Assembly (NCBI GenBank): GCA_008501635.1 | Contig: QQUJ01000030.1 | Location: forward strand, 124,001 to 188,000 | DNA length: 64,000 bases | From: Pseudomonadota bacterium | Lineage (GTDB): Bacteria; Pseudomonadota; Gammaproteobacteria; QQUJ01 | Reading direction: 5' to 3' | Shown here: positions 1 to 64,000 of the stretch, piece after piece | How the letters are laid out: each line of letters starts with the position of its first letter | Position numbering within the stretch: position 1 is the first letter of the stretch | Notes under the pieces: generated by a model | The model's input: only the letters and a program-made list of their open reading frames with translations | Databases searched by the model: none | Told to the model about the DNA's origin: nothing | Made by a program: the position numbers and the translations under genes

Positions 1-684
1 CCAAAATCTCATTTTGGTAAGCCATGCCGAGCCGGGCGCGATGTCGTAGCGAACCCCGCCTTCGAACGCCTCTGCGAAATCGAAAACCAGCCGCGCTGTG
101 CCAGAGTATTGAGTGGTTTCGCCCTGCTCGACACGCTTGCCGCTGAACGAAATCTCTCCCACGTAGAACTTGCCGTCGACAATGGTGATGTTGAGGACCG
201 CCGTCCCCCCCTGCCAGCCCCGGGGATCCAATTCCGCGCTGATCGTAACGGTTGCCGGATTGGGAACCGTTTTCGGAGCGGTATAGACGGCTTTATTCCC
301 GTTCGCCTTGATGTGACCGACGACGCTGTTGCCACCCCTGATGCCGTTTACGCTCCACTCGGTTGTAATCAGCTTGAACAGCGGCTTTTTGAACATTGCC
401 TGGTCGTGCCTGGACAAGCGTTCGTTGCACTCAAAGTAAATGGATTGGTCTCCCCGTGAGTTCCTGAAACAGTACTTCACCTCCAACGGCAATGACTGGA
501 AGACGCTGATCAAATCTTTCTGTGGCAGTATCTGCGCCCCATGGAGATCCGAAGGCACTGAGAGTTCTGGCGCCACGAGCGGCGCGAGTATGTCGCCCTC
601 GGACGCCGCCGAAGAAATCGGTGCAAAGACCAGTTCCGTGCCGATCAGGCCCGCGCAGGCAAGGGCTCGAAACACTCTGTGCAC
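1..684 (-). CDS. Exported protein with Ig-like segment, partial at left edge
   Basis: The reading frame is open from the start to the window edge, so the C-terminus lies outside. I place the start at the GTG at 684, because GGAGGG (691-696) sits 6 nt upstream; an in-frame ATG at 720 is less well placed. The N-terminus (VHRVFRALACAGLIG...ISSAASEG) reads as a Sec signal peptide with cleavage near SSA-A. At about residues 105-155, a stretch with TEWSVNGIRGGNSVVGHI, then YTAPKTVPNPATVTISAEL, has the pattern of bacterial Ig-like repeats, where such a segment often precedes a YTAP motif. The product is probably periplasmic or surface-exposed. I cannot name a family, and the missing part may hold the defining domain. 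It is co-oriented with the exported protein gene at 814-2241. Confidence 0.7.
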   Translation of the reverse strand, partial: MHRVFRALACAGLIGTELVFAPISSAASEGDILAPLVAPELSVPSDLHGAQILPQKDLISVFQSLPLEVKYCFRNSRGDQSIYFECNERLSRHDQAMFKKPLFKLITTEWSVNGIRGGNSVVGHIKANGNKAVYTAPKTVPNPATVTISAELDPRGWQGGTAVLNITIVDGKFYVGEISFSGKRVEQGETTQYSGTARLVFDFAEAFEGGVRYDIAPGSAWLTKMRFW

Positions 685-813
685 AGCAAACCCTCCGTGG
701 GATAAGGAATAACGCCGCATCGACGCTCCGCTCAGCGATTTCCCGGGTGGTGCGCCAAGCCACCTTCCTGTATCGGTAACTCCCTTTGCATGAACCCTCG
801 GCTCACCCATCAG

Positions 814-2241
814 CTACTTCAACAACTTGGCCACCTGTCGCCAGTCGGTCTGCTCGACGATGGCGATGGGCACGCGGATCTGCACCGGTTGCTGCTGGGG
901 TGGCACGTCGCGATCCTCCCAATCGGCGGCCGAACCGATACCCATGACCAGAAGTTGCATCGCGCTGGGAGCGAGTTTGGGATCGAAGAAGGCGGGATTG
1001 TAGGCCATCAACGGGGTCGCGCCGGATGTGCCAGCGGTGACGATCTCTTCCTGCAGAAACGCCTCCGGTACGATCCGGGTTGCGGCGGGTGCGTTGCGCT
1101 GTGCAGGTGTCATTGCTCCGAGCCTGGTCTCCATTTCGGCGACCGCCCTGCGCACCGCCAGCGAGATGGGATTCTCGTCCGCCGACTGTCCGGCCATCTC
1201 GCGGATCTGGCGCTCCTGCTCGTGATCGTCACGCTCTGCCTTGGCACGCGCTGCGGCGGCACGCTTGGGATCGGACTCACTCGCCCCCGCCGCCTCGATC
1301 GCCTGGCGACGCATCTCCTTCATTTCGGGGCTGTTGTAAGTGGCCAGCATTTCCTGGGCAGCACTGTTGCCCTCGCTTGCCTGCTGGATCTGCACGCTGG
1401 CTGCTGCAATAGCCGCCTGCAGTGCCCGCTCCTGGCTGACCGGTATAAAGAGCGGCGCCTTTCCCGGCGCAGTGACCCAGAGATAACCGGCAAGTACCGG
1501 GAAGCCGGCAATCTCCCGTTCCGCCGGCGGCAGCATGAAGAACTCGCCGGACTCGTCGCGGTACCATTCGCTGCGTTGTAAACCCTGGGTGCTGCCGTTG
1601 CCCCCGGCGGGCAGACGATTGATGTCGAGACTGAAGCCACCGGGACCGTTGAGCGCGTATTGGCCCTTGATACGCAGCTGCGGCCCAGCGCCGGAACCGG
1701 GTATGGTCTCAATCGCGTAGGGCCACCAGATCTGCACGTAAAGATTGCCGGTGTGCAGCGATTCATCTGGTGCGGTCACGTTGACCCGCAGCTTTGGAAA
1801 GTAACCGCCCAGATCGGCGAGCGCCGGACTCTGGCGAATCAGTTTCGCCAGCTGGCGCAGGCTCGGCTCCCAGGCGTTGCGCACCTCGGGCAGCAATTCC
1901 TCCAGTTGCGCGCTCTCTTCCGAGTCGAGCCAGGCGCCCTTATCCGCACCCGGCTCCGCCGGCGAGCCCTTGATCAGCGGGAAACCGGTGAATTTGGGCG
2001 GATAACGACACTCGTACTGCACGTCGTAGAGGAGCTTGCCACCCTGTTGATGGGTGCGCTCCTTAATCCGTTCGCCGCGCTCGCAACCGGCGGGGCAGGG
2101 ACTGGTGGTCGGATTGGCCTGATCTCCCCAGCCCGTCCAGTGTGTACCGCAGCTTCGACCCGGCGCCGCGTCGGCCGTGGAAAGCGCACACAACCACAGC
2201 GCACATGCCAGCACCTTGTTGTTTCGCCCTGTCAAACTCAT
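814..2241 (-). CDS. Uncharacterised secreted protein, 475 aa
   Basis: I do not recognise this protein. The ATG at 2241 gives a clean signal peptide (MSLTGRNNKVLACALWLCALSTADAAPG) and has GAGG just upstream; a GTG at 2268 would add nine residues that spoil it. After the signal there is a Cys-containing segment (residues about 28-75: CGTHW, PCPAGCERG, YECRYPP), then a long mixed region. Residues about 290-350 are rich in Ala, Glu and Arg (EMRRQAIEAAGASESDPKRAAAARAKAERD) and probably helical. The C-terminus (VPIAIVEQTDWRQVAKLLK) is compact. No enzyme motif or transmembrane segment is visible beyond the signal. It shares orientation with the exported protein at the left edge, so the two may form one transcription unit continuing outside the window. 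Confidence 0.7.
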   Translation of the reverse strand: MSLTGRNNKVLACALWLCALSTADAAPGRSCGTHWTGWGDQANPTTSPCPAGCERGERIKERTHQQGGKLLYDVQYECRYPPKFTGFPLIKGSPAEPGADKGAWLDSEESAQLEELLPEVRNAWEPSLRQLAKLIRQSPALADLGGYFPKLRVNVTAPDESLHTGNLYVQIWWPYAIETIPGSGAGPQLRIKGQYALNGPGGFSLDINRLPAGGNGSTQGLQRSEWYRDESGEFFMLPPAEREIAGFPVLAGYLWVTAPGKAPLFIPVSQERALQAAIAAASVQIQQASEGNSAAQEMLATYNSPEMKEMRRQAIEAAGASESDPKRAAAARAKAERDDHEQERQIREMAGQSADENPISLAVRRAVAEMETRLGAMTPAQRNAPAATRIVPEAFLQEEIVTAGTSGATPLMAYNPAFFDPKLAPSAMQLLVMGIGSAADWEDRDVPPQQQPVQIRVPIAIVEQTDWRQVAKLLK

Positions 2242-2397
2242 CCCTGCCTCTACCGCACCTGCTGCCACTCGGCTTCGGGCCAGCTTTTTGGATTCTCAGT
2301 CCCTCATTGTCAGGTTTTCAGACGCTCTGTATATTCGACGGCAGACTTAAGACTCTTGGTATCCAGGTCTTAGTACTCTCATTACGAAAGGACGCTG

Positions 2398-3030
2398 TTG
2401 AGAATCCTGCTCGCTGACGACCACGCGCTGTTCCGCGACGGACTGCGTCATTTACTTGCCGGGCTGAATCGGGATATCGAAATCCTCGAAGCCAGGGACT
2501 TCCAGGAGACTCTCGACACTATTTCTCTCCACGGCGACCTCGATTTGCTGTTGCTCGATCTGCGAATGCCCGGGATGACTGGCCTGGGTTCGCTGAAGCG
2601 ATTGCTGGCAGCGGCGCCCGCGCTGCCGATTGCCGTCATTTCGGCCAGCGAGGACGCCGAGGAGATGCACGAAATACTCGAAACCGGAATTGTGGGTTTC
2701 GTTCCGAAAAGCGAATCACCGGCGGTGATGAAACACGCCATCGAACTCGTTCTGGATGGCGGGATCTATGTACCACCCGCTCTCCTGCGCACCTCGCGCA
2801 ACGCCAGACATCCGCTCCACGAGGAACTGACACCGCGACAACAGGACGTTCTGCGCCTGATCGTTGCCGGCCACAACAACAAGGAGATCGCTCGCGACCT
2901 GAATCTCTCCGTCGCAACGGTCAAAGCCCATCTTGGTGCGGTCTTTCGCGCGCTGGATGTGACGACCCGTGTTCAGGCGGTGATCAAGGCTAAGCGATTG
3001 GGTATTTTCGCGCTGCATGATGAGCGTTGA
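2398..3030 (+). CDS. LuxR/NarL-family response regulator
   Basis: This is a two-component DNA-binding regulator of 210 aa. The N-terminal receiver domain (about 1-120) has the acidic pair in ILLADDHALF, the phospho-acceptor Asp in LLLLDLRMPG and the conserved Lys in FVPKSES. The C-terminal LuxR-type helix-turn-helix (about 140-205) reads LTPRQQDVLRLIVAGHNNKE followed by IARDLNLSVATVKAHLGAVF. The start is the TTG at 2398, five bases after AAAGGA; no ATG gives a complete receiver domain. It converges on the hybrid histidine kinase ending at 3059, which is its likely partner because no other kinase or regulator gene is near. The target genes cannot be read from the sequence. Confidence 0.88.
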   Translation: MRILLADDHALFRDGLRHLLAGLNRDIEILEARDFQETLDTISLHGDLDLLLLDLRMPGMTGLGSLKRLLAAAPALPIAVISASEDAEEMHEILETGIVGFVPKSESPAVMKHAIELVLDGGIYVPPALLRTSRNARHPLHEELTPRQQDVLRLIVAGHNNKEIARDLNLSVATVKAHLGAVFRALDVTTRVQAVIKAKRLGIFALHDER

Positions 3031-3058
3031 AGCGCACTATTTTCTTACCAGCGCCCGC

Positions 3059-4846
3059 CTAGGACGCAACAGGGTCAGGCTGCAACGGCCCGGTCAGGAG
3101 TTTGTTCAACAAGGTTCGGAGTTTCGCCGGCTGCACCGGTTTGTGCATCAGCTGATAACCACTGGCTTGCGCCTCTTGCAGTCTTTCCGGCGCGGTATCT
3201 CCAGTGATGATCAAACCCGGCAGTGAGGCGCCGTATATTGCCTGCAACCGTTCAATGACTTCAGCACCGGTAACACCCTCGCGTAACCGGTAGTCGGCAA
3301 TCACGATATCGGGGTAATCACCCGTTTCCTCCAGTTGCGCCAACGCACCGGTCAGCTCTTCGGCTGCGATTACGCTGCACCCCCACCCTTCAAGCAAGAC
3401 ACGGGTGCCTTCGCGCACCTCAGCCTCGTCCTCGATAACGATGATCGTTTTACCTGCAAGATGATTGGTCAAAGCAAAACGTGATTGAGAGGGTGACTGC
3501 GCCAGCGCTTGCTCGTCCCCAACAGGAATCTCGAAAATAAAACGTGACCCTTCACCTGGCCTGGAGCGCAGTTCCACGCGACACCCCAGCAGATTCGCCA
3601 GGCGCCGCACGATGGCCAACCCCAAGCCCAGTCCTTTGGTACGATCGCGCTCCGGATTCTGCAGTTGAACAAACTCGTGGAAGACCTCTTCCTGCTTGTC
3701 GTAGGGAATCCCGACACCGGTATCAGTGACGCCTATAGCGATGCTGTCGCGCACCGGGGTGACATCGATTTTTATGCGGCCGTTGTCGGTATAGCGAATC
3801 GCATTGCTGAGCAGATTGAGCATAATGCGCTCGACAAGCGCCGGGTCGGAGTAGGCCACCAGATCCGCGCACTCCCAGTCCAAGCGCACCTTTCTTGCGC
3901 TGGCCTGTGGCGCATACTCGTGTGCGAGTCTTTCAATCAGTGGGCGCAGTTTGAAATGCGCAGGACTGGCCTCCACGATACCGGCGTCCAGCCGTGAAAT
4001 GTCCAGCAAGGATTGGAACAGGTCATCCAGCGCGGATACGCAGCGTCTGATGCTCTCGACGATACCCTGGTCGGTGGAGCGCGATCCACGCTCCTGCAGC
4101 GCTGTGGTAAAAAGGGTGAGTGCATGCAGCGGTTGACGAAGATCGTGACTGGCAGCCGCCAGGAACTTCGACTTGGCGATGTTGGCCTGCTCTGCCGCCT
4201 CCTTCTGCTCGCGCAGTTGCTCGATGAGATCTAGATTCTCGAAGCGCAACAGGATGGCATCCAGCGCCGCTCTGTGGGCACGCCGCATGATCTGGTACAG
4301 GATCACCAGATAGACCCACATGCCGATTCCCAGTCCCAACCATGCGGGAGAACCCACGCTCATCAGTTTCAACGCCATGAGCCCTACCGCCGGTATCGCA
4401 AAGGCATACTGCACTTGCGGCCAGTAGGAGGTGACGAACACGGATCCCGCCGGTATACCCACCACCATGGTGACCATCAGCACCTGGTGGGGCACCGAAT
4501 CAGGAAGGAAAAAGAGCACGCCGGCAGCGCCCCACACCACGCCATCCCAAAGGGCGGTCCATGCGATCCGCTGCGCCCAACGCCGCGCTGAGGCCCCTTC
4601 TGCGCTGGCGTCGGCGAAGTACGCGTGCACCAGCGCGAAACGCAGGACAGGAACGGAAACCGCAGCCAGCAGCCAAACCCCCAACAACCGGTGATCGACC
4701 CAGCCCCACATCCCCAGCACAACCACCAAGGGTAGAAGCGGCATAAAGGGTTGCACGCCCTGCAGCGCATGGAACATACGCCGGATACCTTCCGCGACCG
4801 CCGCCTCATGGTACTTGTCGGTATGCTGATCCAGCGCTCGGGACAT
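3059..4846 (-). CDS. Hybrid sensor histidine kinase with C-terminal receiver
   Basis: This inner-membrane sensor kinase has 595 aa from the ATG at 4846; the frame extends further upstream, but without kinase-like sequence. About six hydrophobic segments (for example FMPLLPLVVVLGMWGWV, WLGLGIGMWVYLVILYQIM) fill the first 190 residues with little periplasmic sequence. A short coiled coil (LIEQLREQKEAAEQANIAK) leads into the HisKA domain, whose phospho-accepting His is in ASHDLRQPLHAL. The HATPase domain follows, with N-box LSNAIRYTDNG and G-box GLGLGLAIVRRLAN. The C-terminal receiver has IVIEDEAEVREG and the acceptor Asp in DIVIADYRLREG. It lies tail to tail with the LuxR-type regulator at 2398-3030. 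The signal sensed is unknown; the sensor seems to be the membrane domain itself. Confidence 0.88.
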   Translation of the reverse strand: MSRALDQHTDKYHEAAVAEGIRRMFHALQGVQPFMPLLPLVVVLGMWGWVDHRLLGVWLLAAVSVPVLRFALVHAYFADASAEGASARRWAQRIAWTALWDGVVWGAAGVLFFLPDSVPHQVLMVTMVVGIPAGSVFVTSYWPQVQYAFAIPAVGLMALKLMSVGSPAWLGLGIGMWVYLVILYQIMRRAHRAALDAILLRFENLDLIEQLREQKEAAEQANIAKSKFLAAASHDLRQPLHALTLFTTALQERGSRSTDQGIVESIRRCVSALDDLFQSLLDISRLDAGIVEASPAHFKLRPLIERLAHEYAPQASARKVRLDWECADLVAYSDPALVERIMLNLLSNAIRYTDNGRIKIDVTPVRDSIAIGVTDTGVGIPYDKQEEVFHEFVQLQNPERDRTKGLGLGLAIVRRLANLLGCRVELRSRPGEGSRFIFEIPVGDEQALAQSPSQSRFALTNHLAGKTIIVIEDEAEVREGTRVLLEGWGCSVIAAEELTGALAQLEETGDYPDIVIADYRLREGVTGAEVIERLQAIYGASLPGLIITGDTAPERLQEAQASGYQLMHKPVQPAKLRTLLNKLLTGPLQPDPVAS

Positions 4847-4931
4847 GGGGAAATCCAGTGCCTGACGATTTGGCCAAGCATCGGAGAGATCATCGAAGGG
4901 TGTCAATAAAGATATTGCAGCGGGATGACTG

Positions 4932-4984
4932 GAACCTATCTCAACATCCCCAGCGTGCTGTGTAGGGGACTGAGAGATAGGTTC
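4932..4984. repeat. Palindromic intergenic element, copy 1
   Basis: A 53-bp imperfect palindrome starts GAACCTATCTC and ends GAGATAGGTTC. It fills the gap between the kinase gene and the msrQ stop codon, and its right end reaches that codon. A related palindrome with similar ends (GAATCTATCTC...GAGATCGGTTC) lies at 58872-58942, so this is a dispersed element rather than a chance hairpin. It could also act as a transcription terminator for msrPQ. Confidence 0.65.
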
Positions 4985-5622
4985 TAATTGCGTGGGTGGG
5001 ATGGCGACATCGCACGCGAAACAAAGGGCTTGAAGCCGCGCTTGACCAGTCGATATCCCAGCAGCACAGCGAGGATCGCGCCGTAGATCAACGGTTCCCG
5101 CAGATCCGCTTTGACCAGCCACAGGAAATGGACGACGACGCCGATGGCGATGACATAGACGGACCGGTGCAGCCGTTGCCAGCGGCGCCCACCCAACCGT
5201 CGCACCATCGCATTGGTCGAAGTGATCGCGAGCGGGATCAGCAATACGAAACTGGCAAAGCCTACGGTGATATAGGGTCGTTCAGCGATATCGTCAACGA
5301 TGTGCTCCCAGGCAAAGAACTGATCCAGCACCAGGTAGGTCGCGAAGTGCAACACGGCGTAGAAGAAGGCATACAGCCCGAGCATGCGCCGCAAGCGCAT
5401 CAGCCAGTTCCAGCCGCTGAGATTGCGCAGCGGTGTCACCGCGAGCGTGATGAATAGAAACCGCAGCGTCCAGTCACCCGTGTAGCGGGTGATGGTCTCG
5501 ATCGGGTTGGCACCGAGTTGATCGGACCCGCCCAACCAGACCAACCAGCCGAACGGCAGCAGCGCCGCAACAAACACCAGCGGCTTACCGATCCAGCGGA
5601 CGCGCTGCTGGAGTGTCAGCAT
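4984..5622 (-). CDS. msrQ: MsrQ, haem-binding membrane subunit of the MsrPQ methionine sulfoxide reductase
   Basis: MsrQ passes electrons from the inner membrane to the periplasmic reductase MsrP, which repairs methionine sulfoxide in periplasmic proteins. The 212-aa product has the usual length and the six-helix ferric-reductase-like layout. Diagnostic stretches are NPIETITRYTGDWTLRFLF, AVTPLRNLSGW, RRMLGLYAFFYAVLHFATYL (with a haem-ligand His in LHF), and RRWQRLHRSVYVIAIGVVVHF near the C-terminus. It lies 32 nt downstream of msrP on the same strand, the standard msrPQ order. I am confident of the family. No regulator gene such as yedWV is adjacent; the neighbouring kinase-regulator pair is of another type. 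Confidence 0.95.
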   Translation of the reverse strand: MLTLQQRVRWIGKPLVFVAALLPFGWLVWLGGSDQLGANPIETITRYTGDWTLRFLFITLAVTPLRNLSGWNWLMRLRRMLGLYAFFYAVLHFATYLVLDQFFAWEHIVDDIAERPYITVGFASFVLLIPLAITSTNAMVRRLGGRRWQRLHRSVYVIAIGVVVHFLWLVKADLREPLIYGAILAVLLGYRLVKRGFKPFVSRAMSPSHPRN

Positions 5623-5654
5623 CGGTGTCGGTTACCGGTGGCCACAACCATCGC

Positions 5655-6605
<951 letters not shown>

Positions 6606-6756
6606 GGCGGACCTCTGTGCGATGGCGGTATTCGATTCGATACCCTGCTTACCCGGAGAGTTCACCATACCGGCTGGCAAGGGTCGGAGTCTTCACGCAA
6701 AGATCACATCTCGCCTAGGCACTGGCGATCGCGCCGCCGGCCGGGAGATCAAAGGG

Positions 6757-7932
6757 TTAGCGCCCCTCCAGGGCGCGATTGAGGTCGGCGATAAGATCCC
6801 CCGGATTCTCCAGACCCACCGAGAGGCGGATCATCGAGTCGGTAATACCGCGCCGCTGCCGTTCGTCCGCCGCGAGCCCGTAGTGCGTCGTAGCGAAGGG
6901 TTGGCAGGCCAGGCTTTCGACACCGCCGAGACTCGGTGCGTTCAGAAACAGCTCCAGACTATCCACCACCGCCGTTGTCTGTTGCGCATCGCCGTCAAGA
7001 TCGAGTGTCAACATACCGCCGAAGCCACTCATTTGACGCCGCGCCAGTTTGTGTCCGGGAAACTGTGGCAGCCCGGGATAGAGGACCCGTTTCACCCGCG
7101 GATGCTCGAGCATCGCTTCGGCAATCCGCAGCGCGGAGGCATTCTGGCGTTCGACCCTGACGGACAGGGTACGCACGCTGCGCGACAACAGGGCGGCGAC
7201 TTCCGGAGCCGGAGCCTGCCCCAGGTTCTTGCGCCAACTCCAGACCGGTTGCAGCCGTTCCGCCGCACCCATCACCACACCGGCAGTGATATCGGAGTGC
7301 CCACCCAGGTACTTGGTCGCGGCATGGATCACCAGATCGGCGCCCAGTTTCAGCGGTTGCTGGTTGATTGAAGTCGCAAATGTGTTGTCCACAGCCAGCA
7401 ACGCCCCATGCCGGTGGGCGATCGCAGCGACCTGGGCGATGTCACGGATGGCCAAGGTCGGATTGCACGGGGTCTCAAGGATCAGCAGCGATGCCTGCTG
7501 TTCCTCGAGGGTGCGATCGAGATCGGCAATTTCGTCATCGCGCAGCAGCCGTCCCGCGATGCCCAGCTGCGGCAACTTGTTACCGACCAGTTCCATGGTG
7601 CCCCCATAGACATCACCGACACAGACCACACCGTCCCGCCCATAGGCCAGACAAGTGGCTGAAATCGCCGCCATCCCCGCCGAAAAGGCGAGCGCGCGTT
7701 CCGCTTCCTCCAGGGGCGCCAATTGGCGTTCCAGCGCCGTGATGGTGGGATTCATGCCATAGCGCGTATAAAACCCGCCTTCGCGCTTGCCCGTCTGCAT
7801 GTCGATCAGCGCCGCTGTGTCCGGAAACACAAAGGTGGTGGTGTTGTAGATCGGCGTGTGCGGAGCGCCATGTGCATCCTCGATCGGCGCGGGGTGAATA
7901 CAGCGTGTGGCAATATCCAACTTATCGGGCAT
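6757..7932 (-). CDS. Cys/Met metabolism PLP-dependent enzyme (cystathionine gamma-synthase/lyase family)
   Basis: This is a cytoplasmic fold-type I PLP enzyme of the trans-sulfuration family, 391 aa, full length. Family motifs run in order: YNTTTFVF near residue 30, YTRYGMNPTITALERQLAPLE, FSAGMAAISAT, GDVYGGTMEL, LETPCNPTL and the PLP lysine in HAATKYLGGHSD. The C-terminal SLGGVESLACQP and IRLSVGLENPGDLIADL match as well. The family includes cystathionine gamma-synthase, cystathionine beta- and gamma-lyases, O-acetylhomoserine sulfhydrylase and methionine gamma-lyase, and sequence reading alone does not separate them safely. It stands alone between msrP and a divergent hydrolase gene, so context adds nothing. 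Gamma-synthase or O-succinylhomoserine sulfhydrylase activity is my first guess. Confidence 0.88.
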   Translation of the reverse strand: MPDKLDIATRCIHPAPIEDAHGAPHTPIYNTTTFVFPDTAALIDMQTGKREGGFYTRYGMNPTITALERQLAPLEEAERALAFSAGMAAISATCLAYGRDGVVCVGDVYGGTMELVGNKLPQLGIAGRLLRDDEIADLDRTLEEQQASLLILETPCNPTLAIRDIAQVAAIAHRHGALLAVDNTFATSINQQPLKLGADLVIHAATKYLGGHSDITAGVVMGAAERLQPVWSWRKNLGQAPAPEVAALLSRSVRTLSVRVERQNASALRIAEAMLEHPRVKRVLYPGLPQFPGHKLARRQMSGFGGMLTLDLDGDAQQTTAVVDSLELFLNAPSLGGVESLACQPFATTHYGLAADERQRRGITDSMIRLSVGLENPGDLIADLNRALEGR

Positions 7933-8046
7933 AGCGTGTTCCTTGAAGGCCAGATTGTCAGGCTGTGGATATCACGTTCTTGCGAACCCCCACAAGGGAC
8001 AGCTTTGTGCTAGTTTTGCGGCACATCTCAAGAACCGGAGCCAACC

Positions 8047-8853
8047 ATGCGTATTGTGCGCTTTATCGATCCTCAGGGTTCAGTGCGGCTCGGCGAAGAC
8101 CAGGGCGATGGCAGCGCGCGCCTGCTGGCCGGCTCGTTGTTTGCCGGACTCACCGCCACGGATTCCACGGCAACCATCAGCCGGCGCCTCGCCCCGCTCG
8201 AGCCCGTCAACATCCTCTGCATCGGCAAAAACTACAGCGACCATGCCAAGGAGATGGGTTCGGAAGCACCCGAACTGCCTATCGTCTTCATGAAGCCGAC
8301 CTCGGCGCTCAATCACCCCGGCGCACCGATCCCGATCCCCGCCGCCTGCGATCACGGTCCCGAAGTCGACTATGAGGCGGAACTGGCGGTGGTGATCGGC
8401 AAGGCCGCGCGCGATGTGCCGCGCGACCGGGCGCTGGACCACGTCTTCGGCTATACCTGCGCCAATGACATCTCCGCACGCTGGTGGCAGAAAGAGGGCA
8501 GCGGCGGTCAATGGATTCGCGGCAAGAGTTTCGACGGCTTCTGCCCCCTGGGGCCGGTCCTGGTCACGGCAGAGGAGATCCCTGATCCGCAAAAACTCTC
8601 GGTGCGCATGCGGCTCAATGGCGAACTGATGCAGGATGGCAATACCGGCCAGATGATGTTTCCCGTCGATTACCTGATTGCCGAACTGAGCCGCGATATG
8701 ACTCTGCTACCGGGTACCGTCATTCTCACCGGAACCCCGTCGGGTGTAGGCTTCGCTCGCACACCGCAGGTGTTTCTGCAGCCGGGGGATCAGACGGAAG
8801 TGGAGGTGGAAAAGATCGGCGTGCTGTCCAACCAGATCACCAGCGCCGTATAG
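8047..8853 (+). CDS. Fumarylacetoacetate hydrolase (FAH) family protein
   Basis: This is a cytoplasmic metal-dependent C-C hydrolase or decarboxylase-type protein of 268 aa. The FAH C-terminal fold is seen in NILCIGKNYSDHAKEMG, PIVFMKPTSALNHPG, and the acidic metal-binding motif in EVDYEAELAVVIG. GYTCANDISAR, KSFDGFCPLGP and the closing LTGTPSGVGFAR complete it. The short N-terminal domain (MRIVRFIDPQGSVRLG) is the usual one for the YcgM/ureidoglycolate lyase-like branch. The substrate cannot be deduced; many members act on oxaloacetate or acylpyruvates. It is transcribed away from the PLP-enzyme gene and convergent to purL, with a hairpin just after its stop codon. Confidence 0.88.
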   Translation: MRIVRFIDPQGSVRLGEDQGDGSARLLAGSLFAGLTATDSTATISRRLAPLEPVNILCIGKNYSDHAKEMGSEAPELPIVFMKPTSALNHPGAPIPIPAACDHGPEVDYEAELAVVIGKAARDVPRDRALDHVFGYTCANDISARWWQKEGSGGQWIRGKSFDGFCPLGPVLVTAEEIPDPQKLSVRMRLNGELMQDGNTGQMMFPVDYLIAELSRDMTLLPGTVILTGTPSGVGFARTPQVFLQPGDQTEVEVEKIGVLSNQITSAV

Positions 8854-8858
8854 CAGGG

Positions 8859-8888
8859 TAAAAAAGAAGGGGTGCCGCGAGGCACCCC
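8859..8888 (-). terminator. Rho-independent terminator, best read for purL
   Basis: The perfect arms GGGGTGCC (8869-8876) and GGCACCCC (8881-8888) enclose a GCGA loop. On the minus strand the hairpin is followed by TTCTTTTTT, a good U-tract, so it fits termination of purL transcription. On the plus strand there is no U-tract after the stem. Confidence 0.75.
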
Positions 8889-8898
8889 TAAGGTATCC

Positions 8899-8956
8899 AG
8901 GAGAACCGTCGCGCAGAGGAGGAGCGAGAGGCAATCGAGATAGTGACGGTTCTCCT
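8899..8956. repeat. Perfect 12-bp inverted repeat with 34-nt loop
   Basis: AGGAGAACCGTC (8899-8910) is matched exactly by GACGGTTCTCCT (8945-8956). It lies between the terminator hairpin and the end of purL, in a 263-bp region without a gene. No poly-T tail follows. It may be an mRNA stem-loop or a protein-binding site. The 160 bases that follow (8957-9116) are AT-rich and hold nothing else I recognise. Confidence 0.55.
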
Positions 8957-9116
8957 GCTTCAAACTTATGCATTGTGCGTGCCAGTTTATTATTCTATTT
9001 AATTATCAAGTAGTTAGTAATTTTTGCTCCCCGCCGATATTTACCAAATCAGCCATAAGTGGCAAAAAAAGACGGAGGATTGCCGCTCAGCGTCACTTTT
9101 TCGGCGTTGCCAGAGC

Positions 9117-12100
9117 CTATCCCAAATAGACCCGGGCATTGCGGAACAGCCGCAACCAGGGGGCATCCTCGCCCCACTCCGGCGGATGCCAGGAGTATTG
9201 GACTGTGCGGAACACCCGCTCCGGATGCGGCATCATGATGGTGAAACGACCGTCGACGGTTGTCAGGCCGGTGATGCCCGCGACCGAACCATTGGGATTG
9301 TCCGGATATACCTCGGTGGCCTGACCCCGGTTGTCGACAAAGCGCAGTGCCACCAGTTTTTGCTCAAGCGCCCGTTCGGCACCCCGGAGAGAGGCGAATT
9401 CCGCCCTGCCCTCACCGTGGGCCACGGCAATCGGCAGCCGTGAACCGGCCATGCCGGCGAGAAACAGCGACGGCGAATCGAGCACCTCGACCAGCGAAAG
9501 GCGGGCCTCAAACTGCTCGGATTCGTTGCGCACGAAATGGGGCCACAGCTCGCTGCCGGGAATCAGCTCATGAAGATTGGAAAGCATCTGACAGCCGTTG
9601 CAGACACCCAGTCCGAAGGTATCCGGACGCGCAAAGAAGGCGGCGAACTCGTCACGAGCCTGGTTGTTGAAGAGGATCGACTTGGCCCATCCTTCACCGG
9701 CGCCGAGGACGTCGCCGTAGGAAAACCCACCGCAAGCCGCGATGCCGTGAAACTCTCCGAGGGTGTGACGACCGGTGATGATGTCGCTCATATGGACATC
9801 GACAGCGAGAAATCCGGCACGATCGAAGGCCGCCGCCATCTCGATCTGACCATTGACCCCCTGCTCGCGCAGGATGGCGATACGTGGCCGGACCCCGGTC
9901 GCGATGAAGGGCGCCGCCACATTGTCATCGGGATCGAAACCAAGGCTGGCGGTCAATCCGGGATCGTCGTCGTCCAACAGCCGGTCATACTCCTGCTGGG
10001 CGCAGCGCGGATTGTCGCGCAATGCCTGCATTTGGAAGGTCGTCTGTGACCAGACCCGGTGCAGATCCAGCCGCGTCTCGTCGATCAGCGCCCGGCGGTC
10101 GTGGCGAATGCAAATCCGGTGCGTGTCGTTCAGTGTGCCGATCACATGACTGTACTTGCCCAGGCCGTTGTCGTGCAGCCATTTCACGACCGTATCGGCG
10201 TCGCTGTGACGCACCTGAATCACCGCCCCCAGCTCTTCGGTAAACAGGGCGGCTACCGGATCATCGCCCAGATCATCCAGCTCCACGTCGAGTCCGATCC
10301 GTCCCGCGAAAGCCATCTCGCAGAGTGTGGCGAAGAGGCCCCCATCGGAGCGGTCATGGTAGGCCAGGAGCAATTGCTCCCGGGCCAGCTCGCGTATCGT
10401 CTGGAAAAAGGCGGTGACGGCCTGGGGATGATCCAGATCGGGTGCGTGGTGTCCCACCTGCTTGTAGACCTGCGCCAACGCCGAGCCCCCCAGTCGATTG
10501 CTGCCGCGCCCGAGATCGATGAGGATGAGGTCGGTATCCCCCTGATCGGTGCGCAACTGCGGGGTCAGCGTGCGCCGGGCATCCTGCACCGGGGCAAAAG
10601 CGGAAACGATCAGCGACAGCGGTGCCGTTACCGCTTTTTCCTTACCACCCTCTTCCCAGACCGTTTTCATGGACATGGAGTCCTTGCCAACCGGAATGAC
10701 GATCCCCAACGCCGGACACAGCTCCATCCCCACGGCTTTTACGGTGTCAAAGAGCGCCGCGTCCTCGCCGGGGTGCCCGGCAGGGGCCATCCAGTTCGCC
10801 GAGAGGCGTACGTCCGAGATTCGCGCCACATCAGCGGCAACGATATTGGTCAGGGCCTCGCCGATGGCCATGCGTCCGGATGCCGCCGGATGCACCAGGG
10901 CGATCGGCGTGCGCTCGCCCATGGCCATGGCCTCTCCGGCGTAGGTCCGATAGCCGCTGGTGGTGACCGCCACATCGGCGACCGGTACCTGCCAGGGGCC
11001 GACCATCTGATCGCGCGCCACCAGGCCGGTGATGGTGCGATCGCCAATGGTGATCAGGAAACTCTTGTCCGCTACGGTCGGCAGGCGCAATACCCGGCGT
11101 GCCGCCTCGGCCACATCGATACCCGTGGTCTCGAACTCGGATTTGGGGTGGGGATGGTGGTGCACATCGCGCAGCATCTTCGGTGGTTTACCAAGCAGTA
11201 CCTCCATGGGGATATCGATAGGGGTGTTTTCGAAGTAGGCATCGCCAACCACCAGCTGGCGCTCTGCCGTGGATTCGCCCACCACTGCATAGGGGCAGCG
11301 CTCGCGCTCACTGATCGCCTCGAACTCCGCCAGTCGATCCCGGTCGATGGCCAGCACGTAGCGCTCCTGCGCCTCGTTGCACCAGATCTCCTTGGGTGAC
11401 ATGCCCGGTTCGTCATTGGGCACGGTGCGCAGTTCGATACGCCCGCCGCGCGCGCTGTCGTTGAGCAGTTCGGGCAGGGCGTTGGAGAGCCCTCCCGCGC
11501 CCACGTCGTGGATCGAAAGAATCGGATTGGCGCCGCCGAGCGCCCAGCAGCGGTCGATCACCTCCTGGCAGCGGCGTTGAATCTCGGGATTGCCGCGCTG
11601 CACCGAGGCGAAATCGAGATTTTCCGCACTGGTACCGCTGGCAACCGAGGAGGCTGCCCCGCCCCCCAGACCGATCAACATCGCCGGGCCGCCCAGCACG
11701 ATCAGCGGCGTCCCCGGGGGTATCTCCATTTTCGCGACGTGGTCGGCGCGGATATTGCCTAACCCGCCGGCGATCATGATCGGCTTGTGGTAGCCGCGCA
11801 TCTCGGGACCCCGCGGTCCCTGCACCTCTTCCTCGAAAGTCCGGAAATAGCCGCACAGATTGGGCCGCCCGAACTCGTTGTTGAACGCGGCGCTGCCGAT
11901 GGGTCCTTCCAGCATGATCTCCAGGGCACTCGAGATACGTCCCGGTTTACCGTAACTCCCCTCCCACGGTTGTTCGGAGCCCGGAATACGCAGATTGGAG
12001 ACCGAAAAACCGGTCAGCCCCGCTTTGGGCTTGGAGCCGCGCCCGGTAGCCCCTTCGTCGCGGATCTCGCCACCGGAACCGGTTGCGGCACCCGCAAACG

Positions 12101-13016
12101 GCGAGATGGCGGTTGGGTGATTATGCGTCTCGACCTTCACCAGGATGTGGACGTCTTCGTCACTGTACCGGTAACTTCCCGTTGCGGAATCGGGATAGAA
12201 CCGGCCGGTACGGTGTCCCTCGATAACCGCGGCGTTGTCTTTATACGCCGAAAGCACGCCCTCCGGGTTGCTGGAATAGGTATTGCGGATCATGTCGAAC
12301 AGAGTGTGATTCTGGCGCTCGTGATCCACGATCCAGTCGGCGTTGAAGATCTTGTGCCGGCAGTGCTCGGAGTTGGCCTGGGCGAACATCATCAGTTCGA
12401 CATCGGTGGGATTGCGCCCCAGCGCCTGATAGTTCTCCACCAGATAATCGATCTCGTCTTCCGACAACGCCAGACCCAGTTCCGCGTTGGCCAGCACCAG
12501 TGCCGCGGCTCCGACCCCCAGCAGATCGATACTCGCCACCGGTGCCGGCTCCGCGTGGGAGAACAGCACCTGTGCGTCCTCCAGATCGCTCAGCACCGTT
12601 TCGGTCATTCGATCGTGTAACAACGCCGAGGCCAGCGCCAGCTTGGCACCGGTCAGGACTTCGCCGCGCTGGGTACCGAGGTAGTAAATAATCCCTCGCT
12701 CCAGGCGCCGGATTTTACCCAAACCGCAATTGTGGGCGATGTCGGTTGCCTTGCTCGACCACGGCGAGATGGTCCCCTTGCGCGGCACGACCAGGCGCAT
12801 CTGTCCCTCGGTCTCGACGGGCTGACTCCTGGGACCGTAGGCCAGCAGGCGTTCGAGGACTTTGAGCTCGGCGCGATCCAGTCGTTGCTCGAGTTCGGCG
12901 AAGTGCACGAATTCCGCCGCGATGCGGGCGATTTCCGGCACGCGCGAACGCAGCTGATTGAACAGCTTTTCGAGTCGGAACGGTGAAAGGGCAGCGCTAC
13001 CACGCAGTCGCAGCAT
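9117..13016 (-). CDS. purL: PurL, phosphoribosylformylglycinamidine synthase
   Basis: PurL converts FGAR, glutamine and ATP to FGAM in purine biosynthesis. The 1299-aa single-chain form is the type usual in gammaproteobacteria. The N-terminal domain starts [18 protein letters not shown]. The two AIRS-like synthase domains include [47 protein letters not shown] and [19 protein letters not shown]. The C-terminal glutaminase domain has the nucleophile Cys in [13 protein letters not shown] and the His of the triad near [10 protein letters not shown]. The gene is monocistronic here. Its first codons and upstream DNA were copied in the tandem duplication next to it. Confidence 0.97.
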
Positions 13017-13112
13017 CGGATTCTCTGGCAGTTGGACGGTGGAGGAAAAGAGGCGTAATGATACTGGAAGCGGGGGATGCCTTAAACCATAAAGGCGTCA
13101 ATCCGCTTCTTC

Positions 13113-13252
13113 TAACCACAAAGTACACGAAGTACACAAAGTGAAGTGCATTGAGACCTTGCACCCCTGCCTAAGGAAACATTTGCGCCAGGGCAGAAAG
13201 GTGCCCGATTTTCGACGTCAAAACGTCGTGAACTTCGTGTACTTTGTGGTTA
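13113..13252. mobile_element. MITE-like element, copy A, 25-bp terminal inverted repeats
   Basis: The left arm at 13113-13137 (TAACCACAAAGTACACGAAG then TACAC) and the right arm at 13228-13252 are inverted copies matching at 24 of 25 positions. The element is 140 bp, has no coding capacity that I believe, and contains an inner stretch (TTGCACCCCTGCCTAAGGAA) that is identical in copy B. Elements with AACCACAAAGTACAC-type ends are familiar from many proteobacterial intergenic regions. Whether this one was moved by a transposase is inference. Confidence 0.6.
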
Positions 13253-13443
13253 ATAGCCTTTTTATAGTCCATCCCCCTGATCGGCAACCCGCAGCCGATC
13301 GATATCGCCCAACACGTCGTGCAACACGGCGCACGCAGTCGCAGCATCGGATTCTCTGGCAGTCGGACGGTGGAGGAAAAGAGGCGTAATGATACTGGGG
13401 GCGGGGGATGCCTTAAACCATAAGGACGTCAATTCGCTTCTTC

Positions 13444-13574
13444 TAACCACAAAGTACACAAAGTGAAGTGCATTGAGACCTTGCACCCCTGCCTAAGGAA
13501 ACATTTGCGCCAGGGCAGAAAGGTGCCCGATTTTCGACATCAAAACTTCGTGAACTTCGTGTACTTTGTGGTTA
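13444..13574. mobile_element. MITE-like element, copy B, 131 bp
   Basis: This is the second copy of the 140-bp element, carried by the tandem duplication rather than by an independent insertion. It lacks 9 bp of the left arm (after TAACCACAAAGTACAC) and differs at a few internal positions (GACATCAAAACTTCG against GACGTCAAAACGTCG). The right arm GTGAACTTCGTGTACTTTGT then GGTTA is unchanged. Confidence 0.6.
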
Positions 13575-13600
13575 ATAGCCTTTTAAGCCCGTCACCCAGA

Positions 13601-14359
13601 TCAATCCACCACCACCCAGTCCAACCCCGCCTCCTGATCGGCAACCTGCAGCCGATCGATGTCACCCAACACTTCGTGCAACGCGGCGATGGCCAGATCG
13701 GGATGATTGTTCTTTTCGCTAAGGTGCGCGGCTACCACGCAGCGCAGCCGCGCATGATCGAGCCGCGCCAGCAGATCGGCCGCCTGCTGATTGCTGAGGT
13801 GCCCCCAATCGCCCCCCACACGGCGTTTGAGCGCCGCCGGGTACTCGCCGCGCATCAGCAGATCGGGGTCATGGTTGCACTCCAGAAGCAAGGCATCGCA
13901 CGCCGTCAGCATTTCGACGACATGCGGGGTGACACTGCCCAGATCGGTCAGCACGCCGAATCGGCAACGCCCATCGTCGATCACGAGCTGGGTGGGTTCG
14001 CGCGCGTCGTGCGGCACGGGGAAGGGGTGGATCGAAACGCCGTTGTGGGTGAAGGGCTGATGGCTGGAGAAGAGCGTGACATCGACACCCTGACGGGCGC
14101 CAAAGGCCGAAGCTGTACCCGCCGTCATCCATACCGTGAGCCCAAGCCGCCGGGCAAGGCGCTCGACGCCACCGATGTGGTCGCTGTGTTCGTGGGTCAC
14201 GACGATCGCCGTAAGATCATCCAGCGTACGGCCCAGACGCCGCAGCCCGGACTGCACGCGGCTCACCGACAGCCCGCAATCGATGAGGAGGCACATCGCA
14301 CCGCTCTCAATCAGCGTGGCGTTACCCCGACTGCCGCTGCCCAGTGAAGCCAGGCGCAT
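13601..14359 (-). CDS. MBL-fold metallohydrolase (YycJ/WalJ-like)
   Basis: This is a cytoplasmic metallo-beta-lactamase-fold hydrolase of 252 aa. The N-terminus MRLASLGSGSRGNATLIESG and the metal motif THEHSDHIGG (His56, His58, Asp60, His61) are characteristic. A later acidic ligand lies in GVLTDLGSVTPHV and a His in CNHDPDLL, with CVVAAHLSEKNNHP near the end. It resembles the YycJ/WalJ branch, which in Firmicutes is linked to cell-wall control and DNA metabolism; in proteobacteria the role is unclear. It is followed by the duplicated intergenic region and lies 38 nt downstream of bamC on the same strand, so it may be read with dapA-bamC. The last codons exist in a second, broken copy at 13276-13331. 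Confidence 0.85.
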   Translation of the reverse strand: MRLASLGSGSRGNATLIESGAMCLLIDCGLSVSRVQSGLRRLGRTLDDLTAIVVTHEHSDHIGGVERLARRLGLTVWMTAGTASAFGARQGVDVTLFSSHQPFTHNGVSIHPFPVPHDAREPTQLVIDDGRCRFGVLTDLGSVTPHVVEMLTACDALLLECNHDPDLLMRGEYPAALKRRVGGDWGHLSNQQAADLLARLDHARLRCVVAAHLSEKNNHPDLAIAALHEVLGDIDRLQVADQEAGLDWVVVD

Positions 14360-14397
14360 CGTGCTCGATTACCTCCACCACCAACCGTGTCGATCGA

Positions 14398-15573
14398 TCA
14401 GCGCAACTGCTCCTCCAGAAGAGCAAGAATTTTCTCCGCTGCCTGCGCGGTGCTGGGCGTCGCCTCGTTCTCTGGATTGACGCTCACCCGAGTGCCCGCA
14501 CCTGCCTCGGTCAACAGAACACGGAACCTGACCTCTTCGAGCGATTTCTGCTCGTCGTCACGCCAAAACGCCAGATTGGCGAAAAATCCTTTCTTTTGGG
14601 TCAGCTCCGTCAGCGGTTCCGCTGAGCGGACCAGGTAGGTGCCCTGTTGCTGATCACGGTCCTCTACCACGAAACCAAGATGATCCAGCGCGATGCCGGT
14701 CAGCCGCCAGGCACGCGCATAGCGTTCGTCGACGTCGAGAACATTACCGCCGCCGGGACCACTCACCAGACGCGCACGCGGCTCCTTCGGCGCAGTTGCC
14801 AGGCGCTGCGAGGCCTGTTCCTCTCCCACGCCGAGATAGACAACCAGGCGATTGAGGAACTCCGCTTCGAGTTCGGGATCGGAGGGGCGGGAATCCCACA
14901 CCGTGGACTCGGGGTCACTGAGGGGGCCACCGCCAACGACGACCTGCTTCACCCCCCAATGGGTGAGAAAAATCTCAGTGGTGTTCCCCTCCGCGCCGCG
15001 TTCCATACGCACGCGGTATTTATCCCGTGTCGGCGCGGAATAGGCAAAATCGAACACCTTGCCCAGCCAGCGACGGATGACCCCTTGCGGGATATCGGCG
15101 CGGTTCTCGGCCCACTCGGTCTCGATAATACCCAGGCGCGGGTCTTCGCGTTTGATGAGGAAACCCTGATGCAACCAGAATTCCCGCACTGCCGGCCAGA
15201 TCTTCTCCGGCCCCCCCTCGACGACCAACCAGCGACGCCCACCGTCGTGCTCGACGCGAAGTGAATCCGGTCGCGGCAGCAGGCTGGCGCCGGCTTTGCT
15301 GGTTTCGTCACCCTGGCCGCTGGTGAAACTGGAGTAGGTCGCGGTACCCAGCGCGCTGGTCGGCGCCAGACTCCCGCCGCCACGGGCTTCAACCTGGGTG
15401 AGGTCGGGGGGGACTTCCAGTCGCTCCAGGGTACGCGCCTGCCGATAGTCCACTTTGCGCTCGCGCACAAAGCCGCCCTCCCCGCTACAGCCGGTCAGCT
15501 GCAGGAGAAAAGAGAGGATTATCAGACTGATTGCGAGATGCCGTAACGGGTTGGCGCGGAAAAAAGCTATCAC
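14398..15573 (-). CDS. bamC: BamC, lipoprotein of the outer-membrane protein assembly complex
   Basis: BamC (NlpB) is an accessory lipoprotein of the BAM complex, which inserts beta-barrel proteins into the outer membrane. The 391-aa product has a lipoprotein signal with lipobox LTGC at Cys29. A long unstructured lasso region follows (YRQARTLERLEVPPDLTQ), then two helix-grip domains: the first around VVEGGPEKIWPAVREFWLHQ and WAENRADIPQG, the second around WRLTGIALDHLGFVVEDRD and RVLLTEAGAGTRVSV. The start codon overlaps the end of dapA by 4 nt, the usual dapA-bamC arrangement. Length and domain order fit the family well. Confidence 0.92.
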   Translation of the reverse strand: MIAFFRANPLRHLAISLIILSFLLQLTGCSGEGGFVRERKVDYRQARTLERLEVPPDLTQVEARGGGSLAPTSALGTATYSSFTSGQGDETSKAGASLLPRPDSLRVEHDGGRRWLVVEGGPEKIWPAVREFWLHQGFLIKREDPRLGIIETEWAENRADIPQGVIRRWLGKVFDFAYSAPTRDKYRVRMERGAEGNTTEIFLTHWGVKQVVVGGGPLSDPESTVWDSRPSDPELEAEFLNRLVVYLGVGEEQASQRLATAPKEPRARLVSGPGGGNVLDVDERYARAWRLTGIALDHLGFVVEDRDQQQGTYLVRSAEPLTELTQKKGFFANLAFWRDDEQKSLEEVRFRVLLTEAGAGTRVSVNPENEATPSTAQAAEKILALLEEQLR

Positions 15574-16445
15574 AGGGCTCCGGCCTCCCGCATCGCCTCG
15601 CGCAACGGTTCATGGAACCGCTCTGCCAGGGGTGTCATCGGCAAACGGATGCCCGGGGCGATCATGCCCATTTCAGTGAGCGCCCATTTGACCGGGATCG
15701 GGTTCGACTCCAGGAACAGGTTCTTGTGCAGCAGCGCCAAGCGGTTATTGATCGCCTCCGCCGCCGCCCGATCGCCGCGTAATGCCACAGCGCACATCTC
15801 GTGCATTGACTTGGGCACGACGTTGGCCGTCACCGAGATATCGCCTTTGCCGCCGGCCAGAATCAGTTCCATGGCGGTGGCGTCGTCGCCGCTGTAGACA
15901 TCCAGACGGTCGCCGCAACGCTGCAGTATCTCGCGCGCCCGGTCGACATTACCGGTGGCCTCCTTGATGCCGACGATATTAGGGATCGGTGCGAGCCGCT
16001 CGACGGTCTCCGGCAGCATATCGCACGCCGTGCGTCCGGGAACGTTGTAGAGGATCTGCGGGATCGCGACCGCCGCGGCGATCGCCTTGAAATGCTGATA
16101 CAACCCTTCCTGGGTCGGCTTATTGTAGTAGGGTGTGACCAGCAGGCACGCATCGGCACCCGCTTCCATCGCTCCCTGCGTCAACTCGATCGCCTCGTGG
16201 GTGGAGTTGGCGCCGGTGCCGGCGATGACGGGGAAACGGCCTTTGGCCAGCTTCACGATGCGGCGGATGACATCGAGATGCTCAGCCTCGTCCAGCGTGG
16301 CCGACTCGCCCGTGGTGCCCACGGCGACGATGGCGTCGGTGCCGTTCTCCACATGGAACTCCACCAGCCGCGCCAGGGCCTCGTGGTCCACGGCCCCATC
16401 TGGCTGCATGGGCGTGACCATGGCCACCATGCTCCCCTGAAACAT
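15570..16445 (-). CDS. dapA: DapA, 4-hydroxy-tetrahydrodipicolinate synthase
   Basis: DapA condenses pyruvate with aspartate semialdehyde, the first committed step of lysine and diaminopimelate synthesis. The 291-aa TIM-barrel protein has AMVTPMQPDGAVDHEAL, the GTTGESATLDEAEH motif, the catalytic Tyr in VTPYYNKPTQEG, and the Schiff-base Lys in NIVGIKEATG. The active-site Arg lies in YNVPGRTACDM. It overlaps bamC by 4 nt and is divergent from gcvR, as in many gammaproteobacteria. The region between dapA and gcvR (16446-16649) should hold both promoters. Confidence 0.96.
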   Translation of the reverse strand: MFQGSMVAMVTPMQPDGAVDHEALARLVEFHVENGTDAIVAVGTTGESATLDEAEHLDVIRRIVKLAKGRFPVIAGTGANSTHEAIELTQGAMEAGADACLLVTPYYNKPTQEGLYQHFKAIAAAVAIPQILYNVPGRTACDMLPETVERLAPIPNIVGIKEATGNVDRAREILQRCGDRLDVYSGDDATAMELILAGGKGDISVTANVVPKSMHEMCAVALRGDRAAAEAINNRLALLHKNLFLESNPIPVKWALTEMGMIAPGIRLPMTPLAERFHEPLREAMREAGAL

Positions 16446-16649
16446 CGCTCACTCTCCCCGAAGGAACAGAAATAGGGCATGGTACTTACCCACCCTGATG
16501 ATGACAAGGAGCATGGAACGAGCCGGCGCGGCGCTGTTATCGCACCGCGGGGGGGATGGTACACTTGCCGCATGGTGGCGCCACCCGCCCTGGCTGCAAG
16601 AAGGCGTTCACCCACAGGATCTACACCCTACGACAAGATGGAAGCCCGC

Positions 16650-17180
16650 ATGCTCAACTACCTGGTTATCTCGGCTCTCGGTGAAGACCGCTCCGGCATC
16701 GTCGATCGCCTCGCGAAGGTGGTGCTGGATGGCGGCTGCAATATCGAAGACAGCCGCATGGCCGTGCTGGGTGGGGAGTTCGCGGTGATGCTGCTGATTT
16801 CGGGCCAGTGGAACAACATCGCCAAGGTGGAAAACAGTCTGGAGCGGGTCGGGTCGGAACTGGGCCTGACCGTGTCGGCGAAACGCACCGAGGGACGGCG
16901 CTCGCGTCGCCATCTGATGCCCTACGCGGTGGATGTGGTGTCTCTGGATCATCCGGGCATCGTCTATAATCTGGCGCATTTCTTCTCGTCGCGTGACATC
17001 AATATCGAAGACATGACCACCAGCAGCTACGCCGCCGCCCACACCGGAGCACCGATGTTCTCGGTGCGATTGATCGTCGACATCCCCGCAGCACTGCAGA
17101 TCGCCGCCCTGCGCGACGAGTTTCTGGATTTCTGCGATGAACTCAACGTCGATGCGGTGATCGAACCGGTAAAATCGTAA
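16650..17180 (+). CDS. gcvR: GcvR-like ACT-domain regulator
   Basis: This protein of two ACT domains (about 1-85 and 95-175) is related to GcvR, which represses the glycine cleavage system by binding the activator GcvA. Recognisable stretches are LNYLVISALGEDRSGIVDRL, GCNIEDSRMAVLGGEFAVML and DVVSLDHPGIVYNLAHFF, then RDINIEDMTTSSY. I start at the ATG at 16650, which has GGAAG upstream; an ATG four codons earlier (16638) is possible, and the longer open frame upstream is not conserved-looking. At 176 aa it is slightly shorter than the E. coli protein. The order gcvR-bcp-phoH beside dapA-bamC supports the call. No gcv genes are in the window. Confidence 0.85.
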   Translation: MLNYLVISALGEDRSGIVDRLAKVVLDGGCNIEDSRMAVLGGEFAVMLLISGQWNNIAKVENSLERVGSELGLTVSAKRTEGRRSRRHLMPYAVDVVSLDHPGIVYNLAHFFSSRDINIEDMTTSSYAAAHTGAPMFSVRLIVDIPAALQIAALRDEFLDFCDELNVDAVIEPVKS

Positions 17181-17233
17181 TACTGTCCTGGCCAGACTGG
17201 CAGATTGGCCAGCAATTCCCGAGGATCTTGCGT

Positions 17234-17701
17234 ATGTCCGCACCCAGCGTCGGCAAACCTGCTCCGCCATTCGAGCGCCCCGCCACGGGTGACAAAACGA
17301 TCTCGCTCGCCGCTCTGAAGGGCAGGAACGTGGTGCTCTACTTCTATCCCAAGGACAATACGCCCGGCTGCACGCGTGAAGGCCAGGATTTCCGCGACCA
17401 GCATAAGGCTTTTGACAAACTCAATACCGTGGTCCTCGGCGTCAGCCGCGACAGCCTCAAAACCCACGAGAATTTCAGATCGAAACACAGCTTCCCGTTC
17501 GATCTGCTCGCCGATCAGGACGAGATTCTATGCCGTGCCTACGACGTGATCCGCAAAAAGAAGATGTATGGCAGGGAGGTCGTCGGCATCGAGCGCAGCA
17601 CTTTTCTGATCGACGCCAAAGGCATTCTGCGCCGCGAGTGGCGCAAGGTGAAAGTCGATGGCCACGTGGATGAGGTCCTGGCTGCGGTAAAGGGGTTGTG
17701 A
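17234..17701 (+). CDS. bcp: Bcp-type thioredoxin-dependent peroxiredoxin
   Basis: This peroxiredoxin (PrxQ/Bcp group) reduces hydroperoxides at the expense of thioredoxin. The 155-aa protein has the peroxidatic Cys in YFYPKDNTPGCTREGQDF. The second Cys of the PrxQ signature, usually five residues after the first, is absent: the position after TPGCTREG is Gln. A further Cys is present in EILCRAYDVI. The motif VVGIERSTFLIDAKG is typical of the family. The ATG at 17234 has GAGG nine bases upstream; a TTG two codons before is less likely. It lies between gcvR and phoH, 53 nt after gcvR, and may share its transcript. Confidence 0.92.
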   Translation: MSAPSVGKPAPPFERPATGDKTISLAALKGRNVVLYFYPKDNTPGCTREGQDFRDQHKAFDKLNTVVLGVSRDSLKTHENFRSKHSFPFDLLADQDEILCRAYDVIRKKKMYGREVVGIERSTFLIDAKGILRREWRKVKVDGHVDEVLAAVKGL

Positions 17702-17779
17702 TCTGACCGCTGCCGACCCATCGGCCCGCCATTCGGACCGGGCACCCTATTTCCCATACCTGCTGATGAACGGTGAGGC

Positions 17780-19189
17780 ATGATCAAAAGCGCTGCCGGT
17801 AAACGCCTGTACGTACTCGACACCAATGTTTTGATGCACGATCCCGCTGCGATCTTCCGGTTCAAGGAGCACGACGTGTTTCTGCCGATGGTGGTACTGG
17901 AAGAGCTGGACGCCAATAAACGCGGCACCTCGGAATTGGCGCGCAACGTGCGGCAGGTGAGCCGCTTCCTCGATGAATTGATGATCGACGCCAGCAAGGA
18001 CGACATCGATCGAGGCCTTCCTCTGCCCGCCACCGTCAACAGCGGTGAAACCGAAGCGCAGCGGGGCAAACTTTTTTTTCAGACGCAGGTACTCGACACA
18101 CAACTCCCCGATTCGCTGCCCGGTCACCGCCATGACAACGAGATCCTCGCCACCGCGCTCGCTCTGCAAACCGTGCGCAACAACGACATCGTGGTGCTGG
18201 TCTCCAAGGACATCAACCTGCGTATCAAGGCCTCTGTGCTCGGCGTGCCCGCCGAGGATTACCGCAGCGACCAGGTGCTCGAAGATGTCGATCTGCTCTT
18301 TACGGGCTATGCCGCATTGGAGACTGGCTTCTGGGACAACCATGCCAAAGCGTTGGAGTCGTGGCAGGAAGCGGGTCGCAGTTTTTACCGTGTCGTCGGC
18401 CCCGAAGTGAGCGCGTGGCACCCGTCGCAGTTTCTCTATCTCGATGACGAGAGCCGCTTTGAGGCGATAGTCCGCAATGTAGGCAGCGAGAACGCCACCA
18501 TCGAGGTGATCGACGACTACTGCCAGCCGCAACACTCGGTATGGGGTATCAACGCGCGCAACCGTGAACAGAACTTCGCCATCAATCTGCTGATGGATCC
18601 CGACATCGATTTCGTATCGCTGCTCGGGGCTGCCGGTACCGGGAAGACGCTGCTGGCACTTGCCGCCGGTCTCGCTCAGACGTTTGAATCAAACCGCTAC
18701 GCGGAGATCATTACCACCCGCATCACCGTGCCGTTGGGTGAGGACATCGGTTTTCTTCCCGGTACCGAAGAGGAGAAGATGACGCCGTGGATGGGCGCGT
18801 TGATGGACAATCTTGAGGTGCTGACGAAAAGCGAATCCGGCGGCGAGTGGGGACGTTCCGCGACTGCGGATCTGCTGCGCAGCCGTATCAAGATCCGCTC
18901 CCTTAACTTCATGCGCGGTCGTACCTTCCTCAACAAATTCATCATCCTCGACGAGGCGCAAAACATGACGCCGAAACAGATGAAGGCGCTGATCACACGC
19001 GCCGGCCCCGGCACCAAGATGGTTTGCCTGGGTAACGTCGCGCAGATCGACACGCCCTATCTGACCGAAACCACCTCGGGCCTGACGTACGCCGTGGACC
19101 GCTTCAAGCATTGGCCGCACAGCGGGCACGTGACACTGCAGCGTGTCGAGCGTTCGCGGTTGGCGGATTATGCGTCGGAGGTGTTATAG
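17780..19189 (+). CDS. PhoH-family protein with N-terminal PIN domain
   Basis: This is a 469-aa fusion of a PIN ribonuclease domain and a PhoH ATPase/helicase domain (PhoH2, YlaK-like). The PIN part (about 1-150) shows KRLYVLDTNVLMHDP, VLEELDANKRG and the late acidic residues in HRHDNEILATALAL and VLVSKDINLR. The PhoH part (about 250-469) has Walker A GAAGTGKTLLALAAG, EIITTRITVPLGEDIGFLPG, and Walker B NKFIILDEAQNMTPKQMK. The family is proposed to unwind and cleave RNA. It is the last gene of the gcvR-bcp-phoH group. Length and motif content are normal. Confidence 0.92.
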   Translation: MIKSAAGKRLYVLDTNVLMHDPAAIFRFKEHDVFLPMVVLEELDANKRGTSELARNVRQVSRFLDELMIDASKDDIDRGLPLPATVNSGETEAQRGKLFFQTQVLDTQLPDSLPGHRHDNEILATALALQTVRNNDIVVLVSKDINLRIKASVLGVPAEDYRSDQVLEDVDLLFTGYAALETGFWDNHAKALESWQEAGRSFYRVVGPEVSAWHPSQFLYLDDESRFEAIVRNVGSENATIEVIDDYCQPQHSVWGINARNREQNFAINLLMDPDIDFVSLLGAAGTGKTLLALAAGLAQTFESNRYAEIITTRITVPLGEDIGFLPGTEEEKMTPWMGALMDNLEVLTKSESGGEWGRSATADLLRSRIKIRSLNFMRGRTFLNKFIILDEAQNMTPKQMKALITRAGPGTKMVCLGNVAQIDTPYLTETTSGLTYAVDRFKHWPHSGHVTLQRVERSRLADYASEVL

Positions 19190-19317
19190 AAATCTGGTCT
19201 CTCGCAGAAACGCCAGGTGCGCGGAGAAAAGCAACGAAATACAGGTCATTGTAAAGGTGCTCATAGGATGATGAGTCTATATATATCAGCAGGTTTGACC
19301 GCGACCGCCGTAATCAC

Positions 19318-19677
19318 ATGATAAAACCCGCGCTGGTCGAACTTCCGGAATCACGCGCCGCGCTGGGCAGCTCGGCTTTCGAGACGGTGCTCAAACATGA
19401 AGTCGCTGAACTCGGCTCCGACGTGCTGTCGTTGCGTTACGCCCTGGCGCAAGGAAACTATGTCCTCGATGACGGCATCGAGGTTATCGTGCTGAACGTT
19501 TCGGAGACACCGGAGACGGTCCGCGTGAAAGCCGGTATCCACTTCCTCAGCATCCTCACCGGTTGCGCCTGCGACGACGATCCGACGCCGGTCTCGGAGC
19601 TCAACGAATACAGCGAGGCGCTGGTAACAATCGATCGGAGCAACGGAGCGGCGACAATTCTGCTGATGTCGGACTGA
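19318..19677 (+). CDS. Conserved uncharacterised protein, 119 aa
   Basis: I recognise the pattern (VELPESRAALGSSAFETVLK, then a YVLDDGIEVIVLN segment, then LTGCACDDDPTPVSELNEYS) from uncharacterised proteobacterial proteins, but know no function. The protein is acidic, has no signal or membrane segment, and has one Cys pair in GCACDD that might bind metal. It ends in an alternating strand (ALVTIDRSNGAATILLM). The ATG at 19318 has no good Shine-Dalgarno sequence. The gene lies between phoH and an IS3 remnant, at the left border of a small accessory patch. Confidence 0.7.
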   Translation: MIKPALVELPESRAALGSSAFETVLKHEVAELGSDVLSLRYALAQGNYVLDDGIEVIVLNVSETPETVRVKAGIHFLSILTGCACDDDPTPVSELNEYSEALVTIDRSNGAATILLMSD

Positions 19678-19749
19678 CCGCTCTATTACACCGCCACCCA
19701 ATCCCTGTTCTCCCTCGCCAAAATTCATCCCAGATGCCTGAATGGCCGG

Positions 19750-19992
19750 CGTGGCATCCGCATCAGCATGGATGGCAAGGGCCGGTGGGTCGATAACGTC
19801 TTCGTCGAGCGCCTGTGGCGTAGTGTGAAATATGAGGAGGTGTATCTGAAGGCCTACGACAGCATCGCCGATGCGCGCACGTCGCTGGGGCGGTACTTCG
19901 CTTTCTATAATTCGGAAAGGCGGCATCAATCGCTTGACCGGCGTACGCCGGACAGCGTGTACTACGAAACCGCTGCCAGGCTGGCGGCTTGA
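19750..19992 (+). pseudogene. IS3-family transposase remnant (C-terminal end of OrfB)
   Basis: Only the last part of an IS3-type integrase-core transposase remains. GIRISMDGKGRWVDNVFVER, then LWRSVKYEEVYLKAYDS and FYNSERRHQSLDRRTPDSVY are unmistakable. The DDE Asp and Glu environment at the end of the rve domain is present, but the rest of OrfB, all of OrfA and the left end are gone. Sequence typical of an IS3 right end (CCAATTTTCGGGGTCCA) continues to about 20040. The frame is open back to the stop codon of the preceding gene, but the residues before about 19750 do not look like transposase. It marks an old insertion beside the AT-rich glutaminase gene. Confidence 0.85.
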
Positions 19993-20101
19993 ACTGAGGA
20001 CGCACTTATCGCGCCGTCCAATTTTCGGGGTCCATTTCTGGGAGCCTATTGACAGCCCTGTCGCTCGTTAGGTCTTGTGTACATCCATTACTCCCTCTCG
20101 A

Positions 20102-21028
20102 TTAAAATATGGAGGACTTTGTTCTTGTAGTTACTGCTTCAAGCACCTTCATTCCTTTATGAGAATTCCCGTTCACATTTAGCTTTGGGCTCCAAACAGC
20201 AATACTGTATTTTCCTGGATGAATTGCGACGATGCCCCCGCCAACACCGCTCTTGCCGGGCAAGCCCGTTCTAAATGCGAACTCGCCTGATTCGTCATAA
20301 AATCCGCACATCTGCATAATTGAATTTATACGTTTCGTTCGACTTGGACTGATGACAGCTTCATTTGACATTGGATTTACACCGCCTGAAGCCAGGAATA
20401 AAAAAACTTGAGACAATTCTTTGCAGGTCATCTCAATCGAGCACAGATGGAAGTACAAATCCAAAACAGGTTCTACATCATTGTGAATATTCCCAAAATC
20501 CTTCATGAAATTAGTCAGGGCATAGTTTCTATAGCCAGTTTGTTTTTCGGAATCTGCTATTTGCGAGTTATAGTCAATACTAGCGATACCCGATGTTTTT
20601 CTGATGAATTCCAGTAATTTTAATTTTGGCTTATCCAGACAAGTAACCAATATGTCGCAAATAACAATAGCGCCTGCATTGATGAATGGATTCCGGGGGA
20701 TGCCTTTTTCATATTCTAACTGGACCAACGAGTTAAAAGCAGAACCGGATGGCTCAACACCCAAGCGATTCCACAATTCTTTTCCCATGATCTTTAAGGC
20801 TAAAGTTAGAGACAATACTTTTGCGATACTTTGAATCGAAAACTTTTCATCTGCATCGCCAAAGGTGTAGTGAATTTTCTGTACAGTCGTAAGATGAATG
20901 CCCAATTTATTTGGATCCACCTTGCCCAATTCTGGAATGTATGTGGCAATCTCACCGCAATCATCTGTGTCTTTAAATTCGGCCACTATTTCACGAAAAA
21001 TCTTTTGATAGTCTATGTTATTAATCAT
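20102..21028 (-). CDS. glsA: Glutaminase A
   Basis: This serine-type glutaminase of the beta-lactamase-like fold hydrolyses L-glutamine to glutamate and ammonia in the cytoplasm. The 308-aa protein is full length. The catalytic Ser67-x-x-Lys70 is in FSIQSIAKVLSL, and ELGKVDPNKLGI, PRNPFINAGAIV, and RNYALTNFMKDFGN match the family. The late FRTGLPGKSGVGGGIVAIHP is highly characteristic. Base composition is clearly more AT-rich than the neighbours (I estimate about 40% GC by eye against about 60% around it), with many AAA, AAT and TTT codons. Together with the IS3 remnant 60 bp away this suggests horizontal acquisition. Confidence 0.95.
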   Translation of the reverse strand: MINNIDYQKIFREIVAEFKDTDDCGEIATYIPELGKVDPNKLGIHLTTVQKIHYTFGDADEKFSIQSIAKVLSLTLALKIMGKELWNRLGVEPSGSAFNSLVQLEYEKGIPRNPFINAGAIVICDILVTCLDKPKLKLLEFIRKTSGIASIDYNSQIADSEKQTGYRNYALTNFMKDFGNIHNDVEPVLDLYFHLCSIEMTCKELSQVFLFLASGGVNPMSNEAVISPSRTKRINSIMQMCGFYDESGEFAFRTGLPGKSGVGGGIVAIHPGKYSIAVWSPKLNVNGNSHKGMKVLEAVTTRTKSSIF

Positions 21029-21130
21029 CTATTTAGTGGTCCAGATTAAGGGGCCAGGGCTCTTTTTCCCCACATTGTGTGATCTTCTTCTGAGTCGCTT
21101 TACGTTGTCCTTCCCCTTAGCACAGAAATC

Positions 21131-22210
21131 TCACTGCCTATCATCCACCACCTGCGGTTCATCCACCGCTCGCGGCCACGCGCGAAGCACCGCTTGCACC
21201 AGTGTCGCCAACGGAATAGCAAAGAACACTCCCCAAAAACCCCAGATACCGCCGAACACCAGCACAGCGGCGATGATCGCGATGGGATGTAGGTTGACCA
21301 CTTCGGAGAACAGCAGCGGCACGAGGACGCTGCCGTCGAGCCCCTGGATCACCAGGTAGGCGATCATCACGTACCAGAAATCGGGATTGAGTCCCCACTG
21401 CGAGTAGGCGACCAGCATCACTGGCAGCGTGACGACCACCGCGCCGACATACGGGATCAACACCGAGATACCGACCAGGAAACTCAGCAGCATGGCGAAC
21501 TTTAGCCCCATGACCGTAAAGGTGACATAGCACGCCACCCACACCACCAGGATCTCCCAGAACTTGCCGCGGATGTAGTTGCCGATCTGCAGGTCGACCT
21601 CCTCCCATACCTGATTGGCCAATCCACGTGCACGGGGCATATAGCCGCTCACCCAAACGAGGATTTTCTCCTTGTCCTTGAGAAAGAAGAAAACCAGCAG
21701 TGGCATCAGGACGAGGTAAACCAGAATCGTGAACAATCCGACGAGCGACGCCAGCGAATAGGAGAGAACGCGTTGACCCAGGCCGGCCAGTTCGCCGCGC
21801 AGATGACCGAGCACCGAGGTGATCTCTTTTTCGCTGATGAGTTGCGGATAAGCCTGCGGCAGGCGCATCAGCGCCTTCTGTCCTTCATTGATCATCAGCG
21901 GCAAATCCTGCACCAACTGTGTCAGCTGTCGCGACAACAACGGTAACAAGCCAAACAACGTCAGGAGCAGCAATGCGAGAAATGCAGCGTAGACGAGGAT
22001 TACGGCCGGCAGGCGCAACGCGCCCTTGCGCACCAGCAGACTGACTACACCCTCCAAGAGGTAGGCGATGATGATGCTGGCGATGATCGGCACCACCATT
22101 TGACCGAACAGGATCACGCCGCCGAACCCGATCACGAGCAGGAAGGCGAGCATGAGCGCCTCGGGATTGGAGAAGTGGCGGACGTACCAACTGCGCAGGA
22201 TCTCAAGCAT
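21131..22210 (-). CDS. AI-2E/PerM-family transporter
   Basis: This inner-membrane protein of the AI-2E exporter (TqsA/PerM/YhhT) family has 359 aa and about eight hydrophobic segments. Typical stretches are FLLVIGFGGVILFGQMVVPI, IASIIIAYLLEGVVSLLVRK, LPLLVFFFLKDKEKIL, and the late loop VGISVLIPYVGAVVVTLPVM, followed by a segment ending in PIAIIAAVLVFGGIWGFWGV. Members have been linked to autoinducer-2 export or sodium-proton exchange; the substrate here is unknown. It lies 2 nt from the small gene upstream (22213-22572), so the two are likely co-transcribed. Confidence 0.88.
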   Translation of the reverse strand: MLEILRSWYVRHFSNPEALMLAFLLVIGFGGVILFGQMVVPIIASIIIAYLLEGVVSLLVRKGALRLPAVILVYAAFLALLLLTLFGLLPLLSRQLTQLVQDLPLMINEGQKALMRLPQAYPQLISEKEITSVLGHLRGELAGLGQRVLSYSLASLVGLFTILVYLVLMPLLVFFFLKDKEKILVWVSGYMPRARGLANQVWEEVDLQIGNYIRGKFWEILVVWVACYVTFTVMGLKFAMLLSFLVGISVLIPYVGAVVVTLPVMLVAYSQWGLNPDFWYVMIAYLVIQGLDGSVLVPLLFSEVVNLHPIAIIAAVLVFGGIWGFWGVFFAIPLATLVQAVLRAWPRAVDEPQVVDDRQ

Positions 22211-22212
22211 CT

Positions 22213-22572
22213 CTAATTATTCTCTTTTTCTGCTTTGAAGCGCTCGTAATGCGCGGCGAACGTCGCCTCCAGATCATCGATCACCGCTTCTGCATCGCGC
22301 CCCTGCAAGGTGTGCTCGGCCAATAACCCGGCGGCCCTGTGCAACAGGGCCTGCGCCTCGATCATCGGGTAGGTGCTGCGCAGACGGCGCATCGCAGCGA
22401 CCACGGTTTCGTGGTCGGGGCGCCCCAGTGGCAGCGGTTCTTCAATCGACTCCTCGACTTTCTCAAGCCCCGCCCGCCCGGCGAGAAATTCGGCCAGGGC
22501 GAGCACCGTTTCCCGGTCGTTTTCATTGAGGCGGCGAAACCTCGCCACCAGACGCTCTTCGGCGGTTTTCAT
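22213..22572 (-). CDS. Uncharacterised small helical protein
   Basis: The product is a 119-aa charged protein without signal or membrane segment. It looks all-helical: TAEERLVARFRRLNENDRET is followed by VLALAEFLAGRAG, then a Pro-containing linker (EEPLPLGRPDHETV), then two further helices ending in FAAHYERFKAEKENN. It could be an adaptor or regulator, but I see no DNA-binding or enzymatic motif. I use the ATG at 22572; a GTG one codon earlier is equally possible. It immediately precedes the AI-2E-type transporter gene, which suggests a linked function. Confidence 0.7.
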   Translation of the reverse strand: MKTAEERLVARFRRLNENDRETVLALAEFLAGRAGLEKVEESIEEPLPLGRPDHETVVAAMRRLRSTYPMIEAQALLHRAAGLLAEHTLQGRDAEAVIDDLEATFAAHYERFKAEKENN

Positions 22573-22654
22573 CACTCACCCGGACTCCGGTGCAGTGTCG
22601 ATTGCGGGTGCTCCCGCACCGCGGTATTGGACGTACTGAGTGAAGCGACGTCGA

Positions 22655-23566
22655 TCACAGGCGGTCGTTGGGATGCTCTTCGCAGTAGCGCTGGGCGAAC
22701 TCGTGCAGCTTTTCCATCACCCGGTGGCGAAACTGCTGTTTCTGGTGGACGAACGAGAACTCGCGCTCCAGGGGCGGGTCGAGCGGTATCACTCGCAATG
22801 TGCCCAACTGAATCTCTTTGTGCATGGTGGCGCGCGACATGATCGAGACCCCCATTCCCGCTTCGACCGCGCCCTTGATCGCCTCGGGGTTTCCCAGTTC
22901 GATGGAGATATTGAGACTGCTCGGATCGTGGCCGCACTGTTCGACATAGTTGGCGATCACCTCGCGTGTGCCGGAGCCCTCTTCGCGGGTGATGAACGGG
23001 TAGTCGAGCAGATCGCCGATCTTGAGTTTGCGCGAATCGGCAAGCGCATGATCGGGCGGCAGTATCACCACCAGCTGATCGATGCGGCACACCTCGACCG
23101 CGAGGTTCTTGTTGCTCACCGGTCCCTCGACCACACCGAGGTCGATGGTGTTGCCCTCGACCATCGAGACGATGCCTTCGGTATTGCTCACCTTGAGCTG
23201 GATGTTGACGTCGGGGTAATGGCGCTTGAAGTCGCCGAGCAGTGCCGGAAGCATGTACTCGGCGATGGTGGTGCTGGCGCCGATGGTGAGCACACCGCTG
23301 AGATCGCCGGTCATTTCGCGCACCGAATTGTCCATCTCGCCGTAGAGTTCGAAGATGCGGTCGGCGTAGCGATGGACGACCTTGCCCGCCTCGGTGAGAC
23401 TGATGCGGTTGTGGGTGCGGTCGAAGAGCCGGGTGCCGAAATACTCCTCCAGCTGTCGCACCTGAAAGGTCACCGCCGGCTGGGTCATGTGCAGGGTTTC
23501 GGCCGCTTTGGTGAAGCTCAGCAGCCGTGCCACGGTGCGAAATACCTGTAACCGCCGATCCGCCAT
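22655..23566 (-). CDS. LysR-family transcriptional regulator
   Basis: This is a DNA-binding regulator of 303 aa from the ATG at 23566, with AGGACA five to ten bases upstream. The N-terminal winged helix-turn-helix reads FRTVARLLSFTKAAETLHMT, then QPAVTFQVRQLEEYFGTRLF. The C-terminal effector-binding domain starts about residue 90 (GVLTIGASTTIAEYMLP). The domain resembles the CysB/CbbR-like branch that binds small anions or phosphorylated metabolites, but the ligand cannot be read. It lies between the small gene and AI-2E transporter on one side and the RND efflux pair on the other. Either could be its target. Confidence 0.88.
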   Translation of the reverse strand: MADRRLQVFRTVARLLSFTKAAETLHMTQPAVTFQVRQLEEYFGTRLFDRTHNRISLTEAGKVVHRYADRIFELYGEMDNSVREMTGDLSGVLTIGASTTIAEYMLPALLGDFKRHYPDVNIQLKVSNTEGIVSMVEGNTIDLGVVEGPVSNKNLAVEVCRIDQLVVILPPDHALADSRKLKIGDLLDYPFITREEGSGTREVIANYVEQCGHDPSSLNISIELGNPEAIKGAVEAGMGVSIMSRATMHKEIQLGTLRVIPLDPPLEREFSFVHQKQQFRHRVMEKLHEFAQRYCEEHPNDRL

Positions 23567-23691
23567 ATTCTGTCCTGTCTCTGCGATCTGGCATGACAAT
23601 AGGCCGAGCTTGTTTGTGACTTATTGTTCGCCAGCGCGGCGCCCGACAGCGCCCGCTTCAGGCCAGCATGGTATCAACTATCTTTATCCAC

Positions 23692-26600
23692 CTAAAGGCG
23701 CTCCTTTTGCCCCGCGGCGGGCGGCATATCTCCGGCAAAACGCCTTTGCATCAAGGCGTAGTACATGACCGGAATCACGACCAGGGTCAGCAGCGTCGAG
23801 ACCAGGACGCCGAAGATCAGGGCGATAGCGAGGCCGTTGAAGATCGGATCATCGAGAATGAAGAACGCGCCCAGCATCGCAGCCGCTCCCGTCAGCATGA
23901 TGGGGCGCGCGCGCACCGCACCGGCGCGAATGACCGCCTCTGCGAATTCGACACCACGAGCCAGCTCGTGATTGATGAAATCGACCAGCAGGATGGAGTT
24001 GCGCACGATGATGCCTGCCAGCGCGATCATGCCGATCATCGAGGTTGCGGTGAATTGCGAGCCCAGCAGCGCATGCCCCGGTAGCACGCCGATCACGGTC
24101 AGGGGGATGGGCGCCATGATGATCAACGGCACCAGATAGGAGCGAAACTGCGCCACCACCAGCAGATAGATCAGCACCAGACCAACGGAATAGGCGATGC
24201 CCATATCGCGGAAGGTCTCGTAGGTCACCTGCCATTCGCCGTCCCATTTGATGCTGTAGCGATAGGGATCATCGGGCTGGGCGATGAGGTGCTGCGGCAA
24301 CATGCCGAAATCCCCAATCGGCTCTTTGTGCAGCTGCGCAAAGAGATCGAACATGCCATACAGCGGGCTGTCCAGCGGGCCGGCCAGATCGCCGGTGACG
24401 TACACCACCGGCAAGAGGTCCTTGTGATAGATCGCCTGCTCGCGCGTACCCTCGATGACCTGCACCACCTCGCCCAAGGGTACCAGTGCGCCATCGCGGC
24501 TGCGCAGGCGCAGATCCAGCAACGGCAGCAGATCGGCCTTATCGGCTACGCTGAACTCCAGGCGCACCGGGATGGGATATTTGGCCTTGGCATCGTGCAG
24601 ATAGCTGACATCCTCGCCGCCCAGGGCGGCAGTCACCGCGGCAACCACATCCTGCTGCGCCAGCCCCAGCAGCCCCGCGCGCTGCCGGTCCACCCTCAGC
24701 ACCCACTTGGTCGCCGCTGTCTCGATGCTGTCATCCACATCGACCACATCGGTGGTGGCGATGAACCGGTTGCGCAACTCGCGGGCCACCGCCATCTGCC
24801 CCGCGTAGTTCGGCCCGTACACCTCGGCGACCAGCGGTGAGAGTACGGGCGGCCCGGGCGGCACCTCGACCACCTTGACGTTGGCGCCCATGCGCTGGCC
24901 GATCGCAGTCAGCGGCCCGCGTACTGCCAACGCTATCTCATGGCTCTTGCGATCGCGCTCATCCTTGTCCAGCAGGTTGACCTGAATATCACCGACATGC
25001 GCGCCGCGCCGCAGATAGTACTGACGCACCAGTCCGTTGAAGTTGATGGGTGAGGCCGTGCCGACATAGGCCTGGTAATCGGTCACTTCCGCTACTGTCG
25101 CAAGGTGAGCGCCCAACTCGCTGAGCACTGCTGCGGTGCGCTCGGCGGCGGTGCCCTCCGGCATGTCCACCACCACCTGGAACTCCGATTTGTTGTCGAA
25201 GGGCAGCATCTTGAGCACTACCCACTGTACGGCAGCCAATCCGCCGGAGAAGATGATCATTACCATCAGCACCAAGGTCAGCAGCCAGCGGCGGCGGCGC
25301 CCTTTGCCCTCATCCAGAAAGGGTCCCATAAGCCGCTGAAACAAGGGATAGAGCTGGAGATTCTCCTCACCTCCATGTCCCTGGAGATGATCCTGATGGC
25401 GCAGCATGCGATGGGTAAACCACGGCGTCACGACAAAGGCCACCGCGAGAGAAATCAACATGCCGGCGCTGGCGTTGATGGGGATCGGGCTCATGTAGGG
25501 CCCCATCAGGCCGGTGACGAAGGCCATCGGCAGCAGTGCCGCGATTACCGTGAAGGTCGCCAGAATGGTCGGCCCGCCGACCTCGTCGACCGCCACCGGA
25601 ATCGATTCGATCAGCGACTTGTTGCCCATCGCCCAGTGGCGATGGATGTTCTCCACCACCACGATGGCATCGTCGACCAGGATGCCGATGGAGAAGATCA
25701 GGGCGAACAGCGAAACGCGGTTGAGCGTGAAGCCCCAGGCCCAGGAGGCGAACAGGGTCGCCGCCAATGTGATCACCACCGCGCTGCCGACGACAAAGGC
25801 CTCGCGGCGGCCGAGGGTGAACAGAATCAGCAGGACGACGGCCCCGGTGGCGAAGATCAGCTTCTTGATCAGCGTCTGCGCCTTGTCATTGGCGGTGGCG
25901 CCATAGTTGCGCGTGACGGTGACATGCACACCTTCGGGGATGAAGGTGCCGCGCAGCGCCTCGAAGCGCTGGATGACCTGCTCGGCGATGGTGACCGCAT
26001 TGGTACCCGGCTTTTTTGCCACGGCAATGGTGACCGCGGGAAACGTGCCCTGCCGGGTTATGCCTTTCGTTGCGGCGGCCTGCCCGGTGCCGAACCAGAC
26101 GTATTGTTCCGGTTGATCGGGTCCCAGGCGTACCGTCGCCACATCCTCCAGGTAGACCGGCGCACCGTCGCGCAGGCCGACAATCAAGCGGGCGATCTCC
26201 ACGGCAGTGCTGAGAAATTCACCGGCCTGAACGGTGATCTCCTGATTCGCGGCGACGACCGCACCCGCCTCCGCCGAATGGTTGGCACCACCCAGCGCCT
26301 GGCGCAGATCATCGATGCCGACACCCATACCCGCCATGCGTTGGGGGTCGAGTTGGACGTGCACCACGCGGTCGGGGCCGCCGATGGTGTAGATGTCGCG
26401 TGTTCCCGGTACGCGTTTCAGCTCCGCCTCGATGGCGTGCGCGACCCGCAGCAGTTCATCACCGCCGCGCTGGGGGTCATCGGTCCACAAGGTACCGGTG
26501 ACGATCGGCACGTCGTCGATGCCCATTGGCTTGATCAACGGCTGGCCGACGCCGAGATTGGCCGGCAACCAGTCCTGATTGGAATAAATGGCGTTGTAGA

Positions 26601-26943
26601 GGCGCACGATGGACTGGGTGCGATCCTCACCCACCTTGAACTCGACACTGAGGATCGCTTGCCCCGGGCGCGACATCGAATAAATGTGATTGACCCCTTC
26701 GATCTCGGAGAGCACCTGCTCGAGGGGTGTGGTCACCAAATGCTCCACCTCTTCAGCGCCCGCGCCCGCGAAAGGCACGAAGACGTTGACGAGGGTGACG
26801 TTGATCTGCGGCTCCTCCTCGCGCGGCGTGACCACGACGGCGAACAGGCCCAGCAGCAGACCCACCAGGGCCAGCAGCGGGGTGATCTCACTGTGGAGAA
26901 ACGTGCGGGCGATACGCCCCGAAATACCCAATTTACCGATCAC
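23692..26943 (-). CDS. RND-family efflux transporter permease
   Basis: This 1083-aa proton-driven inner-membrane pump has twelve expected transmembrane helices and two large periplasmic loops. Family features are ITPLLALVGLLLGLFAVVVT at the first helix, LVTTPLEQVLSEIEGVNHIY, the proton-relay Asp pair in SIGILVDDAIVVVENIHRHW, and the second-half ATSMIGMIALAGIIVRNSIL. It belongs with the AcrB/HAE-like and heavy-metal branches; substrate class is not clear from reading. The start codon overlaps the end of the adaptor gene by 4 nt, so the two form an operon. No outer-membrane TolC gene is nearby. The operon promoter carries a palindrome in its spacer. Confidence 0.92.
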   Translation of the reverse strand: MIGKLGISGRIARTFLHSEITPLLALVGLLLGLFAVVVTPREEEPQINVTLVNVFVPFAGAGAEEVEHLVTTPLEQVLSEIEGVNHIYSMSRPGQAILSVEFKVGEDRTQSIVRLYNAIYSNQDWLPANLGVGQPLIKPMGIDDVPIVTGTLWTDDPQRGGDELLRVAHAIEAELKRVPGTRDIYTIGGPDRVVHVQLDPQRMAGMGVGIDDLRQALGGANHSAEAGAVVAANQEITVQAGEFLSTAVEIARLIVGLRDGAPVYLEDVATVRLGPDQPEQYVWFGTGQAAATKGITRQGTFPAVTIAVAKKPGTNAVTIAEQVIQRFEALRGTFIPEGVHVTVTRNYGATANDKAQTLIKKLIFATGAVVLLILFTLGRREAFVVGSAVVITLAATLFASWAWGFTLNRVSLFALIFSIGILVDDAIVVVENIHRHWAMGNKSLIESIPVAVDEVGGPTILATFTVIAALLPMAFVTGLMGPYMSPIPINASAGMLISLAVAFVVTPWFTHRMLRHQDHLQGHGGEENLQLYPLFQRLMGPFLDEGKGRRRRWLLTLVLMVMIIFSGGLAAVQWVVLKMLPFDNKSEFQVVVDMPEGTAAERTAAVLSELGAHLATVAEVTDYQAYVGTASPINFNGLVRQYYLRRGAHVGDIQVNLLDKDERDRKSHEIALAVRGPLTAIGQRMGANVKVVEVPPGPPVLSPLVAEVYGPNYAGQMAVARELRNRFIATTDVVDVDDSIETAATKWVLRVDRQRAGLLGLAQQDVVAAVTAALGGEDVSYLHDAKAKYPIPVRLEFSVADKADLLPLLDLRLRSRDGALVPLGEVVQVIEGTREQAIYHKDLLPVVYVTGDLAGPLDSPLYGMFDLFAQLHKEPIGDFGMLPQHLIAQPDDPYRYSIKWDGEWQVTYETFRDMGIAYSVGLVLIYLLVVAQFRSYLVPLIIMAPIPLTVIGVLPGHALLGSQFTATSMIGMIALAGIIVRNSILLVDFINHELARGVEFAEAVIRAGAVRARPIMLTGAAAMLGAFFILDDPIFNGLAIALIFGVLVSTLLTLVVIPVMYYALMQRRFAGDMPPAAGQKERL

Positions 26944-27986
26944 GGGGCAGCCCGCCCCTGTTTCAGCACCGCCGCTGCCGCCACCGGATTCAAAGCGACG
27001 CGCTCGTTCTCCTCGAGACCGGCCAGCACCTCGACCTGCCCGTCAGGCCCAGGGCGCCCGGCACGGATCTGGCGCAGCAGCACCCCTCCGTCCGCGCCGA
27101 TCACGTAGACCGCGGTCAGTTCGCTGCGCTGCACCACCGCCGCGCGTGGAATCAATAGCCGTTGCTCGGCCCCGGTGGGCACCATCACCTTCACCATCAT
27201 GCCCGGATTCACTCCCTTGATACCGGCAGGCAGCTCGACACGCACACGTACCGTATGGCTGGCCGCATCGGTGAAGGGAAATACGGTCATCTGCGCGCTG
27301 GCGATCGCCAATTCGCCGCCGTCGGGCAGCAGCACCGTTACACCCCGATCGCGCTGCAGCTGGGCGATGACCTGCTGCGGCAGGGCGGCGGTAAGGCGCA
27401 GCTGCTCCAGCGAGAGCCCCGCCATCAGCGGCTGGCCGACCGTGACCGATTCGCCGACCTCTACAAGTCGCTTGACCACAATGCCGGCGTAGGGTGCGCG
27501 CACCTCGGTGTAGCCCAGCAGTTCCTCGGCACGCTGCAGGCCCGCTTGTGCGGAATCCGCGCGCGCCTTGGCGGCCTGAAGATCGGCCTTGGCTCGATCC
27601 AGGGCAGACTTGGAGACCAGGCGTCGCTCGTAGATCTGCTCTACCCGCTCGAACTCGATCTGCGCCTCGCTGAGGCGCACTTCGGCCTCGCGCAACACGG
27701 CTTGGGCGACTTCGAACTGGGTGCGCTGTTCGGTGTCTCTGAAACTGATGATCACCTTGCCGCGCGGCACATAGTCGTGGATATCGAAGTAGATCCCGAC
27801 GATGCGCCCGTTGATCTGGGCCGACACGGTGGCCTGGTTGACCGCCTCCACCGTCGCGTCGAAAACGCGTTGCTTAGGCACAGTCTGATAAGCAGCGGCC
27901 GCGGTCTGCAACTCAGCCGTTGCGCCCAGTCCGCTCCAGGCGAGAAGAGAAACAATTACCAACCAACGTCCGGATCGTTTCCGCAT
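26940..27986 (-). CDS. Periplasmic adaptor subunit of the RND efflux pump (HlyD/MFP family)
   Basis: The membrane fusion protein connects the RND pump to an outer-membrane channel. The 348-aa product has a signal peptide (MRKRSGRWLVIVSLLAWSGLGATA). The lipoyl-like halves are around ATVSAQINGRIVGIYFDIHD and GYTEVRAPYAGIVVKRLVEV, separated by a long alpha-helical hairpin (residues about 75-150, rich in Ala, Glu and Arg). A beta-barrel and a membrane-proximal domain follow (VNPGMMVKVMVPTG, LLIPRAAVVQRSE). It is the first gene of the operon and lies directly downstream of the palindromic promoter at 28028-28055. Confidence 0.92.
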   Translation of the reverse strand: MRKRSGRWLVIVSLLAWSGLGATAELQTAAAAYQTVPKQRVFDATVEAVNQATVSAQINGRIVGIYFDIHDYVPRGKVIISFRDTEQRTQFEVAQAVLREAEVRLSEAQIEFERVEQIYERRLVSKSALDRAKADLQAAKARADSAQAGLQRAEELLGYTEVRAPYAGIVVKRLVEVGESVTVGQPLMAGLSLEQLRLTAALPQQVIAQLQRDRGVTVLLPDGGELAIASAQMTVFPFTDAASHTVRVRVELPAGIKGVNPGMMVKVMVPTGAEQRLLIPRAAVVQRSELTAVYVIGADGGVLLRQIRAGRPGPDGQVEVLAGLEENERVALNPVAAAAVLKQGRAAP

Positions 27987-28027
27987 CGCTCAGATCCCCA
28001 ATAGATGTTCGACAAACCGACCCTGAT

Positions 28028-28055
28028 TCTATATTAGTATTTTCTAATATGCCAA
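28028..28055 (-). promoter_or_regulatory. Sigma70-like promoter with palindromic operator in the spacer (RND operon)
   Basis: On the minus strand, TTGGCA (28050-28055) and TATAGA (28028-28033) are separated by 16 bp. Nearly the whole spacer is the palindrome ATATTAG-N6-CTAATAT (28031-28050), whose 7-bp arms match perfectly. A repressor bound here would block polymerase. The core TTCTAATAT recurs upstream of the Met-rich genes at 58087 and, in variant form, between those at 60709 and 60883. The geometry recalls AT-rich operators of ArsR-type sulfide/persulfide sensors (BigR, SqrR); that comparison is from memory. Confidence 0.7.
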
Positions 28056-28070
28056 TTATTGATGCGGGCG

Positions 28071-28718
28071 TCATGCCAGCAACGCTGCAACGATACCCGT
28101 AATAAAGATACCGTCGTAAGTGCCCGCCCCACCGATTGAGGCCATGGGCGCCCCCATGCGGCGTATGTCGTCCAGGCGCAGCAGATCCGCCCCGATCAAC
28201 ACCCCCAGCGTACCGCAGATGTAGGCGAGCGGCGCGCTGACGTCGGGCTCCAGGGTGACACCCACCACGGCCGCCGCAACGGGTGCGATGAACAGCGGCA
28301 GCGCAATCCCCATGCCCTGGATGGGACGGCTCACAATACGGCACAGCAGCGTCACCAGCAGGCAACCGAGGATTACCTCATTCCAGCCTACTTCCGCGTT
28401 GCGCAACAGATAGAGGCAGAAAAAGACCGGGATCACACAGCCGCCGACATTCACCATGATCAGGGTACGACCCGGCCTGAAATTCGGCGGTAGCAGCAGC
28501 GAACGTCGCCGGTACTGTTCCAGCAGACCTGGGGGTGGCGGATCAGAGGTGATCGAGAACAGTGGCAGGTTCACCACGCTGCCCGCCAACGAACCCAGCA
28601 ACAGCAGAAAGCCCGCCTCAGCCGAAAGGCCCAACTTGTCGAAAGCGACGGTCAACAGCCCGATCTGGACCATCACCACCACCCCGACCAGCATCATTAC
28701 CAGAAAGACGTACGGCAT
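28071..28718 (-). CDS. DUF1614 family membrane protein
   Basis: This is a 215-aa inner-membrane protein with about six hydrophobic segments. The pattern GFLLLLGSLAGSVVNLPLFS near the N-terminus, MVNVGGCVIPVFFCLYLL, and the glycine-rich end MASIGGAGTYDGIFITGIVA matches the DUF1614 family as I know it; the latter motif is the most conserved part. No function is established. It lies upstream of the RND adaptor gene on the same strand, but the palindromic promoter is in the gap between them, so the RND operon is probably controlled separately. The ATG at 28718 has only a weak ribosome-binding site. Confidence 0.8.
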   Translation of the reverse strand: MPYVFLVMMLVGVVVMVQIGLLTVAFDKLGLSAEAGFLLLLGSLAGSVVNLPLFSITSDPPPPGLLEQYRRRSLLLPPNFRPGRTLIMVNVGGCVIPVFFCLYLLRNAEVGWNEVILGCLLVTLLCRIVSRPIQGMGIALPLFIAPVAAAVVGVTLEPDVSAPLAYICGTLGVLIGADLLRLDDIRRMGAPMASIGGAGTYDGIFITGIVAALLA

Positions 28719-28806
28719 TCGAGGTCAGCATCCTTGTCGCTTGGCGCGGATCAATCCACCGTAGCACGGCGCACCGGGCTCACAACACCGTAGGGCGATA
28801 TTCCCT

Positions 28807-30918
28807 CTATCGCTTCTGTGCCAATGCGACGAAATCTGCGGCGCTGACCGGTTTGCTGAAATGATAGCCCTGGTACGCGTCACAGCCGCGTTCGCGTAAA
28901 AATTCGAGCTGTGCCTGCCGTTCCACACCCTCGGCAATCACGTGATATCCGAAGCGCTGCGCCATGGCGAGAATCGTCTCGACAATCGCGGCATCATTGG
29001 CATCGTCCAGCACCCCGTCGACAAAGGAACGGTCGATCTTCAGAACTTCCAAAGGCAGTCGCTTTAGGTACATGAGCGAAGAGTATCCGGTACCAAAATC
29101 ATCGATTGCAAAGCGGATGCCCAGTTCGATCAGGCAGGCCATCTTGTAAGCGGCATCCTGCACATCATCGACAAACATCCCCTCGGTGACCTCCAGCTCC
29201 AGATGACGGGCATCGATACCTGTTTCAGCAACTATGGCGGCCACACGTTCGACGAAATTCCACTGGCGAAACTGTTTGGGACTGACATTGACCGCGAGAC
29301 GGAAATCCTCACCGACCACCCCCTGTTCAATCCACAAACGTATCGATCGGCACGCCTCGCGCAACACCCAGTCACCCACAGCCAGAATGATGCCCGTCTC
29401 CTCGGCGATGGGGATGAAGTCACCGGGCGACACCAGACCACGACGCGGGTGATTCCAGCGCACCAGGGCCTCCGCCCCGACAATGGCTCCGCTGGCGACG
29501 GCCACCTGAGGTTGGAAATAGAGTTCCAACTCCTGGCGATCCAGCGCGTTGTGGAGATCGTTCTCTATCTCCAGGCGATGTTGCGCGGCTAACTGCATTC
29601 CCGGGAGATAGAAGTGAAAGGTGCCGCCGCCCGCCCCCTTGGCCTGATACATGGCGGTATCGGCCTGCTTTAACACCTCGTCGGCGTGGGCGCCGTCCAT
29701 GGGAAAGAGCGCGATCCCGATGCTGGGCCCGGTGTGCAGTTCGTGATTGCCGATTTGAAAAGGCCGCGCAACAGCCACCAGCAGTTTCTCCGCCACCGCT
29801 TGCGCGACTACGGCGGCACGCTCGGCATCACCTTTCAACTCCGCCAGCACCACCACAAACTCGTCACCCCCGAGGCGTGCGACGGTATCGGTCGCGCGCA
29901 CCGCTTTTCTGAGACAGTCCGCCACCGCCTGCAGCAATCGGTCACCCACTGCGTGCCCCAGCGAATCGTTGATGGTCTTGAAACGATCGAGATCGATATA
30001 GAGAACAGCGCCTCTATGGCTGTGGCGCTCGGCGGTCACCAGCGCCTGATGGAGACGGTCGCGCAACAGCGCTCGATTGGGCAGCGCCGTCAGCGGATCG
30101 TAGTAGGCCGATTGGCGCAACTCACGTTCCCGGCGCTCCAACAGGCTGAAACCGGCGACCAGCCCCGCGATGCCCAACAACCAGAGGAAGGTGTGGCCAA
30201 ACGTAAGCGCGGTTACCCGCCCTGTAAGCCACTCAGCATCGGGCTCGACAAGCGGCACGCTGACGCTGACGCCGCCGAGCACCTCGCCGGGTTGAAATCC
30301 CTGATCTTTGTGACAGGCAAGACAGCTCTCCTCGACGAAGCGGGGTCGCATCACCCGGTAGTGTTGTTGGCCGGAGGCCGTCACCACGACCTCGGCCACC
30401 TCCGCCGTGCCGTTCTGAAAGCGCAGGAGTGCGCTCTGTTCCCAGCTATCGGGGGCATTCTGCACCCGTAGCGGACGCAGGCTGGTCACATGACTCACCG
30501 TACCATCCCCTCCCTCCTGCACCTCGGTATCGTGCAGGAGGCGCATGAAATACGAGGAGTTGATGAGCGTCAGCGCAACCCCTCGATCCGAGGCGATATC
30601 GCGATCGGGAACGTGAGCGAGATAGGGGTTGGGAATCGCGCCGCGGTCGGTGCGCGCATAGACACCCCCCAATCGGGCCACCAGGGCGCGGGCGCCCATG
30701 TCCTTTTCCAGCACCGCCACTGCCTGACTGTAAGCCTGATCGATCCGGGCCTTGTCATGCAGGTGGATATTCCATACCAGGGAGGCAGCGACCGCGGCAC
30801 TCCACAGTACAATGACCAACCAGCGCCACAAAATCAGACGGGTGGTTGGTGGTTCTCCACTTTCCGCTGGTGAGTTGCGGCCGGTTTGATCGAATCGGCG
30901 ATCGGAGCCGTCCGTCAT
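28807..30918 (-). CDS. GGDEF-EAL protein with periplasmic c-haem (DUF3365/Tll0287-like) sensor
   Basis: This is a predicted c-di-GMP enzyme of 703 aa. After a first membrane helix (about 29-50, LILWRWLVIVLWSAAVAASL), a periplasmic domain of the DUF3365/Tll0287-like type carries a c-haem site CLACH (Cys199, Cys202, His203). A second membrane helix (VTALTFGHTFLWLLGIAGLV) leads to the GGDEF domain with intact motif in VARLGGDEFVVVLAEL. The EAL domain follows, with EALVRWNHP and DDFGTGYSSLMYLKRLPLEV. Both catalytic motifs look active, so it may make or degrade c-di-GMP according to haem redox state or a gaseous ligand. The ATG at 30918 or the TTG just before it could be the start. Confidence 0.88.
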   Translation of the reverse strand: MTDGSDRRFDQTGRNSPAESGEPPTTRLILWRWLVIVLWSAAVAASLVWNIHLHDKARIDQAYSQAVAVLEKDMGARALVARLGGVYARTDRGAIPNPYLAHVPDRDIASDRGVALTLINSSYFMRLLHDTEVQEGGDGTVSHVTSLRPLRVQNAPDSWEQSALLRFQNGTAEVAEVVVTASGQQHYRVMRPRFVEESCLACHKDQGFQPGEVLGGVSVSVPLVEPDAEWLTGRVTALTFGHTFLWLLGIAGLVAGFSLLERRERELRQSAYYDPLTALPNRALLRDRLHQALVTAERHSHRGAVLYIDLDRFKTINDSLGHAVGDRLLQAVADCLRKAVRATDTVARLGGDEFVVVLAELKGDAERAAVVAQAVAEKLLVAVARPFQIGNHELHTGPSIGIALFPMDGAHADEVLKQADTAMYQAKGAGGGTFHFYLPGMQLAAQHRLEIENDLHNALDRQELELYFQPQVAVASGAIVGAEALVRWNHPRRGLVSPGDFIPIAEETGIILAVGDWVLREACRSIRLWIEQGVVGEDFRLAVNVSPKQFRQWNFVERVAAIVAETGIDARHLELEVTEGMFVDDVQDAAYKMACLIELGIRFAIDDFGTGYSSLMYLKRLPLEVLKIDRSFVDGVLDDANDAAIVETILAMAQRFGYHVIAEGVERQAQLEFLRERGCDAYQGYHFSKPVSAADFVALAQKR

Positions 30919-31141
30919 CAACTGTGAGTCCCCTGCACTGATCTGGCGCTTCTGGTCGCGCAGCGCACTTTCTGTGTGGTGTGCGCTTGTGGTGTAGTGT
31001 GCGTGTTCTTCGCACGGCTGAGGGCAGTGTACCCTAGGCCAATCGCCTCATGCCAATGAGGGATAGCTGCAACATAAGCGACACATTTAACAGGGTTTTA
31101 GGGTGTTGAACCTACCGCTGTATCACGGCGCAAAAGGAACT

Positions 31142-31459
31142 TCAGCCGGTTTTGCAGGAGTTCAATAGCTGGCCGGGCAGAAGCAGACTGAAGGTGGCCA
31201 TTCCCTCTTCCTCGCGTACTCGATCGAACACTTCGCAACTCATGCACGAGAGGCGGTTTTCCGCAAACGACCCGTGGACGATACCGCTGCAGTAGGTACC
31301 GGTCACCGCCCAGCAGATCCGCCCGCCGTTGAAACCGTGATTGATGCCGTCGGCTTCCTCGGCAATGGCCGCCGCACACACGCCACGGGTTTCTGCCATG
31401 GTGCCACCGGGCTCACGCCCGCAACGCTTGATCTCCCAGCAGTTCTGCCGCTCAGTCAT
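31142..31459 (-). CDS. Two-CW domain protein
   Basis: This is a small Cys-rich cytoplasmic protein of 105 aa. It shows the paired Cys-Trp motifs that give the two-CW domain its name: QNCWEIKRCGREPGG near the N-terminus and GGRICWAVTGTYCSGIVHGS in the middle. CMSCEVFDRVREEEG follows. The Cys spacing suggests binding of a metal or an iron-sulfur centre. Such domains often occur with signalling proteins, and here the gene lies about 220 bp downstream of the region where the haem-GGDEF-EAL gene starts, on the same strand and just upstream of it in transcription order. A role in that signalling path is only inference. Confidence 0.82.
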   Translation of the reverse strand: MTERQNCWEIKRCGREPGGTMAETRGVCAAAIAEEADGINHGFNGGRICWAVTGTYCSGIVHGSFAENRLSCMSCEVFDRVREEEGMATFSLLLPGQLLNSCKTG

Positions 31460-31611
31460 GACGCCCCTCCTCTCAGGTGTTCACAACAGCCGCCGCTTTA
31501 GTGGGATACCTCTTTGGGAATAGATGGCGGACTACGATGCAGTAAGCGTGAACGTGCCCGGTATTGCAAACAAAATATTGAATTGAGGTATAGAAACGGA
31601 TTATCGAAGAG

Positions 31612-32919
31612 TTACCAATAGTGCATGGCGTTGGCATAGAGCTCCGCCAACGCGTCCTGATCGACCACGCGCGGAGCATTCTTCAGCAGCCGCTGCTGGG
31701 CAAAAGCCCCCTCGACCAGACCGGGTATATCACTGCTGTTGTAACCCACGCCGCCGACCCCGTTGGGCATGTCGGTGGCGCGCATCAGTGACTCAAGATG
31801 GCGGGCAACCAGTTCCCCGGATTCCTCGGGTGCCACATCGCGCACCTCCGCCCCCAGCAGCCGAGCGCCTTCCAGATGACGCTCCGGACAGGCGCTACCG
31901 GTGAATCGGAATGCCGCCGGGGCATTGACGATGACCGACATGCCATGAGGGCAGATCGGTTCGTTGGCGGGATAGCCTGCAGGTTGAAAATCCTTGACCA
32001 GTCCCGCCACGGAGTAGGACATGCCGTGCGGAATGTGCACACCGGCATTGCCAAAGGCGAGTCCCGCCAGCGTGGCGGCGAACATCATTCCGTCACGCGC
32101 CTCGTGATCGGAGGCGTCGCGCACCGCGCGCACCAGAAGCCTGCCCGCCAGCCGCAGCGCCTCACGACAGCCGATATCGCTCCACGGATTGGCCCCCTGA
32201 CTCATGGGCCGCAAACTTGGCTGCGTTGGCCGCGCGCGCTGCGTATAGGGAATGGCGGTGAAACTCTCCAGCGCGTGGCTCAGAACGTCGAATCCGCTGG
32301 CGGCCACGACATTGGCGGGCAGCGTGTAGGTGGTGGTGGGATCGATGACAGCCCGCGTCGGGCGCAGTTCGCGATGGGCGATACCGGTTTTGGCGCGCAT
32401 CGCAAGCAGGTCGAATACCGCGATGCCGGTGCACTCGCTGCCGGTGCCCGACGTTGTCGGGCAGGCGATGTGCGGTTTCAGCGGGCCGGGTACGGCCACG
32501 CCGTTGCCGATCGGCGGATTGACGTAGTCCATGAACTCTGCCGGCCAGGTGCTGTAGAGATTGGCCGCTTTGCAGGTGTCGATGACCGAACCGCCGCCGA
32601 CCGAGACAAAGCCATCAAAGTCGCCTTCCATCGCGAACCGTGATGCCGCCTGAAACGCCACGTCCGTCGGCTCGACACGGACTTCGTCATAGACGGCCAC
32701 GTCGATTCCTGCCTCCTGCAGCGCTTTGCGGACCTGCGCGACATGGCTCGATTCCGAAAGCAGGCGATCCGTGTAGAGCGCGACGCGCTTCAGGCCCAAA
32801 GCGCGGGCATCATCACCCACCTCGCGCAGCGCACCAGGTCCGAATTTGATGGCAGAGGCGTCGACGCTGAAGATCTCATCGCCGTGCTCGGTAAACGCAT
32901 AGTGATGACAGCAGGCCAT
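31612..32919 (-). CDS. Hydroxyacid-oxoacid transhydrogenase (iron-type alcohol dehydrogenase family)
   Basis: The enzyme belongs to the ADHFE1-like branch of iron-dependent alcohol dehydrogenases, which couples oxidation of 4-hydroxybutyrate to reduction of 2-oxoglutarate. The 435-aa product shows [20 protein letters not shown], the nucleotide-binding [40 protein letters not shown], and metal ligands around [19 protein letters not shown]. The His pair in [17 protein letters not shown] is also present. The N-terminal CCHHY and the insertion with [20 protein letters not shown] mark this branch. The ATG at 32919 has GGAGAA upstream. A PilZ gene precedes it by 38 nt. No other 4-hydroxybutyrate gene is near. 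Confidence 0.88.
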
Positions 32920-32957
32920 ACGAGTTCTCCAGTAATGGCGTGATGCGCGGCGTGCAG

Positions 32958-33236
32958 TTACTCGGTTTCCGGGTCCGGAGACACAAACCGCAGCCCGACA
33001 CCGGTCGGCTCGGCACGCACGATCTCCATCTTGACGATCGGCAAATCCTCGACCGGTCCCTGAACCTGCCCCTCCACCACCGTCCCCACGGGAGGTATTG
33101 GTGCCCCTTCGGTTATCAGAAACACGCCGCCATCCGAGACATCGCGGGTGGTCAACACCACGCTTCCAATGGCGTCATGCCAAACACGAACCTTGATGCT
33201 GACCGGTGTGCGAATATATCGACGTTTATCGCTCAT
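32958..33236 (-). CDS. PilZ-domain protein (c-di-GMP receptor)
   Basis: This is a stand-alone PilZ domain of 92 aa. The c-di-GMP-binding RxxxR motif is [12 protein letters not shown] at the N-terminus and the second motif is DVSDGGVFL (D-x-S-x-x-G type). The rest ([20 protein letters not shown], then [12 protein letters not shown]) completes the beta barrel. It can act as a soluble effector of the c-di-GMP enzymes encoded at 28807-30918 and 38813-39784. A paralogue broken after the second motif lies at 38343-38591. It sits 38 nt upstream of the transhydrogenase gene, on the same strand. Confidence 0.87.
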
Positions 33237-33409
33237 AGTTCTTTTTCGATTTTTTAGTGCCCCTGCCCTGCACCATGCGCGAGCAGAATGCCGACTCAGA
33301 ATACAACATAACCTCCGACGCGTCAGACTCCGTCCGCTACCGTGTCCGCATGCAGGATTCCTGCGAATCGGATGGCCACCAATCGCCGCGGCTGTACCCG
33401 TGATGGAAG

Positions 33410-34519
33410 CTAGCCGGGTAGCGTCGGGAAACCAGGCCGTGGCCCGATATCGAAGCGATCCCGATCGTAGAGCGGCCGACTCTGGACATAGGCGGTGAGC
33501 AGCCGGACCAGCGATTCAAGAGCATTGCAGTGGATGCGCTCGTAGCCATGCGAGGCGTCGATACCGAAACAGATCAACGAGGTGCGCAGATCATTGCCCG
33601 CCTCGACGGCAGCAGCACTGTCGGAGCGATAGTAACGAAAGACATCGCGCTGGTGGGGGATCGCAAACTCCTTGCACAATTCCAGCAGCCGATGGGTCAG
33701 ATGGTAATCGAAGGGTCCGGTCATATCGGCCATGGCAATGGTCACACCAAACTCACTGGAGTTCTGCCCTGGGGCGGTCGTGCCGTTGTCGATAGTCACC
33801 ATCTCGGCTACGTCCTGGTGCAGGACGGCCGAAGCGCCCGATCCTACCTCCTCGGAAATGGTAAAGAGCAGATGACAGTCAACCGGTAATCGGATATCCG
33901 AGTCACGAATCGCCTTCGCCAGGGCAAACACGACCGCGGCGCCCGCCTTGTCGTCGAGGTGGCGCGAATTGATGAAACCATTGCTGTGGAATTCAGGGAT
34001 CGGGTCGATGGCGATGGTATCGCCGACGTGAAAGCCGAGACGCATCAGGTCAGCGCGACTGGCACACAGCTCATCCACGCGCACCTCAATATTGTCCCAG
34101 GCCACCTTTTGTGAATCGATTTCCGGACCGAAGGTGTGCCCCGAGGCCTTCAAGGGCAGCAGGGTGCCGCGGTGAGACCTTTCGTCGGTAAATACCGTGA
34201 CCCTTGCACCCTCGGCGAACCGCGCGTTCCAGTGCCCGATGGGCACGACCTCGAGCCGCCCGTTCTCCTTCAGCGCCTTGACCATGGCGCCCAGCGTGTC
34301 GAGATGGGCGACGATAGCCCGATCGGGGCTTTCGCGTTCTCCCTCGATGGTGGCGCGGATCGCGCCGCGACGGGTAAGTTCGAAGGGTATGTTCAGCCGC
34401 TCCAGTTCATCGCACGCCAGATGCACGATACGGTCCGTGTACCCGGTGGGACTGGGAGTCTGAAGCAATCGGGCAAGGGTATCCAGCAGATAGCCCCGAT
34501 CGATCGGGGGCAGCTTCAT
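33410..34519 (-). CDS. M42-family peptidase of the NAGGN osmolyte system
   Basis: This predicted zinc aminopeptidase of the M42/M20-like fold has 369 aa. Metal-binding motifs are IVAHLDTLGAMV, NSRHLDDKAGAAVVFALAKA (bridging Asp), TISEEVGSGASAVLH (Glu pair), and the C-terminal CFGIDASHGYERIH. The particular sequence is that of the peptidase always found with NAGGN biosynthesis genes. It may trim or recycle the dipeptide; its exact job is not established as far as I know. The start overlaps the end of the synthetase gene by 4 nt, so it is the third gene of the cluster. Confidence 0.9.
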   Translation of the reverse strand: MKLPPIDRGYLLDTLARLLQTPSPTGYTDRIVHLACDELERLNIPFELTRRGAIRATIEGERESPDRAIVAHLDTLGAMVKALKENGRLEVVPIGHWNARFAEGARVTVFTDERSHRGTLLPLKASGHTFGPEIDSQKVAWDNIEVRVDELCASRADLMRLGFHVGDTIAIDPIPEFHSNGFINSRHLDDKAGAAVVFALAKAIRDSDIRLPVDCHLLFTISEEVGSGASAVLHQDVAEMVTIDNGTTAPGQNSSEFGVTIAMADMTGPFDYHLTHRLLELCKEFAIPHQRDVFRYYRSDSAAAVEAGNDLRTSLICFGIDASHGYERIHCNALESLVRLLTAYVQSRPLYDRDRFDIGPRPGFPTLPG

Positions 34520-36267
34520 GCGATCCCCCTCCTGTGGGCGCCACGGGAGGCGGTTTGCGGGAACAGCAGATCGATAAAACGCTCGGCGGTCGGCTGAGGT
34601 TCATGATTCGCCAGACCGGGCCGCTCGTTGGCCTCGATAATCACGTACTCCTCACCCCTTACATCGGGGACCAGAAAATCGAGTCCCACCACCGGGATGT
34701 TGAGGGCCTGGGCAGCCGCCACCGCAGCGTTGCGCAATTGCGGATGCAACTGCGCGGTAACGTCGTGGATGGTACCTCCAGTGTGCAGATTGGCGGTCTT
34801 GCGCACTTCCAGTTCCTGATTGAGCGAGAGCACATCATTCAATGCATACCCCTCCTGGCGGACACTGCGTTCGGTTTCACCGTCGAGCGGGATACGACTC
34901 TCCCCCCCGGTCGCGGCAGCGCGCCGGCGGCTCTGCTTCTCGATCAGCTGGCGGATGGTGTGGCGGCCGGTTCCGACTATCGCCGCTGGTCGCCGCACCG
35001 CGGCCGCGACCACCTCAAACCCGATCGTGATTATGCGCAGATCCAGACCGGTTACGTAGCGCTCGAGCAACACGGTATCACAGTGGCGACGAGCCTCCGC
35101 GATTGCGCGCTCCATCTCTTCGACGGTGGCGACCCCCACGCTGATCCCCGTACCCTGTTCACCGCGCGCCGGTTTCACAACGATTCGCGTGTGGAGTGAC
35201 AGGAAACGCCCGTTCTCAGCGGCGGCCCCTGCCACCTGCTGAGGCGGCACCGATAGGCCCGCCTCCGCCAGCAGGCGGTGCGTCACCCGCTTGTTGTCGC
35301 AACGACTCATCGCCACCGCGGTGGTGAGCTCCGAGAGTGATTCACGGCAGACGATCGTGCGCCCGCCCAGCGACAAACTGAAGTAGTTATCCTCCTCATC
35401 CAGCACCTGCACCGCGATACCGCGGCGCCGCGCTTCGCGGACGATAATCGATGCATAAGGATTCAGTGCTTCCTCCGGTTCCGCCGCAATGTACAGTGGC
35501 TCGTTGAAAGCGTTCTTGTTTTTCAGGGCGAACACCGGAACACGAACGAAACCGAGCTTCTCGTACAGTGCTATCGCCTCGTGATTGTCGTGCATTACGG
35601 AAAGGTCGAGAAATGACCGCCCGCGGGTCAGAAAGTACTCGGCCAGGAACCGCACCATCGCCTCGCCGACGCCGGGCAGCCCGGTTTGCGGATCGACCGC
35701 CAGGCACCAGAGACTGGCACCGTTCTCCGGATCGTTGAACGCCACACGGTGATCTATACCTGTCACCGTCCCGATGATCTGCCCGCTGCCCACCTCCTCC
35801 GCCACCAGATAGGTGAGGGTACGCGAATCGCGTTTGGCCCAGAGAAAGTCCGGATCGACCTGTACCATTTGACGCTTGGCGTAGAGCTCGTTGATCGCCC
35901 GCGCGTCCTCGCGCGCGAGCATGCGCCGCACGATGAATCCCTTGGGCATCTCATCACTGGTTTGATAACGATCGAGCCACAGGCGATAGGTGTGGGAGGG
36001 ATCGAGGAACAGTTCGTGGGGTGCCATGGCGATGACGACATGCGGATCGCGCAGGTACATGCCGATATCACGCCTGCCCGGTTGCTCGGATTGCAGCGTT
36101 CGAGCCAATTTCTCATTGCTGCCGAAGGTGTGCGCGAATATCAGGTGTCCCCAACCGCAATCGACGGTGACATCCGATTTGTACTGCTCCACCGCAGGTC
36201 CCTGCAGACGTTGCCAGTTTCTAACCGAAGGCGCGTTGCGACGTTCAAAACGATGCTTCTTGACCAT
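34516..36267 (-). CDS. N-acetylglutaminylglutamine synthetase (GNAT + ATP-grasp)
   Basis: This is a 583-aa fusion enzyme for the osmoprotectant N-acetylglutaminylglutamine amide (NAGGN). The N-terminal half (about 60-280) holds a GNAT acetyltransferase domain (FIVRRMLAREDARAINELYA, WCLAVDPQTGLPGVGEAMVR, LYEKLGFVRVPVFALK). The C-terminal half (about 300-575) is an ATP-grasp ligase similar to the cyanophycin/glutathione synthetase type (RIVVKPARGEQGTGISVGV, VGTGRHTIRQLIEKQ, YVIIEANERPGLANHEPQPT). It is the middle gene of the cluster: amidotransferase upstream with a 295-bp gap, peptidase downstream with a 4-nt overlap. Confidence 0.92.
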   Translation of the reverse strand: MVKKHRFERRNAPSVRNWQRLQGPAVEQYKSDVTVDCGWGHLIFAHTFGSNEKLARTLQSEQPGRRDIGMYLRDPHVVIAMAPHELFLDPSHTYRLWLDRYQTSDEMPKGFIVRRMLAREDARAINELYAKRQMVQVDPDFLWAKRDSRTLTYLVAEEVGSGQIIGTVTGIDHRVAFNDPENGASLWCLAVDPQTGLPGVGEAMVRFLAEYFLTRGRSFLDLSVMHDNHEAIALYEKLGFVRVPVFALKNKNAFNEPLYIAAEPEEALNPYASIIVREARRRGIAVQVLDEEDNYFSLSLGGRTIVCRESLSELTTAVAMSRCDNKRVTHRLLAEAGLSVPPQQVAGAAAENGRFLSLHTRIVVKPARGEQGTGISVGVATVEEMERAIAEARRHCDTVLLERYVTGLDLRIITIGFEVVAAAVRRPAAIVGTGRHTIRQLIEKQSRRRAAATGGESRIPLDGETERSVRQEGYALNDVLSLNQELEVRKTANLHTGGTIHDVTAQLHPQLRNAAVAAAQALNIPVVGLDFLVPDVRGEEYVIIEANERPGLANHEPQPTAERFIDLLFPQTASRGAHRRGIA

Positions 36268-36562
36268 TAGCGTGACGTCCTATCCTGTGTATCTGTGCTC
36301 CATTGCCGACTCGCGACCAGCGTCCCGATACCGCTCCGTGATGCCGCCGGATTCACAGCGCGCAAAAAACGCATCTTCGACGCGCGCTGCCCCCAGGGCC
36401 GGTTAGCGCCATACGGAGAGCCAACCCGCGGAGAGGCAGCCGGTTCCCCGCACGGTCGCAATGTCCTTCTGTTGATGAACGGCAGGCACACGGTGCCCGG
36501 TGCACCTGATCCTGCAAAAAACCGGCCTTGGCCGATGGATATCCGCATCGTGCCGACCGACC
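36268..36562. other. 295-bp gap inside the NAGGN cluster
   Basis: No gene, strong promoter or terminator is evident here. Reading frames open on both strands encode Arg/Pro-rich sequence typical of non-coding GC-rich DNA. Neighbouring genes of this cluster are usually tightly packed, so the gap may hold a second promoter for the synthetase-peptidase pair. Confidence 0.4.
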
Positions 36563-38335
36563 CTAGACACCCTGCCCCTGCAACCACAGTTCCAGCAGTG
36601 CCACCTGCCAGAGCTTGGAGCCGCGCAAGGGGGTGATGTGTTCTTCAGGGGCGGCAAACAATGCCTCGACATAGGGCGCATTGAACAGCCCACGTTCACG
36701 CGCAGCCCGGTTGCCCAACGCATCGCGCACATATTCCAGAAACGGTCCCTGCAGATACTTCAGGGCCGGTACGGGGAAATAGCCTTTGGGCCGATCGATC
36801 ACCTCCTGGGGAATGAAGTTGCGCGCGACCTCCTTGAGAATGTATTTGCCCCCCGCGGCCACCTTGTGTTCGGCCGGAATGCGGGCAGCCAGCTCCACCA
36901 GTTCGTGGTCGAGAAACGGCACCCGCGCCTCCAGCCCCCAGGACATGGTCTGACTATCGACCCGTTTGACAGGATCATCGACCAGCATGATGGTGGTATC
37001 GATGCGCAACGCCTTGTCGAGAGGCTCCTGAGCGCCATCCTGCGCAAAGTGCTCGCTGAGGAAACGCCCGCTGTGGTCTGCACCACACAACGGCTCCGCC
37101 ACCACCCGGCAATACTCGGCGTGATCACGGTCGAAAAAGACCCGCGCATAGTCGGCCACCGGGTCGTGACTGCCCATCAACGGCGGATACCAGTGATAGC
37201 CGCCGAATACCTCGTCGGCGCCCTGTCCGCTCTGCACCACCTTGACGTGTTTGGCTACTTCGCGCGACAGGAGAAAGAAACCGATGTTGTCATGGCTGAC
37301 CATCGGTTCGGACATGGCCCGAATGCAGCGGGGTAACTCCTCTAGTGTTTCGCGGGCATCGATGCGTATCTTGTGATGCGCCGTCGCGAAACGCTCGGCA
37401 ACGAGATCGGAGTATTGGAACTCATCGCCCTCCTCGTCATTGACGCTTTCAAAACCGATGGAGAAGGTGTTGAGTCCCTGCTGACCCTGCTCTGCCAGCA
37501 TTCCGACGATAAGACTGGAATCGACACCACCCGAAAGCAGCACGCCAACGGGAACATCGGCTACCAGGCGGCGTTTCACCGCGGTCATCAGCGCATCGGT
37601 CAGCAGCGCCTGCCACTCACCGAAACTGCGCCGCTCATCGTCCTCGCCGCGTTCGAACCGCAGGCTCCAGTAGCAGCGCTGTCGAGTGCGGCCATCCGCC
37701 TCTATGTGCATCAGCGTTGCCGGCGGCAGCTTCCTCGCACCCTTCAGTATCGTCAGCGGCGCAGGCACCACGGAGTGAAAGGTCATGTAGTGATGCAGGG
37801 CCACTTCATCGATAGCGGTATCGATGCCGCCGCCTTGCAACAAGGCTGGCAGTGTCGAGGCAAACCGCAGCGCGCCGGCGGTCTGCGTGTAGTAGAGCGG
37901 TTTGATACCAAGCCGATCACGCCCCAGGAGCGCCCGCCCCGAATCGCGCTCCCAGATCGCGAACGCGAACATGCCGTGAAAGCGCTGCACGAAATCCTCA
38001 CCCCAGGCGTGGTAGGCCTTCAACACCACCTCGGTATCGCCGGTCGAGAAGAAACGATAACCCTTACCTTCCAGCTCGCGGCGCAGTTCCGGGTAGTTGT
38101 AGATCATGCCGTTGAAAACGATCCCCAGACCGAGTTCGCTGTCGACCATCGGCTGCTGGGCATGCTCGCTGAGATCCACGATCTTCAACCGCCGATGCCC
38201 GAAGGCGAATCGCCCCTGATGAAAGAGACCCGATGCGTCCGGACCGCGGGGCGCCTGCGCCGCGTTCATCGCTGCCACGGCGCCACTGTTCGCCAGCCCG
38301 TGATCGAATCGTATCTCTCCTGCAATACCGCACAC
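36563..38335 (-). CDS. N-acetylglutaminylglutamine amidotransferase (AsnB-like)
   Basis: This class II glutamine amidotransferase resembles asparagine synthetase and amidates the NAGGN dipeptide. The 590-aa protein begins MCGIAGEIRFDHG, so the catalytic Cys is residue 2 after a GTG start at 38335 (GAAGGT upstream). The glutaminase domain has RGPDASGLFHQGRFAFGHRR and NGMIYNYPELRRELEGKGYR. The synthetase domain has the PP-loop VGVLLSGGVDSSLIVGML and SGQGADEVFGGYHWYPP. The family-specific sequence matches the amidotransferase of NAGGN clusters rather than general AsnB. It is the first gene of the cluster. Osmotic control is expected, but no operator can be named. Confidence 0.92.
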   Translation of the reverse strand: MCGIAGEIRFDHGLANSGAVAAMNAAQAPRGPDASGLFHQGRFAFGHRRLKIVDLSEHAQQPMVDSELGLGIVFNGMIYNYPELRRELEGKGYRFFSTGDTEVVLKAYHAWGEDFVQRFHGMFAFAIWERDSGRALLGRDRLGIKPLYYTQTAGALRFASTLPALLQGGGIDTAIDEVALHHYMTFHSVVPAPLTILKGARKLPPATLMHIEADGRTRQRCYWSLRFERGEDDERRSFGEWQALLTDALMTAVKRRLVADVPVGVLLSGGVDSSLIVGMLAEQGQQGLNTFSIGFESVNDEEGDEFQYSDLVAERFATAHHKIRIDARETLEELPRCIRAMSEPMVSHDNIGFFLLSREVAKHVKVVQSGQGADEVFGGYHWYPPLMGSHDPVADYARVFFDRDHAEYCRVVAEPLCGADHSGRFLSEHFAQDGAQEPLDKALRIDTTIMLVDDPVKRVDSQTMSWGLEARVPFLDHELVELAARIPAEHKVAAGGKYILKEVARNFIPQEVIDRPKGYFPVPALKYLQGPFLEYVRDALGNRAARERGLFNAPYVEALFAAPEEHITPLRGSKLWQVALLELWLQGQGV

Positions 38336-38342
38336 GTGATGG

Positions 38343-38591
38343 TTACCTTCGATTAGACGGAGACAGGCTCAAGCAAGAGCGCAAACGGGGGGGGTGGGTG
38401 CACACAACGTAGTAGCGCGGAAACGGATACGGCGCCACCTTGAAATGGGCGATGCGGAGTTGGGCCCGCCGGTTTTCATTCTCGCCGCCATCCGCGACAT
38501 CCTGCGTGGAAAACAACGGTGAACCCAGGGTGTCGCGCCCGACACGAATTCTGCAATTGACCGGTATGCGGGTGTAGTGGCGTTTATTCAT
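38343..38591 (-). pseudogene. Truncated PilZ-domain gene
   Basis: The ATG at 38591 starts MNKRHYTRIPVNCRIRVGRD, clearly related to the intact PilZ at 32958-33236 ([18 protein letters not shown]). The homology continues through the second motif DVADGG, then stops: the following residues ENENRRAQLRIAHFKVAP and on to the stop have no PilZ character, and no other frame restores it. So the RxxxR site is kept while the remaining strands of the barrel are lost. The gene ends 8 nt before the start of the NAGGN amidotransferase. It is probably a remnant; a functional short peptide cannot be excluded. Confidence 0.7.
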
Positions 38592-38812
38592 CCTGATTTT
38601 CGTAGCCGGGGGACTCATTGAATGTCTTGGCGATTTCTGCCGCACTTCGCCCCGAAACCCAACAGGGTACAACACATCGCTTCGAACTTCAGGTCCCGCC
38701 AGCGTATCGCTGCGCGTTCCGTGCATCGGTAATGCGCGGCTATTCCCCACCACTATTGCGTTTTAAAGGTTCTGCGTTACCCTGTCAGGCAAACACCAAC
38801 GGGTGGCCGTGC

Positions 38813-39784
38813 ATGGCCTGGAACATCAGCCGATTCGACTATCGCGTCGTTGCCGCAGCCTGCCTTATCGCCGGACTGATGTTGGTACCGTTCTCCGTAC
38901 ACCACTTCCTGGCAGCCGACTGGCAGCTGTTTGTTCCGATCACCGGTCTAGCGCTACTGATCGCTGTGGTTACCGTCGTCGTGTGGCGTTTCAAACGCGT
39001 GCCCCCGCTGGCGCTGACCATCGGTGTACTGGCATCCAATATCGTGATCTTTCTCGCCGTGCTGCGGCTTCGCGAAGTAGGTGTCTACTGGATTTTCCCC
39101 ATGGTTGCCGCGAATTTCTTCCTGCTCGGGCCACGCATGGGGCTGGCCTTCAATCTCGGATTTCTAACCCTGACGCTCAGTTTTGCCGCCACCTGGTTGC
39201 CTTTCGAACACTTTTCCCGCGTGGTCGCCACGGTCCTCGTGCTGATGAGTTTTGTCTTCGTATTCTCACACGACTCATACCGCCAGCGTGAAGAGCTCAA
39301 TAAATTGGCTTCCATAGACCCTCTGACGGGCGCCGGCAATCGCCGTGACATGCAAATGGTGCTGAGTAACGCGGTGGTTGCACATCAAAGTTTCGGTACC
39401 GCCACCTCCATCATCATCATCGATCTGGATCACTTCAAAACCATCAACGATACACTGGGCCACGATGCTGGCGACAAGGTGCTCAGTGCCTTCGCTGAAC
39501 TGGTGCGAAAGCGTTTCCGCCAATCCGATCACCTGTTTCGTTACGGCGGAGAGGAGTTTCTCATCCACTTGAACGATACCGACGGCCATACTGCTTTTCG
39601 TCTGGCCGATCAGCTGCGTGAAACGATCCAGAACACACCGCTTGTTAGCGCCGGCAAGGTCACGATCTCCTGCGGGGTGGCCGAATTGCGGCACAATGAA
39701 TCCGTCGAGAGCTGGATAGTACGTGGCGATGAAGCCCTCTATCGCGGCAAGAAAGAGGGCCGCAACCGCGTCGTACTGGGCTAG
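38813..39784 (+). CDS. Membrane-bound diguanylate cyclase (GGDEF)
   Basis: This predicted c-di-GMP synthase has 323 aa from the ATG at 38813. Five to six hydrophobic segments (for example VVAAACLIAGLMLVPFSV, LFVPITGLALLIAVVTVVVW, TIGVLASNIVIFLAVLRL) make up the first 150 residues, without a large periplasmic domain. The GGDEF domain begins with LASIDPLTGAGNRRDMQMVL, and its active site is the GGEEF variant in FRYGGEEFLIHL, which is normally active. No RxxD inhibitory site is obvious before it. The frame stays open upstream of 38813, but that part has no membrane-protein character. It is divergent from the truncated PilZ gene and NAGGN cluster. Confidence 0.85.
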   Translation: MAWNISRFDYRVVAAACLIAGLMLVPFSVHHFLAADWQLFVPITGLALLIAVVTVVVWRFKRVPPLALTIGVLASNIVIFLAVLRLREVGVYWIFPMVAANFFLLGPRMGLAFNLGFLTLTLSFAATWLPFEHFSRVVATVLVLMSFVFVFSHDSYRQREELNKLASIDPLTGAGNRRDMQMVLSNAVVAHQSFGTATSIIIIDLDHFKTINDTLGHDAGDKVLSAFAELVRKRFRQSDHLFRYGGEEFLIHLNDTDGHTAFRLADQLRETIQNTPLVSAGKVTISCGVAELRHNESVESWIVRGDEALYRGKKEGRNRVVLG

Positions 39785-39861
39785 CAGAAGGAATTTCGAC
39801 GGCTCAGGACTTGCCGCCAGTCGCCGAATCGGCCCGGCCCTGGACTGCCACCATTCTTCGA

Positions 39862-41676
<1,815 letters not shown>

Positions 41677-41898
41677 GAATTCGGGACGGCCTCGGAGTAG
41701 CAACCTGGGATCCACAGATCCCCAAAAGGGCTAACAGTGTAGCGGCAAAGTCTGAAAGCCAACATCAATACCCAAAGAACCCACTGAAAATCCGTGTTTT
41801 TTTCCCCGGACTTACCTATAATTGGCCGACTTGAAATTGACCTGGTACACCCTTATATCCAACCCCAGGTCATAGCAACCGTTGCATGAGGTGCGTCA

Positions 41899-42171
41899 AT
41901 GCCGATCTACGAATATGCTTGCAAAGAATGCGGTCACGAACTCGAGGCCATCCAGAAGATGAGTGATGCCCCGCTGACCGTATGCCCCAGCTGCGAACAA
42001 CCGGCGCTCAAGAAACTGATCTCGGCTGCCGGATTCCGCCTGAGCGGCAGCGGCTGGTATGAAACGGATTTCAAAAAGGGCGACCAGCGCAATATCGCCA
42101 AGAAGGACAAAGAGGCTCCCGCCTGCGCCGATTCCAAGAGTTCCACCTGCGCTTCGTGCGTCGGCGAGTAA
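41899..42171 (+). CDS. FmdB-family zinc-ribbon protein
   Basis: This small zinc-ribbon protein of 90 aa has two CxxC knuckles, in MPIYEYACKECGHELEAIQK and LTVCPSCEQPALKKLISAAG. The end carries four more Cys (PACADSKSSTCASCVGE). FmdB-type proteins are common immediately upstream of aspS in proteobacteria, and the gene order is kept here. The function is not established; a regulatory role has been suggested for the founding member. The start has GAGGTG upstream. A hairpin lies between it and aspS. Confidence 0.9.
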   Translation: MPIYEYACKECGHELEAIQKMSDAPLTVCPSCEQPALKKLISAAGFRLSGSGWYETDFKKGDQRNIAKKDKEAPACADSKSSTCASCVGE

Positions 42172-42190
42172 ACCCGATCGTACTCCCGAC

Positions 42191-42213
42191 AAGGCCGAGC
42201 TAAGCTCGGCCTT
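42191..42213 (+). terminator. Hairpin after the FmdB-type gene
   Basis: AAGGCCGAGC (42191-42200) pairs with GCTCGGCCTT (42204-42213) around a TAA loop. The following GATCGTTTC is only weakly U-rich, so termination may be partial and aspS may still receive read-through. Confidence 0.55.
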
Positions 42214-42312
42214 GATCGTTTCAGGGTTTGTGACCGGCCCTTCCTTGCTTACCACCCCTCCAAGCCTTAACATTTCGCGTTTTTCCGGACGCCTGAACAG
42301 GACCGAAGCATC

Positions 42313-44085
<1,773 letters not shown>

Positions 44086-44097
44086 GTAAATCGGGTG

Positions 44098-44175
44098 GGT
44101 CGGGTTAGCGCAGCGTAACCCGACGCCGGGCGAGGACCACAGGAATTTCTCGGGTTACGCTGCGCTAACCCGACC
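44098..44175. repeat. Perfect 26-bp inverted repeat between aspS and nudB
   Basis: The arm GGTCGGGTTAGCGCAGCGTA then ACCCGA (44098-44123) recurs exactly inverted at 44150-44175, with a 26-nt spacer. The inner GGGTTAGCGCAGCGTAACCC is itself nearly palindromic. This sequence family occurs as a dispersed intergenic repeat in many proteobacteria. Its right end directly touches the proposed nudB start. Confidence 0.75.
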
Positions 44176-44176
44176 T

Positions 44177-44686
44177 ATGAGAATGCCGACCGTCACCCCA
44201 TCAAAACCCCGCTATAAACACCCCGTTTCAGTACTGGTGGTCGTAGCTACCGTGACAGGCGAGGTACTACTCATGGAACGCACTCAGCCACGCGGTTTCT
44301 GGCAATCGGTGACCGGCAGCCTGCGCGACGAAGAACAGGAAACCGTCGCCGCCCGGCGTGAACTCCTGGAAGAGACCGGCATCGATGCCGGGGACGCGCT
44401 TGAAGACTGCCACCTGGCCAATCATTTCCCGATTATCGAGGCCTGGCGGCACCGCTACGACCCCAATGACCGCTACAACCGCGAACATGTATTTCGTATC
44501 ATCCTGGAAAACCGCACCGCGGTGCGGTTGAACCCGAAGGAGCATCTGGGCTACAAATGGCTGGCGCGCAGCAAGGCCGCGCAACTGGCCGGCTCGTGGA
44601 CCAACCGAATCGCCATACTTGCGCTGGTCGGCAGCCCGCTTCATGAACCATCCTCCCAAACCGATGCCTTATCTGATACTGAGTGA
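44177..44686 (+). CDS. nudB: NudB, dihydroneopterin triphosphate diphosphatase
   Basis: NudB is a Nudix hydrolase that removes pyrophosphate from dihydroneopterin triphosphate in folate biosynthesis. The Nudix box is GSLRDEEQETVAARRELLEE followed by TGI. HPVSVLVVVATVTGEVLLME near the N-terminus and WRHRYDPNDRYNREHVFRII are typical of NudB, and the aspS-nudB order supports it. At 169 aa it is slightly longer than usual. The start is uncertain: the ATG at 44177 has no Shine-Dalgarno sequence because an inverted repeat ends one base before it, and the ATG at 44183 is no better. Confidence 0.88.
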   Translation: MRMPTVTPSKPRYKHPVSVLVVVATVTGEVLLMERTQPRGFWQSVTGSLRDEEQETVAARRELLEETGIDAGDALEDCHLANHFPIIEAWRHRYDPNDRYNREHVFRIILENRTAVRLNPKEHLGYKWLARSKAAQLAGSWTNRIAILALVGSPLHEPSSQTDALSDTE

Positions 44687-44728
44687 GCACAGCGACAATC
44701 TCGACGAGATTGCGCAGGAGATTCCAGC

Positions 44729-45826
44729 ATGCTAGCCAGCAGCCTGAACATCGACGATTACACCCTGTTGGACGACGACGAGTGCAACAGCCGCATTACC
44801 GAAGCCAAGCGCATACTCGGCAGTGATCTGGTGATCCTCGGTCACCACTACCAGCGCGACGAGGTGTTCCAGCATGCCGATTTCAGCGGCGACTCGCTGA
44901 AGCTCTCGCGCCAGGCCGCCGACTCGGCGGCAAAGTACATCGTTTTCTGCGGCGTGCATTTCATGGCCGAGGTGGCTGACATTCTGTCCCGCCCGGATCA
45001 GATTGCGATCCTACCCGACCTTTCCGCCGGTTGCTCCATGGCCGACATGGCCAATCTGGCCAAGGTGGAGCGTTGCTGGCGCGAGCTGGCCGAGGTGCTG
45101 GATCCGGACGATCAGGTCACGCCGGTCACCTACATCAACTCGGCGGCGGACCTGAAGGCCTTCTGCGGGCGTCACGGTGGCATCGTCTGCACCTCCAGCA
45201 ACGCCCGCAAGGTGCTCGACTGGTCGTTCGCCCGGCGCGACAAGGTCCTCTTCTTCCCTGACCAGCACCTGGGGCGCAATACCGGCTACGCCATGGATAT
45301 TCCGCTCGATGAGATGGTGGTCTGGGATTTCGACAAACCCCTTGGCGGGCTGACACCCGCGCAGATCCAACAGGCACGCATCATCCTCTGGAAGGGTTTC
45401 TGTTCGGTGCACCAGATGTTCCAGCCCGAGCAGATCGACCGCTTCAAGGCCCGGTATCCGGAGACCCAAGTGATCTCCCATCCCGAGTGCTGCTTCGAGG
45501 TGTGCCAGAAATCGGACTACGTCGGCTCCACCGAGAACATCATCAAGACCATCACAGCCGGCGCGCCGGGCAGCCGCTGGCTGGTGGGCACCGAACTGAA
45601 CCTGGTCAATCGCCTGCATCAACAGATGGCACCGGAGGGCAAATCGATCCATTTCATGTCGCCCACGGTCTGCATGTGTTCGACAATGTTCCGCATCGAT
45701 CCCCAGCATCTGCTCTGGACGCTGGATAACCTGGTCGCAGGCCATGTGGTCAATCAGATCAGCGTGCCCGCCGACGAGGCTGAACAGGCCCGTATCGCAC
45801 TCGACCGCATGCTGGCGCTGAGCTGA
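44729..45826 (+). CDS. nadA: NadA, quinolinate synthase
   Basis: NadA is an oxygen-sensitive [4Fe-4S] enzyme that condenses iminoaspartate with dihydroxyacetone phosphate to quinolinate in NAD synthesis. The 365-aa protein has LVILGHHYQRDEVFQHADFS, GDSLKLSRQAA, VFCGVHFMAEVADIL and LPDLSAGCSMADM. Cluster Cys candidates are in GIVCTSSNARKVL, HPECCFEVC and TVCMCSTMFRID. The ATG at 44729 has AGGAG upstream. The gene interrupts the usual nudB-yebC order together with the hydrolase that follows. No nadB or nadC is in the window. Confidence 0.95.
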   Translation: MLASSLNIDDYTLLDDDECNSRITEAKRILGSDLVILGHHYQRDEVFQHADFSGDSLKLSRQAADSAAKYIVFCGVHFMAEVADILSRPDQIAILPDLSAGCSMADMANLAKVERCWRELAEVLDPDDQVTPVTYINSAADLKAFCGRHGGIVCTSSNARKVLDWSFARRDKVLFFPDQHLGRNTGYAMDIPLDEMVVWDFDKPLGGLTPAQIQQARIILWKGFCSVHQMFQPEQIDRFKARYPETQVISHPECCFEVCQKSDYVGSTENIIKTITAGAPGSRWLVGTELNLVNRLHQQMAPEGKSIHFMSPTVCMCSTMFRIDPQHLLWTLDNLVAGHVVNQISVPADEAEQARIALDRMLALS

Positions 45827-45846
45827 GACCCACTCGCGCGACGCGC

Positions 45847-46515
45847 ATGGAAGCCACGACGCCGCCCCTGCCACTGAGGGAAGCCGTCATCCTGGTCCAC
45901 GGCCTCTGGATGAACGGCGTGGAACTCGCCTTTCTGGCACGCCAGCTGAGGCGCTGCGGATTCACTCCCTACCGTTTCAGTTATCGCAGCGTGCGGCAAC
46001 CCGTCGCACAGAACGCCCGGAATCTGGCCCGATTCGCAGCCACGCTGAACGAGCCAGTCGTCCATTTCGTGGGTCACAGCCTCGGTGGTCTGGTGATCCT
46101 GCGCATGTTCGAGGAGCAGCCCCCCGAGCGTCCGGGGCGCATCGTCACCATCGGTTCACCGTTTCAGGGCAGTCAGGCGGCGCGCTCCCTGGCCGGCTAC
46201 CGTGTGGGTCAGCGCATGCTGGGCCACAGCACGCACGAGGCGCTGCTGGGTCATCCCGTCACGGTGCCGGGAGCGCGGGATATCGGAATCATTGCCGGTA
46301 CTCTGGGCGTCGGCGCCGGGCGCATATTCCCGGGTCTGGGCTCGCCCAGTGATGGCACCGTGGCGTTGGATGAGACCCGCCTGGAAGGTGTCCACGAACG
46401 CGTCGAACTGCCGCTCACCCATACCACCCTGCTCTTCTCCCGGCGCACTGCGCGTGCCGTGTGTACCTTTTTGCACCAGGGAAGTTTCAGCACCGAGCGA
46501 GGTTTTGCTCCTTGA
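45847..46515 (+). CDS. Alpha/beta-fold hydrolase, lipase-like
   Basis: This is a 222-aa alpha/beta hydrolase with the oxyanion motif [11 protein letters not shown], the nucleophile elbow [14 protein letters not shown], and [15 protein letters not shown]. The Ser is the catalytic residue. The acid is possibly in [13 protein letters not shown] and the His in [10 protein letters not shown]. It resembles PGAP1/LipA-type short lipases; the substrate is unknown. There is no signal peptide, so it is cytoplasmic. It starts 20 bp after nadA and is followed by yebC 139 bp later. Confidence 0.82.
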
Positions 46516-46654
46516 CCTCACACCGCGCCCGATGCGGTCATCATTGGTCATCTCCCGTCGCCAGGATCCTGACCGCCGCTGGCCCCTGAACCGGCACGGG
46601 CGGTATGATTGTCCGGATTTTTTATCTCGCAACCCTTTCTCACCCGAGGTCGGT

Positions 46655-47401
46655 ATGGCAGGACACAGCAAATGGGCCAATATCCAGCACCGCAAGAACG
46701 CCCAGGATGCCAAGCGCGGCAAGCTATTCACCAAATTGATCCGCGAAATCACCGTATCAGCGCGGGTTGGCGGTGGGGATCCCGCCGCCAACCCGCGGCT
46801 GCGGGCGGCCATCGACAAGGCCCTCTCCAACAACATGACCAAGGACACCGTCGAACGCGCCATCAAGCGCGGCACGGGGGATCAGGATGGCGCCCATTAC
46901 GAAGAGGTGCGCTATGAGGGTTACGGCCCCGGTGGCGTGGCAGTGATGGTCGACTGCATGACCGATAACCGCAATCGCACGGTGGCCGAGGTGCGTCACG
47001 CCTTCAGCAAGTGCGGCGGCAATCTGGGCACAGATGGTTCGGTGGCTTATCTCTTTTCCAAGGCGGGCATCCTCGAGTTTGCCGCAGGCGCGAACGAGGA
47101 TCAGATCATGGAGGCCGCCCTGGAGGCCGGTGCCGAGGATTTCACCACCAACGAGGACGGCTCGATCGAGGTAATCGTCGATCCCGATCAGTTGGTCGCC
47201 GCAAAGGAGGCCATGCAGGCCAGTCAACTGGAGCCCGATTACGCCGAAGTCACCCAGCGGGCCGCCACCACCGTGGAGGTGGAACTGGAACAGGCGCAGC
47301 AGATGATCAGGCTGTTGGAGATGCTGGAAGATCTGGATGACGTGCAGAACGTCTACTCCAATGCCGACTTTTCCGATGAGGTGATGGCGCAGCTCGGCTG
47401 A
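46655..47401 (+). CDS. yebC: YebC/PmpR-family protein
   Basis: This three-domain protein of 248 aa is of the YebC/TACO1 family. It starts [20 protein letters not shown] at the ATG at 46655, with GAGG six bases upstream. [40 protein letters not shown], and [20 protein letters not shown] are diagnostic. Members act as DNA-binding regulators or aid translation of proline-rich stretches. It stands before ruvC, its most common position in proteobacteria. The open frame reaches further upstream but lacks family sequence. Confidence 0.95.
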
Positions 47402-47415
47402 GCCGCGCTCCGGCC

Positions 47416-47910
47416 ATGCGCATCCTCGGTATCGATCCCGGTTCCCGTATTACCGGATTCGGCATCATCGATATCGAAGGCGGCCGCACGCGCTACATCA
47501 CCAGCGGCTGCGTCAAAGTGGCCGGCGAGGCGCTGCCGGAGCGGCTGCAGGAGATTTTCGCCGGCATCGCCGAGGTGGTGCGGGATTACCGGCCGGATCA
47601 CATGGCCATCGAACGGGTTTTCATGGCGCGCAACGCCGACTCTGCGCTCAAACTCGGACAGGCGCGCGGCGCTGCGATCTGCGCCGCCACCAGCCGCGCC
47701 CTCGTCGTCAGCGAGTATTCGCCACGCGAGATCAAACAGGCGGTCGTGGGCAAGGGCGGGGCAACCAAAGAGCAAGTCCAGCATATGGTCTGCATCCTGC
47801 TCAGCCTGAACAGCCCGCCGCAAGCCGACGCCGCCGACGCCCTGGCCGTTGCGCTCTGCCACGGTCACACCCACCAGACCCTTTTGAAGACAGGTGCTCA
47901 ACTACGATGA
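47416..47910 (+). CDS. ruvC: RuvC, Holliday junction endonuclease
   Basis: RuvC resolves Holliday junctions by symmetric cleavage. The 164-aa protein has the first catalytic Asp at residue 7 ([16 protein letters not shown]), the Glu in [20 protein letters not shown], and the C-terminal acidic pair in [17 protein letters not shown]. It starts 14 bp after yebC and overlaps ruvA by 4 nt, giving one yebC-ruvCAB unit. The length is typical. Confidence 0.97.
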
Positions 47911-48515
47911 TCGGACGACTGCGCGGCCGCCTGGCCGATAAGCATCCACCTCGCCTGCTGCTCGACGTCAACGGCGTCGGCTACGAGGTGGAAGCCCCCA
48001 TGTCCACCTTCTACCAGCTCCCGGCGGTGGGTGAAGAGGTGTCGCTGCACACCCACCTGGTGGTGCGCGAAGATGCCCAGGCGCTCTACGGCTTCTACTC
48101 CGAGCGCGAACGGACCCTGTTTCGCAGCCTGATCAAGGTGAGCGGCATAGGACCGCGGGTGGCGATCACCATCCTGTCGGGAATCAGCGCCGACGATTTC
48201 GTCAGCTGCGTCAACCACAACGACAGCGCCGCGCTGACGCGCATGCCCGGTATCGGTAAAAAGACCGCCGAGCGGCTGATCGTTGAGATGCGCGACCGCC
48301 TCGCGCATTGGGAGGATGTAGCCGCACCCGCGCTCAATCCGGCGACGGGAACCGCGGCTCCGGCCACGGGAGGCGCGACGCAGGACGCGGTCAGCGCGCT
48401 GATCGCGCTGGGTTACAAGGCGCCCGACGCAAATCGAATGGTGCGTGCCGTGGCGGAGGACGACCTGGGCAGCGATGAGCTGATCCGCCGCGCCCTGCAG
48501 GCCACGGTACGGTAG
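47907..48515 (+). CDS. ruvA: RuvA, Holliday junction-binding subunit
   Basis: RuvA tetramers bind the four-way junction and load the RuvB motor. The 202-aa protein begins [20 protein letters not shown] and has both helix-hairpin-helix motifs ([18 protein letters not shown] and [20 protein letters not shown]). A Pro/Ala-rich linker (about 135-150) leads to the C-terminal RuvB-binding domain ([19 protein letters not shown]). It overlaps ruvC by 4 nt; ruvB follows after 43 bp. Confidence 0.97.
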
Positions 48516-48558
48516 AATGCGCCGCAGAGCACCCGGACCCCACGATTAAAACAACACA

Positions 48559-49611
48559 ATGATCGAAACCGACCGCCTGGTCAGCAGCGAGTCCATCAGC
48601 GACGATGCAGCACTGGACCGCGCCATCCGCCCAAGGACACTGGCCGACTATGTCGGCCAGCCGGCCGTCAAGGAGCAGATGGAGATCTTCATTCCCGCCG
48701 CCCGCGCACGCGCCGAGGCGCTGGACCATGTGCTGATCTTCGGCCCACCCGGCCTCGGCAAGACCACCCTGGCGCATATCATCGCCAACGAGATGGGGGT
48801 CAACCTGCGCCAGACCTCCGGCCCGGTACTCGAACGCGCCGGTGATCTGGCCGCGCTGCTCACCAACCTCGAAGCGCGCGATGTGCTGTTTGTCGACGAG
48901 ATCCATCGCTTGAGCCCCCAGGTCGAGGAGATCCTCTATCCGGCGCTCGAGGACTATCAGCTCGACATCATGATCGGCGAGGGCCCGGCGGCGCGCTCGA
49001 TCAAACTCGACCTCCCTCCCTTCACCCTGGTGGGCGCCACGACGCGCGCGGGGCTGCTCACCTCGCCGCTGCGCGATCGCTTCGGCATCGTTCAGCGGCT
49101 GGAGTTCTACAGCACCGCGGAACTCACCACCATCGTGCAGCGCTCGGCGCGCATCCTCAATGTGGCGACAGCGCCTGAAGGGGCGGCCGAGATCGCGCGC
49201 CGCTCGCGGGGCACGCCGCGCATCGCCAACCGTCTGTTGCGCCGGGTGCGCGATTACGCTCAGGTGAAAGGCGACGGCACCATCACCGCCGAGCTGGCAC
49301 GGCAGGCGATGGCCATGCTCAACGTCGATGACAGCGGCTTCGATGTGATGGACCGCAAACTGCTGCTGACCGTGATCGAGAAGTTCGACGGTGGGCCGGT
49401 GGGCGTCGACAACCTGGCTGCCGCCATCGGCGAGGAGCGCGGCACCATCGAGGATGTGCTCGAACCCTATCTCATCCAGCAGGGTTTTCTGATGCGCACC
49501 CCGCGCGGACGCATGGCCACCCGCAACGCCTATCTGCATTTCGGGCTGCGCGCCCCGCAACGCAGTGAACCAAACGAACGGGACAATCTCGATCTTTTCA
49601 ATGGCGACTAA
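48559..49611 (+). CDS. ruvB: RuvB, branch-migration ATPase
   Basis: RuvB is the AAA+ motor of the RuvAB complex. The 350-aa protein has [20 protein letters not shown], Walker [21 protein letters not shown], Walker [15 protein letters not shown], sensor 1 in [15 protein letters not shown], and the arginine of sensor 2 in [20 protein letters not shown]-terminal winged helix ends the chain. The last codons overlap the proposed ybgC start by 11 bp, joining the ruv and tol genes. Confidence 0.97.
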
Positions 49612-50029
49612 AGCCGAAACAGTGACCGGCTTCCTTTGGCCAGTACGCGTTTACTACGAAGATACCGACAGCGGAGGCGTGGTCTATTACGCGAATTACC
49701 TGAAATTTATGGAACGGGCCCGAACCGAATGGCTGCGTCATCTCGGTTTCGCCCAGGATGAACTTGCGGCCCGTGAAAATGTCATATTCGCGGTGAGAAG
49801 GGCGGAGGTGGATTATCTGCGCCCGGCACGATTCAACGATGCGCTGGAGATTCGATCTACCATCGTCGAGCGGGGGCGTGCCAGTCTTACCTTCGAACAA
49901 CAGATCACCAAACCGGCAAACAAGGGGGAGCTGCTGTGCAGCGGACGTATTCGAGTGGCCTGCATCGACGCGACGAGCTTCCGGCCACGCCCCCTCCCGG
50001 AAATCCTGCGCAACCAACTCACCGAGTAG
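49601..50029 (+). CDS. ybgC: YbgC, Tol-Pal-associated acyl-CoA thioesterase
   Basis: This hot-dog-fold thioesterase is the first gene of the tol-pal cluster. The catalytic Asp is in [20 protein letters not shown], followed by [14 protein letters not shown] and [15 protein letters not shown]. From the ATG at 49601 the product has 142 aa, close to the usual length; an ATG at 49565, deeper in ruvB, is possible but adds unconserved residues. YbgC proteins act on short or long acyl-CoA and have been linked to phospholipid metabolism at the membrane. tolQ follows after 11 bp. Confidence 0.93.
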
Positions 50030-50040
50030 GGAGATGACTC

Positions 50041-50715
50041 GTGTCGGCTGACCTTTCATTGATCCACCTCATCGGCGGCGCGAGCCCTCTCGTGCAACTG
50101 GTGATGGTCGCACTGATACTGGCTTCGCTGATCTCGTGGACCTTCATCTTCCAGAAATGGAGCGCGCTGAAGGGCGCCAAGAACGCGGCCAACGCCTTCG
50201 AAGACCGATTCTGGTCGGGCGGCGATCTCAACCAGCTCTATCGCGAAATCGCCGGGCGCAACGTGACCACCGGCATGGAGAACATCTTCGCCGCCGGCTT
50301 CTCCGAATTCAGCCGTTTGCGCAAACAGACCGGGGGGGAACCGAAGAGTATCGTCGAGGGTGCGCAGCGCTCGATGCGCATCGCCCTGGCGCGTGAAACC
50401 GATCGCCTCGAACACCATCTGTCGTTTCTCGCCACCGTGGGCTCGACCAGTCCTTACGTGGGCCTGCTCGGCACCGTGTGGGGCATCATGAACTCGTTCC
50501 GCGCGCTGGCCAACGTCAAGCAGGCCACCCTGGCGCAGGTGGCACCGGGAATCGCCGAGGCGCTGATCGCCACAGCCATGGGGTTGTTCGCCGCGATTCC
50601 GGCGGTCATCGCCTACAACCGCTACTCCAACGATGTTGAACGTCTGTTGAATCGCTACGACACCTTTGTCGAGGAGTTTTCCACCATTCTGCAACGCCAG
50701 ATGCACGTCTCCTGA
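50041..50715 (+). CDS. tolQ: TolQ, inner-membrane component of the Tol-Pal motor
   Basis: TolQ forms with TolR the proton-driven stator complex that energises TolA. The 224-aa protein has three membrane helices: one near the N-terminus (LVQLVMVALILASLISWTFI) and two in the second half (LSFLATVGSTSPYVGLLGTV, IATAMGLFAAIPAVIAYNRY). The latter holds the conserved proton-path Thr and Pro residues. The start is GTG at 50041, with GGGAG seven bases upstream. It belongs to ybgC-tolQRAB-pal-cpoB. Confidence 0.96.
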   Translation: MSADLSLIHLIGGASPLVQLVMVALILASLISWTFIFQKWSALKGAKNAANAFEDRFWSGGDLNQLYREIAGRNVTTGMENIFAAGFSEFSRLRKQTGGEPKSIVEGAQRSMRIALARETDRLEHHLSFLATVGSTSPYVGLLGTVWGIMNSFRALANVKQATLAQVAPGIAEALIATAMGLFAAIPAVIAYNRYSNDVERLLNRYDTFVEEFSTILQRQMHVS

Positions 50716-50753
50716 AGCCAACCCAGAATCCGGATAATAACGAGCACCCGTCA

Positions 50754-51191
50754 ATGGCCCGAGTCCGCATCCGCCGCCGCCCCATGTCAGACATCAATGT
50801 CGTGCCGTACATCGATGTCATGTTGGTGTTGCTGGTGATCTTCATCATTACCGCCCCCCTGCTCACCCAGGGCGTCAAGGTCGACCTGCCGCAGGCAGCC
50901 TCCGAACCGCTTTCACGGCAGGACATCGAGCCCCTGGTCGTGACCGTGGATAGCGCGGGCAGTTTCTTCCTCAACGTCGGTGATGGCAGCGGCAAAGCCA
51001 TTTCCGCTGACACGTTGCTGGCGCGCGTTGCCGCGGTGCTGCGCCGCAGGCCGGAGACGCCGGTTCTGGTGCGTGGCGACCGCCAGGTGCCCTACGGGCA
51101 GGTGATCCAGGCAATGGCGTTGTTGCAACAGGCCGGAGCACCGAGCATCGGCCTGATGACCGAGCCGCCCGCACAAGGCAGGGCGCGCTAG
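50754..51191 (+). CDS. tolR: TolR, Tol-Pal motor subunit
   Basis: This is a 145-aa ExbD/TolR-family protein. One membrane helix (IDVMLVLLVIFIITAPLL) contains the conserved Asp preceding it in VVPYIDVML, which takes part in proton transfer. The periplasmic domain follows (LVRGDRQVPYGQVIQAMALL, then QQAGAPSIGLMTEPP). It lies 38 bp after tolQ and 4 bp before tolA. Confidence 0.96.
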   Translation: MARVRIRRRPMSDINVVPYIDVMLVLLVIFIITAPLLTQGVKVDLPQAASEPLSRQDIEPLVVTVDSAGSFFLNVGDGSGKAISADTLLARVAAVLRRRPETPVLVRGDRQVPYGQVIQAMALLQQAGAPSIGLMTEPPAQGRAR

Positions 51192-51195
51192 GACC

Positions 51196-52131
51196 ATGAA
51201 GGCATCACCCGGCAACAGGAACCCACTGGCGATTGCGCTCTCGGTGCTGGTGCACATCGTCGTCATAGGGCTTGTTGTCGTCAGTTTTCAGTGGACTCCA
51301 TCTATCTCCACGCCCGAATCGCAGCCCATCATTCAGGCGGTGGCCGTGGATGAGCAGAAAATCGAACAGGAGGCCAGGAAGATCGAAAAAGCCGAGGCCG
51401 AGCGCAAAGCGGCCGAAGATCGGCGCAAGCGCGAGGCCGAACAGGCCGCGAAGAAACTGCGCGATCAGCGTATCACCGAAGAGAAACGACTGGCGGATCT
51501 GCAGAAGAAACGCGTGGAAGAGGAGCAACAACGCAGAGAGATCGAGCGTCAGCGTAAAGTGGCCGAACGGAAACACCAGGAGGCGGAGCGCCAACGCCAG
51601 GAGGCCGAAACCAAGCGCGTCGCTGCGCAGAAAGCGGAACAGGAGCGCCTGGAGAAACTGCGCAAGGAGCGCGAGGTCGAAGAACAGCGTTTGGCTGCAC
51701 TGGAAGCAAAACGTAAAATGGAAGAAGAGAAGCGGCGCAAGGAAGAAGCGGAACGGCAGCGCCGTGAGGAAGAAGAACATATTCGACAAGAGCAGATCGC
51801 CGCCGAAAATGCGCGACTGGAGCAGCAACGCCAACTATTGGCCAATCAGACGATTGCCAAATACACAGACCTGATGCGCCAGAAAGTGTCGCGCAACTGG
51901 TTGCGCCCGGCGGGTTCGCGTAATGATTTGAAGTGCACTGTGCGGGTGCGGTTGATTCCCGGCGGAGATGTGGTAGGCGTGCAGATCATCACCCCCAGCG
52001 GCGATCCGGTATTTGATCGTTCAGTGGAGACCGCGGTGCGACGCGCATCACCGTTGCCGATTCCCAGCGACGCTCTCGTTTTTGACCGTATGCGCGAGAT
52101 CGTTTTTGTGTTTGATCCAGCGAAAGGCTGA
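51196..52131 (+). CDS. tolA: TolA, periplasm-spanning Tol-Pal protein
   Basis: TolA links the TolQR motor to Pal and TolB at the outer membrane. The 311-aa protein has an N-terminal membrane anchor (LAIALSVLVHIVVIGLVVVS). A long Glu/Lys/Arg/Ala-rich helix (about residues 55-210) contains repeated AERKxxE-type heptads. The C-terminal globular domain III (TIAKYTDLMRQKVSRNWLRP, then CTVRVRLIPGGDVVGVQIIT) follows. The helix repeats are Gln- and Arg-rich, but the pattern is normal for the family. Confidence 0.95.
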   Translation: MKASPGNRNPLAIALSVLVHIVVIGLVVVSFQWTPSISTPESQPIIQAVAVDEQKIEQEARKIEKAEAERKAAEDRRKREAEQAAKKLRDQRITEEKRLADLQKKRVEEEQQRREIERQRKVAERKHQEAERQRQEAETKRVAAQKAEQERLEKLRKEREVEEQRLAALEAKRKMEEEKRRKEEAERQRREEEEHIRQEQIAAENARLEQQRQLLANQTIAKYTDLMRQKVSRNWLRPAGSRNDLKCTVRVRLIPGGDVVGVQIITPSGDPVFDRSVETAVRRASPLPIPSDALVFDRMREIVFVFDPAKG

Positions 52132-52134
52132 CCT

Positions 52135-53445
52135 TTGCGAACTATACAACGATTGTTAGCAGTAGTGATGGGGTTGGGTATCTGGTTTGCAGCCCCGGCC
52201 TACGCCACCCTTACCATTGAGATAACCCAAGGCACGGAGGGAGCGCTGCCCATCGCCATTGTCCCCTTCGCCTGGGAAGGTTCCACGCCGCCACCTGAGG
52301 ATGTCAGCGGTGTCATCGCCAGCGACCTGCGCCGCAGCGGCCGCTTCGCCCCACTGCCCGATCAGGACCTCATCTCGCGTCCCCACGAAGGCGCGCAGGT
52401 GCGCTTTGCCGACTGGCGCGCTCTGAATGTGGAAAACCTGTTGGTCGGGCGCGTGAAGGTGATGGGACCCGGCATGTATGTGGTGCAGTTCCAACTGTTC
52501 GACGTCTACAAGGGTGTGCAGATGGCGGGTTACAGCATCCCTGCCAACAAGGAGAACCTGCGCCGCACCGCACACCATGTCGCCGACATTGTCTACGAAA
52601 CCCTGACCGGTCAGCGCGGTGCATTCAACACCCGCATCGCCTATGTCGTGGCGCTGCCACCCGGAACTGACGATGCTGTGCGCTACCAGCTGCAGGTCGC
52701 CGACTCCGACGGTTACGCGCCCAATACGATACTGCGTTCACCGCAACCGCTGATGTCGCCCTCCTGGTCACCGGACGGAACCCGGCTGGCCTATGTCTCC
52801 TTTGAAAACAAAGCACCGGAAATTTTCGTGCAGGATGTCAACTCCGGTCAGCGCCGCTCGGTAAGCCGTTTCAAGGGCATCAACGGTGCGCCCGCCTGGT
52901 CACCCGATGGCAGGCGCCTGGCGGTCACCCTGTCGCAGAAGGGCAATCCCGACATCTACACACTGGACATCGGTTCGGGCCAGGTGCAACAGTTGACCCA
53001 CAGCTTCGCGATCGACACCGAGCCGGCGTGGACACCGGACGGCAAGCACATCGCTTTCACATCCGACCGCGGTGGCAAGCCGCAGATCTACCAGATCGCG
53101 GTCAGCGGCGGGAAGCCGCAGCGCCTGACCTTTGAGGGCGAATACAATGCCCGTCCGGCCTTCTCGCCCGATGGCAAACAACTGGTTTTCGTCAATGGCC
53201 AACAGAACAAGTATCGAGTCGCCATCATGGAGTTGGAAAACAAGATCCTGCGCATCCTGACGGACGGCACACTCGACGAATCTCCCAGCTTCGCGCCCAA
53301 TGGCAGCATGTTGCTCTACGCCACCAGGGATCGCGGACGGGGACTGCTGGCGGCAGTCTCGGTCGATGGACGCGTCCATCAGCGGCTGGTACCTCAGGCG
53401 GGTGACGTGCGCGAACCCGCCTGGTCACCCTTCGAGCAACGTTAA
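52135..53445 (+). CDS. tolB: TolB, periplasmic beta-propeller of Tol-Pal
   Basis: TolB is a periplasmic protein that binds Pal and TolA. It has a signal peptide (MRTIQRLLAVVMGLGIWFAAPAYA), an N-terminal alpha/beta domain (IAIVPFAWEGSTPPPEDVSG), and a six-bladed propeller from about residue 190. Propeller repeats include SPSWSPDGTRLAYVSFENKA, APAWSPDGRRLAVTLSQKGN and RPAFSPDGKQLVFVNGQ. The 436-aa length is normal. The start is TTG at 52135, seven bases after AAAGG and 3 bp past the tolA stop; no ATG gives the complete signal peptide. Confidence 0.95.
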   Translation: MRTIQRLLAVVMGLGIWFAAPAYATLTIEITQGTEGALPIAIVPFAWEGSTPPPEDVSGVIASDLRRSGRFAPLPDQDLISRPHEGAQVRFADWRALNVENLLVGRVKVMGPGMYVVQFQLFDVYKGVQMAGYSIPANKENLRRTAHHVADIVYETLTGQRGAFNTRIAYVVALPPGTDDAVRYQLQVADSDGYAPNTILRSPQPLMSPSWSPDGTRLAYVSFENKAPEIFVQDVNSGQRRSVSRFKGINGAPAWSPDGRRLAVTLSQKGNPDIYTLDIGSGQVQQLTHSFAIDTEPAWTPDGKHIAFTSDRGGKPQIYQIAVSGGKPQRLTFEGEYNARPAFSPDGKQLVFVNGQQNKYRVAIMELENKILRILTDGTLDESPSFAPNGSMLLYATRDRGRGLLAAVSVDGRVHQRLVPQAGDVREPAWSPFEQR

Positions 53446-53480
53446 CCAGATCGATAACAAGATTACGAAAGGAACCCCCG

Positions 53481-54038
53481 ATGAAACCCCTTATTAAGGC
53501 TTTACCCTACGTGTTGGCCGCCCTGGTTTTGGCGGGCTGCGGAACCACTGGCGGAATCCAGGATGAAGGGCAGCAGCCCATTGTCGATGATCAGAGCACG
53601 CTGGGCGGCGCGACCGGTCAGGACGGCGCAGGCGCCCAAACCAGCGGATTGCAAGGTCCCGGCGGTATCGATATGCAGACGCTCAACGATCCGGCGAGCC
53701 TGCTTTCCAAACGTGTCCTCTACTTTGATTTCGACAGCAGCAAGATCAACGAAGAGGAGCGCGCGATCGTCACCGCCCACGCCGGATTCCTCGCCAACAA
53801 TCCGGCGGCCAGGATGACCCTGGAGGGTCATGCCGACGAACGTGGCACGCGCGAGTACAACATCGGCCTCGGCGAACGGCGCGCTCTGGCGGTCCGCCAA
53901 TTGCTGCTGTTCATGGGCGCACGCGATGACCAGATCCAGACCATCAGCTACGGCGAGGAAAAACCCGCTTCGCTGGGTCACGACGAGAGCTCGTGGCGCC
54001 TGAATCGTCGCGTCGAGATCCTCTACGAGGGCTTGTGA
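53481..54038 (+). CDS. pal: Pal, peptidoglycan-associated lipoprotein
   Basis: Pal is an outer-membrane lipoprotein that holds the outer membrane to peptidoglycan. The 185-aa protein has a lipobox with Cys20 (LVLAGCGTTGG) and a Gln/Gly-rich linker. The OmpA-like domain reads VLYFDFDSSKINEEERAIVT, MTLEGHADERGTREYNIGLG, and ERRALAVRQLLLFMGARDDQ. The Asp and Arg residues that contact diaminopimelate are present. The ribosome-binding site GAAAGGAA is strong. cpoB follows by 2 bp. Confidence 0.96.
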   Translation: MKPLIKALPYVLAALVLAGCGTTGGIQDEGQQPIVDDQSTLGGATGQDGAGAQTSGLQGPGGIDMQTLNDPASLLSKRVLYFDFDSSKINEEERAIVTAHAGFLANNPAARMTLEGHADERGTREYNIGLGERRALAVRQLLLFMGARDDQIQTISYGEEKPASLGHDESSWRLNRRVEILYEGL

Positions 54039-54040
54039 TT

Positions 54041-54916
54041 ATGTCTATGAGATTCCCTTCCCTGCTGGCGATGGGACTCTGCCTGGCCGCAGGGACGGCC
54101 AGCGCGCAGACCAATATCGCTCCGGTCATCGACGCTTCGCGTCCGGCGGCGACCACCACCACTCCACCGCGTGCAGCCGCGCCCGCCGGTGCCACCGCGT
54201 CACCGTTGACTCCCGCCGGGCCGGCGGCGATCCCCCCGCAAAACCAGGCGCTGATCGAGGTGCTCACCCGTCTGCAGCAGTTGCAGGAAGAGGTGCGCGA
54301 GATGCGCGGCGAGATGGAGGTGCAATCCCACGCTATCGAGAACCTGAACCAGCGCCAGCGTGATCTCTATCTGGATGTCGACCGGCGTCTGCGCCGGGTC
54401 GAAACCGGTGGGCAGATCACCGCACCCGCCGTGGCTCCCGGCGCGGCCAGTCCGCCCGTCACCACCGGTGCCCCAGCGCCGACCACCGCGCCGGGGAGCA
54501 GTGCACCTGCCGCGACGGCCACCGATCCAGCCCAGGAGCAGGCTGCGTATCAGCTCGCCTTCAATCTCCTCAAAGAGGGTCGGTACCAGCGCGCGATCGG
54601 GCAGTTTCAGGAGTTTCTCGCGCACTATCCCGGCGGCACGTACGCCGATAACGCACAGTACTGGTTGGGTGAAGCCAATTACGTAACTCGTAACTTCACG
54701 CAGGCGATCGACGAATTCCGCAAGGTGCTTAGCGGTTTCCCGGACAGCCCCAAGGGCGCAGATGCCCTGTTGAAAATCGGATACGCTCAGTACGAACTGC
54801 AGCAGTGGCAGGATGCACGCGCCACCCTCACCGAGATCGGCCAGCGCTATCCGCAGTCCACTGCGGCACGCCTGGCAGAAAACCGTTTGCAGCGCATGAA
54901 AAGCGAAGGGCGTTAA
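54041..54916 (+). CDS. cpoB: CpoB (YbgF), Tol-Pal-associated periplasmic protein
   Basis: CpoB coordinates Tol-Pal action with peptidoglycan synthesis in the periplasm. The 291-aa product starts at the ATG at 54041, with a signal peptide (MSMRFPSLLAMGLCLAAGTASAQ). A coiled-coil trimerisation part follows (about 65-120, LTRLQQLQEEVREMRGEMEV, ENLNQRQRDLYLDVDRRLRR), then an Ala/Pro/Thr-rich linker (about 125-165). TPR-like repeats start at YQLAFNLLKEGRYQRAIGQF and YWLGEANYVTRNFTQAIDEF. The linker is longer than in E. coli. Confidence 0.93.
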   Translation: MSMRFPSLLAMGLCLAAGTASAQTNIAPVIDASRPAATTTTPPRAAAPAGATASPLTPAGPAAIPPQNQALIEVLTRLQQLQEEVREMRGEMEVQSHAIENLNQRQRDLYLDVDRRLRRVETGGQITAPAVAPGAASPPVTTGAPAPTTAPGSSAPAATATDPAQEQAAYQLAFNLLKEGRYQRAIGQFQEFLAHYPGGTYADNAQYWLGEANYVTRNFTQAIDEFRKVLSGFPDSPKGADALLKIGYAQYELQQWQDARATLTEIGQRYPQSTAARLAENRLQRMKSEGR

Positions 54917-55073
54917 GGCCAACACCAGCGGCGTCGGCGGCAGTTCAGCCGCCGGCGCCCATCAACCGATCAGGCAAACGATTGCTCTCGAGTCACGCGC
55001 ATCGCAGCCCGTTCGATACCAGGCGCTTTAGGGTAGAATACCCACCCTGGCTCAGTGACCGCTCCAGCCACCG

Positions 55074-55748
55074 TTGAAACCCGAGGCCCAACCCGCTACG
55101 AACTCCGTGTGCAGCCTGCGCATCACCGAAATCTTTTACTCCCTGCAGGGAGAGGGGTTGAGCGCGGGTGAGCCGACGGTATTCGTGCGCCTGACCGGGT
55201 GTCCCTTGCGCTGCGCCTACTGCGACACCAGTTACGCATTTCAGGGCGGTGAGTGGATGACCCTTGCCGATATACGACAAAGAATTGCGGAGTTCGACTG
55301 CAGGCAGATCTGCGTGACAGGTGGCGAACCTCTGGCTCAGCCCAATTGCCAGGCGCTGCTACGGCAACTTTGCGATGCGGGATACACCGTATCGCTGGAG
55401 ACCAGTGGAGCGCTCGATGTGGGTGCTGTCGATAGCCGGGTCATCAAGGTCATGGATCTGAAAACACCGGGATCCGGAGAAGTTGGGCGCAACCGCCTGC
55501 AGAATCTCGAGTATCTTGCGCCCACTGATCAGCTCAAATTCGTGCTTTGCGATCGAACGGATTACGAGTGGGCCAGACGGATGGTCGAACAGCACGGACT
55601 GGCGCAACGCTGCACTTTGCTTTTCAGCCCCGCCGCGGGCCAACTCGACCCGCGCGCGTTGGCGGAATGGGTACTGGAGGACCACTTGTCAGTACGCCTG
55701 CAGCTGCAGCTGCACAAGCTGATCTGGGGCGACACCCCCGGACACTGA
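55074..55748 (+). CDS. queE: QueE, 7-carboxy-7-deazaguanine synthase
   Basis: This radical SAM enzyme of the queuosine and preQ0 pathway contracts 6-carboxytetrahydropterin to CDG. The iron-sulfur Cys motif is in TGCPLRCAYCDTSYAFQGG. The N-terminal ITEIFYSLQGEGLSAGEPTV, ICVTGGEPLAQPNCQALLRQ and SLETSGALDV are typical. The 224-aa frame starts with TTG at 55074; a GTG at 55107 (MCSLRITEIF) is about as likely, and neither has a clear Shine-Dalgarno sequence. queC follows after 21 bp. The 157 bp before it hold a GC-rich hairpin (about 54929-54960) and a possible promoter. Confidence 0.93.
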   Translation: MKPEAQPATNSVCSLRITEIFYSLQGEGLSAGEPTVFVRLTGCPLRCAYCDTSYAFQGGEWMTLADIRQRIAEFDCRQICVTGGEPLAQPNCQALLRQLCDAGYTVSLETSGALDVGAVDSRVIKVMDLKTPGSGEVGRNRLQNLEYLAPTDQLKFVLCDRTDYEWARRMVEQHGLAQRCTLLFSPAAGQLDPRALAEWVLEDHLSVRLQLQLHKLIWGDTPGH

Positions 55749-55769
55749 CACAGGATAATCGGGAGCACG

Positions 55770-56444
55770 ATGAAAAAAGCGGTGGTATTGCTGTCCGGCG
55801 GACTCGACTCCACGACCACGTTGGCGGTGGCACTGGAACAGGGTTACGACTGCTATGCCTTGAGTTTTGACTACGGACAGCGGCATGCGGCGGAATTGGC
55901 GGCTGCGCGCCGTGTAGCGCAAGCGTTAGGGGTACGCGAACACAAAATATTGCATTTGGGCCTCAATGCCATCGGCGGTTCAGCACTCACCGATACCGGC
56001 ATTGACGTGCCCACCGCACCCAGTGAAGGCATCCCTGTCACCTACGTTCCGGCACGCAATACGGTTTTTCTCGCGCTCGCCCTCGGCTGGGCTGAGGTTC
56101 TCGGCGCACAGGACCTCTTCCTCGGCGTCAACGCGGTTGACTACTCCGGTTACCCTGACTGCCGGCCCGAGTTCATCGATGCCTTTGAACAATTGGCCAA
56201 TCTGGCCACCAAAGCCGGCGTGGAGGGAGCGCGGTTCAAAGTGCACACACCGCTCATCGATCTCACCAAGGCCGAGATCATCAAAACGGGCGCGCGGCTG
56301 GGCGTGGACTACGGATTGACCTTGTCGTGTTATGCCGCCGCCGACGATGAGCTGGCCTGCGGCCGGTGCGACTCCTGTCGTTTACGAGCCGCCGGGTTCG
56401 AGGCCGCGGGCATCAGCGATCCAACACGTTACGCCGAACGCTGA
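55770..56444 (+). CDS. queC: QueC, 7-cyano-7-deazaguanine synthase
   Basis: QueC converts CDG with ammonia and ATP to preQ0 in queuosine biosynthesis. The 224-aa protein begins [20 protein letters not shown], containing the PP-loop [46 protein letters not shown] and [18 protein letters not shown] are characteristic. The zinc site has the C-terminal Cys set of [18 protein letters not shown]. It follows queE, the usual pairing downstream of tol-pal in gammaproteobacteria. Confidence 0.96.
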
Positions 56445-56464
56445 GATCACCAACCCGCCAGGGG

Positions 56465-57703
56465 TCAGACCGCTTCGAGTTTTCGCATCCCCTTGGGTAA
56501 CAGACGCAAATCCACCAGACTCGATACCAGTGCCGACCAGATGTTGGCCTCCTCTTCGTAGACCAGCCGGTAGTACTCGACTTTCATGGTCAACACGCTG
56601 CCAAGGATGATGCCGGCCAGTGCGATCATCGAACCGAGCGCCATCGTCGAGACACCAGTCACCCCCTGGCCGATCGAGCAGCCCATCGACAGCACACCAC
56701 CGATGCCCATCAGTGTCCCTCCGATGACATGGTTGACGAAATCACCCCAGGAGCGGAACCACTCGAAGTGAAAATGTTTGGTTACCACCGAGTAGGCGAA
56801 CGATCCAAACACGACACCCGAAATGACCATCATCCCGAACGATATCAGGTGCCACTGGACGGGGAGTATTTCAAAGGGGTCCAACTGCACCTGCTGGGTA
56901 TACCAGTAACCCCATTCGCCGGTCGGATTGATGAAGGTCAGCGACTGCGGCGCAACGCCGACCGGGGGTTGATCCATGAAATCCGCGAACTCCTTCCACT
57001 CTGCACCGATGCTGCCACCCGTGATGTACCAGCCCACGACCACCAGAATGCCGACGGCGCCACCACCCAGGAAGAAGTCAAAGCGCTCGCGGAAGTGCTC
57101 CGAGCGCAGGATGACGACAAATAGCGCCAATGCAACTGCACCCGCCAGTACCCAGCGCAGTGTGGCAGACGCCTCGATTCCCAGCATCCCGGACAGTAAA
57201 ACGCTTATCTCCTGGCTCTCGATACCGAACCGGGCCAGATCGATACTCAGCGGCTGGATCCAGCTGTGGAAGACGAGGCCGTAGAAATCGGTTTTGGTCA
57301 TGATGTACGCCCAGGTGCCCATGACCGTGAACACCACAATCGATTTAATGTTGCCCCCACCCATGCGAATGGAGGTCATGTTGCCGCAGCCACTGCTCAG
57401 CGTCATGCCGACGCCAAACATGAGGCCGCCCAGAATAAACCGCGGCCACATGAAATTGGAGCTGCGATAGGGAGGCAGCGTGGTACTCATGTCGACCACC
57501 CCGGTCATCTCCATAATCAGGACGCCGGTTATGGCAATGGCGATGGCGAATCCCCAGGCGCCCAGGCGCCCGTAGTGACCGATATTGATCCAATCAGAAA
57601 CCGCGCCCAAGGTGCAAAACCCGGTTTTGCGAACCGCAACACCGAGTACGAAGGCCAGCACCCACGCGCTGGCCAAAACCTGATGGGTAATATTCCACTC
57701 CAC
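56465..57703 (-). CDS. YeeE/YedE family (thiosulfate transporter-like) membrane protein
   Basis: This polytopic inner-membrane protein has 412 aa from the GTG at 57703 (GGGGGAG directly upstream). It contains the two half-repeats of the YeeE/YedE family with the conserved Cys motifs: VRKTGFCTLGAVSDW, GVGMTLSSGCGNMTSIRMGG, and GGVLSMGCSIGQGVTGVSTM. Members such as TsuA import thiosulfate by relaying it along these Cys residues; others move related sulfur compounds. The substrate here is inferred from family only. The gene is convergent with queC and divergent from the Met-rich gene at 58087, with which it shares a 383-bp intergenic region. Confidence 0.88.
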   Translation of the reverse strand: MEWNITHQVLASAWVLAFVLGVAVRKTGFCTLGAVSDWINIGHYGRLGAWGFAIAIAITGVLIMEMTGVVDMSTTLPPYRSSNFMWPRFILGGLMFGVGMTLSSGCGNMTSIRMGGGNIKSIVVFTVMGTWAYIMTKTDFYGLVFHSWIQPLSIDLARFGIESQEISVLLSGMLGIEASATLRWVLAGAVALALFVVILRSEHFRERFDFFLGGGAVGILVVVGWYITGGSIGAEWKEFADFMDQPPVGVAPQSLTFINPTGEWGYWYTQQVQLDPFEILPVQWHLISFGMMVISGVVFGSFAYSVVTKHFHFEWFRSWGDFVNHVIGGTLMGIGGVLSMGCSIGQGVTGVSTMALGSMIALAGIILGSVLTMKVEYYRLVYEEEANIWSALVSSLVDLRLLPKGMRKLEAV

Positions 57704-58086
57704 CGTTCTCCCCCTTCGCAGCAACCCTATAATTGTGTGCCCATTCTACCGGGGCTCCATCCCGGACAGCGCAATAAGGCTTAGAAGTTTTTTATATGAC
57801 ACAAAGCTACATTGATGACACTCACCTCGGTCCCCCACCTGCTGTCGACTCAGAATCAATACTCTATCGGCGCCAGGAGAACAAACCGCTGCAAGGCCCG
57901 CTTGCCCCGGACAGTCGGCACACGGAGAGCCGCGGGGTAACAAAACACCGCCACACGGCTGGATCGCTGTCTATCCCATACTGCCAGGTTGACTATCATC
58001 ATTTCAGTGTATTCTAATATACTGACTGGCTGAGGGGGCTTTAGATCGATTTTCTGTTTACAGCGTCAGCTATCGGGAGAACAGTC
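57704..58086. other. 383-bp intergenic region between YeeE/YedE gene and Met-rich gene
   Basis: No convincing gene is present; a 73-codon plus-strand frame at 57796-58017 lacks a ribosome-binding site and protein character. The right part holds a putative promoter with a palindrome (57989-58024). The left part should hold the promoter of the divergent membrane-protein gene, which I cannot place exactly. Confidence 0.5.
57989..58024 (+). promoter_or_regulatory. Putative promoter and palindromic operator upstream of the Met-rich gene at 58087
   Basis: TTGACT (57989-57994) is a good -35 element. The imperfect 20-bp palindrome CAGTGTATTCTAATATACTG (58005-58024) covers the expected -10 region, so spacing to a hexamer (TATTCT or TAATAT) is ambiguous. 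Its core AGTGTATTCTAATAT differs at two of fifteen positions from AGTATTTTCTAATAT in the RND promoter at 28028-28055. It lies 62 bp before the start codon. Confidence 0.6.
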
Positions 58087-58773
58087 ATGAAAATTCAGCG
58101 TATCACGAAGTCTGTATTTGCCACACTGCTATTAGCGGCGGTGGCCGGTGCGGGGATCTCAGCCGAGCCACCCCCGGGCACCGACGCTCGAACGCAGGCA
58201 ATGGAGCACAAGTTCGAGAAAGCGAAACAATACTACGGGGAATGCCAGGGCGTTGATCAGGGCGACTTTGAAAAGATTCGCCCGCACCTGAAAGCCTTCA
58301 CGGACATGGAGGTGATGGCGGAATACATGTCAGATCCTGCCAAGTTCGCACAGTTGGCGCAGACTATCTACGACCCGCGCACCATCCACGTCATGATGAA
58401 ATGCTCCACCGAACCGGTCATGTGGGATACCTGGATGAGCGGCATGACCGATTTCGACAAAATGATGCGCACCGCCATGCGCTTCATGAATCCCGCGATG
58501 TACATGAACTGGATGATGGCGCCCATGAATCCCAACGTCTGGGGACCGATGATGGGGATGATGGATCCCAACATGATGGCTCGCTGGACGACAGCCATGG
58601 CGAACCCCGCTTTCTATCAGCCATTCTTCGCGCCAATGGACCCCAACTGGTACACACCGCGTATGCAATGGATGATGGATCCGCGCAGCATGCAGCCCAT
58701 GTTCAACATGTTCAATATGCCGAACATGATCCCCGGGCAGCCCACCGCCGTACCGGTGCAGCCTAACCAGTAA
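58087..58773 (+). CDS. Exported Met-rich repeat protein, 228 aa
   Basis: No known family. A signal peptide (MKIQRITKSVFATLLLAAVAGAGISAEP) precedes a conventional-looking helical part (about 35-135) with two Cys, in YYGECQGVDQG and VMMKCSTEP. It also has repeated DPxxFAQLxQ/DPRTIHVMM-like turns. The second half is Met-, Asn-, Pro- and Trp-rich: MNPAMYMNWMMAPMNPNVWG, MMGMMDPNMMARW, MDPNWYTPRMQWMMDPRSM. The units resemble a looser form of the 9-residue repeat in the paralogues at 60077 and 60883. It is monocistronic, with a strong terminator behind and a palindromic operator before it. It is probably a periplasmic or surface protein. Confidence 0.85.
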   Translation: MKIQRITKSVFATLLLAAVAGAGISAEPPPGTDARTQAMEHKFEKAKQYYGECQGVDQGDFEKIRPHLKAFTDMEVMAEYMSDPAKFAQLAQTIYDPRTIHVMMKCSTEPVMWDTWMSGMTDFDKMMRTAMRFMNPAMYMNWMMAPMNPNVWGPMMGMMDPNMMARWTTAMANPAFYQPFFAPMDPNWYTPRMQWMMDPRSMQPMFNMFNMPNMIPGQPTAVPVQPNQ

Positions 58774-58795
58774 ACCACGCCGCGACGTAGGATCC

Positions 58796-58832
58796 GAAGG
58801 GTCGCCACTCCGGGTGGCGGCCCTTCTTTTTA
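58796..58832 (+). terminator. Strong rho-independent terminator after the Met-rich gene
   Basis: The stem GAAGGG-t-CGCCAC (58796-58808) pairs with GTGGCG-g-CCCTTC (58814-58826) around TCCGG and is followed by TTTTTAT. This is the clearest terminator in the window and makes the gene at 58087 a single-gene transcript. Confidence 0.9.
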
Positions 58833-58871
58833 TCCTCAGCAACCGCGACCCGGTAACGACCTCCCCTATCA

Positions 58872-58942
58872 GAATCTATCTCAAAATCCCGCGCCTGCTG
58901 AATTGAACCCCAGGGGTGCGCGGGGGATTTTGAGATCGGTTC
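58872..58942. repeat. Palindromic intergenic element, copy 2
   Basis: A 71-bp imperfect palindrome begins GAATCTATCTCAAAATCCC and ends GGGGATTTTGAGATCGGTTC. Its ends resemble those of the element at 4932-4984 (GAACCTATCTCAACATCCC), although the centres differ, so the two appear to be members of one dispersed family. Confidence 0.65.
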
Positions 58943-59439
58943 CTATCAACAGGTGCATTGTGGCATTTACCCGTATCCACGCGTGCGCCCGCCAGGTCCC
59001 ACACCCTCCACCGCCCGCTCACGCGTCGCGCCGATGTCACTGCGCCCTTCTGTCGATCCACGGCCCGTACTCGGTGTCCATCTGCATCAGCGCCCCGCGG
59101 GCGGGTCAATCCACCGTCACCGAGGATCATGATGCAACGGGCCACAGCGGGATCGCGAGGGCATCAGAAAGGGTTTGGGAACGTCACGACTTTCAGCCCT
59201 GGGCATCAAGACAAGGGCGATTCCAGAACACCGGGGTTGCGGTTTGGGTCGGAATGCAGAGTCAGCTACAAGCGAGTTTCGCTGGTCAGGGTTGAATTGC
59301 GCCCCGGGTCGAATGCACGCACAAGCACCACCCTCGATCAACACAGCGCAACGCTGCCGCGCAAAAGGCGGTCAATACGTCGCGACAATCGTGCGCGACA
59401 CTGCATGCGCCGCAGCTACCTTGAAAGAAAAAGAGGCGG
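58943..59439. other. Gene-free stretch in the Met-rich cluster
   Basis: About 500 bases lie between the palindromic element and the next terminator. Frames of 75 to 248 codons are open on both strands, but they are rich in Arg, His, Pro and Ser, have no ribosome-binding sites and contain no domain that I know. I see no promoter for either neighbour, no repeat and no RNA motif here. Confidence 0.5.
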
Positions 59440-59440
59440 A

Positions 59441-59480
59441 GGAAAAGGAAAACCCCGGACACATGATCTGCATCCGGGGT
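59441..59480 (-). terminator. Terminator of the Spy/CpxP-like gene
   Basis: On the minus strand, ACCCCGGA and TCCGGGGT (59473-59480 and 59452-59459) form a stem around a 13-nt loop, followed by TTTCCTTTTCC. It lies 20 bp after the stop codon of the minus-strand gene at 59501. Confidence 0.7.
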
Positions 59481-59500
59481 GGATTGCCAGGTGGCCGACC

Positions 59501-59986
59501 CTATCTGGGTGCTGCTGGGAAACCGGGCATCTGTCTACGCATGGCCTCCCATTTTTCACGCTGCTCCTTGGTGAAAACAGCGAGTTGTTTGTTGTAGGTG
59601 GCGATCGCGGCTTCAATCAACTGCTGTTGCAGTGCGAACATCTTGCCGTACATCGCACCTATGGCCTGCGGATCCGGGTTGGGCACCATCATCATACCGG
59701 GTAGTTTCTGGGCGACTTCCCCCATGCTCTTCATGGTGCCGAGACTGGCATCGCGCGCGGCGTTTCCGATCTCGGTCAGTTGCTGCAGTTGCTCATTGGT
59801 TAACCCGAGCACGGCCAGCGGATTGACCGCACCCATGGGTTGCATACCCGGCATCGCACCCGGCATTGGCATCATGGGTTGCTGCACGCCCATGGGCGGC
59901 ATGGGATATTGGGCAAAGACCACCCCTTGACCGAGCAACAGCACGGCGACAGTGAACAATCGGAGAAAACGATTGCGATTTAGCAC
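59501..59986 (-). CDS. Exported Spy/CpxP-like protein with Met/Pro-rich N-terminus
   Basis: This is a 161-aa exported protein. The GTG at 59986 has a perfect AAGGAG seven bases upstream; the longer frame is not needed. The signal peptide (FLRLFTVAVLLLGQGVVFA) is followed by a low-complexity segment (YPMPPMGVQQPMMPMPGAMP then GMQPMG). The helical domain contains two LTxxQ-type motifs, GLTNEQLQQLTEIGNAARDA and FTKEQREKWEAMRRQMPGFP, as in the periplasmic chaperones Spy and CpxP. Spy-type proteins respond to envelope stress and bind unfolded proteins; some relatives bind metals. The Met-rich head ties it to the surrounding genes. Confidence 0.82.
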   Translation of the reverse strand: MLNRNRFLRLFTVAVLLLGQGVVFAQYPMPPMGVQQPMMPMPGAMPGMQPMGAVNPLAVLGLTNEQLQQLTEIGNAARDASLGTMKSMGEVAQKLPGMMMVPNPDPQAIGAMYGKMFALQQQLIEAAIATYNKQLAVFTKEQREKWEAMRRQMPGFPAAPR

Positions 59987-60025
59987 GGTGCGCTCCTTCT
60001 CAATGAATGCTTGGGAAACAAACAA

Positions 60026-60054
60026 GCACCGGCCAGAGATACTCTGACCGGTGC
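60026..60054 (-). terminator. Probable terminator of the Met-rich repeat gene at 60077
   Basis: On the minus strand GCACCGG and CCGGTGC (60048-60054 and 60026-60032) pair around 15 nt and are followed by TTGTTTGTTT. An alternative smaller stem GTGCCG-TGTC-CGGCAC (60051-60066) overlaps it. Confidence 0.6.
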
Positions 60055-60076
60055 CGTGTCCGGCACTACAACCGGA

Positions 60077-60709
60077 TTACTTCTTAGCCTGCGGGACCTC
60101 GGCAGGTGCCGCAGGTGCAGCGCCGGCGGCCGGAGCCGTCTGAGGCATCATCTGCGTCCAGGCATTGGGGTCAAACCAGTTGAAGCCGGCAGCACCACCC
60201 GCCGCCGGCTGACCCATCGGCATGGTATAGGCACCGGGGTTCATCCAACTCATGTAGGTGGCGGGATTCATGAAGGCCGCGTAGGCGCCCGGATTCATCC
60301 ACTGCATATAAGCCGCTGGATTCATAAACTGGCTGTAGGCGGCCGGATTCATCATCTGCATATAAGTTGCCGGATTCATGAAAGCGGAGTAGGCGCCCGG
60401 ATTCATCCACGCCATCATGTTGTTGGGATCAGCAAACTGCATCCACCACTGCGGCTGCATGAACTGACCGTAGGTCGCCGGATTCATCATGGCCGGGTAG
60501 GTGGCAGGGTTCATGAACATCGCCCAACCGCCCGGATGCGCCAGATTGAACTGCGGCACGCCACCACCAAATCCCTGCACGGGTGCGGCACCACCGGGTG
60601 CGCCCATACCTCCAAACCAATTCGGCACCTGGGCCTGAGACTGCTGCGGAACAACGGCAAAACCAAGAGCCAATGCCAGTGTTAGTCCTACCAAATAGCG
60701 CTTAAACAT
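60077..60709 (-). CDS. Exported protein of tandem 9-residue NPxxYxxxM repeats (paralogue 1)
   Basis: No known family. The ATG at 60709 follows GGAGG, giving 210 aa. After the signal peptide (FKRYLVGLTLALALGFAVVPQQSQAQ), a Gly/Pro-rich segment leads to QFNLAHPGGWAMFM. Eleven 9-residue units then run from about residue 67 to 165: nine clear ones such as NPATYGQFM, NPAAYMQWM, NPGAYAAFM, plus two degenerate ones (QPQWWMQFA, DPNNMMAWM). Each starts with an NP turn and has an aromatic at position 5 and a Met at 9. The tail has FNWFDPNAWTQMMP and an Ala/Pro-rich end. It is divergent from its paralogue at 60883 across a shared palindrome. Probably periplasmic or surface-located. Confidence 0.88.
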   Translation of the reverse strand: MFKRYLVGLTLALALGFAVVPQQSQAQVPNWFGGMGAPGGAAPVQGFGGGVPQFNLAHPGGWAMFMNPATYPAMMNPATYGQFMQPQWWMQFADPNNMMAWMNPGAYSAFMNPATYMQMMNPAAYSQFMNPAAYMQWMNPGAYAAFMNPATYMSWMNPGAYTMPMGQPAAGGAAGFNWFDPNAWTQMMPQTAPAAGAAPAAPAEVPQAKK

Positions 60710-60751
60710 GACTTCCCTCCCGTTAGTAAAAAATCGGTGATGCTGCAAGTA

Positions 60752-60772
60752 AGTAGTATTTTAGAATATAGT
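60752..60772. promoter_or_regulatory. Putative operator between the two divergent Met-rich paralogues
   Basis: The AT-rich near-palindrome AGTAGTATTTTAGAATATAG (60752-60771) contains, on the minus strand, TATTCTAAAATACT. The site before 58087 has TATTCTAATATACT, 13 of 14 identical. TATAGT at 60767-60772 could serve as a plus-strand -10. Its place between divergent genes suits control of both. Confidence 0.55.
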
Positions 60773-60882
60773 TATATACGTATTTCAGGGTCTGTATCCC
60801 CTTCGGGGTGGAAATGGAAAATAATGTCTACTATTCGGTGATATGCAGGCTGTTTGGTACACCGGTATCGGAGGTCAATACA

Positions 60883-61500
60883 ATGCGTAACCTTTTGTTT
60901 TTTATGTTCTTTGTTGTTTTTTCGGTGAGCGGGACGTTGCAGGCGGCATCCGCGGGGGCAAGTGCGGCAAATCCCGCACAGGCGCCCTTCGATACATCCA
61001 CGGTGATGCCCATGGGCAATCCGTCATTGCAGTTCAACCTCGCCCGTCCAGAAGGTTGGGCAATGTTCATCGACCCCCGCGCCCACGCCTCCGCACATGC
61101 GGCATTGATGCATCCCGCGACCTACGCCCAGTTCATGCAGCCGCAGTGGTGGATGCAGTTTGCTGATCCCAACAACATGATGGCGTGGATGAATCCGGCC
61201 TCTTACACCACCTTTATGAATCCGGCCACCTACATGGGATGGATGAACCCCGCGCCGTACATGCACTTCATGAATCCTGCCATGTACATGCAGTGGATGA
61301 ACCCCGGCGCTTATACCGCCTACATGAACCCGGCCACCTACATGCAGTGGATGAACCCCGCCGCCTATGCTTTGCCCGGGACTCAGGCGGCACCTACCGC
61401 TGTTCCCTTCAACTGGTTTGACCCCACTGCGTGGACCGCAATCAACCCGTCGTACGCGGCACCGGCTGCTCCGGCGACGCCCGACAGGAAAGGTCAGTAA
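60883..61500 (+). CDS. Exported protein of tandem 9-residue NPxxYxxxM repeats (paralogue 2)
   Basis: This is the paralogue of the gene at 60077. The ATG at 60883 has GGAGGT seven bases upstream, giving 205 aa with signal peptide MRNLLFFMFFVVFSVSGTLQ. The pre-repeat QFNLARPEGWAMFIDP matches the sister protein. Then follow about ten 9-residue units (77 to 166): HPATYAQFM, the same two degenerate units QPQWWMQFADPNNMMAWM, NPASYTTFM, NPATYMGWM, NPAPYMHFM, NPAMYMQWM, NPGAYTAYM, NPATYMQWM, NPAAYALPG. The tail is FNWFDPTAWTAINPSY. It contains no Cys in the mature part. Function is unknown; it is likely co-regulated with the sister gene. Confidence 0.88.
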   Translation: MRNLLFFMFFVVFSVSGTLQAASAGASAANPAQAPFDTSTVMPMGNPSLQFNLARPEGWAMFIDPRAHASAHAALMHPATYAQFMQPQWWMQFADPNNMMAWMNPASYTTFMNPATYMGWMNPAPYMHFMNPAMYMQWMNPGAYTAYMNPATYMQWMNPAAYALPGTQAAPTAVPFNWFDPTAWTAINPSYAAPAAPATPDRKGQ

Positions 61501-61545
61501 TAGCGCTGCTCCGACCGTTCGCCTGGAAACAGGTTGCAGAAACCA

Positions 61546-61573
61546 GAAACGCGCCTGAGGCGCGTTTCTTCCT
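61546..61573. terminator. Hairpin terminator between convergent Met-rich genes
   Basis: GAAACGCGCC (61546-61555) and GGCGCGTTTC (61559-61568) pair around TGA and are followed on the plus strand by TTCCT. It lies between the stop codons of the genes at 61500 and 61594 and may serve both directions. Confidence 0.7.
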
Positions 61574-61593
61574 GACGCGGCAAACGTGGGGTG

Positions 61594-62589
61594 TTACTTG
61601 GCAGCAGGTTGGGTCGTTTGACCCGTGCCTGGCATCATCTGCGTCCAGGCTTTGAAGAACTGTTCGTACTGCTTGGGGTCCATCATCTGATTCATCGGCT
61701 GTCCACCCGGGGCAGCCATCCCTGGATTCATAGCGCCCATGGGATTCGTCGAGCCCATACCCGGGCTCATCATACCCATCGGGTTGCTCATGCCACCCAT
61801 CATCGGCGCCATCATCATGGGGTTCATCGGATTCATCATGCCCATGGGATTCGTCGAGCCCATACCCGGGTTCATCATACCCATCGGGTTGGTCATGCCG
61901 CCCATCATCGGTGCCATCATCATGGGGTTCATCATATTCATCGGATTCATCATGCCCATGGGATTCGTCGAGCCCATACCCGGGCTCATCATACCCATCG
62001 GGTTGGTCATGCCGCCCATCATCGGCGCCATCATCATGGGATTCATCATACCCATCATCGGCGCCATCATCATGGGATTCATCATGCCCATCATCGGCGC
62101 CATCATCATGGGATTCATCATGCCCATCATCGGATTCATCATCCAACTCATCGGGTTCATCATGCTGCTGGCAGGATTCATCATCGACATCGGGTTCATG
62201 GCCGTCCCGGGACTCATCATCGACAAGGGATTCATAGCAGTCCCGGGATTCATAGCAGTCCCGGGATTCATCATTCCCGTCCAGGCTGCGGGATTCCCCA
62301 TGGCTTGGTAAGACGAGTCAGCCATATTCAGATAAGCACCGTAGTCTTTCTGATACCGGGCGACGGTCTCCGCCTCGTGACACGCAGCGCAGGTACCAAT
62401 GGCCGGTTGTCCCTGCATCATCTGATTGACGACATTGCTCCAAACCGCGGGATCCATGCTCTTTGTTATGGCGTATGAGGTGGCCGGTGCGGCTGACGCA
62501 GGATCGGTCGCCGCCGCCGTTATGCCCAATCCTGCGTAGGCAGAGGTTACGACCAGCACCATGGATGAGACGGTTTGCTTAACCTTCAT
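61594..62589 (-). CDS. Exported Met-rich monohaem c-type protein with tandem repeats
   Basis: No known family. The 331-aa protein has a signal peptide (MKVKQTVSSMVLVVTSAYAG then LGITAAA). A short N-terminal domain contains one c-haem motif CAACH (Cys67, Cys70, His71) in a context of KSMDPAVWSNVVNQMMQGQP before it and YQKDYGAYLNM after it. From about residue 105 to 300 it is almost only Met, Asn, Pro, Gly, Ala, Ser and Thr: PGTAMNP repeats, three 12-residue MMNPMMMAPMMG units, then longer units around GMTNPMGMM and PGMGSTNPMGMM. The end (DPKQYEQFFKAWTQMMPGTG) echoes the NP units of the neighbours. The haem suggests an electron-transfer or redox-sensing role. Confidence 0.87.
   Translation of the reverse strand: MKVKQTVSSMVLVVTSAYAGLGITAAATDPASAAPATSYAITKSMDPAVWSNVVNQMMQGQPAIGTCAACHEAETVARYQKDYGAYLNMADSSYQAMGNPAAWTGMMNPGTAMNPGTAMNPLSMMSPGTAMNPMSMMNPASSMMNPMSWMMNPMMGMMNPMMMAPMMGMMNPMMMAPMMGMMNPMMMAPMMGGMTNPMGMMSPGMGSTNPMGMMNPMNMMNPMMMAPMMGGMTNPMGMMNPGMGSTNPMGMMNPMNPMMMAPMMGGMSNPMGMMSPGMGSTNPMGAMNPGMAAPGGQPMNQMMDPKQYEQFFKAWTQMMPGTGQTTQPAAK
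61741..62140. repeat. In-frame DNA tandem repeats within the Met-rich haem protein gene
   Basis: GGGATTCGTCGAGCCCATAC recurs at 61741, 61846 and 61960, defining long units with periods of 105 and 114 bp. From about 62017 to 62130 a 36-bp unit (CATCATCGGCGCCATCATCA then TGGGATTCATCATGCC) occurs three times almost unchanged. All periods are multiples of three, so copy-number changes would keep the reading frame. Confidence 0.85.
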
Positions 62590-62667
62590 AGTTAAATGTC
62601 CTTGACTTCTCGGTTGTCATCTCAGGCAATCGACCCCTGAGCCAAATTGCAGCGCCAGTACGGCGGG

Positions 62668-63666
62668 TCAGAAGTCGCCGGTCGCCGCGCCTTCCATAAT
62701 GTAGCGCATGGCGTTGCGGATGCGCTGCGCGTCGGCCCTCAACTCTTTGTCGAGCTCACTGTTGGGATTCTGCGCATAGTCCAACCAGTTGATGTCCCAG
62801 TCCATCGTCATTACCCAAAGCTTGCCCTCCCCATCTTCAAGCAGGGCGATGCGGCAGGGTATGAAGATGACGAACTCCGGCACGTAGTCGAGTATCTTGC
62901 GTGCGACGACAGCGTCGCAGAACTGAAAGATCTCGACGCGCGGTGTGTTTTCATCACCAGTGATGGCGCGCACGTCTTTCCACAAGGGACTATGGCCTAC
63001 GAGCTTGAAATTCACCTCGTTGGCACGCAGCTTCATGGAATCGACCGCATCGTCGAACGAGACCCCTTCCTCCACCGGAAGTTTGTCGGTCATGATGCTG
63101 ATCATGTCGCGCATGGAGAGCGGGCTCATCAGCATCATGCTCTGGTACATGCTGCGTTTCGCCTCGGTGGAAATGCTCTCTGAAACGGTATTTGGCTTCC
63201 AGTTTCGAAGGGTTTGCGTAGGGAAACCCGGTACTCGGATGGCGGGGATGCGATCCGGAACAGTGCCCTCGCCTTTGGCCAGATCGACCAGGTCCAATTT
63301 CTCTTGCTGCTCAGCTCCAGGCGTTGGCGTCAGCCCGAACATGAACCGCGGATCGGCCGCGCGCATCATCGCATCCATGACCTGGAAACGTGTCGCCTCA
63401 TCCATCGCAGGCCCCATAAAATGGTTACCCATGACGTTCATCCACTGGAACATCATCCCGGCATAGTTGGCATTCGGGTTGTTGGCATATGCCGGAGGTA
63501 ACTGGCCTGCCGAGTTTGCCACCCACTGAAAATCCATCCAAGGTACGGTTGGAGGTACTTGCGGTGCCGGCGCAGCGCCGGAGTTCGCAGCATTCTGCGC
63601 TCCAGCAGGCGTCACCCAGAATGCGGCTGCCAGAACGATTGCGAGGACATTCCTCAACGCCATCAT
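62668..63666 (-). CDS. Exported DUF302-domain protein with Met-rich N-terminal region
   Basis: This is a 332-aa exported protein. The ATG at 63666 has GGGGAG just upstream and gives a signal peptide (MMALRNVLAIVLAAAFWVTP then AGAQ). The next part (about 30-110) is Pro- and Met-rich, with YAGMMFQWMNVMGNHFMGPA and VMDAMMRAADPRFMFGL. The C-terminal half (about 195-300) is a DUF302 domain: VSFDDAVDSMKLRANEVNFK, then PRVEIFQFCDAVVARKILDY and VPEFVIFIPCRIALLEDGEG. DUF302 proteins have no settled function but are frequent in bacteria with sulfur metabolism. It lies 79 bp upstream of the Met-rich haem gene on the same strand, so the two probably form an operon. Confidence 0.85.
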   Translation of the reverse strand: MMALRNVLAIVLAAAFWVTPAGAQNAANSGAAPAPQVPPTVPWMDFQWVANSAGQLPPAYANNPNANYAGMMFQWMNVMGNHFMGPAMDEATRFQVMDAMMRAADPRFMFGLTPTPGAEQQEKLDLVDLAKGEGTVPDRIPAIRVPGFPTQTLRNWKPNTVSESISTEAKRSMYQSMMLMSPLSMRDMISIMTDKLPVEEGVSFDDAVDSMKLRANEVNFKLVGHSPLWKDVRAITGDENTPRVEIFQFCDAVVARKILDYVPEFVIFIPCRIALLEDGEGKLWVMTMDWDINWLDYAQNPNSELDKELRADAQRIRNAMRYIMEGAATGDF

Positions 63667-63715
63667 TGGTCTCCCCATCGTATCAATATAGATCAACCCC
63701 ACATAATCCGGCGGC

Positions 63716-63750
63716 GCTGAAGTCCCCCCGCAACGGACGCGGGTTTCAGC
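63716..63750 (-). terminator. Hairpin after the right-edge gene
   Basis: GCTGAA...CCCGC (63716-63731) pairs with GCGGG-t-TTCAGC (63739-63750) around AACGGAC. It follows the stop codon of the minus-strand gene at 63778 by about 28 bp. No U-tract follows, so termination strength is unclear. Confidence 0.5.
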
Positions 63751-63777
63751 CGCGGGAAAAGATTACCAGCTGTAATT

Positions 63778-64000
63778 CTACTGAGTCGTATCCGACGGCG
63801 CTCCCGACAGGAGCTGCCCGAACCATGAAATCACGGTGAAAGGCGTGCTGCAGGCCACGGTCACCATGTCACTGATCATTTTGGGCATATCCAGGCATCC
63901 GGCGCTCTGGCCATACGGTTGATTCACCGGACAGGTGGATGACTGGCTGGTTTGGCCTGTAGGACACAGGAAAGTCTGACACTGCTGCGGTTCCGATGTC
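63778..64000 (-). CDS. Cys-rich protein, C-terminal 73 residues only
   Basis: The frame is open from the right window edge to a TAG at 63778-63780, so the N-terminus is outside. The visible part has four to five Cys: QCQTFLCPTGQTSQSSTCPV then NQPYGQSAGCLDMPKMISDM and VTVACSTPFTVISWFGQLLS. It has low charge, many Ser, Thr and Gln, and no membrane segment beyond a short hydrophobic end. The Cys spacing suggests disulfides in an exported protein. I recognise no family. It is co-oriented with the DUF302 and Met-rich haem genes and could belong to the same functional cluster. Confidence 0.6.
   Translation of the reverse strand, partial: TSEPQQCQTFLCPTGQTSQSSTCPVNQPYGQSAGCLDMPKMISDMVTVACSTPFTVISWFGQLLSGAPSDTTQ

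Follow-up and report, generated by a model that had tools for sequence, protein, structure and literature searches.

Several described systems come close to the locus reported here. SgpA-D of Allochromatium vinosum are exported, hydrophobic and repetitive proteins that occur as several paralogues per genome, in transcription units of their own and in bacteria with rDsr (PMC10386293). SgpD shows a P-X2-P proline pattern, and its gene is a single-gene unit that adjoins the gene of a hydrophobic/amphiphilic exporter (PMC10386293). The YeeE-like SoxT1A is a sulfur importer for oxidation (PMC11582611), and DUF302 proteins, either with YeeE/YedE or alone, have been reported in sox clusters elsewhere (PMC11034169, PMC5248467). 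The mobilisation of extracytoplasmic sulfur and its inward transport for oxidation are poorly understood, as has been stated for import (PMC11582611). In the literature searched, no Met-rich family had been described from sulfur globules or sox clusters, and no paper supported FadL as a sulfur pore.

The window, which is the whole stretch of DNA analysed (64 kb), contains near its right edge a cluster of genes that the original prediction had described as five exported Met-rich proteins next to a YeeE/YedE gene, with a sixth protein joining a Met-rich segment to DUF302. The cluster is real (Table 1): the six open reading frames stand where they were placed, all six products have a Sec-type N-terminus as read by eye, the neighbour matches PF04143 and the sixth protein matches PF03625. 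Methionine makes up 15.4% (58087), 10.6% (59501), 11.9% (60077), 10.7% (60883), 26.6% (61594) and 7.5% (62668) of the products against a window median of 2.2%, and five of the six head the Met-content ranking of the window's 57 long products. The description of long Met-rich stretches in the first five genes does not fit 59501, which is Met-rich only at the start of the mature protein. The separate terminators of 58087, 59501 and 60077 recall the single-gene unit of sgpD. The neighbours that prove to be decisive, soxZ and soxY, sit outside the window.

Table 1. Features of the module and of its flank beyond the right window edge
Feature	Position	Strand	Evidence or remark
YeeE/YedE (Sulf_transp) membrane protein, TsuA/SoxT-like	56465..57724	-	PF04143, E 2e-51
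Exported Met-rich helical-repeat protein, 228 aa	58087..58773	+	DP/NPxxY repeats, two invariant Cys (alignment A3)
Intrinsic terminator behind 58087 gene	58796..58826	+	14-bp stem then T-run
Intrinsic terminator behind 59501 gene	59452..59480	-	12-bp stem followed by T-rich tail
Exported Spy/LTXXQ-family protein, Met-rich in its N-terminal tail, 160 aa	59501..59983	-	PF07813; TTG start
Intrinsic terminator between MNP protein 1 gene and Spy-like gene	60025..60055	-	14-bp stem
MNP protein 1, 210 aa	60077..60709	-	Exported, Cys-free, nearly uncharged, NPxxY 9-residue repeats
MNPxxYxxF/W 9-residue repeat array in MNP protein 1, residues 66-164	60218..60514	-	Repeat dissection; 27/54-bp DNA periodicity
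MNP protein 2, 205 aa	60883..61500	+	Paralogue of 60077
Exported monohaem cytochrome c-like protein rich in Met (27%), 331 aa	61594..62589	-	CxxCH motif
Haem-c motif CAACH, residues 67-71 of 61594	62377..62391	-	Single motif
Exported Met-rich N-terminal region + DUF302, 332 aa	62668..63666	-	PF03625, 40.0 bits (cut-off 23)
DUF302 core match, residues 237-289	62800..62958	-	Two invariant Cys, C250 and C271
Small Cys-rich exported protein, 94 aa	63778..64000, runs past window edge (L025:778-1062)	-	Between soxZ and DUF302 gene
soxZ	L025:1209-1520, outside window	same as DUF302 gene	NCBIfam equivalog cut-off passed
soxY	L025:1551-2045, outside window	same as DUF302 gene	NCBIfam equivalog cut-off passed

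The repetitive proteins invite comparison with the Sgp proteins. The two MNP proteins are paralogues, with 67% identity over residues 37-203 (60% in alignment A1); MNP proteins contain no cysteine, 3-12% charged residues and 15-17% aromatic residues. This paucity of charge, together with a regular proline spacing of 9 residues, is shared in kind with Sgp, although the P-X2-P pattern of SgpD is absent, the spacing being 9 in the MNP proteins and 5-7 in 61594. Within the MNP family asparagine and tyrosine are better conserved than methionine. A JmjN match in 11 of 17 members, below cut-off and spanning 15 residues, was rejected as chance similarity on the NP motif. The 58087 protein has no match in Pfam, NCBIfam or PDB and, judged by its sequence, is a new family, with relatives in 7 of the 369 genomes of the class sample. 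Its family matches the MNP family at profile level (97.9%, E 4e-13), and the two likely share a common ancestor, although this falls short of proof because both are repetitive. Two structures were predicted with moderate confidence (pLDDT 60 and 67); neither has a PDB neighbour with E < 1, and thus no function is assigned from fold. The 59501 protein contains an LTXXQ domain (35.1 bits to PF07813, cut-off 24.3) but is not Spy itself, since it reaches only 23 of the 174 bits of the Spy equivalog.

The remaining three genes form the constant part of the module, a DUF302/cytochrome/YeeE core, the MNP genes being more mobile. The haem-c motif of 61594 had been overlooked in the original prediction, and by this motif the protein is a putative monohaem cytochrome c, although it matches no known cytochrome c family or structure in Pfam, NCBIfam or PDB. 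CxxCH is invariant in eight relatives whose tails differ greatly in length. The DUF302 protein has long relatives in seven genomes (G043, G184, G213, G370, G373, G374 and G376); searches of PDB sequences with the DUF302 and cytochrome profiles gave no match. DUF302 likewise lies within or beside sox genes in Acidithiobacillus, Thermithiobacillus and Sulfitobacter, in the last with YeeE/YedE alongside, but here the domain is joined to an exported N-terminal region rich in Met, and the gene is accompanied by that of a Met-rich cytochrome c. The YeeE/YedE protein resembles SoxT/TsuA in its domain, its sox neighbourhood and its three cysteines (Cys37, Cys113 and Cys349), which are invariant in seven cluster-borne relatives and align with the three of S. 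thermophila TsuA. It differs in that the module proteins are 380-419 aa long rather than 330-350, in scoring far below the cut-off of the curated TsuA equivalog (72.9 of 400 bits) and in being accompanied, in the clusters read, by Met-rich DUF302 and cytochrome genes. Linkage to DUF302, cytochrome and YeeE genes also separates the module from SgpA-D. As with sgpD and its exporter neighbour, an RND exporter gene lies near the MNP gene in the L009-L018 group.

The surroundings of these genes point to sulfur. soxZ and soxY lie 0.2-1.1 kb past the right window edge, immediately upstream of the DUF302 gene, and tusA and dsrE2 follow about 13 kb further on. In other gammaproteobacteria, homologues of the core are not scattered singly: in several lineages the DUF302 and Met-cytochrome genes are tied to sox, tusA, dsrE2, fadL and YeeE/YedE genes. 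They are divergent from soxX-soxY-soxZ-soxA-tusA-dsrE2-fadL-YeeE in L083 and L082 and stand in the order dsrE2-DUF302-Met-cytochrome-YeeE in L065 and L066. In G370, G374 and G376, a distance of 10-15 kb separates dsrA from soxA and a long DUF302 gene. The bearers, which belong to at least five bacterial families, encode rDsr and Sox: dsrA scores above cut-off in 7 of the 8 module genomes, compared with 111 of the 369 in the class sample (Fisher p = 0.0012). It also does so in 9 of 10 additional genomes with MNP proteins, and soxA is present in all 7 good-quality module genomes. In G092, which has a 58087-type protein, dsrA was not found. About 100 genomes in the class sample have dsrA but no MNP proteins, and thus these proteins are not required for Sox/rDsr oxidation as such. 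Three roles had been offered originally, namely an oxidant sink, a coat for sulfur deposits and Cu(I) binding; the adjacent soxYZ, the conserved sox/tusA/dsrE2/fadL/YeeE clusters and the co-occurrence with dsrA and soxA clearly favour the sulfur-related one. The gene set is very probably a sulfur-oxidation module.

Our overall reading, which we hold to be somewhat probable, is that of a module by which Sox/rDsr sulfur oxidisers handle sulfur outside the cytoplasm, with a coat or matrix of NPxxY proteins and a hand-over through DUF302 protein, cytochrome and YeeE. Zero-valent sulfur would arise from the oxidation of sulfide or thiosulfate, and the hydrophobic, charge-poor MNP/NPxxY and 58087 proteins may together form a coat or matrix in which it is bound and held. 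We give this coat or matrix about even chances, and a coat for sulfur deposits would be compatible with all observations. The Met-rich cytochrome c could dock on the matrix by its Met-rich tail and take electrons at the deposit, while the DUF302 protein, with its two invariant cysteines, might help to release sulfur to SoxYZ or straight to the three-cysteine YeeE/YedE channel, which would deliver it to cytoplasmic DsrE2/TusA and rDsr; these electron-transfer and hand-over steps are guesses. A more ambitious version is tentative: a periplasmic store-and-delivery machine in which NPxxY solenoids would constitute a new S0 matrix, and the Met-rich haem protein and DUF302 the missing link that mobilises sulfur into the YeeE/YedE channel and on to DsrE2, TusA and rDsr.

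The alternative that survives best, although we consider it rather unlikely, is that the core serves Sox only. The DUF302 protein, the Met-rich cytochrome and the Cys-rich 94-aa protein would load, unload or reactivate SoxYZ and pass sulfane sulfur to YeeE; there would be no storage, and the MNP proteins would be an unrelated envelope layer, adjacent here by chance. This is consistent with a core that is constant and tied to soxYZ, and with the separate location of the MNP genes in G043, G325 and the L009-L018 group. However, in the window and in L064 (MNP-DUF302-Met-cytochrome-YeeE) the core has MNP genes as direct neighbours, in L013, L014 and L016 the two lie within the same few kb, and nearly every genome that encodes MNP or 58087-type proteins carries sulfur-oxidation genes.

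An oxidant sink, in which the Met-rich proteins would react with oxidants such as hypochlorite and then be regenerated by MsrPQ, has a precedent in the exported Met-rich proteins MrpX/BcrX, and could draw on the MsrPQ encoded in the window (4984-6602), on the presence of MsrP in 14 of the 18 module genomes and on the high methionine content of 61594. We find it improbable. MsrPQ lies about 50 kb away rather than in an operon with the module, whose close neighbours are sulfur genes, and the MXKDX repeat is absent. No MsrP turned up in G086, G210, G325 and G377; of these, G325 has four MNP matches. Nor is methionine the conserved residue of the MNP family, its positions being often occupied by Ala, Phe, Ile or Trp, with 35% of them kept in L019.

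The same lack of strict conservation argues against Cu(I) binding by Met clusters for copper storage or delivery, which we consider quite improbable. Dense Met runs do occur in the tail of 61594 and in those of the long DUF302 proteins from G043 and G184, but the cytochromes of L014 and L016 have lost most of the tail and retain the haem motif, and no copper gene was recognised by eye beside the module in the lineages read. Both the oxidant and the copper role are disfavoured, because four of the 18 module genomes yielded no MsrP and copper genes were not seen beside the module. Least probable of all is a general envelope role with no link to sulfur, in which the hydrophobic protein would form a surface layer, a coat or a chaperone matrix of the Spy type. 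This might be suggested by the Spy-like 59501 and by the MNP gene that, in the L009-L018 group, adjoins RND exporter and thioredoxin-like genes rather than sox genes; against it stand the co-occurrence with rDsr and Sox and the repeated placement in sox clusters.

In our best reading, therefore, this is a previously undescribed gene module that lies near genes for sulfur oxidation in several bacteria only distantly related to one another; its most likely function is to keep elemental sulfur outside the cytoplasm and hand it on for oxidation. Its exported proteins of unknown family, tied to soxXYZA, tusA, dsrE2 and a three-cysteine transporter, are concrete candidates for sulfur mobilisation and import, and they suggest that the coat with which some gammaproteobacteria, both symbiotic and from marine sediments, may hold sulfur differs from that of the purple sulfur bacteria.

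The six genes at 58087-63666 are open reading frames lying where the original prediction placed them, each with a Sec-type start. Its proposal that all are Met-rich held: the products of 58087, 60077, 60883, 61594 and 62668 are the top five among the 57 long products of the window (median Met content 2.2%, the cluster proteins being far higher). In the product of 59501, which is of the Spy/LTXXQ type, the Met-rich part is confined to the beginning of the mature protein. The product of 61594 contains a CAACH haem motif. A palindrome-like element of ~55-75 bp in the window (ATCTCAAAATCCC...GGGGATTTTGAGAT) has at least 10 dispersed copies, 76-96% alike, across many contigs of the same genome, and looks like a REP/BIME-type repeat.

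The deciding neighbour genes sit just outside the window end, on the next stretch of the contig (L025), where the strand of the DUF302 gene also encodes a 94-aa Cys-rich exported protein, soxZ and soxY. Both sox genes exceed NCBIfam equivalog cut-offs, and tusA and dsrE2 follow ~13 kb further along. Elsewhere in this genome, dsrA is found on contig C29 and soxA on C17 and C27.

Relatives of the MNP proteins (60077 and 60883) occur at 12 public loci, gammaproteobacterial without exception, one of them from the Gamma 3 endosymbiont of Olavius algarvensis, which is described as a sulfur oxidiser. Among 369 genomes evenly drawn from the class, MNP proteins were present in six and 58087-type proteins in seven; pooled with long DUF302 proteins they give bearers in five families (G000, G043, G086, G092, G184, G210, G213 and G325), and a search for further bearers in a phylum-wide sample found none. 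dsrA is above cut-off in 7/8 bearers compared with 111/369 genomes (Fisher p 0.0012, or 0.0034 when the window's source genome is left out), these genomes being related, with an effective sample of about five families. In ten further MNP genomes dsrA is full in nine and partial in the remaining one, and soxA is present in 14/18 bearers, including 7/7 of those at least 90% complete.

The neighbourhoods are also conserved. L064 (G213) carries an MNP gene, DUF302 with a Met-rich N-terminus, Met-rich cytochrome and YeeE, then tusA, fadL, a DUF3530 hydrolase and rhodanese, while L065 and L066 (G043, G184) carry dsrE2, Met-rich DUF302, Met-rich cytochrome and YeeE, adjoined by the tol-pal-queE-queC genes that also flank YeeE in the window. 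At L081-L083 the Met-rich cytochrome and DUF302 genes diverge from soxX, soxY, soxZ, soxA, tusA, dsrE2, fadL and YeeE, with dsrA on the same contig as this type of cluster in G370, G374 and G376. L013, L014 and L016 combine MNP, small cytochromes, a Met-containing CxxCH protein, a TlpA-like protein, short DUF302, soxZ and soxY, and in G086 and G210 the MNP gene adjoins a 58087-type gene. Another 58087-type gene of G043 lies a few kb away from apparent cytochrome cbb3 oxidase genes. A FadL-type outer-membrane pore, possibly an outer-membrane route for hydrophobic sulfur, turns up repeatedly, either between dsrE2 and YeeE or close to the module. For the Olavius Gamma 3 symbiont (L085:1-20000, L087), fadL-YeeE lies in the stretch immediately preceding the dsr genes, and a several-kb N run in the assembly masks the site that holds soxXYZA and the DUF302/cytochrome pair in relatives.

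Coordinates of features in the window and at related loci
Feature	Location	Remark
YeeE/YedE gene	window 56465-57724	PF04143 match
Palindrome-like element	window 58868-58945	
msrQ and msrP	window 4984-6602	both above NCBIfam cut-offs
RND exporter and membrane-fusion protein	window 23692-27986	
Peptidase, GNAT/ATP-grasp protein, asparagine-synthase-like amidotransferase	window 33410-38335	by eye only
Second 58087-type gene of G043	L042:7660-8208	
FadL-type gene	L083:5300-6649	PF03349
FadL-type gene	L082:10479-11861	PF03349
FadL-type gene	L064:16077-17435	PF03349
FadL-type gene	L027:4674-6005	PF03349

The MNP proteins are arrays of nine-residue MNPxxYxxF/W units, predicted to be short helices strung in a chain, with NP at the start of every helix (pLDDT ~60-80 within the repeats and 60 for the protein as a whole); a similar chain, with units of roughly 11-13 residues, is predicted for the 58087 protein, and comparison of both models with solved folds found no resemblance for either. 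Within the MNP alignment, conservation is higher for Asn (0.88) and Tyr (0.86) than for Met (0.73) and for Pro, which scores 0.65 across the full length and 0.86-1.0 in its consensus columns, and Met is substituted by Ala, Phe, Ile, Trp and others; the L019 protein retains 35% of consensus Met and all consensus Pro. This residue conservation, together with the replacement of Met, speaks more for a hydrophobic NPxxY scaffold with a structural role than for Met chemistry. Cytochrome relatives share an invariant haem motif and, around it, invariant K..DP.W and RY residues, and their Met-rich tail ranges from long to nearly absent. Two cysteines are invariant in DUF302 and three in YeeE, the latter matching those of TsuA.

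DUF302 and YeeE within sox clusters were noted previously (PMC11034169, PMC5248467), and sulfur globule proteins are already known (PMC10386293); we found no published or database description of the Met-rich DUF302, the Met-rich cytochrome, the 58087 family or the MNP family. The RND exporter pair of the window resembles one found close to the MNP gene at L009-L012 and L018, and sgpD of A. vinosum is described as adjoining a hydrophobic/amphiphilic exporter (PMC10386293). msrPQ comes after a purL-like gene in the Olavius Gamma 3 symbiont (L084), ~8 kb from flavocytochrome c sulfide dehydrogenase and a DUF302 gene. By eye only, the amidotransferase group in the window resembles a cluster for the osmolyte N-acetylglutaminylglutamine amide.

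In truncated Sox systems the sulfane sulfur remains on SoxYZ, and TusA and DsrE-type proteins are onward carriers of sulfur. SoxT1A, a YeeE-like protein, brings in sulfur that is to be oxidised in the cytoplasm (PMC11582611). Judged by its genomic context, the module sits at the passage from SoxYZ through YeeE-like import to TusA/DsrE, where the hydrophobic repeat proteins would retain zero-valent sulfur in the extracytoplasmic space, and the cytochrome and DUF302 protein may serve its formation or release.

Follow-up and report, generated by a model that had tools for sequence, protein, structure and literature searches.

A family of exported proteins built on a nine-residue repeat, possible sulfur scaffolds of sulfur-oxidizing Gammaproteobacteria

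Two divergent repeat genes in a cluster of Met-rich secreted proteins

Two divergently transcribed genes for paralogous repeat proteins, members A and B, lie in the analysed window, a 64,000-nucleotide stretch (C30:124001-188000) of a 3.9-Mb, 98%-complete genome that has no relative closer than class among the genomes compared. The features of the locus are listed in Table 1. The start codons are most likely ATG 60709 (-) for A and ATG 60883 (+) for B, each with a GGAGG-type ribosome site ahead of it. No consensus sigma-70 site was found in the 173-bp spacer, and a search of positions 50000-64000 against Rfam gave no match. Antisense orfs over both repeat genes (60011-60685 on the + strand and others) were rejected, as the conserved frames are the sense frames.

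Table 1. Features of the repeat-gene locus, in window coordinates
Feature	Coordinates	Strand	Remarks
YeeE/YedE-type sulfur-compound permease	56465..57724	-	PF04143 E 2.1e-51; also in homologous clusters
Met-rich secreted partner, 228 aa	58087..58773	+	irregular NP/DP-x-x-[YWM] units in C-terminal half
Spy/CpxP-like (LTXXQ) periplasmic protein	59501..60025	-	PF07813 E 2.4e-8; Met-rich N-terminus
Terminator-like hairpin 3' of member A	60025..60055	-	14-bp stem with 9 G-C, then T-rich tail
Member A	60077..60709	-	210 aa; signal peptide at about residues 1-26; 12 nine-residue units
Repeat array of member A	60215..60538	-	residues 58-165; one predicted helix per unit
Units QPQWWMQFA DPNNMMAWM of member A	60404..60457	-	identical in B; conserved family-wide
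Divergent intergenic region, 173 bp	60710..60882		ribosome sites of A and B; presumed location of their promoters
Member B	60883..61500	+	205 aa; signal peptide; 10 nine-residue units
Repeat array of member B	61111..61380	+	residues 77-166; degenerate final unit NPAAYALPG
Secreted protein with one CxxCH haem-type motif and (NPMMGM)n tail	61594..62589	-	homologues adjoin DUF302 gene elsewhere
Met-rich secreted protein with C-terminal DUF302 domain	62668..63702	-	PF03625 E 3.8e-10

The units of both proteins open mostly with NP. In member A the xP dipeptides begin at residues 58, 67, 76 and so on to 157, and in member B at residues 77 to 158, with an exact spacing of nine throughout both series. 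At a lag of nine residues, A has 56 self-identities and B has 47, compared with maxima of 34 and 30 in 2000 composition-preserving shuffles, which rules out that the period-9 repeat is an artefact of chance or composition. The first-pass annotation had placed both genes correctly, and its contiguous, gap-free units were recovered, twelve of them in A where it had counted eleven. The flanks QFNLA[HR]P and FNWFDP, like the two shared units in Table 1, are common to both proteins just as it had claimed. Member A has no cysteine and only seven charged residues among its 210. The two proteins are 65% identical over 165 aligned codons with a dN/dS of 0.22, and within the arrays each period of 27 bp, or of 54 bp (two units), is only about 73-76% alike at the DNA level, which indicates that the arrays did not arise by recent slippage.

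The repeat unit, its constraint and its predicted structure

In an alignment of 31 family members, the first nine units, from NPATYGQFM onward, are free of gaps in every intact member, one truncated record excepted. Units at matching positions of different proteins are 59% identical, whereas for non-matching units the figure is 38% across proteins and 40% inside a single protein; the units therefore became distinct from one another before the family diversified, and their number was fixed. Together with dN/dS values of 0.05-0.32 across the family, the absence of gaps and the position-specific conservation point to an old, fixed fold. Recent DNA slippage as the origin of the arrays was rejected on these grounds as well: unit identity predates the family and dN/dS is low.

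The unit is marked most strongly by Pro-2 (97% of units, at a period of nine) and Tyr-5 (81%); an aromatic residue or Met (F, W, M or Y) occupies position 8 in 85% of units. Methionine, which had been taken as a defining residue, is found at position 9 in 74% of units, where L, A, I and F replace it, and at position 6 in 45%, so that it is better regarded as exchangeable. The units QPQ[WF][WY]MQF and PNNMMAWM were rightly reported as identical in A and B, but the label degenerate does not suit them, since they are among the most conserved units of the family. The sequences are hydrophobic and repetitive, with 3-11% charged residues; cysteine is absent from 25 of the 31 members, and every intact member has a clear hydrophobic signal sequence, as judged by eye. 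One clade (L027, L028, L030, L031, L032) has, in place of the FNWFDP tail, a short tail with two conserved cysteines (e.g. TCDPDNPNQTPSWFGSTC).

Methionine makes up as much as 15% of some members, and several Met-rich secreted proteins are clustered at the locus. Such density could suit a sacrificial antioxidant or reactive-sulfur buffer, in which periplasmic methionine would take up the oxidation and then be regenerated, so that Sox and Dsr partners are protected. A buffer, however, has no need of a fixed ungapped array, of unit-specific identity or of invariant Pro and Tyr, and two Met-poor members (L026 and L023, 5-6% Met) retain the same array; we consider this explanation quite improbable.

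When the mature window protein was modelled by AlphaFold with 31 sequences, most units formed a helix of 7-8 residues, with pLDDT of 70-83 over most of the array and a pTM of 0.40. The model of the divergent, Met-poor member L026, which differs from the window protein in more than half of its residues, has a matching series of helices (array pLDDT about 80-92, pTM 0.55), and the series is interrupted at the same unit in both models (NPGAYSAFM/NPASYTTFI). One short helix per nine-residue unit is thus a consistent prediction. In a two-turn helix, Tyr-5, residue 8 and Met-9 would lie on one side and form an aromatic/Met face. That two such divergent proteins are predicted to fold alike supports the original proposal of an ordered short-helix repeat rather than disorder. 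Of its two forms, a regular solenoid or a repeated short-helix surface, the helix per unit is borne out by prediction, whereas the pTM values and the break in the series do not establish a solenoid. Foldseek searches with both models against the PDB, and with the L026 model against viral models, found nothing significant. TPR and other alpha-solenoid families are built of helical hairpins of 30-40 residues. The present arrays resemble them in having tandem helical units of fixed period, but the unit is far shorter, a single helix within nine residues, and matches nothing in Pfam or by Foldseek.

Distribution of the family and its links to sulfur oxidation

A profile of the family picked out 28 loci among 84,980 species genomes, and whole-genome searches were made in 369 genomes of the class and 329 genomes from across the phylum. 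Six of the 369, from five families, carry the repeat family, and their distribution is phylogenetically clumped; the phylum-wide sample contained no member apart from that of the window's own genome. In total there are 29 further family loci, all in Gammaproteobacteria and nearly all in MAGs, among them uncultured sediment and symbiont lineages; one named carrier is the Olavius algarvensis Gamma 3 endosymbiont of a gutless worm (L007). A second tandem copy (L005:11105-11731), followed by a Spy-like Met/Gln-rich protein, indicates that the repeat gene has been duplicated in more than one lineage, and genome G325 has four places that match the family.

The family had no match in Pfam, in NCBIfam or, by profile search, among PDB sequences. 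A Pfam match to JmjN (E 3.8e-5, below the cut-off) covers only 15 residues and was dismissed as chance. Among the titles and abstracts listed for Met-rich repeats in connection with sulfur oxidation, none described the family. The repeat was initially proposed to be new, and with these searches and the Foldseek results agreeing, both the repeat and the family, whose reality is held with high confidence, can be regarded as previously uncatalogued.

In the window, the cluster of Met-rich secreted proteins is preceded by queE-queC and runs into soxZ and soxY, the next genes beyond the window edge. The protein encoded at 58087 has no match in Pfam or NCBIfam, and its family co-occurs almost one to one with the repeat family, in 23 of 26 repeat-family genomes. 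In the class sample it is present in 7 of 369 genomes, five of which are among the six with the repeat family (Fisher p 2e-9, indicative only because related genomes are counted as independent and MAG incompleteness hides genes). Its homologue is also a neighbour of the repeat gene in L006, L018 and L022, and a Spy-like gene similar to that at 59501 follows a family member in L005 and L016.

The Met-rich DUF302 gene is present in 20 of the 26 repeat-family genomes, and the fusion that it encodes is conserved in or beside the sox-tusA-dsrE2 islands of several sulfur oxidizers. Pfam assigns no function to DUF302. The adjoining protein encoded at 61594 has homologues next to a DUF302 gene in G213, G043, G372, G381 and G387, and those of G213 and G372 retain the CxxCH head and a C-terminal MDPKQYE motif. 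In the window protein this head holds a single CAACH motif, and the DNA units of the tail are 87-97% alike (periods of 114 bp and 36 bp, the 36-bp units at 97%), which suggests that the tail, unlike the nine-residue arrays, has been expanding recently.

The gene order in G213 is repeat protein, DUF302 protein, CxxCH-Met-repeat protein, YeeE, soxB. The DUF302 and CxxCH genes of G372 stand next to soxX, soxY, soxZ, soxA, tusA, dsrE2, a FadL-type porin gene and yeeE; dsrA, soxB and the repeat gene are on the same contig, the repeat gene about 41 kb from soxB. In the Olavius Gamma 3 symbiont about 21 kb separate the repeat gene from soxB on a 1.9-Mb scaffold, and the distance is also about 21 kb in G383. 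In G043 and G387 the DUF302-CxxCH pair comes after queE, queC and a dsrE2 gene (DsrE2 was confirmed for G043). Linkage is not general: in the closed genome G043 a long distance separates the repeat member from sox, dsr and the DUF302 cluster, and the neighbours of several repeat-family clades have no link to sulfur.

Genes for an RND permease, a membrane-fusion protein and an OEP-type outer-membrane protein lie near many family members, and in L007-L021 and L043 a permease/membrane-fusion pair is found close to the repeat gene. The window itself has an RND permease and membrane-fusion pair at 23692-27986 (-), about 33 kb from the repeat genes. Neighbours of the envelope kind (TolC/RND/MotA-ExbB near one clade, FadL-type porin genes near the G213 and G043 loci, recognised by sequence and with a Pfam match for that of G213) would, with the signal peptides, be in keeping with a scaffold of the outer surface or envelope that serves to fasten cells to sulfur outside them or to organise the envelope, with no role in sulfur storage. 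This is unlikely, as no surface anchor, lipobox or secretion-system signal was seen in the member sequences.

The main rival to a sulfur scaffold is binding of copper or oxidants. In its copper form, the proteins would be periplasmic Met-rich binders of Cu(I)/Ag(I), with MxxM pairs (YMQWM) of successive units serving as soft-metal sites that shield Sox haem proteins from copper. MxxM pairs are indeed numerous in members A and B, the Spy/LTXXQ neighbour weakly matches a 'heavy-metal resistance' model, and a multicopper oxidase is encoded 6.5 kb from L013. Nevertheless, Pro and Tyr are the fixed residues while no methionine is conserved in the manner of a ligand, the Met-poor members keep the array, and the RND neighbour scores better as a drug/hydrophobe permease (480 bits) than as the CusA/CzcA metal type (264 bits). 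L013 is the one locus near which a copper gene was recognised, a count made without a systematic copper-gene search. The exchangeability of methionine and the single locus with a recognised copper gene make copper binding the less likely reading, and we place its probability low. SilE is described in one report as periplasmic, Met-rich and intrinsically disordered (PMC5008109). The repeat proteins resemble SilE and other Met-rich Cu/Ag-binding proteins in being rich in methionine and apparently periplasmic, but differ from SilE in their predicted helix per unit, replaceable Met, invariant Pro and Tyr, and setting among sulfur-oxidation genes.

That setting, which the first-pass annotation had missed in its otherwise sound account of the pair as an ordered repeat, extends to the metabolism of the carriers. 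Of the 26 repeat-family genomes, 25 have DsrA above the cut-off and the remaining one has a fragment of it; 23 have SoxB, some of them as fragments, and only three have SoxC. In the class sample dsrA occurs in 117 of 369 genomes, including all six with the repeat family (Fisher p 0.0009, to be read with the same reserve as above). The family is absent from the other 111 dsrA genomes and so is not a general requirement. Given the clumped distribution over five families, and loci that have no sulfur genes nearby, the association might reflect nothing more than common descent of a few marine clades of sulfur oxidizers, the proteins being chaperones or helical binders of lipids or hydrophobes unrelated to sulfur. 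It is hard to reconcile this with the presence of dsrA in every family genome of the class sample, across five different families, or with clusters whose ends reach or approach sox genes in more than a single lineage, and we give it little credence.

A possible role in sulfur storage

A role of some kind in sulfur metabolism is likely for the repeat family. More specifically, and with middling confidence, members A and B may be annotated as periplasmic structural proteins that coat or hold stored zero-valent sulfur. The repeat, the family and its constraint, the signal peptides, the co-occurrence and the linkage are read from sequence and the helices are predicted; from these we infer contact with periplasmic sulfur and a coat or scaffold role. 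Sox without SoxCD may leave sulfane sulfur, according to one account (PMC9959259), and in Allochromatium such sulfur is stored in periplasmic globules and further oxidized by reverse Dsr (PMC10386293). In the proposed mechanism, both genes would yield structural proteins that are exported to the periplasm, lack cysteine and bear almost no charge. The nine-residue units would each be a two-turn helix begun by Asn-Pro, with Tyr-5, Trp/Phe/Met-8 and Met-9 sharing one face, and the array would be a scaffold of fixed length with a continuous aromatic/Met surface. As thiosulfate or sulfide is oxidized by Sox without SoxCD and then by reverse Dsr, zero-valent sulfur would build up in the periplasm. 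The scaffold, along with the remaining Met-rich secreted proteins encoded in the cluster, could coat, nucleate or hold this hydrophobic sulfur, which TusA, DsrE2 and Dsr might later draw on.

The nearest counterparts are SgpA-D of Allochromatium vinosum, which are exported and have regularly spaced prolines, SgpA-C being extremely hydrophobic; sgpD adjoins a gene for an exporter of hydrophobes or amphiphiles, and SgpD has the pattern P-x2-P-x2-P-x4-P and two long helices (PMC10386293). The repeat family shares with SgpA-D an export signal, a hydrophobic repetitive sequence, regular prolines and a nearby hydrophobe-type exporter, and its hosts, like theirs, are Gammaproteobacteria with Sox (mostly without SoxC) and reverse Dsr. 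Unlike SgpD, it has a period of exactly nine and one short predicted helix per unit. It is probably an analogue of SgpA-D, by a comparison of descriptions rather than of sequences.

A bolder version is put forward only tentatively, and is doubtful: that a scaffold of single short helices binds elemental sulfur directly through its aromatic/Met surface and, with the 58087, CxxCH-(NPMMGM)n and DUF302 proteins, constitutes a new system of sulfur storage or delivery in marine Gammaproteobacteria that combine Sox with reverse Dsr.

The packaging of insoluble sulfur by bacteria is poorly understood, as only a few envelope proteins are known from Allochromatium and their structures are unsettled (PMC10386293). 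The strict repeat, the consistent helix prediction and the linkage to Sox and Dsr make the present proteins concrete candidates for binding and localisation work. If their contact with sulfur is real, the order Pro cap, Tyr, large aromatic and Met in the repeat would amount to a rule for the sequence of a protein surface that faces sulfur.
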